Positions 1-39,451 of a stretch of 39,451 nt of DNA are shown here, one piece after another (the first letter of the stretch is position 1; the number at the start of each line of letters is the position of its first letter). Source of the stretch: an uncultured Lachnospiraceae bacterium (GTDB lineage: Bacteria > Bacillota > Clostridia > Lachnospirales > Lachnospiraceae); contig CAMOGQ010000015.1 in NCBI GenBank assembly GCA_946614165.1, positions 1 to 39,451 on the forward strand, written 5' to 3'. Below the pieces are notes generated by a model, which made no database searches, was not told where the DNA came from, and saw nothing but the letters and a program-made list of their open reading frames with translations. The position numbers and the translations under genes are program-made.

Positions 1-116
1 ACTTCCGGGAACTGGGGAGCCTTATGAGGGATGCCCTGCTGATCGGGGCACAGGCCGGAAGGAGCGTAATAGACCTGAACGTCATACGCTCGGCATTAAA
101 GCACAGAGAGCTGTAG
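1..116 (+). CDS. C-terminal end of an unidentified protein (partial)
   Basis: The frame is open from the window edge to TAG at 114-116 and gives a 37-residue tail ending in SALKHREL. A helical stretch with regularly spaced hydrophobic residues (MRDALLIGAQAG) is followed by VIDLNVIRSALK. That pattern resembles the lid helices at the end of some AAA+ ATPases, but the fragment is too short to assign. The next gene starts 27 bases later on the same strand, so the two probably form an operon that ends at the terminator at 740-770. Confidence 0.45.
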   Translation, partial: FRELGSLMRDALLIGAQAGRSVIDLNVIRSALKHREL

Positions 117-143
117 AACAGCTCCCCGGGAAAGGATAAAGAG

Positions 144-716
144 ATGGTACATTACGATATAAGTACGCCTGACAGGGACGATGTAAATGAACTCCTGGAG
201 GAACTCGGGACCCATCTGGAAGAAATGGAGGATATCCGCGAACGGCTTTCAGACTGTATAGAGGAATACCTGGATGAAGCTGATAATAAGATCATGGAGG
301 CCGGTATATACCTGGATGGTGCTTCACGTGACAGCAGGATCAATCAGATGCTCTGCAGTGAACTGACGGCAGGAAGGAAAGAGATCCGGTTCCTTATCCA
401 TCTGATGGAGGATAAAGGAATAGGAGTGCCTGAGGGATCATTCATCGACCACAGGCGGCTGGATCCGGATCTGTACTGGCAGGATCCAGAGCTTCCGTTC
501 TGTTATGAAGATCCGGATGAACACTATTTTTCCCTTCTTAATGATCAGATCACAAGACTTATCGCGTTTGAGGAAAGGACGCCCATGACTACATCGGAAC
601 GAAAGGCCCTGAGAGAATATGTCATCCGGGAAATGGGATTTGATCCTGATCCTGAAAAAGAATGGCTTCATTTCCTGGACGGAAAAAGAATGCGCGCAGA
701 GAACACAATGATATAA
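144..716 (+). CDS. hypothetical protein, acidic and helical
   Basis: This 190-residue protein starts at ATG 144, with an AAAGGA-like ribosome site about 8 bases upstream. I do not recognise the family. The first 90 residues are highly acidic and predicted helical or coiled (ELLEELGTHLEEMEDIRERL). The middle is rich in Asp, Pro and aromatic residues. The end has MTTSERKALREYV near residue 147, a motif that I associate only loosely with small proteins of clostridial mobile elements. It has no signal peptide or membrane segment. It follows the truncated upstream gene by 27 bases, and a strong terminator lies 24 bases after its stop. It is a probable cytosolic accessory protein of unknown role. 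Confidence 0.6.
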   Translation: MVHYDISTPDRDDVNELLEELGTHLEEMEDIRERLSDCIEEYLDEADNKIMEAGIYLDGASRDSRINQMLCSELTAGRKEIRFLIHLMEDKGIGVPEGSFIDHRRLDPDLYWQDPELPFCYEDPDEHYFSLLNDQITRLIAFEERTPMTTSERKALREYVIREMGFDPDPEKEWLHFLDGKRMRAENTMI

Positions 717-739
717 AAACTGAACCGCCCCGGATAAAG

Positions 740-770
740 ACGCCCCTGCATTCTCTGCAGGGGCGTTTTG
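740..770 (+). terminator. Rho-independent terminator of the left-edge operon
   Basis: A perfect stem pairs ACGCCCCTGCA (740-750) with TGCAGGGGCGT (756-766) around a five-base loop. It is followed by a short T-run (TTTTG), and begins 24 bases after the stop of the hypothetical gene at 144-716. Confidence 0.9.
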
Positions 771-1420
771 CTCTGGATCCTGACCTCAAAACTGATTCAT
801 GCAATCTGCGGAAACGATGCATTTCACTTGTCATTAAACCTGAAAGAGAGGATCTTTGTGATTCAAATATTTTGAGTATTTTGGTTCATCTAAACAGCGG
901 GTCTACAGAATTGAATTCTTAAGGATAAAATCAAAAGGAAAAGAACATTATTGTACAGCATGCCGCTCATGGTCTCACAATAGGTTATGTCCCTGCCGCC
1001 TGCGGAAGACATTCTGGAAGAAGCCTGGGAACTAAGAGGCGGCCGGTAAATGACCAGGAAAGAAAACTATTACGGAGCTGATTGATTTGGATATCATATT
1101 CTGCTCTTCCAGATTCATCAGCAGACCTCATAAAAACAGACCATCACCGGCAGCTTACAGCTCCTGTGACGGTCTGTTTCATGTACTAAAGGGAAATGGC
1201 CGCTCCCTAGCCAGTCTGCACGTTTTTTTAAAAATCTCTTTAATAAAACTTTCCCAAAATGCCGGACTATAGAATGACCCCTTAAGTCCTTCATATTACA
1301 TGATTATCAGCTAATCCAAGGCACCAGTCAGTAATAACCACTGGTAAACAGCTCATATCAGCCGGATATCATTGAAAATAGTCCGCTTTTTTCTTGTAAA
1401 AAATGCATAAAACACTACTA
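771..1420. other. 650-bp gap, probably decayed coding or mobile DNA
   Basis: I find no convincing gene here. One plus-strand frame around 860-1035 gives a basic stretch with paired cysteines (HYCTACRS, RLCPCR) ending in a stop. It could be a relic of a transposase or a zinc-binding protein, but it has no start codon or ribosome site. A second weak frame at about 1060-1270 also lacks both. The gap lies between a terminator and an insertion sequence and is best read as degraded sequence. Confidence 0.4.
1134..1179 (-). terminator. imperfect hairpin, possible minus-strand terminator
   Basis: AAACAGACCATCAC (1134-1147) pairs with GTGACGGTCTGTTT (1166-1179) with one mismatch. On the minus strand the stem is followed by a run of five T. 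No minus-strand gene that it would serve is visible, so it may be a relic. Confidence 0.4.
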
Positions 1421-1455
1421 TATATAGTCCGTATATGATATAATAGGACTATATA
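1421..1455 (+). promoter_or_regulatory. transposase promoter region with flanking inverted repeat
   Basis: TATATAGTCC (1421-1430) and GGACTATATA (1446-1455) form a perfect 10-bp inverted repeat around a TATAAT-like -10 box at 1439-1444. No good -35 is seen. A further copy of TATATAGTCC lies at 3047-3056, at the end of the transposase gene. The repeat could be an operator, a transposase binding site or part of the IS terminus. Confidence 0.45.
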
Positions 1456-3056
1456 AAGGAGTGATTTTTATGCCCGTACCAGCCGATATCAGAGAAGTTC
1501 CAAGACCGGTTAATACTATTGTGGATGATAATGGCCGTGATGGTCCAAAGCGTTATGCCGTCAGGCAGCGCGCTTCTTCCAAATATGTATCCGGTGGCAA
1601 TCCTCAGCCGCGTAATGGAAAGGTCATCGGCCATATTATTGACCATAAATTTGTTCCAGTAGCCGATAAAAGCCTTAATAATGCAGAACCGGATATGCTG
1701 TCATATGGGGCTTCCGCACTCGTTAAGTCGGTTATGTCGGATATCAAAGATGACCTTCTTGCGGTATATGATGCGTCAGATGTGTATGCAATGATGTCTC
1801 TGGCCACTTTAAAAGTTATAAAGCCAGCCATTACAGCAAACCGGATGGCAACACATTACCGCAGGACATTTGTATGTAAAGATTATCCGGGGGCCGCCTT
1901 ATCGCCGAATTCTATCTGCAGCCTTCTCCAGAGGATCGGCATGAACGGTTCCAGACGTAAACAGTTTTACCAGCTCCGCATGAAAGCGACTGCTGCAGAC
2001 CATCACATCGCGATTGATGGCACCCTGAAGCAGGACAACAGCAAGGTCAATGATCTCTCTGCCTTTTCCCGTAAAGCCAGGGTAAAGGGAGTTTGCGAAG
2101 TTTCAGTTCTGTACGCTTATGACATTGAGCGGATGGAACCAGTTTGTGCAGAAGTTTTTCCGGGAAACAGCATCGATGCCAGCAGCTATCCGGCATTTAT
2201 TCGTGATAACGATATCAGGAGCGGGATCATCGTTGCGGACAAGGGCTTTCCTCCAAGCAAGATCAAAGAAGAACTCAGGGAACGGCCGGATCTGCATTTT
2301 CTCACACCAATAAAGAGGAATGATTCCCGCATATCCGGTAATGATATGCTTTCATTTGAGGGAGTCCTCTCCGGTATTGAAGCCCACGTATTATATAAGA
2401 AGAAGCAGATCAAGGGCGGCAGATATCTGTATGCTTTTAAAGATGCCCGGAAGGCTTCCGCTGAAGAAACGTCATACATTACAAATGCGCAGAAAAAAGA
2501 CACCTTTTCACCCGAGAAATATTCAAAAAAGAAGGCTGTTTTCGGTGTAATCGTTCTTGAATCCGATCAGGACCTGGAACCAAAGACGGCATATCAGTGT
2601 TATGAAGACCGCTGGCTTTTGGAACTGGTATTTAACCGCTATAAAAGCGATGAATGCCTTGACCATACCGACGTGCAAAATGATTTTTCTGTAATCGGCA
2701 GCGAGTTTATCAACTTCCTATCTACAGTAGCTACATGCCGGATCATCCGCAAGGCACAAAGTGCAGGTCTTTTCGAGCAGATGTCTTATGGGGAACTGAT
2801 GGATGATCTCTCATCTGCCTGGCGTAAAACAGATGCACCTGAGGATCCGGCAACCGATGATGGTTACTGGGTCCATACACTAAAGATGGTCTTCGATGAA
2901 CTTGAAGCACTCGGTTTATCTAAGCCTGTTCCAAAGCCGGAACCGAAGAAAAGGGGCCGCAAACCAAAGCCAAAAGACGAAGCTGAACAGAAACCGAAGC
3001 GGTCACGTGGCCGTCCAAGGAAGAGCCCTATCCCTTCTGCCGAGACTATATAGTCC
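1446..3056 (+). mobile_element. candidate insertion sequence, IS4-type, about 1.6 kb
   Basis: GGACTATATA at 1446-1455 and its exact inverse TATATAGTCC at 3047-3056 bracket one transposase gene. I take them as possible short terminal inverted repeats. The right copy contains the stop codon of the gene. No target-site duplication is evident beside these coordinates, and the true left end could lie further out because another TATATAGTCC sits at 1421. The presence of an IS is well supported by the transposase; its exact borders are not. Confidence 0.45.
1470..3053 (+). CDS. IS4/IS1634-type DDE transposase
   Basis: The 527-residue protein cuts and joins DNA for its own IS. A GTG at 1461 is in frame, but it is the last base group of the ribosome site AAGGAG (1456-1461), so ATG 1470 is the better start. 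The DDE residues fit AIDGT (near 180), VADKG (near 255) and the Y-x2-R-x3-E-x6-K signature of the IS4 group in YEDRWLLELVFNRYK (near 390). The C-terminal tail is basic and carries two AT-hook-like pieces (KKRGRKPK and RGRPRK), which probably bind AT-rich DNA. The reading frame is intact, so the element may be active. It stops only 25 bases from the convergent TIR-STING gene, which suggests that it landed in or replaced the DNA downstream of it. Confidence 0.9.
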   Translation: MPVPADIREVPRPVNTIVDDNGRDGPKRYAVRQRASSKYVSGGNPQPRNGKVIGHIIDHKFVPVADKSLNNAEPDMLSYGASALVKSVMSDIKDDLLAVYDASDVYAMMSLATLKVIKPAITANRMATHYRRTFVCKDYPGAALSPNSICSLLQRIGMNGSRRKQFYQLRMKATAADHHIAIDGTLKQDNSKVNDLSAFSRKARVKGVCEVSVLYAYDIERMEPVCAEVFPGNSIDASSYPAFIRDNDIRSGIIVADKGFPPSKIKEELRERPDLHFLTPIKRNDSRISGNDMLSFEGVLSGIEAHVLYKKKQIKGGRYLYAFKDARKASAEETSYITNAQKKDTFSPEKYSKKKAVFGVIVLESDQDLEPKTAYQCYEDRWLLELVFNRYKSDECLDHTDVQNDFSVIGSEFINFLSTVATCRIIRKAQSAGLFEQMSYGELMDDLSSAWRKTDAPEDPATDDGYWVHTLKMVFDELEALGLSKPVPKPEPKKRGRKPKPKDEAEQKPKRSRGRPRKSPIPSAETI

Positions 3057-3078
3057 GGCAGATTGGGAATGTATTACT

Positions 3079-4215
3079 TTAATAGTCTTCCCTTTCTATG
3101 CTGACACGTTCCATCATGGCTGTCAGGCGCCGAATCAGCCGGTCCTCCTCTTCCTTTGTATCATCAGTATAAAAATGACGGACCGTTGCTTCGATGAAGG
3201 ATTCCGTCGTCAGAGCGGACAGAGCATTCTCAAACAGGTCCAGTTCCTTGGCATTGAAGCGTTTTTCGGCAAGGGGATCTGCTCTGTCGTCCGCCTGGAT
3301 ATTAAGGATCAGACGCGCCGTCTGATAGCTGGTGACCATGGTCGTGGGATAGTCGACGATGTGCAGTTCATCCCCCAGGATATGGTAATAGAATTCCACT
3401 TCTCTGAAACGGGCCCCCGAGACCCGTCCCTTCTTATACTGCTTCATCCTGGCTCTTGTACTGGCAGGAGTCAGCTCCGAATATGTCAGAGGCAGAACGA
3501 TATGGAGGAAGATTTTTTCATCCGGAAAAAAGCAGAGTTCCTTTTCTCCCTCCAGCAGAAATCCTTCATCGCACTTCTCCAGAAGACGAAGGACAAAGTT
3601 GCTGACATAGCCGTTGGCGGTAGAAACAGAAGCACCGATGACCGTGGGAGAAAGGATCATCTGGTTCTGTCTGATAAAGAGATCCATATCCCGGACCAGG
3701 TCTTTCACCTCCAGGATGGCCTTTATTTCCTCGCTGACACTGTTCAAATAGTCTGCAGTCTCGGCTGCGGCCTTCCGATAGGTCTTCAGATCCTCCGGCT
3801 CGTATTTGATCACCTTCAGCGCCGACTCGTTATGGATCCCCATCAAGTCCTCCGGCAGCCTTGTGTCGCTTTCTGTCAGCAGGATGACCCGGTTCATTCC
3901 CAGTGCCATGGTACAGAGTCCGATCTCGAAGAGAACATTGTCTCTCATGGTCTTTACGACCTTGGTCTGGCCGTGCCTCACCAGCTGGGTCTTGTCATGT
4001 CCCTCACAGATCAGGACCGCAAAATCAAAGGTGGGGATTTTTTTGATCAGGACCGGAAGAAGAGCAATATTCTGGGGATCCATGGCTCCGCTGAAAAGAT
4101 CTCTCCAGTAGCTGCAGAGATAGCCCTGGACTTCCAGTTCTTCCTTTACAGAAAAAAGGATCCCGTTATTTTCACTGATTCCGGAAGAAAACAGTATGAT
4201 ATTCTGCGCCCGCAT
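3079..4215 (-). CDS. TIR-STING fusion, cyclic-dinucleotide-gated NADase effector
   Basis: This is a 378-residue two-domain protein. Residues 4-130 match the CAP12/Pycsar-effector TIR-like fold: an opening beta strand (NIILFSSG), FDFAVLICEGHD, and RDNVLFEIGL at 91-100 with Glu97 as the likely catalytic glutamate. Residues 190-348 resemble the prokaryotic STING domain: ANGYVSNFV at 200-208, the strand FLHIVLPLTY, and VDYPTTM at 287-293, the place where bacterial STINGs carry a conserved D-x-PTT. In known TIR-STINGs, c-di-GMP or a related cyclic dinucleotide drives filament formation and the TIR destroys NAD+, killing the infected cell (CBASS). The usual partner, a CD-NTase, is not in the window. 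An AAAGGA ribosome site supports the start. The STING call rests on remembered motifs rather than a search. Confidence 0.7.
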   Translation of the reverse strand: MRAQNIILFSSGISENNGILFSVKEELEVQGYLCSYWRDLFSGAMDPQNIALLPVLIKKIPTFDFAVLICEGHDKTQLVRHGQTKVVKTMRDNVLFEIGLCTMALGMNRVILLTESDTRLPEDLMGIHNESALKVIKYEPEDLKTYRKAAAETADYLNSVSEEIKAILEVKDLVRDMDLFIRQNQMILSPTVIGASVSTANGYVSNFVLRLLEKCDEGFLLEGEKELCFFPDEKIFLHIVLPLTYSELTPASTRARMKQYKKGRVSGARFREVEFYYHILGDELHIVDYPTTMVTSYQTARLILNIQADDRADPLAEKRFNAKELDLFENALSALTTESFIEATVRHFYTDDTKEEEDRLIRRLTAMMERVSIEREDY

Positions 4216-4421
4216 ACGCCGTTCCTTTCTGTATGGTCCCGTTTCAGATAAAGAGACATCTCATTCCATACGCCGGATCATGGTCCCAAACCTCTCCCAT
4301 ATACCATAAAGCTTCCTCGGATAGGCAGGAAATACGCAGGGAACAGGGCTGTTGGAAAGAGGTTTCTCTTACTGTTTCGAATCCGTCCCTCCCTCTTCCT
4401 TCAGCCCTGTGCCTGAGATTG

Positions 4422-4973
4422 TCAGATCACATCATAGCTCAGGTCAAATTCTGTCTTTGCCACAAAGTTGTAGTCTGCATCTGTGACCCTGCCGTCATCT
4501 CCATAGCTGACGCTGTAAAACACAAGCACGGCGTTGCGGTCCGCGGCTTCCGGATTTCCCCAGAGAATCGCAGAATAATATTTATCAAAGCTTTCTTCAT
4601 CCAACTTCAGGCCCTTTTCACGGATCAGAAACTCCACTTCCGGACACATCTCCTGATCTGCCGTCCATGCAGACAATGCTTTGGGAATCTGCTCATAATC
4701 ATCACCGCCGGCCGGCCTCATGTTTTCCTGGAACCAGTCATGGGTGCAGGGATAGGGAAATCCCTTGCTGTCCAGCCTGATCCAGTCTCCGGCCTCCGCC
4801 TTTTGTCCGTGTCCGCTTCCGGACTGGACTGCCTCCTGGGAAAAGACTTCGAAACTGCCGTCTTCCATAAATAAAATCTTCCCCTCTGCCATGAGTCCCT
4901 CCAGGACAGGATGCTGGTCTCCCAGTCTGTAGGCTTTGAAAATTTTTCCGTGTTTTTTGATAATTTTCAGCAT
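4422..4973 (-). CDS. hypothetical protein with GDW-I-x-D-x-x-G-x-PYP motif
   Basis: This 183-residue cytosolic protein has no signal peptide. Residues 1-60 look like a small beta domain (KIFKAYRLGD, GSFEVFSQEAV). Then follows EAGDWIRLDSKGFPYPCTHDWF, a pattern seen in small phage- and plasmid-borne proteins of unknown role (PGDYI-x-x-D-x-x-G-x-PYP). The C-terminal part is acidic with aromatic residues. AGAAAGGAAG lies about 9 bases before ATG 4973. Its leader carries the CCCCCCT promoter architecture (5091-5126) shared with the TerY-P operons, so it is probably co-regulated with them. It lies 206 bp upstream of the TIR-STING start on the same strand, and could be transcribed through into it. 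No function is assigned. Confidence 0.65.
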   Translation of the reverse strand: MLKIIKKHGKIFKAYRLGDQHPVLEGLMAEGKILFMEDGSFEVFSQEAVQSGSGHGQKAEAGDWIRLDSKGFPYPCTHDWFQENMRPAGGDDYEQIPKALSAWTADQEMCPEVEFLIREKGLKLDEESFDKYYSAILWGNPEAADRNAVLVFYSVSYGDDGRVTDADYNFVAKTEFDLSYDVI

Positions 4974-5090
4974 AAGCTATTCTTCCTTTCTGATAGAGTT
5001 AATGGATTCGATATGTCTGCTTTCAGCGGATCCAGGAACTGCTGGACAGGTTTAAACTCGAATTCCATCTCTTTTTCCATGTCTAAGACA

Positions 5091-5126
5091 ATTGTACCAG
5101 ATGCTGTTTTGGGAAAAGTAGGGGGG
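5091..5126 (-). promoter_or_regulatory. C-tract promoter B: CCCCCCT then TACAAT, gap 24
   Basis: On the minus strand CCCCCC (5126-5121) is followed by 24 bases and then TACAAT (5096-5091). Nothing like TTGACA lies 17 bases before the -10. It drives the gene at 4422-4973 through a leader of about 110 bases. It is one of six matching sites in the window. Confidence 0.65.
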
Positions 5127-5201
5127 AATCATACTGATATTCCTGACGGCTGATTTTCGTAAATCTGCCAGGAGAAATATTTTCTGCATTTTACGGCTTG
5201 A

Positions 5202-5242
5202 AAAAGTGGAGCTTACTCTGATTCGGAGCAAACTCCACTTTT
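5202..5242 (-). terminator. terminator of the pentapeptide-repeat operon
   Basis: AAAAGTGGAG (5202-5211) pairs perfectly with CTCCACTTTT (5233-5242). On the minus strand the stem runs into five T. It lies about 60 bases after the stop at 5306 and would also stop plus-strand transcripts. Confidence 0.85.
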
Positions 5243-5305
5243 CATACGTTTTCCGGTGCGCAGTATCAGACACTTATGACCTGACCATTTAATCGTTCAA
5301 AATCA

Positions 5306-8272
5306 TTAGAATGGATAATATATCGATGGTAATACATAGGAACCTGCATTTTTGTCTGCCGTGTTTCTGACAAAGAACGATGTAGGGTCTATCAAGCCGT
5401 CTGGCCTGTCCTGTCCCATGTAATCGCAATTATATGCATAGCAGTTCTCAAATGTTGCCGAGTGGATACTTATAACATTGTCAAAATGAATATGATTGAA
5501 TATACAGTTTTTAAAAACTGCACCTGTAAATACTGTACTTTCAATATTGCTGTTGGAAAGAACAGAATCACTGATATGCGCTCCAGAGAAATTCATTCCT
5601 CTCATATTGGAATTCTCAAGTAATAAGTGAGAAGCATCACTGAGGTTGATTACGGCATTCGACATGTTGCAGTTGCTGAAATCAATGTAACTCATTTTGG
5701 TATTTGTCATATTTGCATTAGAAAAATTTGACTGGCCCCAGCAGCAAAAAGATATTATTGCATACCTGAAGTCTGCTCCTATGAAATCCGAAGAGATCAT
5801 GCGGCAATTTGTAAACAAAGCATTTTTGAAGGATGTGTTATTGAATGTGCTCCTGTTGGACGATATATTGATAAACACCGATTTATCGGCCAGAGCATCT
5901 ATAAACCTGGTATTATCCAATCCGCAATTTTCCTGCCAGTCATTGGAAGTCTTTTCTTTCTGCACGACATCTGAATCAGGTGCTACATAATACTTGGGGG
6001 CATCAAGAATAATCCTTCTTTTCGGTGAATTCTCTGAATCAAAATCCACATACTCATTAACCTGTAATGTAATATTGGGCTGAGGCAGAGGATTAATTAC
6101 TGGGATAAGATACTTCGAAAAATCGATAAAATAACTCTCTATCAAAATACCTTTTGTCCAGTTTGTATTGCTTAAATTACAATTCACAAACTTTGCTTTG
6201 TTCGCCAATGCATTGGAAAAATTGGCCCCTTCGAAATCTGATTCGAAAGCTTCAATCTGGTTAAGATTACTATACATAAAAGAACTGAGCGAAGCATCTG
6301 TATAGAATAAAGCAGATCCACTTAAGTCAGAATCCTCAAATGTGGCACTTCCCATTTTGATATGGCAAAAATCAAGGTTGCTCATTAATGTATGTTTTGC
6401 TGTTATATATTTAAGATCAGCAACCGAGAGTTCTACTTTACCATGGTTATCTATTCTGGTACTTCTATCATCGTCAGTCTCATCTGTGAACACTTCCTGT
6501 ACCTTTTTTAATAAAGCCGCTGGAATATGTTTGCGCAAATAATGCTGCAGGACCTGTTCAATATTATTATAAAGTTTTGAATTCGTATCTGGATCTAAAT
6601 GGTAGTCCAAAACTTTTACGGGAATCGGATCCTGATTCTGGATTCCTGTTTTCTCAAATAAAGGCTTCTCTGTTCTTATATCTTTAAAACTTTTTATTGT
6701 TTCTTTCAGATGATTTGTTTCATTTGCCCCATCATGCCAGATGTACAAAAGATTGCATATTAAAGAATCCTCCTTTTCCTTTGCAGCAGATTTATTCCAT
6801 GCCGAAGTGACAGCTTCAGTATATCGGTCAATCACCGGATCTCTGAATAAAGCGTTCTGAAATTCGCAATTACTGATAGTTGCATCTGTAAGGCTCATGC
6901 CAGCCAGATTTGAATAGTTTAAGTTAGAACTGCTAAAATCTGTATTGCTTGCATCCGCCAGAGATAGATTACAAGTAGAAATATCACAGTGTTTGATTTT
7001 GCAGTTTTCCATTCTTGCATTTTTAAAATTAGATCCGGCATAGTTGCTCTCCGACAATTCCGAATAATTAAACCAGGATCTGTTGAATTCACTGTTGCCA
7101 AAATTAAGATCATTTATTTTAACAAATGATACAAAGCGATCAGTTAAAACACGCAGCGCTACTGAAGAGAGATTGATTATATAATTATGAACTAAAGTCG
7201 GTTGCGGTATTTCTGTAAGTGGATTACCCTTTTCATCTGTAAGTGGATTGCCATTTTCGTCTATCATCTCAGCTAACAATTCCGTTCTGAGTTCCTTTCT
7301 CATTTCCTCCTCTTTAAATAAGGCATCTCTGTGACTGATCAGCAGTTCATATACATTGAAAAAATCATCAATAAGTTTTGTTACAACTTTTTTGAATTCG
7401 TCAATTCTTCTTTTCCTACCGATTCGTACTTCGGTAATATTTCCTTTTATTTTTTTACTGACAGTTTTATCAAAAACATCGTTATCAAAAGCTTTCTGTA
7501 TCAGCTCAAAATGTTTGTCTATATCGTTAGATTTTATCGGAAGATATTCAAAGCTGTCATTAAACTGACTGGTTACCATCATCTGATATTTTATATAGTC
7601 TAAAAATCTATTTCTATCCCGGATGTCAATTCTTTTATAGTCTTTATTTCTATTATTATCATTATGACAGAACAGCCATTCAAAACCAAATTTGATGCTG
7701 TCGAAATGCTTATCTCCCTGTATGATCGACTTGTCAATATTATTCGTACAGATCTTATTTATAATGTCCTCCATGATTCGAACATTTTTGCACAATAATA
7801 TTGATCCCATGTTATCAGAAGCTGTATCCCATTCTAATTTGTTTTTCACTTCATAATAAGCAGTGGAAAAGTCATACGTCAATTCACTGTAACAATCAAG
7901 TAGTTGTTTATAATGATCCTTCCTGTCTCCCTGCTTAATTTTCTGGTAAATTTTCGAAATTTTGTCACAGATTTTATCATTTTTATCATCATCTTCTTTG
8001 TCAACCGTTAAATTTAAATCCCGGCATAATTTTTTAGACTGTTCAAGATAAACGTCAATCTGATTACGCAATTCATTATAATCTTTTACCGTATTTTTAT
8101 TATGTATCTTGCGGTCTACTGAACCCAGAGTATTCAGTATGCTGTCTAACTTATCAGCACTTAATTCTGTATTACCAGTGCTGCTTCTCTGACCATCATT
8201 TTTCTTGTCACGCTGTGTTTCATCTGGAGAACCACCGTTCTGCTCATGAGAATCATTATCATTATTGTTCAT
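5306..8272 (-). CDS. large pentapeptide-repeat protein, partner of the TIR/ATP-grasp/rSAM protein
   Basis: The protein has about 988 residues. A TTG at 8284 is in frame, but GGAGG lies 5 bases before ATG 8272, so the TTG region is the ribosome site and 8272 is the start. Residue numbers here count from the TTG. Residues 1-60 are Asn/Asp/Ser-rich and disordered. Residues 60-390 are mostly helical. Three blocks of pentapeptide repeats follow (A[N/D]LxX style: 392-482, 635-725, 790-957), separated by non-repeat segments that look globular. Pentapeptide repeats fold as right-handed beta helices and act as binding surfaces; MfpA and Qnr mimic DNA. The gene overlaps its upstream neighbour by 11 bases, with the ribosome site inside that gene, so the two are translationally coupled and probably made in fixed ratio. 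It looks AT-richer than the flanking genes. It could be a scaffold, inhibitor or target-binding subunit. Confidence 0.85.
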   Translation of the reverse strand: MNNNDNDSHEQNGGSPDETQRDKKNDGQRSSTGNTELSADKLDSILNTLGSVDRKIHNKNTVKDYNELRNQIDVYLEQSKKLCRDLNLTVDKEDDDKNDKICDKISKIYQKIKQGDRKDHYKQLLDCYSELTYDFSTAYYEVKNKLEWDTASDNMGSILLCKNVRIMEDIINKICTNNIDKSIIQGDKHFDSIKFGFEWLFCHNDNNRNKDYKRIDIRDRNRFLDYIKYQMMVTSQFNDSFEYLPIKSNDIDKHFELIQKAFDNDVFDKTVSKKIKGNITEVRIGRKRRIDEFKKVVTKLIDDFFNVYELLISHRDALFKEEEMRKELRTELLAEMIDENGNPLTDEKGNPLTEIPQPTLVHNYIINLSSVALRVLTDRFVSFVKINDLNFGNSEFNRSWFNYSELSESNYAGSNFKNARMENCKIKHCDISTCNLSLADASNTDFSSSNLNYSNLAGMSLTDATISNCEFQNALFRDPVIDRYTEAVTSAWNKSAAKEKEDSLICNLLYIWHDGANETNHLKETIKSFKDIRTEKPLFEKTGIQNQDPIPVKVLDYHLDPDTNSKLYNNIEQVLQHYLRKHIPAALLKKVQEVFTDETDDDRSTRIDNHGKVELSVADLKYITAKHTLMSNLDFCHIKMGSATFEDSDLSGSALFYTDASLSSFMYSNLNQIEAFESDFEGANFSNALANKAKFVNCNLSNTNWTKGILIESYFIDFSKYLIPVINPLPQPNITLQVNEYVDFDSENSPKRRIILDAPKYYVAPDSDVVQKEKTSNDWQENCGLDNTRFIDALADKSVFINISSNRSTFNNTSFKNALFTNCRMISSDFIGADFRYAIISFCCWGQSNFSNANMTNTKMSYIDFSNCNMSNAVINLSDASHLLLENSNMRGMNFSGAHISDSVLSNSNIESTVFTGAVFKNCIFNHIHFDNVISIHSATFENCYAYNCDYMGQDRPDGLIDPTSFFVRNTADKNAGSYVLPSIYYPF

Positions 8273-11200
8273 ATTTACCTCCAAAGTTCTGCTGCTGATC
8301 GTCGATTTTCCATACGGATTTAACTACATTTGTTTTCTGAATATTCCAGGGGAGGCTGACAGTATTGTTCTGACAGCAGGGACAGCTGGGACCCAAAAAA
8401 GGAACAGATTCAGGGTGTTCAGCATGATAATCCGCAAGCATATGACTGACCGTGTTAAATAAATCATAAACCATCTTTATGGACGGAGCATTAAGATTTT
8501 CCAGTTCAGTATCCGGAAGCGGTCTGAATACAGAAAGCATGGGTTCTATATCATTCTGTATCAGATTCCAGATTCCCTGAATCATATCCTCATACGGTTC
8601 CAGGCCTACAATGACCATACTTCTCACGGCAGTTCTGGCTCTGTGATGTGTCGGCCTGTTCAGAATCTGTCTTGTACGAACAAGCCTTTCCATATAAGTA
8701 TCTACAGATATCCGTGATTTTCCCGGCATATAACGCTTTCTGCATTCTTCATTAAAGATCTCAATATTATATGCATATTCCAGTACGCCGTTCGCGACCA
8801 GTTCTTCCACGGTTTTATCTTTCAGGGGAAGAGTCATGGCATAGATAGGAAATCCTCTGTATTTTCCAAGTACCCTGGATACGTCAACTATTTCATTGGA
8901 ACCTTCTTCCGGAGACTGACCGCCGATCAGGAAATGTCTCAGCGTGACGGTTTCTCCGGGAATATATTTTCCTGAGCTTTCTATGCTATGCTTATCCTGT
9001 ATGTATTTATCGACTACATATTCAATATCCTCCGGGGTGATTTTCTTTTCACCAAAATTAGGTTTTATATTACAGAATTTGCATTCACTGCATGTTCCGT
9101 CTTTATTGATCTTTTTATATCTGCAGACATTTGTAATGTGGACTCTTAATCTGTCTGTTGAAAGGTAGGCAATTTCCGAAAACAGATGCTCCTTGTACCG
9201 AAGATTCTGATTTGCATCGGCAGAAAAAACACCTACGTTGTCAATCAGTAAATCAAAATAATATTTGATACTGTATTTGTCAGGATATTTTTCGGAAGGC
9301 ACTAGCGTAAACGGCGAAAACTCAACATATTTGATGTTTGTCGGCGCATTGATGATCATCAGCGAAGCCTTGCTGCCGATCTGCAGATCCACTGCATTAT
9401 TAGTAGCTTCTCTCAGTCTGCTCTGTATTTCGGGAGCGATTTTAATTCCCTGGATCATCAATGATATTTTAATGGCCAGCTTTTCCCTGGAACGGATTTT
9501 CCTCACAAGCCGCTTTTCGGGTTCACATATGTTTTCATGTACCAGTACCTGACCGTCTTCATTTATACTGGCAATGTTATGGTTAAAAGAAACACGATAC
9601 AGGTATGCCTGCGCCCTGTACTTTCTGCGGTCTGGCGTATATCCGTCAGCCTGAATATTTAATCCGGGATATCTTTCATTTTTATACTCTTCCGCACATT
9701 TATAGATCCATGAATCATGGTCTGTGTGGCCTTCATAACTATAATTATAATTGCTGTACGGCACTGTTGACTGGCTGTTAAAGGGCTCAAAGTTATCGCT
9801 CGGACATACCCCGGAGAAAGCATCCAGATTCATCTCCTGCACAGTTTTCTGTCCGTTAGCCAGAAGCGACCGGTTAAGCAGTTCTGTAGACGCCTGGAAT
9901 CTGCCATTTACTTCCAGTATATTTACACGCTTGTCATGAATAATCGCGTCAATTCCGCAAACACCCCGGTATCCATTATTACGAAGAATTTCAGCAACAA
10001 TCATTACCTGTCTTCTGAATTCTTCTCTTAAGTATAAAGGTATCGTTTTATATGCAAAAAAATCAGCCCCTTTATATAACAGCTTATTTTCTGTAGGTAC
10101 CTCTCTGATGATCTGTATGGACCCCGGGAGGCACACGACCCGATTATCGTATATGACAGCATGCATATTTACCGAAATATTGCGGCTGTGATACACAGAT
10201 ACAAGGTACTTGGATTTTTTATCCAGCGACGATAAAAGGTAATCCGCATTTTTGCTGTCTAAAATAAAAGTTCCGGAACCGCCGGAAGAAACCGGAGCCT
10301 GCACAATAAAACGAAGATTTCTGTCATACCTGATCGGCGGGACTTCGTAAGGATATTGTCCGTTATCAGTAAAATAGCCTTCGGTAAATAAATGATGCAG
10401 ATCTGAATAATCACAGTCCATGCGGGTTCTTTCCACAATCGGAAGAAGCGGAACGCTTTCTCTGATCATTTCTCTTAATTCGGACTTATTATTGACCCTG
10501 CTCAGCAGCTTCTTATCATTGAGGCACAGAAAGTGCTTCCGTTCATCATCTGTAAAGGATAAGCGATGGGCTGTCGTTGGGTTATAAAACATAAATCTGA
10601 CATCCTCTTCTCCTTTTGAATCAGAGATGATTTTTTTTATGGCTTCTTCATAAAATTTATCTTGTGACAGATCAGATGCATCATTGTGGTCAACGCGGTC
10701 TTCCGAATCCCCGTCCTGGTCGCACATTATGATCCGGTCTTCTGTGTTTTTCTCTCCGAACAGAAAAATACCGCCCTCAAATCCAGAAAACCCTTTTGTC
10801 TGCCTTACCGGCATATCCGACTCCCTTGTCCCGACCCAGTAAATCTTGGATAAATCCGTATGCTCTATCTCTCTTGCTCTTCCGAGACGGCTCTGAATCT
10901 TCTGAAAGAAGGCTCTATCGGTATCATCTTTTTCTCTTATGACACAAGCAGGGGCAGCGTCCCTTCCAAAACTGCGAAACAGTTTATCAGCCAGATCCGA
11001 AAGATATGATCTGCCTTTATCAGATTTATAGAACACCGGAATGATATTTCTAAAACTGTCTACAGCCGCTTTTAATTCTCCGAAGAAAATGTTTCTAAGC
11101 TGAGGATTTATACGTTCTTCATTCTGGTAATTCAGCCAGGACAAAAGATATTTAACCGAGTCCTCCGTCAGTAAAATAATAAAGTTGTCTCTTTTTATGA

Positions 11201-11366
11201 TTTCCTTTGTAAGATGAGCCAGCAGTTCTTCATCATTCGACATATTCTCTTCGTCATAATAAGAATCAATGTCCGCTCTTCTTAAATGATTCTGAAGATT
11301 CTGAGGAGTATTCATCCCATCTGTTGTGCGATAGCTGATAAAAGCTGAAATATTTGTATTTTCCAA
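8262..11366 (-). CDS. TIR / ATP-grasp / radical-SAM fusion protein
   Basis: Residue numbers count from the in-frame TTG at 11399 (1045 residues). GAGG lies about 8 bases before the TTG at 11366, which I prefer as the start (1034 residues). Domain 1 (16-125) is TIR-like: ISAFISYRTTDG, then DIDSYYDEENMS, then NFIILLTEDS, with Glu94 or Glu95 a possible catalytic residue. Domain 2 (about 265-520) is ATP-grasp: a pre-domain, FIVQAPVSSGGSG (364-376) as the glycine-rich loop, GVCGIDAI (479-486) and NILEVNGRFQAS (493-504) with the metal-binding Glu and Asn. Domain 3 (about 750-1000) resembles the biotin-synthase-like radical SAM fold: TNVC (Cys759), Cys770, Cys773 and Cys776, LIGGQ (824-828) in place of GGE, IVGLE, and FRPLPDTEL. 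CPCC at 1006-1009 may bind a second cluster. An NAD- or nucleotide-acting TIR joined to ligase and radical chemistry suggests synthesis or alteration of a peptide or nucleotide signal. The function is unknown. Confidence 0.85.
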   Translation of the reverse strand: MENTNISAFISYRTTDGMNTPQNLQNHLRRADIDSYYDEENMSNDEELLAHLTKEIIKRDNFIILLTEDSVKYLLSWLNYQNEERINPQLRNIFFGELKAAVDSFRNIIPVFYKSDKGRSYLSDLADKLFRSFGRDAAPACVIREKDDTDRAFFQKIQSRLGRAREIEHTDLSKIYWVGTRESDMPVRQTKGFSGFEGGIFLFGEKNTEDRIIMCDQDGDSEDRVDHNDASDLSQDKFYEEAIKKIISDSKGEEDVRFMFYNPTTAHRLSFTDDERKHFLCLNDKKLLSRVNNKSELREMIRESVPLLPIVERTRMDCDYSDLHHLFTEGYFTDNGQYPYEVPPIRYDRNLRFIVQAPVSSGGSGTFILDSKNADYLLSSLDKKSKYLVSVYHSRNISVNMHAVIYDNRVVCLPGSIQIIREVPTENKLLYKGADFFAYKTIPLYLREEFRRQVMIVAEILRNNGYRGVCGIDAIIHDKRVNILEVNGRFQASTELLNRSLLANGQKTVQEMNLDAFSGVCPSDNFEPFNSQSTVPYSNYNYSYEGHTDHDSWIYKCAEEYKNERYPGLNIQADGYTPDRRKYRAQAYLYRVSFNHNIASINEDGQVLVHENICEPEKRLVRKIRSREKLAIKISLMIQGIKIAPEIQSRLREATNNAVDLQIGSKASLMIINAPTNIKYVEFSPFTLVPSEKYPDKYSIKYYFDLLIDNVGVFSADANQNLRYKEHLFSEIAYLSTDRLRVHITNVCRYKKINKDGTCSECKFCNIKPNFGEKKITPEDIEYVVDKYIQDKHSIESSGKYIPGETVTLRHFLIGGQSPEEGSNEIVDVSRVLGKYRGFPIYAMTLPLKDKTVEELVANGVLEYAYNIEIFNEECRKRYMPGKSRISVDTYMERLVRTRQILNRPTHHRARTAVRSMVIVGLEPYEDMIQGIWNLIQNDIEPMLSVFRPLPDTELENLNAPSIKMVYDLFNTVSHMLADYHAEHPESVPFLGPSCPCCQNNTVSLPWNIQKTNVVKSVWKIDDQQQNFGGKYEQ

Positions 11367-11399
11367 TTGTTCTACCTCGCTGTTATCCGAGTATTGCAA

Positions 11400-11812
11400 A
11401 GCCGCTTAAACTATTGTACCGCGAATTAAAACCATCCGCATTTAAATCTTATGTTTTTCCGAACCTTAAGATATATTTTTATGTAATTGTTCATCATCCT
11501 GTGAATGCCGTTAATAAGACACATCAACTATCCGGTCAGGTATGCAGAGGTCTGTGCCAGCAGAACCCTCGTTCAATTATTCAGCGCAGTCTTACCTTTG
11601 TCTGTCTTCCTGCCGGCTCCGGTTTTACGGCTTCTTTCTTCTGTCGCCCCTGGATTCAAAACCACATACCGCTATTTTAACATCCGGAAAGGGCTCTGTA
11701 TATCACTTGACGTCTTTATGTACCTGACGGAAAATATCATAGAGAATATCAGAAAAGGGCCACCGTTTTTGTAATGGTCCACGAAACAAGAATCTGATGA
11801 AGTGAGGCAGAA
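11400..11812. other. 413-bp divergent intergenic region
   Basis: This region separates the minus-strand TIR operon from the plus-strand aldo/keto reductase. On the minus strand a TACAAT hexamer lies about 20 bases before the TTG at 11399 and may be a -10 for the TIR operon; no -35 is evident. On the plus strand TTGACG (11707-11712) could be the -35 of the reductase, but the -10 is weak. No coding sequence could be supported in the rest. Confidence 0.4.
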
Positions 11813-12763
11813 ATGGAGAAAATACGTTTTGGCAGAACGGAAATGATGGTCACCCCGCTTACCCTGGGTACCTGGGGCATCGGTGGGGCCGGCTGGGACC
11901 CCAATTCAGATGAAACAAGGCTGGATGCGATTGCCGCTGCCGTTGAATGCGGCATCAACTTTATCGACACCGCTCCTGCCTACAATGCCGGTCAGGCAGA
12001 ACGGTACATAGGAAAAGCCCTGGAGGATATGGGGAAAGGTCAGCGGGAAAAAGTCTATATCGCCACAAAGTGTGCCAACGCTTTTATTGGCGGTCAGTAT
12101 GTCCGCTCGGGAAGGGGCGATCTGATTCTGAAGCAGTGCGAAGAGTCGCTCCGGAATCTTCGGACGGACTATATTGATCTGATGATCGTTCACTGGCCAG
12201 ACCCGGTGGTCCCCTATGAAGAGACCTTCGGAGCCCTGAACAGGCTGAAGGAAGAAGGATCCGTCCGCCATATCGGAGTCTCCAATTTCAGCCTGGAAGA
12301 GCTGCAGAAGGCCATGGAATGTGCGGATGTGGAAGCTCTGCAGCTCCAGTTCTCCATGGTAAATCAGAATAATACCAAGGTCCTTGAATGGGCCCATGCC
12401 CATGACCTGGGTGTCATGACCTACGGGTCGCTGGGAGGCGGTATCCTGACAGGCAGATACAGGACTCTGAAGACCTACGAGACTATGGACAACCGGAACC
12501 GTTTCTATCCCTATTTCAGAGAGCCCCTTTTCTCCAGAGTCATGGAACTGCTGGACGTGATGCAGCCTGTGGCAGACAGACATGGGGTCACCCTGGCCCA
12601 GGTCGCCATTAACTGGTCAAGGCAGAAATGCTTCGTGGATACAAGTATATTCGGGGCTCAGACCAGGGAACGGATCCTGAGCAATACCGCATGCCTTAAC
12701 TGGTCACTGACAGAAGAAGAAATGCAGGAACTGGACAGGGCCATCCTGGAAAAACTGGGATAA
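11813..12763 (+). CDS. aldo/keto reductase
   Basis: This 316-residue protein is of normal family length. It should reduce aldehydes or ketones with NAD(P)H in the cytosol on a TIM-barrel scaffold. The catalytic tetrad is visible: Asp52 (NFIDTAPAYN), Tyr57, Lys86 (IATKCAN) and His127 (LMIVHWPD). The cofactor loop region is present (VMTYGSLGGGILTG, SIFGAQTRERI). The start has GAGG about 8 bases upstream. It is a single-gene unit that ends at a bidirectional terminator. Substrate cannot be told from sequence; sugar or general carbonyl reduction would be typical. It is the only clear plus-strand gene between 3 and 39 kb and is unlike its defence-type neighbours. Confidence 0.93.
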   Translation: MEKIRFGRTEMMVTPLTLGTWGIGGAGWDPNSDETRLDAIAAAVECGINFIDTAPAYNAGQAERYIGKALEDMGKGQREKVYIATKCANAFIGGQYVRSGRGDLILKQCEESLRNLRTDYIDLMIVHWPDPVVPYEETFGALNRLKEEGSVRHIGVSNFSLEELQKAMECADVEALQLQFSMVNQNNTKVLEWAHAHDLGVMTYGSLGGGILTGRYRTLKTYETMDNRNRFYPYFREPLFSRVMELLDVMQPVADRHGVTLAQVAINWSRQKCFVDTSIFGAQTRERILSNTACLNWSLTEEEMQELDRAILEKLG

Positions 12764-12836
12764 GATCCGAACAGAGAATCCGGAAAGAAGGCCCGCTGCA
12801 GAATCTGCGTCAGCAGCAGCACATATAAAAAAGCAG

Positions 12837-12881
12837 AAAAAGGTGTGAGGAAACATGCATCTGTTCCTTCACACCTCTTTT
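12837..12881. terminator. bidirectional terminator between convergent genes
   Basis: AGGTGTGAGGA (12841-12851) pairs with TCCTTCACACCT (12864-12875) with one bulge. It is flanked by A-runs on the left and CTTTTG on the right. It would end the aldo/keto reductase transcript and the opposing Nudix-PARG-SLOG operon. Confidence 0.85.
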
Positions 12882-12982
12882 GCATCAGGCAAAAATTCAC
12901 AGCCCCTTTACTTTATCTTTCCCGGAAGTTCCCGGAAAACTCTCTCCGGCAGATTCCCGGCGTCCCGTACAGAAATCCCACA

Positions 12983-13486
12983 TTATCCATTTTCATCTGA
13001 AAACAGCAGATTCACTTCCCTGAAGACCCTGTCCAGGATCTGCTCTGTCAGCCGGTAGGCATTTTCACATTCGCTCTGCCTGGGGCCTCCGACGCAGAGG
13101 TCAAGACCGTCCGGCAGGCTCTCCAGCCAGGCAAGAATTCCGGCAGCGTCCTCCATACCGACAGCCGTATACATGGGCTTTCCGAGACGGATTCCTTCCC
13201 TGAGGCCCAGATCCGTACCTGCGGATGCAGCTCCTTCCGGCATAATGGTCAGTATGGCGTCAGCATCCCGCATATTCCATACAGTCCTCTGAGCGGTTCC
13301 CGGAGACGGCGTTTCCGTAAGCTGGGGATAGTCTGCAAGAAGGCCGGGGGCATCGGGGTAATCCTCTGCCCAGCCCCCTCTGGGGCACCAGCCGCACAGA
13401 TCGATATGATATCTGAGCGCTGTGTCCATGGCGGCCCTGTCAGCGCCGGACTGGCCGCCGGTCCGAACAGTCTTTATCTTCTTCAT
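12983..13486 (-). CDS. SLOG-family protein (putative molybdenum-carrier / YpsA-like)
   Basis: This 167-residue protein has VRTGGQSGADRAAMD at residues 7-21, the phosphate-binding loop of the SLOG superfamily. LCGWCPRGGWAED, TETPSPGTAQRTVWNMRDADAI and GTDLGLREG follow, the pattern of the putative molybdenum-carrier protein family (PF12694-like). SLOG domains bind nucleotide-derived ligands, and several are linked to NAD or ADP-ribose signalling; the molybdenum role comes from an old family label. It is the last gene of the operon Nudix-DUF429, PARG, SLOG, 40 bases after PARG. That context suggests sensing or handling of an NAD-derived nucleotide rather than molybdenum. The family match is good; the function is inference. 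Confidence 0.8.
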   Translation of the reverse strand: MKKIKTVRTGGQSGADRAAMDTALRYHIDLCGWCPRGGWAEDYPDAPGLLADYPQLTETPSPGTAQRTVWNMRDADAILTIMPEGAASAGTDLGLREGIRLGKPMYTAVGMEDAAGILAWLESLPDGLDLCVGGPRQSECENAYRLTEQILDRVFREVNLLFSDENG

Positions 13487-13526
13487 CTTTCCTTTTCCCG
13501 CCTCTCATACAGGTCAGTAGGGTGCC

Positions 13527-14405
13527 TTACTCCAGATCCCCCAGATACTGTTTAAAGGCATCATAGTTCTTTCGGTCTTTCGGCGTGCAGTATACGGCAA
13601 AGGCGATCACGTCGAAAAATCCCCTGAATTCTTCGGTTGCCTGTCTGTAAGCCCTGGCCACCACACGGGGATCGTTCTGAAAGGCCCCGCATCCGAAGGC
13701 GCCCAGTACCAAAAGGTCCACGTGGTTTGCTGCCGCCACCCGGAAGATGTGTCCGGCTCTTTTTACATGGATGTCAAAGAGTTCTTCCTCTGTCAGAGAA
13801 AGGGGCTTTCCGGCACCGGGATTATACATATTGGAGGGTCTCCTCCTCAGATTCGGTGCGGCGCAGCTGATCACATCGACCTGCCTCCAGTCCTCCTTCT
13901 TCATTCTGACAGGGATACTGTCATCCGTCTTGCAGATAATTACGCCGGGAGAATAAATGCAGGCATCCGAATAGCGGGCATCTCCCCTGTTTCTGTTGAC
14001 CGTATAGTACTGGTCATAGAGCCATTTTCTGTCCAGGGTGGAATACAGGGTAGAGCAGCGGCAGAGGCTTTCCTCCTGGGCCCTGCTGCCCTTTAAAACG
14101 CCGCCTCCAGGCCTTGTTGCGCTGGCAAAGTTCAGTACCGCGATCTTCTTTCCTGGATACCTGTCAGAGAGCTCCATGGCTGTCTCAAAGGTCTTATGGT
14201 CCGTTACAAGGACTCCGGCGGTTCTTCCTTCCCTTCCCTCAGTGCTCTCCGGAATGGGCACTTCCGGGTCCTCTCCTTCCCTGTACAGCCTGGTATTCAG
14301 CCTGCCGAAGGATACGGCATCACGAAGACAGGGATCTGTTTCATACCAGTCTCTTGTATCCTGAAACACTTCCACCATCTTTTCCTTTATATCGCTTTTA
14401 TACAC
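13527..14405 (-). CDS. bacterial-type poly(ADP-ribose) glycohydrolase (TIGR02452 / DUF2263)
   Basis: The protein has 292 residues. The PARG signature GGG-x(6-8)-QEE is present: GGG at 100-102, seven residues, then QEE at 110-112, with FASATRPGG before it and SLCR after it. The fold is a macrodomain. Known bacterial PARGs remove ADP-ribose chains or single ADP-ribose groups by hydrolysing the glycosidic bond, with the second Glu of QEE catalytic. LLVLGAFGCGAFQNDP near residue 235 is the second conserved macrodomain loop. It sits between a Nudix gene, which could cleave ADP-ribose to AMP and ribose phosphate, and a SLOG gene. This is a coherent ADP-ribose salvage or detoxification set close to TIR NADases. 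Confidence 0.88.
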   Translation of the reverse strand: MYKSDIKEKMVEVFQDTRDWYETDPCLRDAVSFGRLNTRLYREGEDPEVPIPESTEGREGRTAGVLVTDHKTFETAMELSDRYPGKKIAVLNFASATRPGGGVLKGSRAQEESLCRCSTLYSTLDRKWLYDQYYTVNRNRGDARYSDACIYSPGVIICKTDDSIPVRMKKEDWRQVDVISCAAPNLRRRPSNMYNPGAGKPLSLTEEELFDIHVKRAGHIFRVAAANHVDLLVLGAFGCGAFQNDPRVVARAYRQATEEFRGFFDVIAFAVYCTPKDRKNYDAFKQYLGDLE

Positions 14406-14487
14406 TGCTGTCCTGTCCTTTCCCAGTATGTGCCTTTGCTCAACAGCTTTTTTACTGTATCTGTTCCCGCTTTTTTATTTCATGATA

Positions 14488-15732
14488 TCAGTTCTCTTTT
14501 CCCTTTATGATGCGGGGGATGACCATCTGCATAAGAATTCCTCTGGCATCCGCTTCCGGTACTGCAGGAACCGTTTCGCACAGTCCGTGAGCCTTCATGC
14601 CGGCCGCTGCCGCCAGGCAGAGAGCGTCCAGTATGTCATCCGGCCTGCAGTCAAGCTTCCCGGACAGACGGACGGCCATGTAGGGATCTTCCATCTCAAC
14701 GTATTCCGAAAGGATATCCATCCGCTCCGTCATTCCGAAAAAGTCGTTTTTACGGCTCCTTACCACTTCTCCCTTCAGCCGGGCAAAGCACAGCTCCGGA
14801 TGGCTTTCGCAGAGGACATTTTTATATTCCGGATGCCGTCCCAGAAAATCATCCAGTTCTCTGATCCTGGGAATAATGGCCAGGGTCTGCCTGGAAAGGC
14901 TCTTCCCCAGGGCCGCCATGTTGGCTGCCTTCCGGGCCTCCTCCTGCCTTTTCTCATCCTCATCTTCTGCGTGGACAGCCTGCCTGCAGGGAATGGGAAA
15001 AACGGTCGCTTCTCTGCCCTTTAAAAGCTTTCTCGCCTCTACCTCAGGTCTTTTTTGTTTCTCCTTCTCACGAAGACCCAATGCCATATCGATCAGGTAT
15101 GCATCTGCGGAAGGGTACCTGCTCATGATCTCATTTATATCGGGATACCTTTCTATACGGATCCTTCCGTGATCCAGGGCCGCCAGGATCCAGCCGTTTC
15201 TGCAGCCGTCGATCCCGATATAAAGGCCTTCCGAAAGCATCTTTCTTCCCGGGATCGGAAACATAAGCGCGGCGTTCATGATGTGGGCAATGTTCTGGTC
15301 TCCTGCAAAACGGTCCCTGTCTGTAAAGTCCTCCGTCAGAGGGAGCCAGACAAGGGGATTTTTCTCCTCCCTGAGCACTGCATCCTTCTCCAGCATGCCG
15401 ACATAGATCTCCAGAACAAACTGCTGGTAATAGTAGGTCAGATCCATCAGGCGGAAGAGACTGGTCTCCCTGCAGGTAATGCCGGTCTCCTCTTCCAGTT
15501 CCCGGTAGGCCGCATCCTCGGAGGATTCCCCCTTTTCCACTCTGCCGCCCACAAAATTGAGTTTTCCTTCATAGGGGTCCTTTTTCCTCCTGCAGAAGAG
15601 GACCGCTTTCTTTTCTCTGTCAAACAGCACGATGCAGTTCATATGCGGAAACCCCGCCGCTCTGTCGTTTCTCATAAACCCCCTTCTTCCTGACACTCCG
15701 GCCTCTCCGACTTTTTCGACAGGCTCTGTCAT
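14488..15732 (-). CDS. Nudix hydrolase fused to a DUF429 (RNase H-fold) domain
   Basis: The 414-residue protein joins two domains. Residues 31-160 are Nudix with a complete box at 63-85 (G-x5-E-x7-REL-x-EE-x-GI), so it can bind divalent metal and hydrolyse a nucleoside diphosphate linked to a group X, perhaps ADP-ribose. Residues 170-390 are DUF429: GLYIGIDGCRNGW (169-181), AYLIDMALGL and a later DILDALCLAAAAG, the predicted nuclease of the RNase H fold. ATG 15732 has AGGA just upstream. A second ATG at residue 20 is preceded by AAGGGGG and could be the true start. It heads the PARG-SLOG operon (82 bases before PARG). The fusion suggests joint handling of a nucleotide and a nucleic acid substrate; the real target is unknown. 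Confidence 0.85.
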   Translation of the reverse strand: MTEPVEKVGEAGVSGRRGFMRNDRAAGFPHMNCIVLFDREKKAVLFCRRKKDPYEGKLNFVGGRVEKGESSEDAAYRELEEETGITCRETSLFRLMDLTYYYQQFVLEIYVGMLEKDAVLREEKNPLVWLPLTEDFTDRDRFAGDQNIAHIMNAALMFPIPGRKMLSEGLYIGIDGCRNGWILAALDHGRIRIERYPDINEIMSRYPSADAYLIDMALGLREKEKQKRPEVEARKLLKGREATVFPIPCRQAVHAEDEDEKRQEEARKAANMAALGKSLSRQTLAIIPRIRELDDFLGRHPEYKNVLCESHPELCFARLKGEVVRSRKNDFFGMTERMDILSEYVEMEDPYMAVRLSGKLDCRPDDILDALCLAAAAGMKAHGLCETVPAVPEADARGILMQMVIPRIIKGKEN

Positions 15733-15766
15733 ATATTTCCTGCTTCCTGCACTTGCCGGAAGGAGC

Positions 15767-16560
15767 TCAGCTTTCCCGGTTCCTGCTCAGAGGGACCTTC
15801 GCTGTGAATTCTCCCGGTCCCGGAACGTCTATGCGGATGACCCGCTCTCCCTTCTGGTCTCTGTATCCCTCAGGGAGCAGGATCTCATAAAAAACGCCAG
15901 TCATAACAGGATTGTTCACTCTGAAGACCAGGGTATCCTCATGGATGCCGAGTTCCTCTGCTTCCCCGCCCATGGCAAAGTGGGCATCCGATCCCACAAC
16001 ATAAGGCATGTCTTCATGGCAGACCTGCAGACGTACCAGTTCCGCGTCGTGGGGGGTGATTTCAGGAAGTTCTGCCCCATCCTCTGCGCTCAGGACCTGC
16101 CAGCTTCTGTGATAATAAGCAGTCAGAAGAAGCCTCTCTCCCTTCCATTTCTCCGGCAGATCGAACCATTCCTCCAGGACATCTGCCCCGGGGCGGATGG
16201 TCTGATCGTCGCTCCAGTTGAAAAAGGCGGCCTGCCGGAAGGGACTTTCCCCGGACTTTTCCCGGATCCTGACCCTGGAAGGAAACCGCTCTCCCGTAAA
16301 CAGATCCGGGGCGGCCCATACCGGATGCAGCGGAAGAAGGCGGCGGATCTCCGTCAGCCGCTTCCCGCTGATCTGAGAGAGGGGCTCTGTCTGGCTGAAA
16401 AGCCCGCCGGACAGGTACTGATTCAGCAGCAGGATCCTGATCTCATGATCATTCAGAAGCCCCAGTGTAAGCCTGGTCCCCCTCTGCATGACCCTGTTCT
16501 CCCGAAGCATCAGGCAGTCAGCGTCATTGTCCCACCACGCTCCCGTCTCCCCACCGGCCG
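15767..16560 (-). pseudogene. alpha-galactosidase (GH36-like) C-terminal fragment
   Basis: The frame gives about 260 residues that match the end of clan GH-D alpha-galactosidases: AWWDNDADCLMLRENRV, then LNQYLSGGLFSQTEPLSQI, then RRLLPLHPVWAAPDLF, then a beta-sandwich tail (RQAAFFNWSDDQ and onward). The catalytic barrel is missing. The frame stays open further upstream, but there it reads the aldo/keto reductase fragment out of frame, so it has no proper start. It is probably the 3' half of a gene joined to the reductase by a deletion. Confidence 0.7.
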
Positions 16561-17150
16561 GGAGTACAGATCCCGAAGCCGAACTGGATCTGACTGGCTG
16601 ATATGGGCTGCAGTCCCCGGGCCGATGCACAGGCATCCGCCTCCAGAATGCGGGAAGCCTTCCAGTTGGAAACGCCAAAATACCGTATCCTTCCTTCCCT
16701 TACCAGGCAGTTCATGGACTCCATGATTTCTCCTGCATCTCTTTCCTCTTCATCCCGGTGCAGCCAGTAGAGATCTACGTAGTCTGTACGAAGCGCTTCC
16801 AGACTCTCCTCCAGTTCTCTTCTGATTCTCTCCGGGCTCAGGTCTCCCCTGGTACTGTTATAGCCCCTGGGCATAAGACAGCCCTTGGTTCCCAGAAAGA
16901 TATGTTCTCTGTGCTCCCGTCCCTCTCTTTCCAGCCACCTCCCAATGGTCCTTTCGCTGGCTCCGGCTCCTCCCGGAAGCCAGGAAGCATAGCTTCTTGC
17001 CGTATCGATCTGAGCGCCATCCCTGCATGCATGGGCCTCAAGGAGAGAAAATGCCCTCTCCTCCTCTATGCCCGTTCCCAAAAGCATGGTCCCAAGGGCC
17101 ACCCTTCCGGGCAGGGCTCCGGAAACCGTTCTCATGACTGGTCTTTTCAT
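16524..17150 (-). pseudogene. aldo/keto reductase, 3'-truncated
   Basis: ATG 17150 has GGAGG five bases upstream; an in-frame ATG at 17195 lacks such a site. The frame gives about 208 residues with the reductase tetrad: Asp and Tyr in QIDTARSYASW, Lys in FLGTKGC, His in LYWLHRDEE. Homology ends at TPGRWGDG, and the frame stops 7 residues later, well short of the roughly 300 residues normal for the family. The last barrel strands and the cofactor-binding end are missing. At this point the sequence switches, in another frame, to the alpha-galactosidase tail. It is transcribed toward the Nudix-PARG operon and may supply its promoter, but is unlikely to make an active enzyme. Confidence 0.75.
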
Positions 17151-17195
17151 AACTTCCTCCCGGCATTGCCTGATCTTTGCCGGCAGTTTCCGCAT

Positions 17196-17524
17196 CTGTG
17201 CCCTTTTCTCTGAAACATCGGGGCAAAATCCTAAGCCCCGGAGGCCGCAGGCTTTTTCTGCTCCATATCAGAGAACTGGCAGATGCCTCCGCTGCCCGGC
17301 TTAATAAAACATCTGATCCCGACTGGTCCGGCGGCGAAGAAAACCGGCTGACTGAAGCTGCGCCGTGCTGTCAGATATTATTATAAAGCCGATATCATAA
17401 ATGCGGAACACTGTGCGGGCCGGAATGCGGAACTGACTCCGGAGAAGGGGGCAGCATCTTGTCATGCTGTGCAGAAAACCGATTCCTGCCAGTTCCCGGA
17501 GCTTCCGAAGACAGGCCTTTGAAA
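17196..17524. other. intergenic region without a supported gene
   Basis: Nothing convincing is coded here on either strand. It must contain the promoter for the truncated reductase and Nudix operon, but no clear -35/-10 pair was found. It is not of the C-tract type. Confidence 0.4.
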
Positions 17525-17529
17525 CATAA

Positions 17530-17556
17530 AAAAGCCCCCGGCCGCATGGCCGGGGT
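17530..17556 (-). terminator. terminator of the Hsp70 operon
   Basis: CCCCGGCC (17536-17543) and GGCCGGGG (17548-17555) form a very GC-rich stem with a GCAT loop. On the minus strand it is followed by GCTTTTTTT. It lies about 110 bases after the Hsp70 stop and closes the long TerY-P array. Confidence 0.9.
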
Positions 17557-17662
17557 GCCGGGCATAATAAAGCCCGCCGGTAATTTCCGGATTTTTGCCC
17601 CTTAAAGACCGCTCTTCACTCCCCCCTCAGAAGGCTTCTGCCTCAGGTCGTCCCCTCTCCCT

Positions 17663-19135
17663 TTACAGAGCCTGGAGTTTAAAGCTGGACTTCACTTTCT
17701 TGCCGGACGGCTCGCTTGCCTCTACCTTCAGAAAACCGTCGCTGTCAAGGCCGATCCTGCAGGTCAGCTCAAGGGATCTGGGAGAATCGGGCGGCAGATC
17801 AAGCGTTACTGTCCCTATCAGTCTTTTATCGCTTCCGTAGTAGTCGTATTCCTCGTCCGTATAGTCGGACTCGTAAACACGGAAGGATACGTACTTCTGG
17901 TTGTCCTCCACCGGGGTATAGGTCTTATATGCCGATGCCGGAAGGACTGCTCCCTTTTTCAGAATGTTGGAGATGATCACCCTGTTGTCGGGATAACCGT
18001 AATGGGTGTTGGTGGCCTGTCCATAGGAAAGGCTGACCACATCCCTGAGCACGTTTGTCTCGGGCATATTGGCATAGAAAGCCGCCCCGTTCACCACTGC
18101 GTGTTCAGGCTCATAGAGCCTGATCCTGCAGTCCGGGAAGCGTTCCACCAGGCCCTCCTCTACCTGGAGCATATTGGAGCTGCCTCCCACGCAGATGATC
18201 TCTTCAATGTTGCAGCGGTCCTTATGGGCGTCGTAAAGCTCCTGAAGGCATTCAAATGTCTCCTCCAGCAGAGGCTTTGTTCTCTCATCAAATACCGCTC
18301 TGGTAACAGGCACTGTATAGATTCTGCCGTTCAGCTCCACCCTGGCCATGGCTCTTGTCTTTCCGGGGTCCGAAAGGTCATGCTTGACGGAAACAGCCGC
18401 GCGGCGCACCTTCTCTTCAAAGCCCGGATTTCCCACGATGGTAATGCCGGATTTTTTCTCAATATTCTCCGTAATGTAGCCTGCCAGTTCTCTGTCCCAG
18501 TCTCTGCCCCCTCTGCGCACCATATCCGAAGCTTCCACGGTATAATGCTCCGCACAGGAAGAATCCGCCCTGACCAGGGCCGTGTCACAGGTGCCGCCTC
18601 CCAGGTCATAGACAAGGATATATTTATTGTCTTCCATCTGAGACTGGTAGTAGGCAATGGCAGCAGCCACAGGCTCCTTGACCACAGCCCTGACCGGCAG
18701 ACTCCTGTTTTCCATACACTCTCTTGCCGCTTCGGCGATCAGATGCTTTTCCTGCATGCCGAACTTGGCGGGAACTGTAATGACCATTCCCTCGATTTCC
18801 TCATCGATGGAGCGTTTTCTGGCCACCTGCACAGCCTTGGATACCAGAGCCTTATAGATCTCGCAGACGATCTCCTTGGCGCTGAAGGTCCTGCCGTCCA
18901 GGGTAAAGGACTTGCCGGACAGGATGGCCATCTTCACATCGCTCACCATGTTGACGGCAGCCTCCCCCTGGCCAGCATCCAGAGCATCCTGCCCTATCAG
19001 GATCCCGCATTCCCTGTCATAATAAAATACAGACGGGATGCCGTATTCTCCGGGATTTAAAAGCATCTGGGGCTGGTCCAGAAAAATCGTGGAGACCTGA
19101 GAATATGTAGTTCCAAAGTCAATTCCGATAAACAT
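17663..19135 (-). CDS. Hsp70-family chaperone lacking the lid
   Basis: The 490-residue protein has a full ATPase domain: GIDFGTTYS (4-12), VITVPAKF, KEPVAAAIAY (153-162), YDLGGGTCD (176-184) and ICVGGSSNM (314-322). A shortened beta-type substrate domain follows (about 385-490, ILKKGAVLPAS to SSFKLQAL). The alpha-helical lid and EEVD-like tail of DnaK are absent; DnaK is about 610 residues. It should bind peptides with ATP-driven cycling but release them easily. It starts 3 bases after the upstream coiled-coil protein with a GrpE-like end, so the two are probably a dedicated chaperone/exchange-factor pair. No J-domain protein is visible. It is the last gene of the TerY-P array; clients may be the kinase, the nuclease or the ATPases. 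Confidence 0.92.
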   Translation of the reverse strand: MFIGIDFGTTYSQVSTIFLDQPQMLLNPGEYGIPSVFYYDRECGILIGQDALDAGQGEAAVNMVSDVKMAILSGKSFTLDGRTFSAKEIVCEIYKALVSKAVQVARKRSIDEEIEGMVITVPAKFGMQEKHLIAEAARECMENRSLPVRAVVKEPVAAAIAYYQSQMEDNKYILVYDLGGGTCDTALVRADSSCAEHYTVEASDMVRRGGRDWDRELAGYITENIEKKSGITIVGNPGFEEKVRRAAVSVKHDLSDPGKTRAMARVELNGRIYTVPVTRAVFDERTKPLLEETFECLQELYDAHKDRCNIEEIICVGGSSNMLQVEEGLVERFPDCRIRLYEPEHAVVNGAAFYANMPETNVLRDVVSLSYGQATNTHYGYPDNRVIISNILKKGAVLPASAYKTYTPVEDNQKYVSFRVYESDYTDEEYDYYGSDKRLIGTVTLDLPPDSPRSLELTCRIGLDSDGFLKVEASEPSGKKVKSSFKLQAL

Positions 19136-19138
19136 AAA

Positions 19139-20386
19139 TCAATCGTCCTTTCTGATTCTGACCTTCTCCTTCTGGAGGACCTGTTCCCCCCAGACAAAAC
19201 CGTTTCTGAGACTGGTTCTGACAGTCTCCTTCCGTGGATCGAACCCCTCTCCGGCATCGACTGCCTCATGAATTCCGGGGGAAAACTTTTCTCCCGGCAG
19301 GGAAGCCGTACTCTGAATGCCGTAGTCTGCAAGATATTCGCAGATTATGTCCAGAAAGACATCCAGATTCCAGGCTGCATTCTCCAGATCCGTATCTTTC
19401 TTCTCCCTGGCCTTGGCCGTCACGGAGTCCCTGTAATCCGCGATCAGGTTATACAGTTCCAGGTACTGATCAAAGGCTTTTCTGACCAACTGGTCTTCGG
19501 CAGCCTTTTCCATCTGTTTCAGAAGATTGCTGATGCCCAGCATGCTCTTCCGTACCTCCGAAAAGCCATCATTCATACGGGACTGGGCAGTTTCAAAGTT
19601 CTTTCTTCTTTCTTCTGCTCCGTCAGATGTCATGCGGTTTCTGGCCATGCAGAGTCTTTCCTCTGCTTCCTTATAGGCTCTTTTTTTGACTTCTTCGGCT
19701 TCCCTGCCGGCTTCCTCCAGAATGGCTTCCTTCAGCTTATCCGCCTGTTTCCTTCCCTCTTCCAGAATCTCTTCCTTTTGTCTCTGTGCTTCTCCGATCT
19801 CTGTGCTGATGCGCTCCCCGATCTCGTCCCTGACCAGCTGGGTGATTACGATCTCCCTCATCTGATCCGGATCAGGCCAGTCTTTTTTCTTCTGCATCTC
19901 TCTGTAGATGTTTTCTCTCAGCCTGGGAAGTGCTCCATCGATCAGCATGGCCGCATTGGAGAGCTGCGTAATGTCAGGATGTCGAATTTCGCAGTTTTTG
20001 TAAAAATACTGGGCCGCCTCTTCCAGCTCCACTTTTCCCGGACAGTTTTTGTCCTGCATATGATCCGCCAGCATGGTAACCAGGGTCCAGCCATCAAAGG
20101 GAGGCATGACCGTCCTGCCGGCCGGCTCTGTCAGAGTGAAATTTTCCGGCTTCCAGGACCAGACTACGAGCCGTTTCCTGATACATAATCCATAGCATGC
20201 CGAAAAAGCCATATTTAAAAGAGGGGAGTTCAGATAAATAATGAGTTCTTCCATCATCATCTCCAGAAGAGTCATGATCTCCCCGGCATCCTGGGTCTTT
20301 CTGCTGATACTGAAACGACGGTTATAGTCGGAATAAAGATTAAAGTAATAATCCAACGAATTCATTTTTCTGCCCGCAGTTTCCAT
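19139..20386 (-). CDS. coiled-coil protein with GrpE-like C-terminal domain
   Basis: An in-frame ATG at 20416 overlaps the upstream gene, but GGGAG stands 8 bases before ATG 20386, giving 415 residues. The N-terminal part (to about 200) is helical with no family that I recognise. Roughly residues 205-300 are a long charged coiled coil (EEILEEGRKQADKLKEAILEE). The end, about 360-420, has FSPGIHEAVDAGEGFD, then TVRTSLRNGFVWGEQVLQ, then KVRI. This parallels the GrpE beta wing (FDPxxHEAV, then TVxxVxxxGYxxxxxxLRxAxVxV). GrpE is a coiled-coil dimer that exchanges nucleotide on Hsp70, and the next gene is an Hsp70 3 bases away. A GrpE-like exchange factor with a large extra N-terminal region is the best reading. 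Confidence 0.7.
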   Translation of the reverse strand: METAGRKMNSLDYYFNLYSDYNRRFSISRKTQDAGEIMTLLEMMMEELIIYLNSPLLNMAFSACYGLCIRKRLVVWSWKPENFTLTEPAGRTVMPPFDGWTLVTMLADHMQDKNCPGKVELEEAAQYFYKNCEIRHPDITQLSNAAMLIDGALPRLRENIYREMQKKKDWPDPDQMREIVITQLVRDEIGERISTEIGEAQRQKEEILEEGRKQADKLKEAILEEAGREAEEVKKRAYKEAEERLCMARNRMTSDGAEERRKNFETAQSRMNDGFSEVRKSMLGISNLLKQMEKAAEDQLVRKAFDQYLELYNLIADYRDSVTAKAREKKDTDLENAAWNLDVFLDIICEYLADYGIQSTASLPGEKFSPGIHEAVDAGEGFDPRKETVRTSLRNGFVWGEQVLQKEKVRIRKDD

Positions 20387-20402
20387 TGTCATCTCTCCCT
20401 TC

Positions 20403-21674
20403 TTACCTGTTTTCATATCCCAGAAACCTCATGGCTGCTTCCGGATGCCCTGCAAAGGAAATCCTCATTCCTGCAGTCACTGGCGCCGCCTGCCCCGGTA
20501 AAAGTTCATTTTCTTCCCGATCTGTCATAACGGTCCAGACGATTCCGCTCATGTTCCTGATTCCCAGTGTATTGGTCCCTGCCTTATAAACGATCTTCAT
20601 AAAGGCCGATCCCCTGCAGGGGATCCCCAGGATCTCTCCCGTAAGCACTGTGCCCCTTCCAAAGGAGATCCTCAGCCTGTAGGAGGAATCCTTTCTCTCG
20701 ATCAGCCACCTGGTCATCAGATCTTCCTTTATCGTGGTACTGCCGCAGAAGGGACAGGAAGCGGCGGGTACGAACATATGCTTTCCGCAGAAAATACAGG
20801 CCTGTGTCTGATCTTCCTCCTTCTGCAGGATCTTCTCCCATTCCTCCGGTGAAAGGATTTCTCTGGCTTCCGGCTCTTCCAGACAGCCCTTTACGAGCGC
20901 CTTTCTGATTTCCTCCGGCAGGATCTCCATACATTCCATGGAAGGAGCATAGCCGCAGATTCTTCCATTCATATCCAGATAAAGGAACCTGTCCTCCTCT
21001 TCAGTAAGCCCCAGAAACGGATCTTCGTATTCGGCAGGCCAGGCTCCTGTCAGAAGGCGGAGGATCATCGCCGAAATACTCATAGAAGGCAGTTTCTCCG
21101 CTGCTTCTTTCTCTTCACCTTTTTCCTTCATATCTCTGTAATCGTAAAGATAACGGAAGAAACCGTAAGCCGCATTGAAATAAAGCTGATGACCGTCCAG
21201 TCTTTCCGGCGTAAGGCCCTTGTTCTGCAGATGTCTGAGGGTTCGCAGAAAGGAAATGACACTTTTCAGAGCCCCCTTTGCGTCCGCTCCCGACTTTCTG
21301 ACATACTCCGGATCCAGCAGCCAGGCGTAGCCGTTTAAATAGCTTCTCAGGTCGCAGTCCGCTATAAGTCCCCTGCGGCCCCGGCTGAGATCATATCCGT
21401 CGACGGGAAGAAGAATGGTATCTGTTTCGATGCCGTTTTCATCCTCCAGAAAGCCGCTGTCATAAAGTCTGTCTGCCTTCTTCAGCAGGTCATTCAGATC
21501 TGCCTCCCCGTCCAGGGGAAGAGCCATGCACTGGTGTCCGGATCCTTCATAGAAGATCAGGAAGGGCTCCCTTCCCTGATTCCTGCCTGCACATCTGACC
21601 GCTTTTCCCAGAAGGGTTTCAAACCTGCCGGGCATCTCCGACGTATTCCTTTCCGTATCCTGATTATTATCCAT
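20403..21674 (-). CDS. pseudokinase paralogue of the TerY-P kinase
   Basis: The 423-residue protein has the same architecture as the kinase at 21840-23327: kinase-like domain, four-cysteine zinc ribbon (Cys293, Cys296, Cys307, Cys310), then a beta-rich tail with an NMSG motif and a PG turn. The catalytic residues are lost. There is no glycine-rich loop or VAIK lysine, and where the active kinase has YKDISYNNVFIN this one has LTPERLDGHQLYFN, without the catalytic Asp. It is probably a regulatory pseudokinase that pairs with the active enzyme or binds its substrates. AGGAGGAG precedes ATG 21674. It has its own C-tract promoter and leader hairpin (21729-21816) and heads the pseudokinase, GrpE-like, Hsp70 sub-operon. 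Confidence 0.72.
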   Translation of the reverse strand: MDNNQDTERNTSEMPGRFETLLGKAVRCAGRNQGREPFLIFYEGSGHQCMALPLDGEADLNDLLKKADRLYDSGFLEDENGIETDTILLPVDGYDLSRGRRGLIADCDLRSYLNGYAWLLDPEYVRKSGADAKGALKSVISFLRTLRHLQNKGLTPERLDGHQLYFNAAYGFFRYLYDYRDMKEKGEEKEAAEKLPSMSISAMILRLLTGAWPAEYEDPFLGLTEEEDRFLYLDMNGRICGYAPSMECMEILPEEIRKALVKGCLEEPEAREILSPEEWEKILQKEEDQTQACIFCGKHMFVPAASCPFCGSTTIKEDLMTRWLIERKDSSYRLRISFGRGTVLTGEILGIPCRGSAFMKIVYKAGTNTLGIRNMSGIVWTVMTDREENELLPGQAAPVTAGMRISFAGHPEAAMRFLGYENR

Positions 21675-21728
21675 CAGGTGCTCCTCCTATCCCTTCTTTT
21701 TGCCATTCTGCCGCTTTCCGGCGGGACC

Positions 21729-21774
21729 GTAAGGAGACCTGTCCGGCTGTCCCCGGGATCCGGTCTTTCCTTAC
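21729..21774 (-). promoter_or_regulatory. leader hairpin element L1
   Basis: The transcript from promoter C would begin near 21774 with GTAAGGA, which pairs with TCCTTAC at the 3' edge of the element (plus-strand GTAAGGA at 21729). AGACC/GGTCT and CCGG/CCGG pairs nest inside. The core between GGATCC and CTCCTTAC is almost identical to L2 and L3 at 26115-26165 and 26395-26446. It could be an RNA regulator, a processing site or a repeated element. Confidence 0.6.
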
Positions 21775-21780
21775 ATCCTT

Positions 21781-21816
21781 ATTATGAACTGCCGCTTTTT
21801 TCCTTTCGAAGGGGGG
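21781..21816 (-). promoter_or_regulatory. C-tract promoter C: CCCCCCT then CATAAT, gap 24
   Basis: On the minus strand CCCCCC (21816-21811) lies exactly 24 bases before CATAAT (21786-21781). It sits just after the kinase stop codon and about 110 bases upstream of the pseudokinase start. Confidence 0.65.
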
Positions 21817-21839
21817 ATGTGGCGGAAGGGAAGGGAGGT

Positions 21840-23327
21840 TCAGCGGATATCTTCCACCGTAAGCTGGAGTCTTCTTCTAAAGACGGTGATGATCATACCC
21901 TTCTTCAGAATGACTCTTCCTCCCGGTCCGCAGTTCTTCTTTATTCCGTTATCCGTAACGATCCAGTCGGAGCCGCTCATGTTCACTGCCGCAAGGCTGT
22001 TGACCCTGCTGTTGTACTGGATCTTCATCCAGCCCTCGTTCAATCCCGGGTAAACCTGCCTTCCCGCCATAAGGGCTTTTCTCTTAGCTGTAATGTTAAG
22101 GCGGGTCGGCGCGATGTCTCTCCGGGCCAGGAATGTCACAGTAGTAAGCTCGTTCGGGACAGGTCCCTGCACAGGCGCTGGTACAGGTGCGGGCTTTGGT
22201 CTGTCTTTGATCAGAGAAAGCTTTTTGCCGCAGAAGATACATATCCTGTGCTTTGCCCTGTCTCCGAAGTTCATCCTTCCGCAGCTGCATCTGACCAGAT
22301 CCGAAGCCGCGACGCCTTCGAAAATTCTGATCCAGTCAGTGTCCTTGACCCGCATATGCTTGTTTTCATTTTTAAGGCCTGTGGAGAATGTCTGGATAAA
22401 GCCCTTCTTAACAGCCGCGGGAAGGTTTTCCCAGCAGATCACCTGGGCTTCATAGCGGTAAGGGGTCAGGGGATCCTTCAGATTTCTGATTTCGTTGGAG
22501 TGATCTCTGGGATCGAAGGCAAACAGGGCATCGCTCCCGTAAATCACAGCCCTTGCATCATGGATGTCCAGATTGTTTTTCATCAGGTAGTCTCTGGTTT
22601 TTTTACCGTCCAGCGGATTTCCGCCTACCAGAATGAAATAAAAGAGACATGCCATGGAGAAGTAATCCGAATAGGTATCGGGCGTCTCTGTCACATAGAT
22701 CTCGGGAGCGGCAAAGCCCTCCGTTCCAAAGATGGTCTTGACAGACTGAACACTGATATTGTCGCAGTCAATGATCCGTACATCTCCGGTCCTGGGGTTT
22801 ATAAAGACATTATTGTAGCTGATATCCTTGTAGCAGACCCCGCGGAAATGGACCCTTTTGAAGAAATGGGCGATATTGATGCAGGCCTTGCAGAGGATGT
22901 CGGCTTCGGGAAAAACATCATCGTGCCTGAGCTTAATCACCTGAATATATTTATCCGTATCCACCAGCTCCATGATGTAGCCGAAGCCTCCGCTGGCGGG
23001 AAGATCGACCAGATCCAGGGGCCTGATAAAAGATTCCAGAAATGACTTTCCGTCATCATCGGTGAGAGGCCTTCTGATCAGATCCTCGATGTTTTTCTTA
23101 ATACAGCGGTGTACACGACGGTTCTCGGGAGAGGGCTCAAATTCCTTAAAGGCAAATTCCTTCTGATCGGAGCATCTGCGGGCCCTGAAGACCGCAGCCA
23201 CTCCGCCCCTTCCCAGTTCCGGGCCGATCATATATTCTGTTCCGGTCCTGGAAACAACGATCCTGTCGGTCACGGTTTTTCCGGATCTGGTCCTTCTTTT
23301 TCTTTCCTTATAATCTCCGCTGATCAT
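21840..23327 (-). CDS. Ser/Thr protein kinase with zinc ribbon (TerY-P triad kinase)
   Basis: This is a 495-residue eukaryotic-like kinase. The glycine loop LGRGGVAAVF is at 38-47, Lys61 is in FAFKEF, and the catalytic loop is YKDISYNN with Asp168 and Asn173. IIDCDN at 185-190 stands where DFG is usual, and the APE motif is at 207-209. The HRD and DFG motifs are thus variant (YKD, DCD) but the key acids are kept, so it is likely active. A C-x-C and C-x2-C zinc ribbon follows near 345-370, a proline-rich linker, then a beta-rich tail possibly like FHA. It overlaps the PP2C gene by ATGA (23324-23327), so kinase and phosphatase are coupled. This is the kinase member of the TerY-P triad described by Aravind's group in tellurite-resistance-linked stress systems. 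Confidence 0.88.
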   Translation of the reverse strand: MISGDYKERKRRTRSGKTVTDRIVVSRTGTEYMIGPELGRGGVAAVFRARRCSDQKEFAFKEFEPSPENRRVHRCIKKNIEDLIRRPLTDDDGKSFLESFIRPLDLVDLPASGGFGYIMELVDTDKYIQVIKLRHDDVFPEADILCKACINIAHFFKRVHFRGVCYKDISYNNVFINPRTGDVRIIDCDNISVQSVKTIFGTEGFAAPEIYVTETPDTYSDYFSMACLFYFILVGGNPLDGKKTRDYLMKNNLDIHDARAVIYGSDALFAFDPRDHSNEIRNLKDPLTPYRYEAQVICWENLPAAVKKGFIQTFSTGLKNENKHMRVKDTDWIRIFEGVAASDLVRCSCGRMNFGDRAKHRICIFCGKKLSLIKDRPKPAPVPAPVQGPVPNELTTVTFLARRDIAPTRLNITAKRKALMAGRQVYPGLNEGWMKIQYNSRVNSLAAVNMSGSDWIVTDNGIKKNCGPGGRVILKKGMIITVFRRRLQLTVEDIR

Positions 23328-25213
23328 AAGCCCTCCTTCGATCTGTACATATAGGTCTCCAGTTCTTTCCCCTCTTTATCCATAAGGGTAAAGGTCCTAC
23401 CGTCCTCCAGATCCATCACTTCTCCCTTTTCAAGGAGGCTCCCGTCCTCCAGTTTCCAGGCAAAGGCGCTGATATTCTGAATCATCAGCTTTCTGCCGCG
23501 GCGGACCAGCTGCAGAAGATCCTCTTCTTTTCCGCCGGCCTTTTCCTTCATCCTCGGACACCTGCTGCCCCTGTCCAGATATCCGATATCGTATAAGGGA
23601 TGGGATGCATCCCGGCATTCCAGAAATCCGGGGACATGGCTGAAATATCTGTCTCTTAGGGAAAAACTGTTCTCTCCGGCCGCCTTATCTGCCTTCTCCA
23701 GAGCCTCGGCCCTGATATGGAGCTTATCTCCATCAAAAAGCAGATTGAAAGAAGACGAAGTATTCAGCCGAAGGCCTTTTTCCCCAAGTTCCTTTTCCAG
23801 GGCCGCTGCGCTCCGGAGGATCTTTTCCACCAGGCGGTCCGCCTCCTCAGCACCGGTCCTGCTTCTCCTGAAGGCTCCGCCGGCATGAAGAAATTCCAGA
23901 GAAGGCCTGCCTTCATCCGGATACAGGCAGAAGCGGTATCCGCCCTCTGTCCATGTATCTGCCGGCAGATCCGGCACTGCATTCCTGAATTCCGTTATGA
24001 TCTCAAATGTCTCTTCCCTAGAGATCAGGACCTCGGCATATGTTTCTTCGTGTCTTACGTAAAAGCTCATGCAGGCAGGGTCCCATCTGTCGAAAAGAGA
24101 TGCATCCGTATGACTGCGGATACTTTCCTGCAGAGCTCTGAAGTCTGTCGGTTTCTTTTTTTCATCCAGAGCCAGGACGATGGAGCAGTCGTCCCCGGTC
24201 CGCATGACGGAGAAATCCTTGTAGGGTTCTCCCTTCTCCTGATAGCAGAAGGGCTGATAGGGTTCTGGATTTTCCCTTCCCGTAAATCTTTCCTTCATCT
24301 GAAGTGCGTATTCGAAGAAATGGCTGCTCTTGTCCAGACTCTCATACATGCCGTCGGTACTGAGCAGGACACCGGTAAAGCAGTTCCTGGGATAGATTCC
24401 CGTGACGAAATCCTCCCTGGCACACCTTTCGTTGACCAGGCACCTGACCCTGGGGCTCTCCTTTGGACCATGGACACGCAGTTTTACCCCGAAATCATCA
24501 TTAAAGATCAGAATCTGGCCGTCCCCCAGGTTTCCTGTCAGAATATGGTTCTCTGTAAAGACCGCATACATAAGGGTCGAACCATATCTGGTAAATTCCT
24601 CAATCCGGTTGAACGTTCCTTCAGGCATGGCTTTGTCGATCTCTTCCATGACCATTCTGATCCAGGCAGAGACCAGCTTCTCCCTGAAAGAAACGGAATG
24701 GATCCTTCTGACCAGCTGATTTTCGTCTCTGCAGGATTCGGAAGCCGTCGCAACAGTCTTTACCAGAGCTTCACAGGCAAGCCTCGCCCCAATATCGCTG
24801 CGGCTGCAGGAACTGACTCCGTCAGCACACGCAAGAACCGTCAGCCCGTTTACCGCAGCAGTCAGGCAGTAGTCCTGACAGGGCATCTTTTTATCCTTAT
24901 GGCTCGTCCCTTTGCGGCGGGCCGCAAAAAGCATGAGTCCCTTCTCCGCCTCCGATTCTGCATGGATGTAAGTCTCATAGGCCTCAGGAACGGATGCGGC
25001 CTCTACCTGGCTTCTGATCAGCACAAGATGCGGATCTTCCTTTACAGCCGCTTCTTCCTCCGCCAGCTTTTCTTTTTTCTTTGCCTCTGCTGTCTGCACT
25101 TCCTCTTCCTGGGTCACTTCTGCCTGCTCTTTTACTGCCTGTACTTCTTCTGTCTGTGCTGCTTCTGCCTGTCCCTTCTGCAGAACGTCTTCGATCTTTT
25201 CTGTATGATCCAT
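23324..25213 (-). CDS. PP2C-type protein phosphatase (TerY-P triad)
   Basis: The protein has 629 residues. Residues 1-65 are a low-complexity Glu/Gln/Ala segment, probably flexible or coiled. The PP2C domain spans about 95-375: QDYC with Asp114, CADGVSS with Asp131 and Gly132 as metal ligands, YGSTLMYAV, LTGNLGDGQILIF, LLSTDGMYE and TGDDCSIVLA. The metal-binding acids are in place, so activity is expected. The C-terminal third (about 390-629) holds a second domain of unknown role and ends in a small beta segment that resembles the tails of the kinase and pseudokinase. It should remove phosphates set by the neighbouring kinase. GGAGAG precedes ATG 25213. Confidence 0.9.
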   Translation of the reverse strand: MDHTEKIEDVLQKGQAEAAQTEEVQAVKEQAEVTQEEEVQTAEAKKKEKLAEEEAAVKEDPHLVLIRSQVEAASVPEAYETYIHAESEAEKGLMLFAARRKGTSHKDKKMPCQDYCLTAAVNGLTVLACADGVSSCSRSDIGARLACEALVKTVATASESCRDENQLVRRIHSVSFREKLVSAWIRMVMEEIDKAMPEGTFNRIEEFTRYGSTLMYAVFTENHILTGNLGDGQILIFNDDFGVKLRVHGPKESPRVRCLVNERCAREDFVTGIYPRNCFTGVLLSTDGMYESLDKSSHFFEYALQMKERFTGRENPEPYQPFCYQEKGEPYKDFSVMRTGDDCSIVLALDEKKKPTDFRALQESIRSHTDASLFDRWDPACMSFYVRHEETYAEVLISREETFEIITEFRNAVPDLPADTWTEGGYRFCLYPDEGRPSLEFLHAGGAFRRSRTGAEEADRLVEKILRSAAALEKELGEKGLRLNTSSSFNLLFDGDKLHIRAEALEKADKAAGENSFSLRDRYFSHVPGFLECRDASHPLYDIGYLDRGSRCPRMKEKAGGKEEDLLQLVRRGRKLMIQNISAFAWKLEDGSLLEKGEVMDLEDGRTFTLMDKEGKELETYMYRSKEGL

Positions 25214-25231
25214 TCAAAATCTCTCCTTCAG

Positions 25232-25269
25232 AGCTTTCCTGCCCCCTCCCGGGCGGAGGCAGAAAAGCT
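25232..25269 (-). other. stem-loop between TerY1 and PP2C genes
   Basis: AGCTTTCCTGCC and GGCAGAAAAGCT pair with one mismatch, closed by a GC-rich inner stem. No U-tract follows, so this is not a standard terminator. It may tune relative expression or protect an RNA end. Confidence 0.45.
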
Positions 25270-25312
25270 CCGGCTTTGTGGTATGATTTCCTGCGGCTTT
25301 ATTCAGCGATGC

Positions 25313-26053
25313 TTAGTCTTCCCAGTCATCTCCTGTCTCTTTGCTGTCATATACAGGATCAATGATGATCTCGTTTCCGCCTCCTTCGAGTCCTGCACCG
25401 ATGGAAGATGCAATGCTGCTGAGAGCAACGCCCTTCAGAAGACCCTTCAGCATAGCTACGTCGTCCACATCGAAGACCAGAGGAACATTCTCGTCGACGC
25501 TGCCGTCTTCTCTTACAATGTTTCCGATGGAAGCGAAGTTTTCCAGCTCTGTTCTGTTTGCGCCGTGGACGCCGATGGCGATCCTGGTGATCTTATCCTT
25601 TCCGGGATCTGTGCTGCTCTTCAGGGATCCTTTCAGTCTGCCTACGGCTGCGACGGTCTCGCTGGGATTATTGCTTTCGCCGTCTGTGATCAGGATCACA
25701 ACGGGACGGTAGTTTCTCTCTCCCAGATACTTGCGGGACATGATGCTTCTGGTCATGTCCAGGGCTTCTGCCGTATTGGTCCCTCCGTAGGCGGACAGGG
25801 GAGCCCAGTCGATATGTTCCACGCCGGAGTGCTGATCTCCGTAGGTCCATTCGGCATGATCGTTAAAGCTGATGACGCGCATCAGAAGCTGAACTTCCTT
25901 TTCGGCAGCTGCTTCCTCGCATACCTGAACGGCTTCCGCCATGGCAACGTTCAGCTGATTCATGGGTTCTCCCACCATGGATCCGGATTTATCCAGATCA
26001 AATGTGATGTTAAGCTGGGGCTTTGTTGTGCTTGCTTCAATAATACTGGGCAT
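25313..26053 (-). CDS. vWA-domain protein, TerY-like (TerY1)
   Basis: This 246-residue protein is a single von Willebrand A domain. Its metal-ion site DxSxS is intact (Asp21, Ser23, Ser25 in DLDKSGSM). The Thr (GGTNTAEAL) and Asp (ITDGESNN) of the site are also present. TerY proteins are cytosolic vWA partners of the kinase and PP2C. The C-terminal end is acidic (YDSKETGDDWED), and the paralogue at 26572-27318 has the same ending, a likely docking tail. AAAGGAG precedes ATG 26053. Two tandem C-tract promoters with leader hairpins lie upstream, so this gene, PP2C and the kinase form a strongly controlled unit. Confidence 0.92.
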   Translation of the reverse strand: MPSIIEASTTKPQLNITFDLDKSGSMVGEPMNQLNVAMAEAVQVCEEAAAEKEVQLLMRVISFNDHAEWTYGDQHSGVEHIDWAPLSAYGGTNTAEALDMTRSIMSRKYLGERNYRPVVILITDGESNNPSETVAAVGRLKGSLKSSTDPGKDKITRIAIGVHGANRTELENFASIGNIVREDGSVDENVPLVFDVDDVAMLKGLLKGVALSSIASSIGAGLEGGGNEIIIDPVYDSKETGDDWED

Positions 26054-26114
26054 AAAAAATACTCCTTTTTATATATGAGCTGCTCATTATATGGCAGCAT
26101 GATTATTTTCCTTT

Positions 26115-26165
26115 GTAAGGAGGCCGGTCCGGCTGTCCCCTGGATCCGGTGCCTTAGTTCCTTAC
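26115..26165 (-). promoter_or_regulatory. leader hairpin element L2
   Basis: GTAAGGA and TCCTTAC close a stem (plus-strand edges 26115 and 26165), with AGGC/GCCT pairing inside. The core is nearly identical to L1 and L3. The predicted start of transcription from promoter D falls at its 5' edge. Confidence 0.6.
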
Positions 26166-26172
26166 GTGCTTA

Positions 26173-26208
26173 AGTGTATGATCTGCGTTTTCTGATCTTA
26201 GAGGGGGG
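26173..26208 (-). promoter_or_regulatory. C-tract promoter D: CCCCCCT then TACACT, gap 24
   Basis: On the minus strand CCCCCC (26208-26203) is followed by 24 bases and TACACT (26178-26173). It is the proximal of two tandem sites before the TerY1 gene. Confidence 0.6.
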
Positions 26209-26394
26209 GAAGAGGATAACCACGGTCCGATCGGAAGGGCTCCGGATACCCTGTCCTTCATTCCGTTTGCATCAGCTTTACGGTAGGGAGGTCATGGCCG
26301 GGGCATTACCCTGACCGTCCGTTACCGGAATTGCCTTAGGCCGGTATAATGTAAAGACATAATCGCCTTCGGGGAGATCGGCTTCTGTCTTTTG

Positions 26395-26446
26395 GTAAGG
26401 AGACCGGTCCGGCTGTCCCCTGGATCCGGCGCTTTTGTTTCCTTAC
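26395..26446 (-). promoter_or_regulatory. leader hairpin element L3
   Basis: It has the same GTAAGGA/TCCTTAC closing stem and the same core as L1 and L2, beginning where promoter E would start transcription. Confidence 0.6.
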
Positions 26447-26453
26447 ATGCTTA

Positions 26454-26489
26454 AGTATATAGCCCTCCATTTCCTGTCCCGGAGGGGGG
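26454..26489 (-). promoter_or_regulatory. C-tract promoter E: CCCCCCT then TATACT, gap 24
   Basis: On the minus strand CCCCCC (26489-26484) is followed by 24 bases and TATACT (26459-26454). It is the distal of the tandem sites before TerY1 and lies about 80 bases after the TerY2 stop. Confidence 0.62.
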
Positions 26490-26571
26490 AGGCTTAGGAA
26501 GAAAAGTCTTTTTTCTGTGTCAGGAAGAACATATCTTTTTCTCCACTTTTTCCCCCGCTCCCCGGGGCCTT

Positions 26572-27318
26572 TCAGTCCTCCCAGTCCTCTCCGCCTACAT
26601 CCGGATCGTAAACAGGACTGATAACGATCCCGTTTTCTCCCCCGCCGGTTCCGCCGGCAGTGAGGGAGGAGTGAATGCTGCTGAGAGTCAGCCCCTTGAT
26701 CACGCCTTTCAGACGGCTGATATCTTCCACTTCAAAGACCAGAGGTACATTTTCCTCTCTGCTTCCGTCTTCCAGGACAATGGTCCCGACGGAGGCAAAG
26801 TTCTCCAGCTCCGCTCTTTTGGCGCCGTGTACCCCGACGGCGATCCGGATGACCTTGTCCTTCTCTATGCCGCTCCTGCTTTTCAGAGAATTTTTCAGCT
26901 TTTCGGATGCTTCCACTGTCCTGTCGGGCTGATTGCTCCCTCCGTCCGTGCACAGTACCACGATGGGTCTGTAATTTCTCTCTCCCAGATATTTCCTGGA
27001 CATGGTGCCGCTGATCAGATCGATGGCCTCTGCCGTATTGGTCCCTCCCTTTGTTTTCAGAGGGACCCAGTCGATATGCTCCACGCCTCTTTCCTGATTT
27101 CCGGCGATCCACCGTGCATGATCGCCGAAGGCAACAACGCGCATAAGGACCTGTACTTCCTTCTTTCTCCCTGTTTCCTCACAGACCCTTACCGCTTCCT
27201 CCATACCTGCATTCAGCTGCCCCATCCTGCCTCCTTTTCTCATGGACACAGAGCTGTCCAGAAGAAAGCTGATATTTACCTGGGGTCTTGTGGTTCCACT
27301 CTCAATTAAACCGGGCAT
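26572..27318 (-). CDS. vWA-domain protein, TerY-like (TerY2)
   Basis: This 248-residue protein is a clear paralogue of TerY1 along its whole length (for example MSRKYLGERNYRP and ELENFAS are shared). The metal site DSSVS (Asp21, Ser23, Ser25) is intact. TerY1 and TerY2 differ in the loop after the first strand (VGEPMNQLNV against KGGRMGQLNA). Both end in an acidic EDWED or DDWED tail. AAGGAG precedes ATG 27318. The gene follows the nuclease gene by 95 bases without a visible terminator, so it is probably read from the transglutaminase/ATPase operon, while TerY1 has its own promoters. Two TerYs may connect one kinase/phosphatase pair to two outputs. Confidence 0.9.
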   Translation of the reverse strand: MPGLIESGTTRPQVNISFLLDSSVSMRKGGRMGQLNAGMEEAVRVCEETGRKKEVQVLMRVVAFGDHARWIAGNQERGVEHIDWVPLKTKGGTNTAEAIDLISGTMSRKYLGERNYRPIVVLCTDGGSNQPDRTVEASEKLKNSLKSRSGIEKDKVIRIAVGVHGAKRAELENFASVGTIVLEDGSREENVPLVFEVEDISRLKGVIKGLTLSSIHSSLTAGGTGGGENGIVISPVYDPDVGGEDWED

Positions 27319-27413
27319 ATGATTCTCCTTGTTTTCAACGATTTTTATTATGTAACCTTTCCGGCTCCGGCGGGATGCTGCATCCGGCTTTTCTCCTCTC
27401 CGTCCGGAAAACC

Positions 27414-28331
27414 TTAGCCTCTGCTCTGGCCGCCTCCTCCGGATGCATGGCCCTGTCCGGAACCTCCGGATCCCGCAGAAGCACCCTGACCGTTTCCCTG
27501 ACTTCCGCCGGTCCCTTTTCCTTCTCCGGATCCTCTCACACAGTCTCCCCGGGATGTACTCCGGGAAGCTCCGCTGTTTTCCCCTGTCCCGGAACTGTGA
27601 TTTCTGACGCTCGCACTTCTGGAAGCCCCGTTATCCTTATTTTCAGCATTTTCTTCGGATGCGGCCCTGCGGACGCTCTCACTTCTGGAACTGGTGAAGG
27701 ATGCAGTCCGTCCCCTGGTACTGCCTGAGGAGTGGCTGCGGCTTTTTCCCAGCGGGTTTCCTGAGCCGGCCCCGCGGCCGGTATCAGCCTGTCCCCCGCC
27801 TTTTCCCGGTCCTTTTGCTGCTGCCTGCGCATGGAGCTGGGAGGGGAACTTACCCACGGAATCCGGCCGCATGCTGCAGTTCCTGGAAAAAATCTTACAG
27901 TTTTCCGTGATGCCCGCCGCCTTCTCCGTGTTATGGATCTCTCCCTTGCCTTTGTGAGCGTTCTTCGGAAGGGCCACTGCCTCTCCGTCGCCGCCGATAT
28001 GATGATGGACAAGGGGCTGGCCGCGATATCGGGCCCAGCCGGGATTGGCATTAATCATCTTCTGGTCCACAAGGGGATTATGGCCTGCCTTGACCCGGGC
28101 CTCGTTTTTTTTGCTGAACATTTCCGGATGATTCTGCAGAAGGGTATTGAAATAGCGGCTGCTGCTTCTTTCCCAGCCCTGGGCATTGGCCGAGGGATTG
28201 CCCTTTCCCAGATACTGCATTTCCACCTTCAGACTTTCGTTATGGCGCAGGGTATAGGTCTCTCCTGTGGATGTGGTATGCTGAGCGTCCAGTTCCTGGT
28301 CGGATACACCTCTGTAAGAATAAAAACCCAT
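27414..28331 (-). CDS. LHH/HNH-type nuclease with long Ser/Gly-rich tail
   Basis: The protein has 305 residues. Residues 60-145 look like a His-Me finger nuclease of the LHH kind found in polymorphic toxins: NPEMFSKKNEARVKAGHNP, then INANPGWARYRGQPLVHHH (His109-His111), then LPKNAHKGKGEIHN (His126, His133). The order NP, R-G-Q-LVHHH, H-x-G-x-G-x-IH fits that group. Residues about 155-305 are low complexity, rich in Ser, Gly, Arg and Asn, with repeated SxSxR and GxGxG pieces. They could be a phosphorylation target of the neighbouring kinase. The gene starts inside the stop codon of the Syd/SUKH-like gene (TGATG at 28329-28333). It is a probable DNA- or RNA-cleaving effector held in check by its neighbour. 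No secretion signal is seen. Confidence 0.7.
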   Translation of the reverse strand: MGFYSYRGVSDQELDAQHTTSTGETYTLRHNESLKVEMQYLGKGNPSANAQGWERSSSRYFNTLLQNHPEMFSKKNEARVKAGHNPLVDQKMINANPGWARYRGQPLVHHHIGGDGEAVALPKNAHKGKGEIHNTEKAAGITENCKIFSRNCSMRPDSVGKFPSQLHAQAAAKGPGKGGGQADTGRGAGSGNPLGKSRSHSSGSTRGRTASFTSSRSESVRRAASEENAENKDNGASRSASVRNHSSGTGENSGASRSTSRGDCVRGSGEGKGTGGSQGNGQGASAGSGGSGQGHASGGGGQSRG

Positions 28332-28852
28332 CAGATCACCGCCTCCATGGAAGAAATCAGCTCTTCAAGGGAAAAGGAAAGGGAATAAATGAAACGCTTG
28401 TCCCGGTCATAACTGAAAAGCTCTTCCTTTTCCTGGTCATAGAACAGCAGAAGGTCGTCATTACCCTTTTCGGAACAGACGGCGAGCAGGGCCGCCTTTC
28501 TGGGGGGAAAATAATACCGGCCGTCCGACAGGGCGGTCAGGGCTGCTTTTTCCGCTTCCTTCCGGCAGGGCTGAGGGGCAAAATCAAAGGCCATGCCCTT
28601 ATAGACGCCCCGCATCTGCCAGAAGTACCAGGATCCGAAAAATTCCGTCAGTTCCCTGCCAAGTCCCGGCAGAGAGATGCCCTGCGCGGGCTTTGGCTTC
28701 CAGCAGATTTCACCGTCCTCATCGGGCTTTCCGATAAAGAGGGACTGATCCAGTTCCGGATCCCAGGACACAGAAGGCAGGGTCCCGAAGGTCTTTTTGT
28801 ATAAGGTTTCCAGTTTCGTAAAGTATGCATCCTGTGCGCTTTTGATCGACAT
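28331..28852 (-). CDS. Syd/SUKH-like protein, possible nuclease immunity protein
   Basis: This 173-residue protein has a middle pattern, LGRELTEFFGSWYFWQMRG, then DFAPQ, then DGRYYFPPRKAALLAVCSEKGNDDLLLFY, then LFSYDRDKRFIYSLSFSLEELI. It recalls the SUKH superfamily and in particular the Syd (SecY-interacting) branch, which serves as immunity protein to many nuclease toxins. The stop overlaps the start of the nuclease gene by one base (TGATG), so the antidote would be made before the toxin. No membrane segment is seen. The family call is from remembered patterns only; an alternative is an adaptor that links the nuclease to the ATPase pair encoded just upstream. Confidence 0.5.
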   Translation of the reverse strand: MSIKSAQDAYFTKLETLYKKTFGTLPSVSWDPELDQSLFIGKPDEDGEICWKPKPAQGISLPGLGRELTEFFGSWYFWQMRGVYKGMAFDFAPQPCRKEAEKAALTALSDGRYYFPPRKAALLAVCSEKGNDDLLLFYDQEKEELFSYDRDKRFIYSLSFSLEELISSMEAVI

Positions 28853-28870
28853 GATCCGATCCTCCTTTGT

Positions 28871-30175
28871 TTACTGAGGCAGAAAGGTCTCCACGTAGGC
28901 TGTTTCTCTTTCCGCGGCGGTATAAATATATCCGCTTCTTCTGTCCAGCCCCCGGATCTCTTCTCCTCTGATGACTGCTTCGTCCTTATTTGCATAGGCA
29001 TAGCCCTGATGGGTGCCGTTCTGACTGTTCCAGTTTAAAAATCCGTGAGAGGGGCTGCCCGGCTGCAGTCCGAACCCCCAGCCGCCTGTATGGTTTTTTC
29101 CGATATTGACCGTGGTATCGATCTTCCGATAACTGGAGAAAGCCCCGGACCATTTTTCGGCGCTGAGTCCTGAACTGTGATGGAAAACGAACCATTTCCC
29201 GCTGCTGCCCAGTATGGTCCCGAAAAGCTTTTCATTCCCTCCGCAGAGAGCATAAACATCGTCTCCCGCCAGAGCACAGCCGAAATCTCCCGCCTGTTGC
29301 AGGCAGAGACCTTTCATGCCGTTTTCCTCCCTGATGCCTATGTTGTCCAGAATCAGGAAAAAAGGCATCCGGCGGCGGATCAGGGTCTGCAGCTGCTCCG
29401 CAAGGATCTTCAGAAGGAGGCTGTTTCCGTCCGAGATAATATCCAGGCTCAGTACCTTTTTCTGCCCTGCGGCACTGAAAATACTTTCGCATCCGGCATA
29501 GGCGGACTTGTCCGGAGGCAGAAGGGGAATGCATTCATCACAGAGCTCGCTCAGATAAGCCCTGACCTTATGGGCCTCCTTCTGTCCCTGGGCCAGACTT
29601 GTCTGCAGATCCCTCATGATGGAAGGCGGCAGGGGCACGGCGCCGGCCCCGGAAGAGATCAGGGCCGGCAGACGGGCATGGGGGCAGCTGCATAGGCCCT
29701 TTAAAGTGATCATGCGGCCCTTTGCCGCAAGGAAGCCTGTCAGTACATCGATATAGGCCTGGCCGTCGCAGGTCAGCCCGTATTTTTCGGGTGCCGTATC
29801 CACCATCAGCCTGCTGATCCGGGAAGGCTGCATCCCGTACAGAGGGTCGAAATACCCTGCCCCGGGCCCCAGCTCCGTATATATGCCGCTGCCTCCGAAG
29901 ACCTTCCCGAACTGGCTTTTCAGGGCGGCATCCCCCTGATGGAGCACAATGGCGGGTAAGCCGGCATTGGCCGCCGAAACGCACAGGCTCACAATGACTT
30001 CGCTGCGCAGATCCTCCGAATCTCCCGAGCATACCACCTTCATGCCGGTAATATCCGACTCCACAAAGCCGCCGATCTGGGAGGGCTTATAGAAGGTGAT
30101 GCCCCTTCTCTGTATATTTGTTTTTGCCACCTGCCGCTCCCGCAGGATATCGCCGATATAATCCAGTAATCCCAT
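28871..30175 (-). CDS. degenerate TraD/HerA-like ATPase
   Basis: The 434-residue protein is encoded 13 bases after an intact VirD4/TraD-like ATPase and seems to be its diverged relative. Where a Walker A is expected, after the first core strand, it has KVVCSGDSEDLRSEV (46-60), without the GKT. A Walker B-like strand remains at about 275-285 (FFLILDNIGI), but with Asn in place of the catalytic Glu. The region FVFHHSSGLSAEKWSGAFSSYRKID parallels the FHNDDPSSLKYLTERSG part of its neighbour. It probably does not hydrolyse ATP and may form mixed rings or act as an adaptor. It lies in a close operon, 18 bases before the Syd/SUKH-like gene. The assignment is inferential. Confidence 0.6.
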   Translation of the reverse strand: MGLLDYIGDILRERQVAKTNIQRRGITFYKPSQIGGFVESDITGMKVVCSGDSEDLRSEVIVSLCVSAANAGLPAIVLHQGDAALKSQFGKVFGGSGIYTELGPGAGYFDPLYGMQPSRISRLMVDTAPEKYGLTCDGQAYIDVLTGFLAAKGRMITLKGLCSCPHARLPALISSGAGAVPLPPSIMRDLQTSLAQGQKEAHKVRAYLSELCDECIPLLPPDKSAYAGCESIFSAAGQKKVLSLDIISDGNSLLLKILAEQLQTLIRRRMPFFLILDNIGIREENGMKGLCLQQAGDFGCALAGDDVYALCGGNEKLFGTILGSSGKWFVFHHSSGLSAEKWSGAFSSYRKIDTTVNIGKNHTGGWGFGLQPGSPSHGFLNWNSQNGTHQGYAYANKDEAVIRGEEIRGLDRRSGYIYTAAERETAYVETFLPQ

Positions 30176-30188
30176 TTGCGCTCCTTAT

Positions 30189-31499
30189 TTACTGCCTGTC
30201 GAACCGGAAACGGAAAGGCTTTCCGAAGGCCAGGGAAACGATGGCCTCTCCCTGCCCCAGAGAGATCAGGTCATAGTCCTCTATTGTATGGGCCTGTCTG
30301 GGCCTGCCTTCCGCCATCTGTCCCTTCAGATCCAGATATTCATCCAGTACTACGTTCCGGCCCGACCGCTCCGTCAGGTATTTCAGAGAAGACGGGTCAT
30401 CGTTATGAAAGAGGAAAAGATTGGAGAAACCCGCCAGGATGCTCCTGCCCCGGTGCTCCCCGTAGATCTCGAAGAGCTGGGATACATTCTGAACGGCGGC
30501 AAAAACCTTTACGCCGAGGCTCCTGCCGAAGTTGACCCCGTCGTCTATGTGCTGAAGATAGGGAAGAAGCCTGAATTCATCCAGGATCAGATAGACATTT
30601 CCCTCAATCCTCTGTCTCCCCAGGGCCTCCTTTAAGGCCAGGTCAAAGAGCAGACGGTATATGGGCGTCAGCGTCTGGCCTATGGACAGGTCATACTCCA
30701 CGTAAAGCGTCCTGCCGCCCTTATTCCTTACAAAATTCCTAATGGAAAATCCTCCGTGCTCGGCGAAGACTCCCGTAAAGATATCTCTTGTCACGGAGTA
30801 CATTTCCGCCAGGACCCCGTTGGCCTGCTCCCCTTTTCCGTCGATATAGGAAGCGACGCTTCTTGCATCCTCATCAAAGCTCAGAAATTCCAGTAATTTG
30901 TCGGCATCGCTGCTGTCCAGGATCTTTCTCAGCTGATCGTTGTAAAGAAACTCCTTTTTAAAATCCGGTTCCTCCTTCCCCGTCCGCATCATAAAAATCA
31001 GCAGTGAGGAAAGAAGATCTCTTCCCGCATGGGGAAAGAAAGTATTATTGGTCCTTTTTTCTCTTTCCGCAAAGAGATTTCTGCAGATCTCCTGGGCATT
31101 GACCGTCAGGAAACGGTCTTCCCAGCCATCCGCGCAGATCTCCCGGAAAATATTCCATCTGACCGAATCGTTGTAAAACCGTCCGGAATTTCCCAGGACT
31201 ACCGATCCCTTCCTGTGACCGAAGGCGGAATAAAAATCCCCCTTGGTATCAAAGATGATCATGACATCCTCCGGTGTCATCCGGGCCTGGATCTGGTCCA
31301 CCATCCTGTTCATGCCCGTAGTCTTGCCGCATCCGGTGGAACCGATCAGAAGCACATGCTTGTCAATGTGGTCGTCCGTCATGCCAAAGGATGACCGCTG
31401 TCCCTGATAAGTCCCCTGAAAAAGTATTTTTTCCCTCCCCGTCCGGGCAGGCGGGCGATTGGCACTCACGATACTTCCGTGCTCAGGCTGTCTTTCCAT
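30189..31499 (-). CDS. VirD4/TraD-like ATPase (type IV coupling protein family)
   Basis: This 436-residue P-loop ATPase has Walker A GSTGCGKTT at 53-61, IIFDTKGDFY at 81-90 (the D-x-KGD strand typical of coupling proteins) and Walker B NVYLILDEFRLLP near 305-317. KVFAAVQNVSQL follows as the sensor strand. It lacks the N-terminal membrane segments of true VirD4, so it is a soluble form close to TraG/TraD C-domains or HerA. Such proteins form hexamers that move DNA or protein. The transglutaminase-like gene is 9 bases upstream and the degenerate ATPase 13 bases downstream. There are no relaxase or T4SS channel genes in the window, so conjugation is unlikely; a defence or substrate-remodelling role is possible. 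Confidence 0.88.
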   Translation of the reverse strand: MERQPEHGSIVSANRPPARTGREKILFQGTYQGQRSSFGMTDDHIDKHVLLIGSTGCGKTTGMNRMVDQIQARMTPEDVMIIFDTKGDFYSAFGHRKGSVVLGNSGRFYNDSVRWNIFREICADGWEDRFLTVNAQEICRNLFAEREKRTNNTFFPHAGRDLLSSLLIFMMRTGKEEPDFKKEFLYNDQLRKILDSSDADKLLEFLSFDEDARSVASYIDGKGEQANGVLAEMYSVTRDIFTGVFAEHGGFSIRNFVRNKGGRTLYVEYDLSIGQTLTPIYRLLFDLALKEALGRQRIEGNVYLILDEFRLLPYLQHIDDGVNFGRSLGVKVFAAVQNVSQLFEIYGEHRGRSILAGFSNLFLFHNDDPSSLKYLTERSGRNVVLDEYLDLKGQMAEGRPRQAHTIEDYDLISLGQGEAIVSLAFGKPFRFRFDRQ

Positions 31500-31508
31500 C
31501 CTTACCTC

Positions 31509-32477
31509 CTACTTCCAGCAGATAAACAGTGTTCTGCTGTAGTCCCTGTACCAGTAGGTCCCGATATGGCTGTACCAGTCCATGTCCCTGGGGGAAAGTT
31601 TCCTTCTGATCTTTTCCGTCAGATCCTTCATGGTAAATCCCTTTGTCATGCGTACCTCGGAATGACTGGCGCCGTTCCTGTATTCTTTTTCGAGAAAGCC
31701 TAACAGCTCCGCCGTTCCCGCTACGGTCTGCAGGACTCCCCCTCCGGCGGGACAGTCCGGCAGGGCAAATCTGTTGCTGATGCTGTGGTCCGTCAGGATC
31801 TCTTTCGTGGACAGAAGAAAGTAGGCCCGGGAGCAGTACTGCCCAGCAATGAGTGAATCGAATGTAACGTCCACATGGAAGCAGGCGTCTCCAAGACGGA
31901 CCAGGTTCCAGGCATGGCCTCCTGAGCTTCCGTCCGGATGGATGCCTTCTCCGATGGCGACGATGCAGGGAAGGCCAATCGTGTCGGCCAGGTACTTATA
32001 AGCCTTTGCATAACCCTCACAGACACATTTTCCGCAGAGAAGGGGCCCCAGGATGTTATGGCCGGCATTGGGATAGGCTCCGCATTCCCCGTAGCTGCTG
32101 TTTTTGAGCAGGTAGTCATGCAGGTAAAGGGCTCCTGCACGCATGGTCATTCCGGTAAGCTTTTTTCTTAAGGAGGCGACCAGCGTATTAAGCCGCTTTT
32201 CCAGCCTCTCCTGTTCCGATGCCTCCAGAGTATAGGTCACCCGGAAAACGGAAGACCGGGCGCTTGAATACAGGCAGCTCCTTCCGAACCCCACATAGAA
32301 CAGCTCCGGATTGTCATAGTGAAGGGCGTCTATGAGCCTCTGGAAGTCCTCCGGAGGGAAGGGGCCAGCGGCGATCTCCTCCTTTCTTCCCCTGAAGCCC
32401 TCCAGCACCGTCTTATATACGTTCTTTAAATGCGGCGGCAGCTTATGCAGGTAATATCTTGAAACTCCCATAGACAA
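31509..32477 (-). CDS. transglutaminase-like (papain-fold) protein
   Basis: The 322-residue protein contains the triad of the transglutaminase/peptidase fold. Cys153 is in CGKCVCEGYAKAY, His188 in GGHAWNLV and Asp203 in FHVDVTFDS. The spacing is right for bacterial transglutaminase-like enzymes, which act as proteases, amidases or crosslinkers. There is no signal peptide, so it is cytosolic. It heads the operon with the two ATPases, the Syd/SUKH-like protein and the nuclease, and is driven by C-tract promoter F. It may process the nuclease tail or another protein of the array; the substrate is unknown. The final segment (MDWYSHIGTYWYRDYSRT) is aromatic-rich and unassigned. Confidence 0.85.
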   Translation of the reverse strand: MSMGVSRYYLHKLPPHLKNVYKTVLEGFRGRKEEIAAGPFPPEDFQRLIDALHYDNPELFYVGFGRSCLYSSARSSVFRVTYTLEASEQERLEKRLNTLVASLRKKLTGMTMRAGALYLHDYLLKNSSYGECGAYPNAGHNILGPLLCGKCVCEGYAKAYKYLADTIGLPCIVAIGEGIHPDGSSGGHAWNLVRLGDACFHVDVTFDSLIAGQYCSRAYFLLSTKEILTDHSISNRFALPDCPAGGGVLQTVAGTAELLGFLEKEYRNGASHSEVRMTKGFTMKDLTEKIRRKLSPRDMDWYSHIGTYWYRDYSRTLFICWK

Positions 32478-32550
32478 ATCTTCCTTTCATGACTGAAATC
32501 CTGCCCTTGCCCGGGCCTGCGAAAAACCGGGCCAGTTTCCTTCCTATTTC

Positions 32551-32589
32551 ACTTTACCCGAGGACTGCGGACTCTTTTTCAGGGGGGGG
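32551..32589 (-). promoter_or_regulatory. C-tract promoter F: CCCCCCCCT then TAAAGT, gap 25
   Basis: On the minus strand eight C (32589-32582) are followed by 25 bases and TAAAGT (32556-32551). The fit is looser than in the other five sites (25 rather than 24 bases). It lies about 75 bases upstream of the transglutaminase start. Confidence 0.5.
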
Positions 32590-32698
32590 TGCCTGACAGA
32601 GCCTCGGAAGAGTCTTTCTGAGCAGATCTCCTGGCGGCTCTGCAAAAGCAAAACATCCTCCGGATATGATTCGAAGGATGTTTCCATGTTGAAAGATC

Positions 32699-33490
32699 TC
32701 ACAGGTCCGCAGGGTCCCGGAGCATTTTTCGGGGACCGGATATTCTCCGGCCTCCCCCTCTTCTGTCAGTTCCCCTGATCCTGTCTTCGGAAGCGATTCG
32801 GGATGCATATGTCAGGGGATCACAGCCATCTGTGCCATGACCTTTTCCCAGGGTCCTGTTCATTTTTATTTCCAGCCGGGCAAACAGTTGGTCAGGGCAT
32901 GCATTCAGGATGACCGCTTTTCCTTCTTCCTCCGGCCCGCTTATCTTTCTGGCAGCCTGCCCCCCTTGAGAAAAATCTTCTTCATGGATGAGTGCCTGGC
33001 CCCGGCTTTTAAGCACTGTTCTGATTCTGTCAAGAAGATAAAGGAATCCTGTCAGTCTCTTCCTGAAACGTCTCTGCCCGGCTGCAGTATCCCCCTCTGC
33101 AGGATCTGTTTCCTCTCTGGTCTCTCTTTCCTGGACATAACAGAAGCTGAGGATCCCCTCCTCTGTTATTTCCAGGCCGGCCTCAAAGCAGCCTTCCTCC
33201 CGGACCCGCAGGTCCCGGCATTTACGGCGCAGAGCAGGCAGGGGATCTTCCGCAAGATATGACCATACCAGGGTCCTGCCGCCCCGGCAGATCTTAATAT
33301 TAAAGAGGACATGATGGCGCGCCCTGCATAAAAAATATCTGTCTTCTCTGCCTTCGAGGATTCTGTACCTTACAGAGAGTTCCTTCAGCACTCCCTCAAC
33401 ACACTCCGTCTGCAACGTTTTCCACTCTTTATATCCTTTCCGGACCGGATATACCGGATCAGTGCTGCTCCTGTATATCCGGTCCTGCAA
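32699..33490 (-). CDS. hypothetical protein
   Basis: The frame allows up to 263 residues from a TTG at 33490, but that start lies in a strong hairpin and has no good ribosome site. A TTG at 33412 after the hairpin is an alternative. Residues 35-125 look like a compact alpha/beta fold (YRILEGREDRYFLCRARHH, LVWSYLAEDPLP, ECFEAG-like strand, ILSFCYVQE). The rest is charged and basic, ending in a Gly/Arg-rich tail. I do not recognise the family. It lies between the double-HTH regulator and the transglutaminase operon on the same strand, and its stop is 110 bases before promoter F. Its start and even its expression are uncertain. Confidence 0.5.
   Translation of the reverse strand: MQDRIYRSSTDPVYPVRKGYKEWKTLQTECVEGVLKELSVRYRILEGREDRYFLCRARHHVLFNIKICRGGRTLVWSYLAEDPLPALRRKCRDLRVREEGCFEAGLEITEEGILSFCYVQERETREETDPAEGDTAAGQRRFRKRLTGFLYLLDRIRTVLKSRGQALIHEEDFSQGGQAARKISGPEEEGKAVILNACPDQLFARLEIKMNRTLGKGHGTDGCDPLTYASRIASEDRIRGTDRRGGGRRISGPRKMLRDPADL
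33442..33485. other. perfect 13-bp hairpin after the HTH regulator gene
   Basis: GGACCGGATATAC (33442-33454) and GTATATCCGGTCC (33473-33485) are exact inverse repeats with an 18-base loop. There is no U-tract next to the stem on either strand. It may be a processing or attenuation site between the regulator and the downstream gene. Confidence 0.55.
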
Positions 33491-33551
33491 CCGGTTTTTT
33501 GTTCTGACTGTAGTATGTATGAATTTTTCCGGCAGGATAATGAACCGGCGG

Positions 33552-34244
33552 TTAAAGAATGAAGCCGTCTGCCTGTCCGGGAACGGAGGCTCTGCTCTTT
33601 TCCCGGGAAGCTTTCTGCTTCTTCCTCTCCATTTCCCTGGCGCGGTCGTCTGTGATCACCAGGTCATCCAGGCTGCATTCAAAGATCTGACAGAGGGCCA
33701 GAAGGTTGCGGACCGTAGGGCATTTGATTCCTTTTTCCCATGTGATGTAGGCTTCTTTGGAGAGACCCGCCGCTTCTTCCTCGGCGCTTGCTTCGCTTCT
33801 CCCTTTGACCGCGCAGATATTGTCGACCATCTCATCCTGACTCAGGCCGAGTTCCAGTCTGTGCCTTTTGATGCTCTCCCCTGTCTTTTCTTTGTTGATC
33901 GCCCATCCGTATTTCGTTTTTTCATAATTGCGGGAAACCGGCGGGACCTGTCTCTCTTTCTGCCTGGCAGGATCATTGATCTGTACCAGGTCATCCAGAC
34001 AGCAGCCAAATACTCTGCAAAGAGCCAGCAGATGATGGAGCGTAGGATGCTTTGTCCCGTTTTCCCAACCGCTGTAGGTTGTAGAGGAAACGCCGGCGCC
34101 GATCTCAGCCAGATGGCTGCGCACTTCGGCCTGTCCTGTTATCCTTTCGGACAGATCACCGGCCTTCATTTCCTTTCTGTGAATCCAGATGCTCTCTCCG
34201 GTCTTTATATAATTTACTGCCCAGGCTTCAAAATCTCTTCCCAT
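33552..34244 (-). CDS. transcription regulator with two XRE-type HTH domains
   Basis: This 230-residue protein is an internal duplication. Each half begins with a short GESIWIHR or GESIKRHR helix and later has the pattern TYSGWENGTKHPTLHHLLALC or AYITWEKGIKCPTVRNLLALC, followed by C-LDDLV. Each HTH has an extra loop of about 15-20 residues before the recognition helix (VKGRSEASAEEEA in the second). The tail is basic. It should bind DNA as a pseudo-dimer or as a dimer with four HTHs. GGGAGG precedes ATG 34244. Its own promoter (34305-34341) is one of the six C-tract promoters, so it may regulate itself and the whole set. Activator or repressor cannot be decided. Confidence 0.85.
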   Translation of the reverse strand: MGRDFEAWAVNYIKTGESIWIHRKEMKAGDLSERITGQAEVRSHLAEIGAGVSSTTYSGWENGTKHPTLHHLLALCRVFGCCLDDLVQINDPARQKERQVPPVSRNYEKTKYGWAINKEKTGESIKRHRLELGLSQDEMVDNICAVKGRSEASAEEEAAGLSKEAYITWEKGIKCPTVRNLLALCQIFECSLDDLVITDDRAREMERKKQKASREKSRASVPGQADGFIL

Positions 34245-34304
34245 CCTGTTTCCTCCCTGATTGTCGCTGTTTAATCCGTCAGACCGCTGTTTTTTGGTAT
34301 TTTC

Positions 34305-34341
34305 ATTCTAGAAACATAAAAATCGGCAATTTGAGGGGGGG
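34305..34341 (-). promoter_or_regulatory. C-tract promoter A: CCCCCCCT then TAGAAT, gap 24
   Basis: On the minus strand seven C (34341-34335) are followed by 24 bases and TAGAAT (34310-34305). It drives the double-HTH gene with a short leader of about 60 bases. Confidence 0.65.
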
Positions 34342-34553
34342 AGAACGAAACGGGAGTTTTGATTTTTAAACAACCGGACTGTCTATCCATTCCATGATGG
34401 AAACGCTCTGTCAAATGCCGGAGGCACAGCTGTATGGGACAGAATTCACATGTAACAGACAGCCTTTCAAAAGAGCTTGAACATCCTGAGACCCGCCGCA
34501 TGAATTAATAAGCCCGACTGCAGCTCCTGCCTTTTGTCAGACCCTTCCGGGCA
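34342..34553. other. intergenic, no gene seen
   Basis: This stretch lies between promoter A and the terminator of the DUF1810 gene. No coding frame with a start and ribosome site was found on either strand. Confidence 0.4.
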
Positions 34554-34590
34554 TAAAAAAAGGAAAGCCGGAATTTTATCCGACTTTCCT
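34554..34590 (-). terminator. terminator of the DUF1810-metallophosphatase gene
   Basis: AGGAAAGCCGGA (34561-34572) pairs with TCCGACTTTCCT (34579-34590) with one mismatch. On the minus strand the stem runs into seven T. It lies about 90 bases after the stop at 34682. Confidence 0.88.
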
Positions 34591-34681
34591 CTGTAAATAT
34601 TTTCTTCCTGCCCGAATGATATATGCGCTGTTTAGATGCCTTCTTTATCCTTTTCTGCAGTTCCTCTGCGTAACGGCCCGG

Positions 34682-36127
34682 TCACCCGAAGCAGGGCTTA
34701 CGCTCCGCATCAAGGGTAATCGTCTTCGCTGAAGGTTCCGCCCGGAGAATTCTGCTGCAGAGTTCCCCTCCGGGATTACGGGAAAAAGGCTCCGGAGTGT
34801 ATGGATAAGAAAACACAAAGTTTTCCGCCTTTCTGACTCCCTCGATCATCAGACGACCTTTCCCTGCAGCCGCGATCTCCTCCAGCACCTCCAGACAGAT
34901 GCAGGACAGCCCTCTGCAGCCTTCGTTGTTTTCGTATCTGCCTTTTATATTGGAATCTATATTAAAGGACTGCAGAGACTCGCTGAAAAAAACATGCTGC
35001 TTCTCCCAGAATACGCTGCGAGGCCTGCCGTACGTCAATGCGGATCCCTTTTTGAAGAAGCAGTAAGGCGAATGTCCGTGAATGACACAGGCCCTGTTTA
35101 CGGACATGCTTTCGACAGAGGGCCAGGGGGAATGCCCGGCATACCTTGAATAGAGTCCGTTTCTCGACCAGACGATCTGACGAAGCGGAGCATCCCAGGC
35201 TGTCGCCGCATCGTCCAGTCGATAGGCAAAAGCCCGTTCCTCCGGATCCTTTTCCATGTCCCGGCTGATCAGATCAAAAGCAGATGCAACCATGCCTGCA
35301 TGAGCCAGGAAATAATTCATGACCCTTCCCCTTATGACCAGGATGTCCGGAAGGTTCTCCAGAGGAAAGATCGGGTTCAGCTCCCGCTCGTGGTTTCCGC
35401 GTATCATATGGAAACCGCATTTATGAAGGTCCTCCTGATAGTATCTGTCAAGATATCCAAGAAGTGAGTATGGATTTCCCCCTTCGTTGTAATCTCCAAT
35501 AAAGTACACGTGATCCTTTTTGGGATCAAAACGGATCTTTTTCATAAGGCATCTGAGGGTCTCCGTCTCGCCGTGAATATCTCCGACTGCGAAATGCAGT
35601 CCTTCGGGATATCGTCTGCGAAGAAAATCTATATTGTCGTCGTCACAGCGAATAATGACCGACTCTGCCTTTTCTCCGCTTTCCGGGCGGTGCATGTCCC
35701 TGCTCATTCCAAGAAGCCGGTATGTGGAATAGTCTCTTTTCCCATGAAAGTATTTTTCCAGTACTTGGGCAAATACAGAGTCTTTTCCGGCGGCACATTC
35801 AAACAGGGTCATGGAAGACATCAGCTTCCGGGCATCGATCGGACCAAAGATCCGGACAGGATCCTTTTCCGGCAGGCGTAAAAGGGCATTGCAGATCTCT
35901 GTCAGATTGCCGCCCAGATAAGGATCCTTCGAAAAGGTCCGGGCTTCTGCCAGGTCCCGGATTCCGTATTCCTGCGACATATAGCTTTTTCCCAGCCCTC
36001 TGACCTGCGGAAAGATGTACCACATCCAATGGCTTTCCTTGCGGCCGGCCTTTATTTCTGACAGTGCCCTGGCATAGTCACGCCTGTGCATCTTTACAAA
36101 TCTGGATATATTGCCTGTCTGTTCCAT
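34682..36127 (-). CDS. DUF1810 domain fused to a calcineurin-like metallophosphatase
   Basis: The protein has 481 residues. Residues 8-148 are a full DUF1810 domain: YARALSEIKAGRKESHWMWY, then FPQVRGLGKSYMSQEYGI and IFGPIDARKLMSSMTLFE. Residues 175-400 are a metallophosphatase with VGDIHGE at 181-187, GDYNEGG at 211-217 (GDxVDRG is usual), RGNHERE at 243-249, AHAG at 275-278 and HGHS at 350-353, so all metal-ligand motifs are present. This branch includes protein phosphatases and diadenosine-tetraphosphate hydrolases. DUF1810 proteins are normally stand-alone at about 140 residues, so this is an uncommon fusion. AGGAGG precedes ATG 36127. A dephosphorylating role beside a kinase system is tempting but unproven. 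Confidence 0.88.
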   Translation of the reverse strand: MEQTGNISRFVKMHRRDYARALSEIKAGRKESHWMWYIFPQVRGLGKSYMSQEYGIRDLAEARTFSKDPYLGGNLTEICNALLRLPEKDPVRIFGPIDARKLMSSMTLFECAAGKDSVFAQVLEKYFHGKRDYSTYRLLGMSRDMHRPESGEKAESVIIRCDDDNIDFLRRRYPEGLHFAVGDIHGETETLRCLMKKIRFDPKKDHVYFIGDYNEGGNPYSLLGYLDRYYQEDLHKCGFHMIRGNHERELNPIFPLENLPDILVIRGRVMNYFLAHAGMVASAFDLISRDMEKDPEERAFAYRLDDAATAWDAPLRQIVWSRNGLYSRYAGHSPWPSVESMSVNRACVIHGHSPYCFFKKGSALTYGRPRSVFWEKQHVFFSESLQSFNIDSNIKGRYENNEGCRGLSCICLEVLEEIAAAGKGRLMIEGVRKAENFVFSYPYTPEPFSRNPGGELCSRILRAEPSAKTITLDAERKPCFG

Positions 36128-36309
36128 GAATATCCTCCTGCCGGCTTTTGCGCCGGCAATACGTCTCCTGTTTGCATCCTCCCCGGTGCTTCCGGCTCCG
36201 GGATTTCAAAACCGCCGAACCAGTCGATCAAAACATGCACCTCTTTAAAATACGGATACTCCGCCCCGCTGACAAAACACTTTTTTCTGCCATGATTCTT
36301 CTCCTTCAC
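36094..36309 (-). CDS. possible small protein overlapping the DUF1810 gene
   Basis: A 71-residue frame from a GTG start at 36309 (KKCFVSGAEYPYFKEVHVLIDWFGGFEIP) looks protein-like in its first 40 residues and overlaps the start of the DUF1810 gene by 34 bases. No strong ribosome site precedes the GTG. It may be a short leader gene or the remnant of a longer one. Confidence 0.3.
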   Translation of the reverse strand: MKEKNHGRKKCFVSGAEYPYFKEVHVLIDWFGGFEIPEPEAPGRMQTGDVLPAQKPAGGYSWNRQAIYPDL

Positions 36310-36690
36310 GAACGAAAGGACCGTTTTTGACTGTCCCCCTCCTGTTTGTGTTTTTAAAAAGTATCCGCCAAAAAAGAGGCCCCTTCCTCACAGAATATCC
36401 TGTATGGAAGAGGCTTTCTGACTGCCCGTATCTGCCGGATGCTGTTTACTTTCTGAATGGCAGGAATATTCCTTTTGCCATCCGTGCCGGGAAACATCCC
36501 CGGCTGCGCCGGACAGTCAGTACAGTCAGACGAAACTTCCGGGCAGGCTCCCAAATCCTGTGGATCGGTTTATCCCAGTCTGAACGTATGACACGGATGC
36601 TTCGGGAGCTGGCAGATCTGCAGTACGTTCGTGCTGTCTGTTTACCTGCAGCCGATCAATATCATGACAATTCCCTGTCCTTTCGGGAAA
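36310..36690. other. 380-bp gap with terminator-like hairpin and possible transposase relic
   Basis: At 36365-36420 an imperfect stem (GAGGCCCCTTCC against GGAAGAGGC) has six T on the minus-strand side and probably ends the cas6 transcript. A plus-strand frame through 36420-36690 contains YFLNGRNIPFAIRAGKHPRL, which resembles part of DDE transposases with an F-x-IR motif. It has no catalytic context and no start, so at most it is a relic. Confidence 0.35.
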
Positions 36691-37662
36691 TCAGGGTTCA
36701 GGGCAGATGAGAGTCCTCTGCACCATCGTATATCTTCCGAATCCGAACCGGGTATTCTTCCCTATGTGTGTGATCTCTCCTGCCAGCAGCAGGGCATAAA
36801 GGTCGTCCCCAATATTTTCCAGATCCATGGTGCCCTTGATTCCGCTTAAGGGAATTATCTCTTCATGTCGTCCCGAATATCTGGACGTGGAAATAGGCCT
36901 TGCCGACTGCCCGGTCATAAGAGGAAGACACACGGACGGGTCAAAAAGAGGAGCTTCAATGCCTTCAAAGCAGTCCATCATATAGATACGCCGGCAGAGA
37001 GCCTTCATGACCGCCTCCGGCTGAAATTCCGTGATCTGACTTTTCATGAATTTGATGCAGGCCGGTGTATGGAACTTCATTCTTGTCTCCTTCCCTCCGT
37101 TCCGGAGCCTGTAATCCACATACTCAGCCAGAGTCCGGATCTTATATCTTCGCATATCGATGTCATTCCCGTCGACCAGGAGCTGACGGTCTGTGGACGT
37201 GACCTTTCGGATCCTGAATCCGGCGCGTCCGCTGCCCAGCCCCTCCTGCCCCAGCATATCGAAGGCCTGCAGGATCTGATAGAAATATACGATGACAGGT
37301 CCGAACAAAGTCATCTCGAACCGCAGCAGATCCCCGGCGCAGTATTCTCTCCGAAAATCCTCACAGTCCATAACAAAGCCGATGCTCTCCCCTTCCGTCA
37401 CAAAAGAGGGACGGATCTTAAAGGGAGAGTACATGATTCTCTGCACGATGCATTCCTGCCGGAACCGGCATTCACCGCATCTGCGGTCCTTATAGGCTGC
37501 TGCGGGTTCAACGACGCAGCTGCTGCGAAGCAGCATCTGTCCCATACCGCCCCGAAGAGCCGATGTCTTATTGACCGGCAGAAACGCATCCTCCTGAAGC
37601 TCCAGTTCAAAGTGCAGCTTTACATATGGAATATCCAGCATTTTTCTTATCTGCTCATTCAT
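36691..37662 (-). CDS. cas6: CRISPR repeat-processing endoribonuclease Cas6
   Basis: ATG 37662 is preceded by GAGGGG, so I prefer it to an in-frame start at 37734; it gives 323 residues. The pattern fits the RAMP-type Cas6 family (PF10040-like). It has LRGGMGQMLLRSSC near the N-terminus, a four-Cys-type cluster CGECRFRQEC, then YCAGDLLRFEMTLFGPVIVYF, GLGSGRAGFRI and a glycine-rich C-terminal loop NTRFGFGRYTM. Cas6 cuts the pre-crRNA within each repeat to release guides. No repeat array is in the window. The next genes upstream are a small CRISPR-linked protein and a CARF-TIR effector, so the locus is probably type III and continues to the right. Confidence 0.82.
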   Translation of the reverse strand: MNEQIRKMLDIPYVKLHFELELQEDAFLPVNKTSALRGGMGQMLLRSSCVVEPAAAYKDRRCGECRFRQECIVQRIMYSPFKIRPSFVTEGESIGFVMDCEDFRREYCAGDLLRFEMTLFGPVIVYFYQILQAFDMLGQEGLGSGRAGFRIRKVTSTDRQLLVDGNDIDMRRYKIRTLAEYVDYRLRNGGKETRMKFHTPACIKFMKSQITEFQPEAVMKALCRRIYMMDCFEGIEAPLFDPSVCLPLMTGQSARPISTSRYSGRHEEIIPLSGIKGTMDLENIGDDLYALLLAGEITHIGKNTRFGFGRYTMVQRTLICPEP

Positions 37663-37757
37663 ATTCAATCCCCTCTTCAGGGTAAGCATTTCCGATAAAT
37701 GTCCAAAAAACTGATCCTCTCTGCCGCATTGCACTAATGCATGCAGCCGGCCTCTGC

Positions 37758-38141
37758 CTACTCTCTGAAATACTCCCGATAACCGGCAAAGCGAAAGACG
37801 GATTTTTTAACGATAACCCCGTTTTCTTCTGTGTCCTCTGTGATCCTTTCCGTAACCGCGCTGACTGCTCTGACGCCTGCCTTCTGCAGCATGGAAACGA
37901 CCGAAAAGCAGAGGGTAAATTCTCCCTGGCACATGACTGCGTTCTCCTCCCGGCTCTCTTTCAGAAGGCTGAGGATCTTATCCGTTTCCTCAAGAGCCAT
38001 GGCATGAATCTGGTCCGGCGTAAAAGATATATCTACATTCGGAAAAGGCAGGTCCGTAACAGGTCCGTACTTCTGCTGCGCCGCCTGCGTCTGTTCCCTG
38101 GACCAGCGGGCCGAGGGATGATTGCTGAAATTGATAAACAT
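37758..38141 (-). CDS. small CRISPR-linked protein, possible Csx15/16/20-type ring nuclease
   Basis: The 127-residue protein begins with MFINFSNHPSARWSREQ, then VTDLPFPNVD, and AVMCQGEFTLCFSVVSMLQKAG, ending in SVFRFAGYREYF. The fold looks like a small Rossmann-like domain. Similar short proteins are found in type III CRISPR loci; the opening resembles the Csx15/Csx16/Csx20 group proposed to degrade cyclic oligoadenylate. AAAGG precedes ATG 38141. It lies between cas6 and the CARF-TIR gene on one strand, where a ring nuclease that turns off the effector would make sense. The family link is from memory and uncertain. Confidence 0.55.
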   Translation of the reverse strand: MFINFSNHPSARWSREQTQAAQQKYGPVTDLPFPNVDISFTPDQIHAMALEETDKILSLLKESREENAVMCQGEFTLCFSVVSMLQKAGVRAVSAVTERITEDTEENGVIVKKSVFRFAGYREYFRE

Positions 38142-38270
38142 TGTGTATACCTTTCTTTTCTTATTGAACCTCTTCCGGCATCTTTTAATCCGCCCCGCAG
38201 TCCGAACACGAAAATCCGTCCCTGGGTAAAGATTTTCTTCCTGCCCCCGCGGGGATATGTCCTCTGTACT

Positions 38271-39407
38271 TCAGGCAGGGGCACTGCCCTTCGTCGGAGC
38301 CGCTTCTTCAATTTTCTGCAGACTCTCACTGACTTTTTTATAAAAATATCTCCTGTTGTTCTTGAGCCGCACCAGACCCTGGGTCTCTGCCAGAAAAGGA
38401 TATTTTTCAAGAAACTCCGGGCCGGGGCTGACATTTCCCAGCCAGATGATATATTTCTTCTTTCCGGCCAGGGCGTCCAGTTCTTTTATGCAGTAATCAC
38501 GTTTCAGATAGTTTTCGGACAAAAGTACGATGGCCATCTGACACTGGTTCATATGATCACGGAGTGTCTTTTCCCAGTAATCTCCCCATCCGATCCCTTC
38601 GTCATACCAGACCCGGTATCCCCAGTATTTCAGTTTCTGCAGGATGGCCTGGCAGGGACTGAAGTCAAGATGGGCGTAGCTGAGGAAAATGAACGGCTGA
38701 TCCGACTTATCTGCAGGGATGTAATCCGGTCTTTTTTCCCTGTATTCCTTCAGGCCGTAGGCAACGCTCAAATCCCTGTTCTCGGCACTGACATGCTCCA
38801 GGTCGGGGTCATTCTGCTTGTCAAAGGCTATGACGCCGTTGATAAGCCTGTACTCATCCGTAATATCTCTGATGGCATTGGCCCTGTTGTTGATATCGCA
38901 GTAGACCACACAGCGCATAGTGTAGTTTTTGACCTCCAGCCATCTGCAGATCATCATGGCGATCAGAGAAGTGACCCTCGTCCCTCCGGTATAGTCCATA
39001 TAGATATTGGCATCGTCCTCCGGGTCAGAGAGCTTTTGGAGCTCTTCCGACATCTGACTGATGTTCAGATCGTCCACGTCCAGGAAAATAAACATGTCAT
39101 TATCAATGTTTTCCGTTTCCAGGCCGGTGCATACCTCCGCCTCGGCCTCGGCCTCTTCCGTCTCCAGTTTTCTCATATAGTGCGTGATCACATTCTTATA
39201 GTATTGCAGCGTTGTCATTTTAAGGAACGGCTCAGCCTTTTTCATATTCTCTATCAGATTACCGGAACTGTTCTTGTTTTCTTCAATAGCCTTCTCGAAC
39301 ATCTCTCCGATGGTATTATCTCTGCACTCCTTTGTTCCCAGAATGATCACTTTATCAAATAAGGTGTAGGTCTCTTCCCATTTTCTTCTCAATAAACCTA
39401 AATTCAC
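38271..39407 (-). CDS. CARF-TIR effector of a type III CRISPR system (Cat1-like)
   Basis: The protein has 378 residues from a GTG at 39407 with no clear ribosome site; a TTG at 39392 is also possible, and a stop lies just upstream. Residues 15-195 resemble a CARF domain: VIILGTKE at the start and IYMDYTGGTRVTSLIAMM at 135-152, where D-x-TGGTR is the typical ligand-site motif. Residues 238-370 are a TIR domain: PFIFLSYAHLD, YRVWYDEGIGWGDYW, MAIVLLSENYL and YCIKELD, with Glu309 as the likely catalytic residue. In Cat1, cyclic oligoadenylate made by Cas10 binds CARF and triggers filament growth and NAD+ destruction by TIR. Cas10 and the Csm/Cmr genes are not in the window and should lie to the right. 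Confidence 0.82.
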   Translation of the reverse strand: MNLGLLRRKWEETYTLFDKVIILGTKECRDNTIGEMFEKAIEENKNSSGNLIENMKKAEPFLKMTTLQYYKNVITHYMRKLETEEAEAEAEVCTGLETENIDNDMFIFLDVDDLNISQMSEELQKLSDPEDDANIYMDYTGGTRVTSLIAMMICRWLEVKNYTMRCVVYCDINNRANAIRDITDEYRLINGVIAFDKQNDPDLEHVSAENRDLSVAYGLKEYREKRPDYIPADKSDQPFIFLSYAHLDFSPCQAILQKLKYWGYRVWYDEGIGWGDYWEKTLRDHMNQCQMAIVLLSENYLKRDYCIKELDALAGKKKYIIWLGNVSPGPEFLEKYPFLAETQGLVRLKNNRRYFYKKVSESLQKIEEAAPTKGSAPA

Positions 39408-39451
39408 GGGTATATTTTCTAACTACTTTTTGCCTCTGATGCCGATGGAAT

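Follow-up and report, generated by a model that had tools for sequence, protein, structure and literature searches.

The locus described here raises the question of what a single polypeptide combining a TIR domain with ATP-grasp and radical SAM (rSAM) regions could do together with a giant pentapeptide-repeat protein (PRP) encoded next to it (Table 1). Both genes lie within a contig of 39,451 nucleotides from an uncultured member of the Lachnospiraceae (hereafter the window), which also encodes two more TIR proteins and a Cas6. The source MAG is 87.65% complete and consists of 288 contigs, and the TIR fusion is a single sequence from this MAG.

Table 1. Features of the enzyme/PRP pair, with positions in the window and the basis of each assignment
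Feature	Coordinates	Strand	Basis and details
TIR-ATP-grasp-rSAM fusion enzyme	8262..11366	-	1034 aa from TTG 11366; ORF, domain profiles and conservation
TIR domain, ~residues 20-138 (1045-aa numbering; Pfam stretch 20-128)	10985..11342	-	Pfam, alignment; putative catalytic Glu E108
ATP-grasp region with its N-terminal part, ~residues 184-560	9720..10850	-	Pfam ATP-grasp_3; conservation in relatives from residue 185
rSAM region, ~residues 638-1017	8348..9488	-	Profiles and conservation; cluster cysteines C759, C773, C776
Overlap of the two genes (enzyme stop, PRP start), 11 nt	8262..8272	-	ORF coordinates
Giant PRP, 988 aa from ATG 8272	5306..8272	-	ORF, Pfam, alignments
Terminator hairpin and T run downstream of the PRP	5202..5242	-	Fold energy, inverted-repeat search

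The frame of the enzyme is open up to TTG 11399 (8262-11399, minus strand; 1045 aa from this first TTG), but TTG 11366, with GAGGT upstream, is the better start and coincides with the end coordinate given in the first-pass annotation of this DNA. TIR, ATP-grasp and rSAM profiles all match along this one frame, and the enzyme stop overlaps the PRP start, in agreement with the three-domain fusion and the coupling to a large pentapeptide protein that the annotation had claimed. No in-frame ATG, GTG or TTG occurs between 10920 and 10820, where the TIR-less relatives begin, so that the ATP-grasp part shows no start of its own in this interval. The PRP start is preceded by GGAGGT, and the protein consists of a helical-looking, non-repeat N-terminal part followed by three repeat blocks; it matches Pfam Pentapeptide_4 (E 8.6e-30), as do all seven short PRPs from the related loci described below. 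The terminator attributed to the pair in the first-pass annotation corresponds to a strong hairpin that was not listed by a terminator consensus scan and was detected by the inverted-repeat search (fold of 5193-5250, -26.3 kcal/mol, z -7.4; none of 200 shuffled sequences reached this value). A hydropathy scan detected hydrophobic segments in neither the enzyme nor the PRP, and PADLOC gave no match for the latter.

The pair looks imported because its third-position GC content (GC3) deviates from that of its surroundings (41.6% and 34.3% for the enzyme and the PRP, respectively, vs 58-65% in seven other window genes) and because 20 further genomes from this genus yielded no match to it at E 1e-30. 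The foreign-type composition extends to either side of the TIR joint, with GC3 of 37% in the TIR, 49% in the ATP-grasp and 41% in the rSAM part. Among 391 genomes of the class, a profile of the giant PRP (A3) matched only in the genome that contains the window; plasmids and phages searched with the window enzyme yielded no match, and viral contigs, queried with the enzyme as well as with two alignments of such enzymes, yielded nothing confirmed. No CD-NTase (SMODS) as a possible partner of the STING-like neighbour was detected in the genome.

Fold assignments for the two proteins draw on profile matches and residue conservation. The TIR domain matches Pfam TIR_2 over residues 20-128 of the 1045-aa form (E 1.6e-6, 29.1 bits vs the cut-off of 28). 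One TIR glutamate is usually taken as catalytic, and E108 of the enzyme (E97 in the 1034-aa form), preceded by an insertion of ~18 residues, aligns with a glutamate in three further TIR proteins, drawn from the window and the genome; two more rows of the alignment were left out as unusable. PDB chains searched by phmmer with the TIR part gave no matches up to E 1, and PADLOC gave matches at E 0.0069 and 0.041 only; the nearest families, all weakly similar, are phage-defence TIRs, namely Thoeris type III ThcB4 and retron-TIR proteins. With an aligned glutamate and a TIR_2 score barely above the cut-off, the domain is a candidate NADase effector.

The ATP-grasp part is assigned to that superfamily on the strength of a Pfam ATP-grasp_3 match (residues 364-504 of the 1045-aa form, E 1.4e-6, 28.9 bits vs the cut-off of 23.2) and of the D, E, N and R of an ATP-grasp-type motif, which are invariant in all eight full homologues. 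Its PDB profile matches are weak (E 0.002 and above) and include peptide ligases (8ynd, E 0.0056; PGM1, E 0.078). In the rSAM part, the scores lie below the respective cut-offs (Pfam Radical_SAM, residues 773-895, E 4e-5, 24.2 bits vs 29.5; NCBIfam variant_rSAM, residues 638-985, E 2e-23, 83 bits vs 125), and its identity therefore leans also on residue conservation: all eight of these homologues share a GG motif and three cysteines in the arrangement C-x(8 or more)-C-x2-C. The spacing of these cysteines differs from CX3CX2C, and a second conserved motif is C1006-x2-C1009-x2-N1012. The label 'biotin-synthase-like' used previously is fair but loose, given weak matches to MSMEG_0568 and ThiH (E 0.031). 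The earlier suggestion that an ATP-grasp and rSAM combination modifies peptides or cofactors is plausible.

The ATP-grasp-rSAM enzyme and a PRP recur jointly and with a patchy spread, in eight full enzymes and two partial loci; the PRP adjoins the enzyme in 9 of the 10 loci, and the tenth contains a PRP fragment (weak match, E 0.004). The TIR domain, treated in the first-pass annotation as a member of the set, is absent from the other seven full enzymes, and the recurrent part is ATP-grasp-rSAM plus PRP. The nearest relative, L022 from a Christensenella MAG, has this gene pair in the same order and direction; its TIR-less enzyme is 40-41% identical to the window enzyme and groups with it with support of 100/98. 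The two PRPs align over 931 columns (26% identity, E 6e-75), with a strongly conserved block at ~residues 378-468 of the window PRP, and the alignment begins at residue 232 of the L022 protein and residue 127 of the window protein. The unaligned N-terminal part of the former contains hydrophobic, membrane-like segments at residues 30-174, as called, like the other such segments reported here, with a simple hydropathy window and no control set.

At the eight other loci, a shorter PRP and the enzyme are arranged tail-to-tail (partially in one of them); these short PRPs are similar to the giant PRPs in repeat type only. Five of seven short PRPs carry a hydrophobic C-terminal segment, and L058 and L028 encode a separate membrane-type protein, the two proteins being mutually similar (E 6e-10). 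Because L026 lacks the rSAM part, the latter is not essential to the pairing. Neighbours of the defence type are found only in the window and at L060, which sits behind bSEFIR, SIR2-like and ThsA-macro genes, and the other loci, all read by eye, include several with apparently housekeeping surroundings; PADLOC matched none of seven proteins of related loci. No recurrent transporter, precursor or further enzyme accompanies the paired loci: an extra rSAM gene is confined to L028 and L059, the latter also having a nitroreductase-like gene. Separate but neighbouring ATP-grasp and rSAM genes of related sequence, with no PRP, also exist in one genome (G665), on contig C52 of the same genome and, in a cluster that looks biosynthetic by eye, in a further genome (G848); remoter rSAM relatives were seen by eye in different metabolic contexts, nitrogenase-like clusters among them.

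The tail-to-tail pairs appear to be invertible cassettes. Inverted repeats flank the enzyme/PRP pair in all six such loci in which both ends are readable, a GGATAA-N7-TTATCC-like core is present at both ends in five of these six, and a tyrosine recombinase adjoins four of the eight. In these respects, they resemble known tyrosine-recombinase invertons, from which they differ in that the repeats enclose the whole enzyme/PRP pair rather than merely a promoter. A clear one-sided promoter was detected in only two of the five cassettes scanned, which suggests that, in these two, enzyme and PRP would be expressed in turn rather than together; joint action of the two proteins there sits badly with such expression. 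The window pair lacks flanking inverted repeats, and two matches to the recombination core in the window, each with 2 mismatches, were discarded as chance expectation.

In the open-licence literature searched, we found no described system with the TIR, ATP-grasp, rSAM and PRP set, as previously stated, and no invertible enzyme/PRP cassette. The Hailong anti-phage system likewise places a pentapeptide-repeat protein beside an enzyme; HalB makes an oligodeoxyadenylate signal, and HalA is a membrane effector. The pentapeptide-repeat matches include PDB 9nyi (HalA in complex with oligodeoxyadenylate), and the NCBIfam HalA model is matched by all seven short PRPs, but these matches fall in the repeats. 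Assignment of the PRP to HalA was rejected (NF051894, 30.8 bits for the window PRP and 41.2 for that of L058 vs the cut-off of 250), as was membership in Hailong, since no HalB nucleotidyltransferase was found beside the PRP and the enzyme has TIR, ATP-grasp and rSAM matches only. Thoeris and related TIR defence systems are weakly similar in the TIR domain, and a ThsA-macro gene lies next to L060, whereas the pair combines enzyme chemistry with a PRP and has no ThsA-type partner; membership was rejected because no ThsA match was detected in the PRP or the other nearby window genes scanned. Passages of PMC8939145, the main text of which contains neither 'pentapeptide' nor 'TIR', describe ATP-grasp and rSAM enzymes as neighbours in modified-peptide loci; the window, in contrast, has a single two-domain enzyme of this kind and no recognised precursor peptide, and membership in graspetide or other ATP-grasp peptide pathways was tentatively rejected as well. 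The rSAM half matches both models of MSMEG_0568-type and variant rSAM enzymes (TIGR04043, NF045502), although below both cut-offs, and is accompanied by an ATP-grasp fusion and a PRP rather than nitrilase genes. A passage of PMC10853773 mentions a further precedent, Orc/CDC6 proteins from loci of invader defence that carry pentapeptide repeats or a TIR domain as fusion partners.

We tentatively favour, at somewhat below even chances, a horizontally acquired two-gene module, probably immune or abortive. The ATP-grasp-rSAM enzyme would make or alter a small, amide-type compound, and the PRP would be a scaffold, sensing either this compound or the enzyme and governing an output part, which would be exchangeable: membrane-like segments of the PRP in L022, mostly a hydrophobic C-terminus or a separate membrane-type protein in the tail-to-tail loci and, in the window, the enzyme-fused TIR, which would lower NAD+ levels or generate an ADP-ribose signal once a trigger reaches the PRP/enzyme complex. 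We infer this complex, the product, the trigger, the NADase activity and the defence role. The joint recurrence of enzyme and PRP, the signs of import, the defence-type neighbours of L060 and the window and the HalA and Orc/CDC6 precedents favour this module; the single occurrence of the fusion, the PADLOC results, the housekeeping-like surroundings of several loci, the one-sided promoters and the rSAM-less L026 count against it. The three readings offered in the first-pass annotation, namely a self-made signal, a TIR product serving as substrate and modification of the PRP, may each apply, but, in our judgement, the apparent exchange of TIR for membrane segments between the two nearest loci agrees best with a signal/effector reading. 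A broader and more doubtful proposal is that of an undescribed immune class with a non-nucleotide signal or a protein modification made by the enzyme, a PRP reader and a killing part open to exchange; the cassettes of most relatives would be phase-variable, their orientation setting which of enzyme and PRP is expressed and yielding a mix of armed and unarmed cells, and the window would represent a fixed operon with a TIR executioner.

Unlikely, but deserving consideration, is the possibility that the PRP is the substrate, modified by the ATP-grasp and rSAM parts through ligation, side-chain cross-linking or C-H chemistry, with the modified beta-helix as the active form and the TIR docking or killing. 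The PRP is the only partner present at nearly all loci, and the peptide-ligase matches, the modified-peptide loci of PMC8939145 and the PRP block conserved in L022 are all compatible with such a role; however, the similarity of short and giant PRPs in repeat type only argues against it, and the one-sided promoters of two cassettes would separate the enzyme from its substrate. The PRP-less ATP-grasp and rSAM neighbours, together with the metabolic settings of remoter rSAM relatives, would agree instead with a non-immune metabolite, an amino-acid-derived natural product or cofactor, to which TIR and PRP would be regulatory or structural add-ons. We consider this distinctly unlikely, given that no transporter, precursor or further enzyme recurs at the paired loci and that purely metabolic genes seldom come with a TIR and inverted repeats.

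That the TIR is inactive or a protein-protein docking domain, merely tethering the enzyme in a system that works as in the TIR-less relatives, seems improbable: the marginal score, the insertion ahead of the glutamate and the lack of a TIR in all other full enzymes agree with this view, whereas the alignment of the glutamate and the phage-defence character of the nearest, albeit weak, family matches speak against it. An assembly or gene-calling artefact, suggested by the fragmentation of the MAG and the single occurrence of the fusion, is highly improbable in the face of a stop-free frame, which has no internal start where the relatives begin, and of a similarly foreign base composition in the TIR and the parts that follow it.

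If the pair is a defence system, radical-SAM/ATP-grasp chemistry would join the means of bacterial infection sensing and signalling, and a TIR effector would be tied to PRPs. Otherwise, the enzyme/PRP pair would remain of note as an unannotated unit of seemingly wide distribution, borne in apparent invertible cassettes with a common recombination core. The part of prime interest is the one in which the window and L022 differ, with a TIR on the enzyme of the former and membrane-like segments on the PRP of the latter.

The enzyme of another related locus, L061, matches 58 plasmid records and one phage record through its rSAM half only, with no place in which 80% is covered; among the 10 of the 58 plasmid matches that were listed, some are annotated as MSMEG_0568. 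The phage record, MT835476, looks bacterial from its neighbouring ORFs.

TIR, ATP-grasp and radical SAM (rSAM) domains lie, as the first-pass annotation had claimed, on one polypeptide encoded in a single frame; the stop of this enzyme gene shares 11 nt with the start of the gene for the giant pentapeptide-repeat protein (PRP), and the pair does possess its own terminator. Translation from TTG 11366, the start codon preceded by a ribosome site, yields a protein of 1034 aa, and the frame contains no in-frame start codon at the position where the enzymes of TIR-less relatives begin. The TIR (by a narrow margin) and ATP-grasp matches exceed the Pfam cut-offs; the rSAM matches fall below theirs, and in the alignment the rSAM cluster cysteines are invariant in all eight full homologues. 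None of the families and systems tested matches this set, and no description was found in the open-licence literature searched, so that the claim that no described system has this composition holds within that scope; as an arrangement, function left aside, we regard the set as new.

Coordinates of the enzyme/PRP genes, of related loci with enzyme/PRP pairs between inverted repeats (details: repeat length and identity), and of neighboring genes
Locus	Source genome	Coordinates	Strand	Feature	Details
Window		8262-11399	minus	Enzyme frame	1045 residues; TIR + ATP-grasp + rSAM
Window		8272-5306	minus	PRP	988 residues; ATG start
Window		5202-5242		Terminator hairpin	After PRP gene
Window		3079-4215	minus	TIR + prokaryotic STING-like protein	CAP12-type; near transposase-like gene
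Window		36691-39407	minus	Cas6-like gene and adjoining protein	TIR + CARF-like N-terminus similarity; contig end
L061	G986	8208-12171		Pair between repeats	112 nt, 100%
L059	G908	102-6081		Pair between repeats	112 nt, 96%
L026	G081	7849-10525		Pair between repeats	51 nt, 98%
L027	G142	5065-9490		Pair between repeats	24 nt, 96%
L058	G918	1-4377		Pair between repeats	24 nt, 100%; at contig ends
L060	G885	8617-12669		Pair between repeats	21 nt, 100%
L028	G286			Related locus
L062	G1031			Related locus

Relatives are patchily distributed over the genome draws, all of which include the window's own genome and of which those at the order, class, family and phylum levels overlap. Matches were detected in 14/392 genomes of the order (E 1e-3; full-length only in the own genome, G142 and G286, and over the ATP-grasp part in G081), 9/391 of the class (E 1e-20), 8/397 of the family (E 1e-35; six full-length) and 5/398 of the phylum (E 1e-40), the four besides the own genome being lone rSAM proteins. 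Together with the nearest relative, L022 from a Christensenella MAG, which came from a genome-contig scan, there are eight full ATP-grasp-rSAM enzymes (window, L022, L027, L028, L058, L059, L060 and L061) and two partial loci, L062, truncated at the contig start, and L026, with ATP-grasp only. A PRP adjoins the enzyme in 9/10 loci, and TIR is confined to the window among the eight full enzymes. The exception, L028, has at its contig end a 117-residue fragment resembling the L058 PRP (E 0.004, filters off).

The window pair looks imported. Third-position GC is 41.6% in the enzyme and 34.3% in the PRP gene vs 58-65% in seven other window genes, and in a 21-genome draw of the genus the own genome is the sole match for the enzyme alignment at E 1e-30, although absence from each genus genome is uncertain because 12 of the 20 others are less than 90% complete.

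Enzyme and PRP genes are co-oriented in the window and L022 and face each other (tail-to-tail) in the other eight loci. The window and L022 enzymes group in the tree with support of 100/98, and homology between their giant PRPs (E 6e-75; 26% across 931 columns) includes a conserved N-terminal region outside the repeats; support is less than firm (85/89) for a group of the six full tail-to-tail enzymes, and the PRPs of the facing-gene loci, of ~460-530 aa, have their own C-terminal part.

All six tail-to-tail loci with both ends readable are bounded by inverted repeats; no such pair was found in L028 and L062, both of which are cut. Five loci share, at both ends and with at most one mismatch, a core of approximately GGATAA-N7-TTATCC (chance expectation at one mismatch, 0.06-0.08 per locus in L061, L060 and L027); L028 has one core, and the window pair and L022 have none. 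A tyrosine recombinase adjoins four of the eight loci (L026, L059, L061 and L062; 44-55% mutual identity; Phage_integrase match of E 1e-42 in L061), and none was recognized in the ORF lists of L027, L028, L058 and L060. The gene nearest the recombinase belongs to the enzyme group in three loci and is the PRP in one, the pattern that flipping would give. In L061 and in L027, a TGnTATAAT promoter is located beyond just one of the two repeats, aimed at the PRP in the former and at the enzyme group in the latter; the pattern is indistinct in three other cassettes scanned. Judging from these sequence features, the tail-to-tail pairs are probably invertible cassettes. An extra rSAM gene lies within or adjoining the cassette in L059 (4793-5926) and L028 (9256-10371).

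A hydropathy scan, run with no control set, located hydrophobic segments at residues 30-174 of the L022 PRP, a part unalignable with the window PRP, and none in the window enzyme or PRP; L022 would therefore have a membrane-like PRP part where the window enzyme has TIR. Five of the seven short PRPs have a hydrophobic C-terminal segment. The L058 PRP lacks one, and L058 and L028 each encode a separate membrane-type protein, the two being mutually related; L027 encodes a DUF4760 protein containing a single hydrophobic segment, and L026 has neither a clear C-terminal segment nor a clear separate membrane-type protein. We infer from these sequences that the output part may be exchangeable.

The reading that we favor on sequence grounds is a module in which the product or action of the enzyme would be read by the PRP, which would in turn control the output part, in the window the TIR domain. 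The known parallel in logic is HalA, the pentapeptide-repeat protein of the Hailong anti-phage system, solved with oligodeoxyadenylate (PDB 9nyi). Against such a module, alternating expression, if it does occur, would keep the tail-to-tail enzyme and PRP apart, and L026 gets by without rSAM. The main rival holds that the PRP is the substrate of the ATP-grasp-rSAM enzyme.

ATP-grasp and rSAM are separate adjacent genes on contig C52 of the own genome and in genome G665, with no PRP in the stretches read around them; these neighboring genes suggest two activities that belong to a single pathway and later became fused. The own genome's second ATP-grasp and rSAM pair, encoded as separate genes (L025:6342-9035), adjoins an AAA-type gene matching PADLOC PDC-S01. 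By eye, L063:7341-13503 is a biosynthetic-looking cluster with a related rSAM, an ATP-grasp-like gene, and peptidase-like and aldehyde-dehydrogenase-like genes; L075 (MT835476.1:76662-89627), filed as phage, appears from its ORFs to be a bacterial fragment.

L060 is located behind bSEFIR/TIR, SIR2-like and ThsA-macro genes, and the window itself encodes a STING-like TIR protein, for which no SMODS cyclase was found in the genome, a TIR protein whose N-terminus is CARF-like, and a Cas6. A minority of the loci underlies the defense reading, since several others resemble ordinary chromosome by eye; PADLOC gave no match on seven proteins of related loci. Consecutive cpYpsA, microbial PARG and NUDIX-DUF429 genes (window:12983-15732, minus), native in composition, form an ADP-ribose-type neighborhood adjoining the TIR pair, and HSP70-like, GrpE-like and PP2C-type genes form one run at 17663-25213 (minus).
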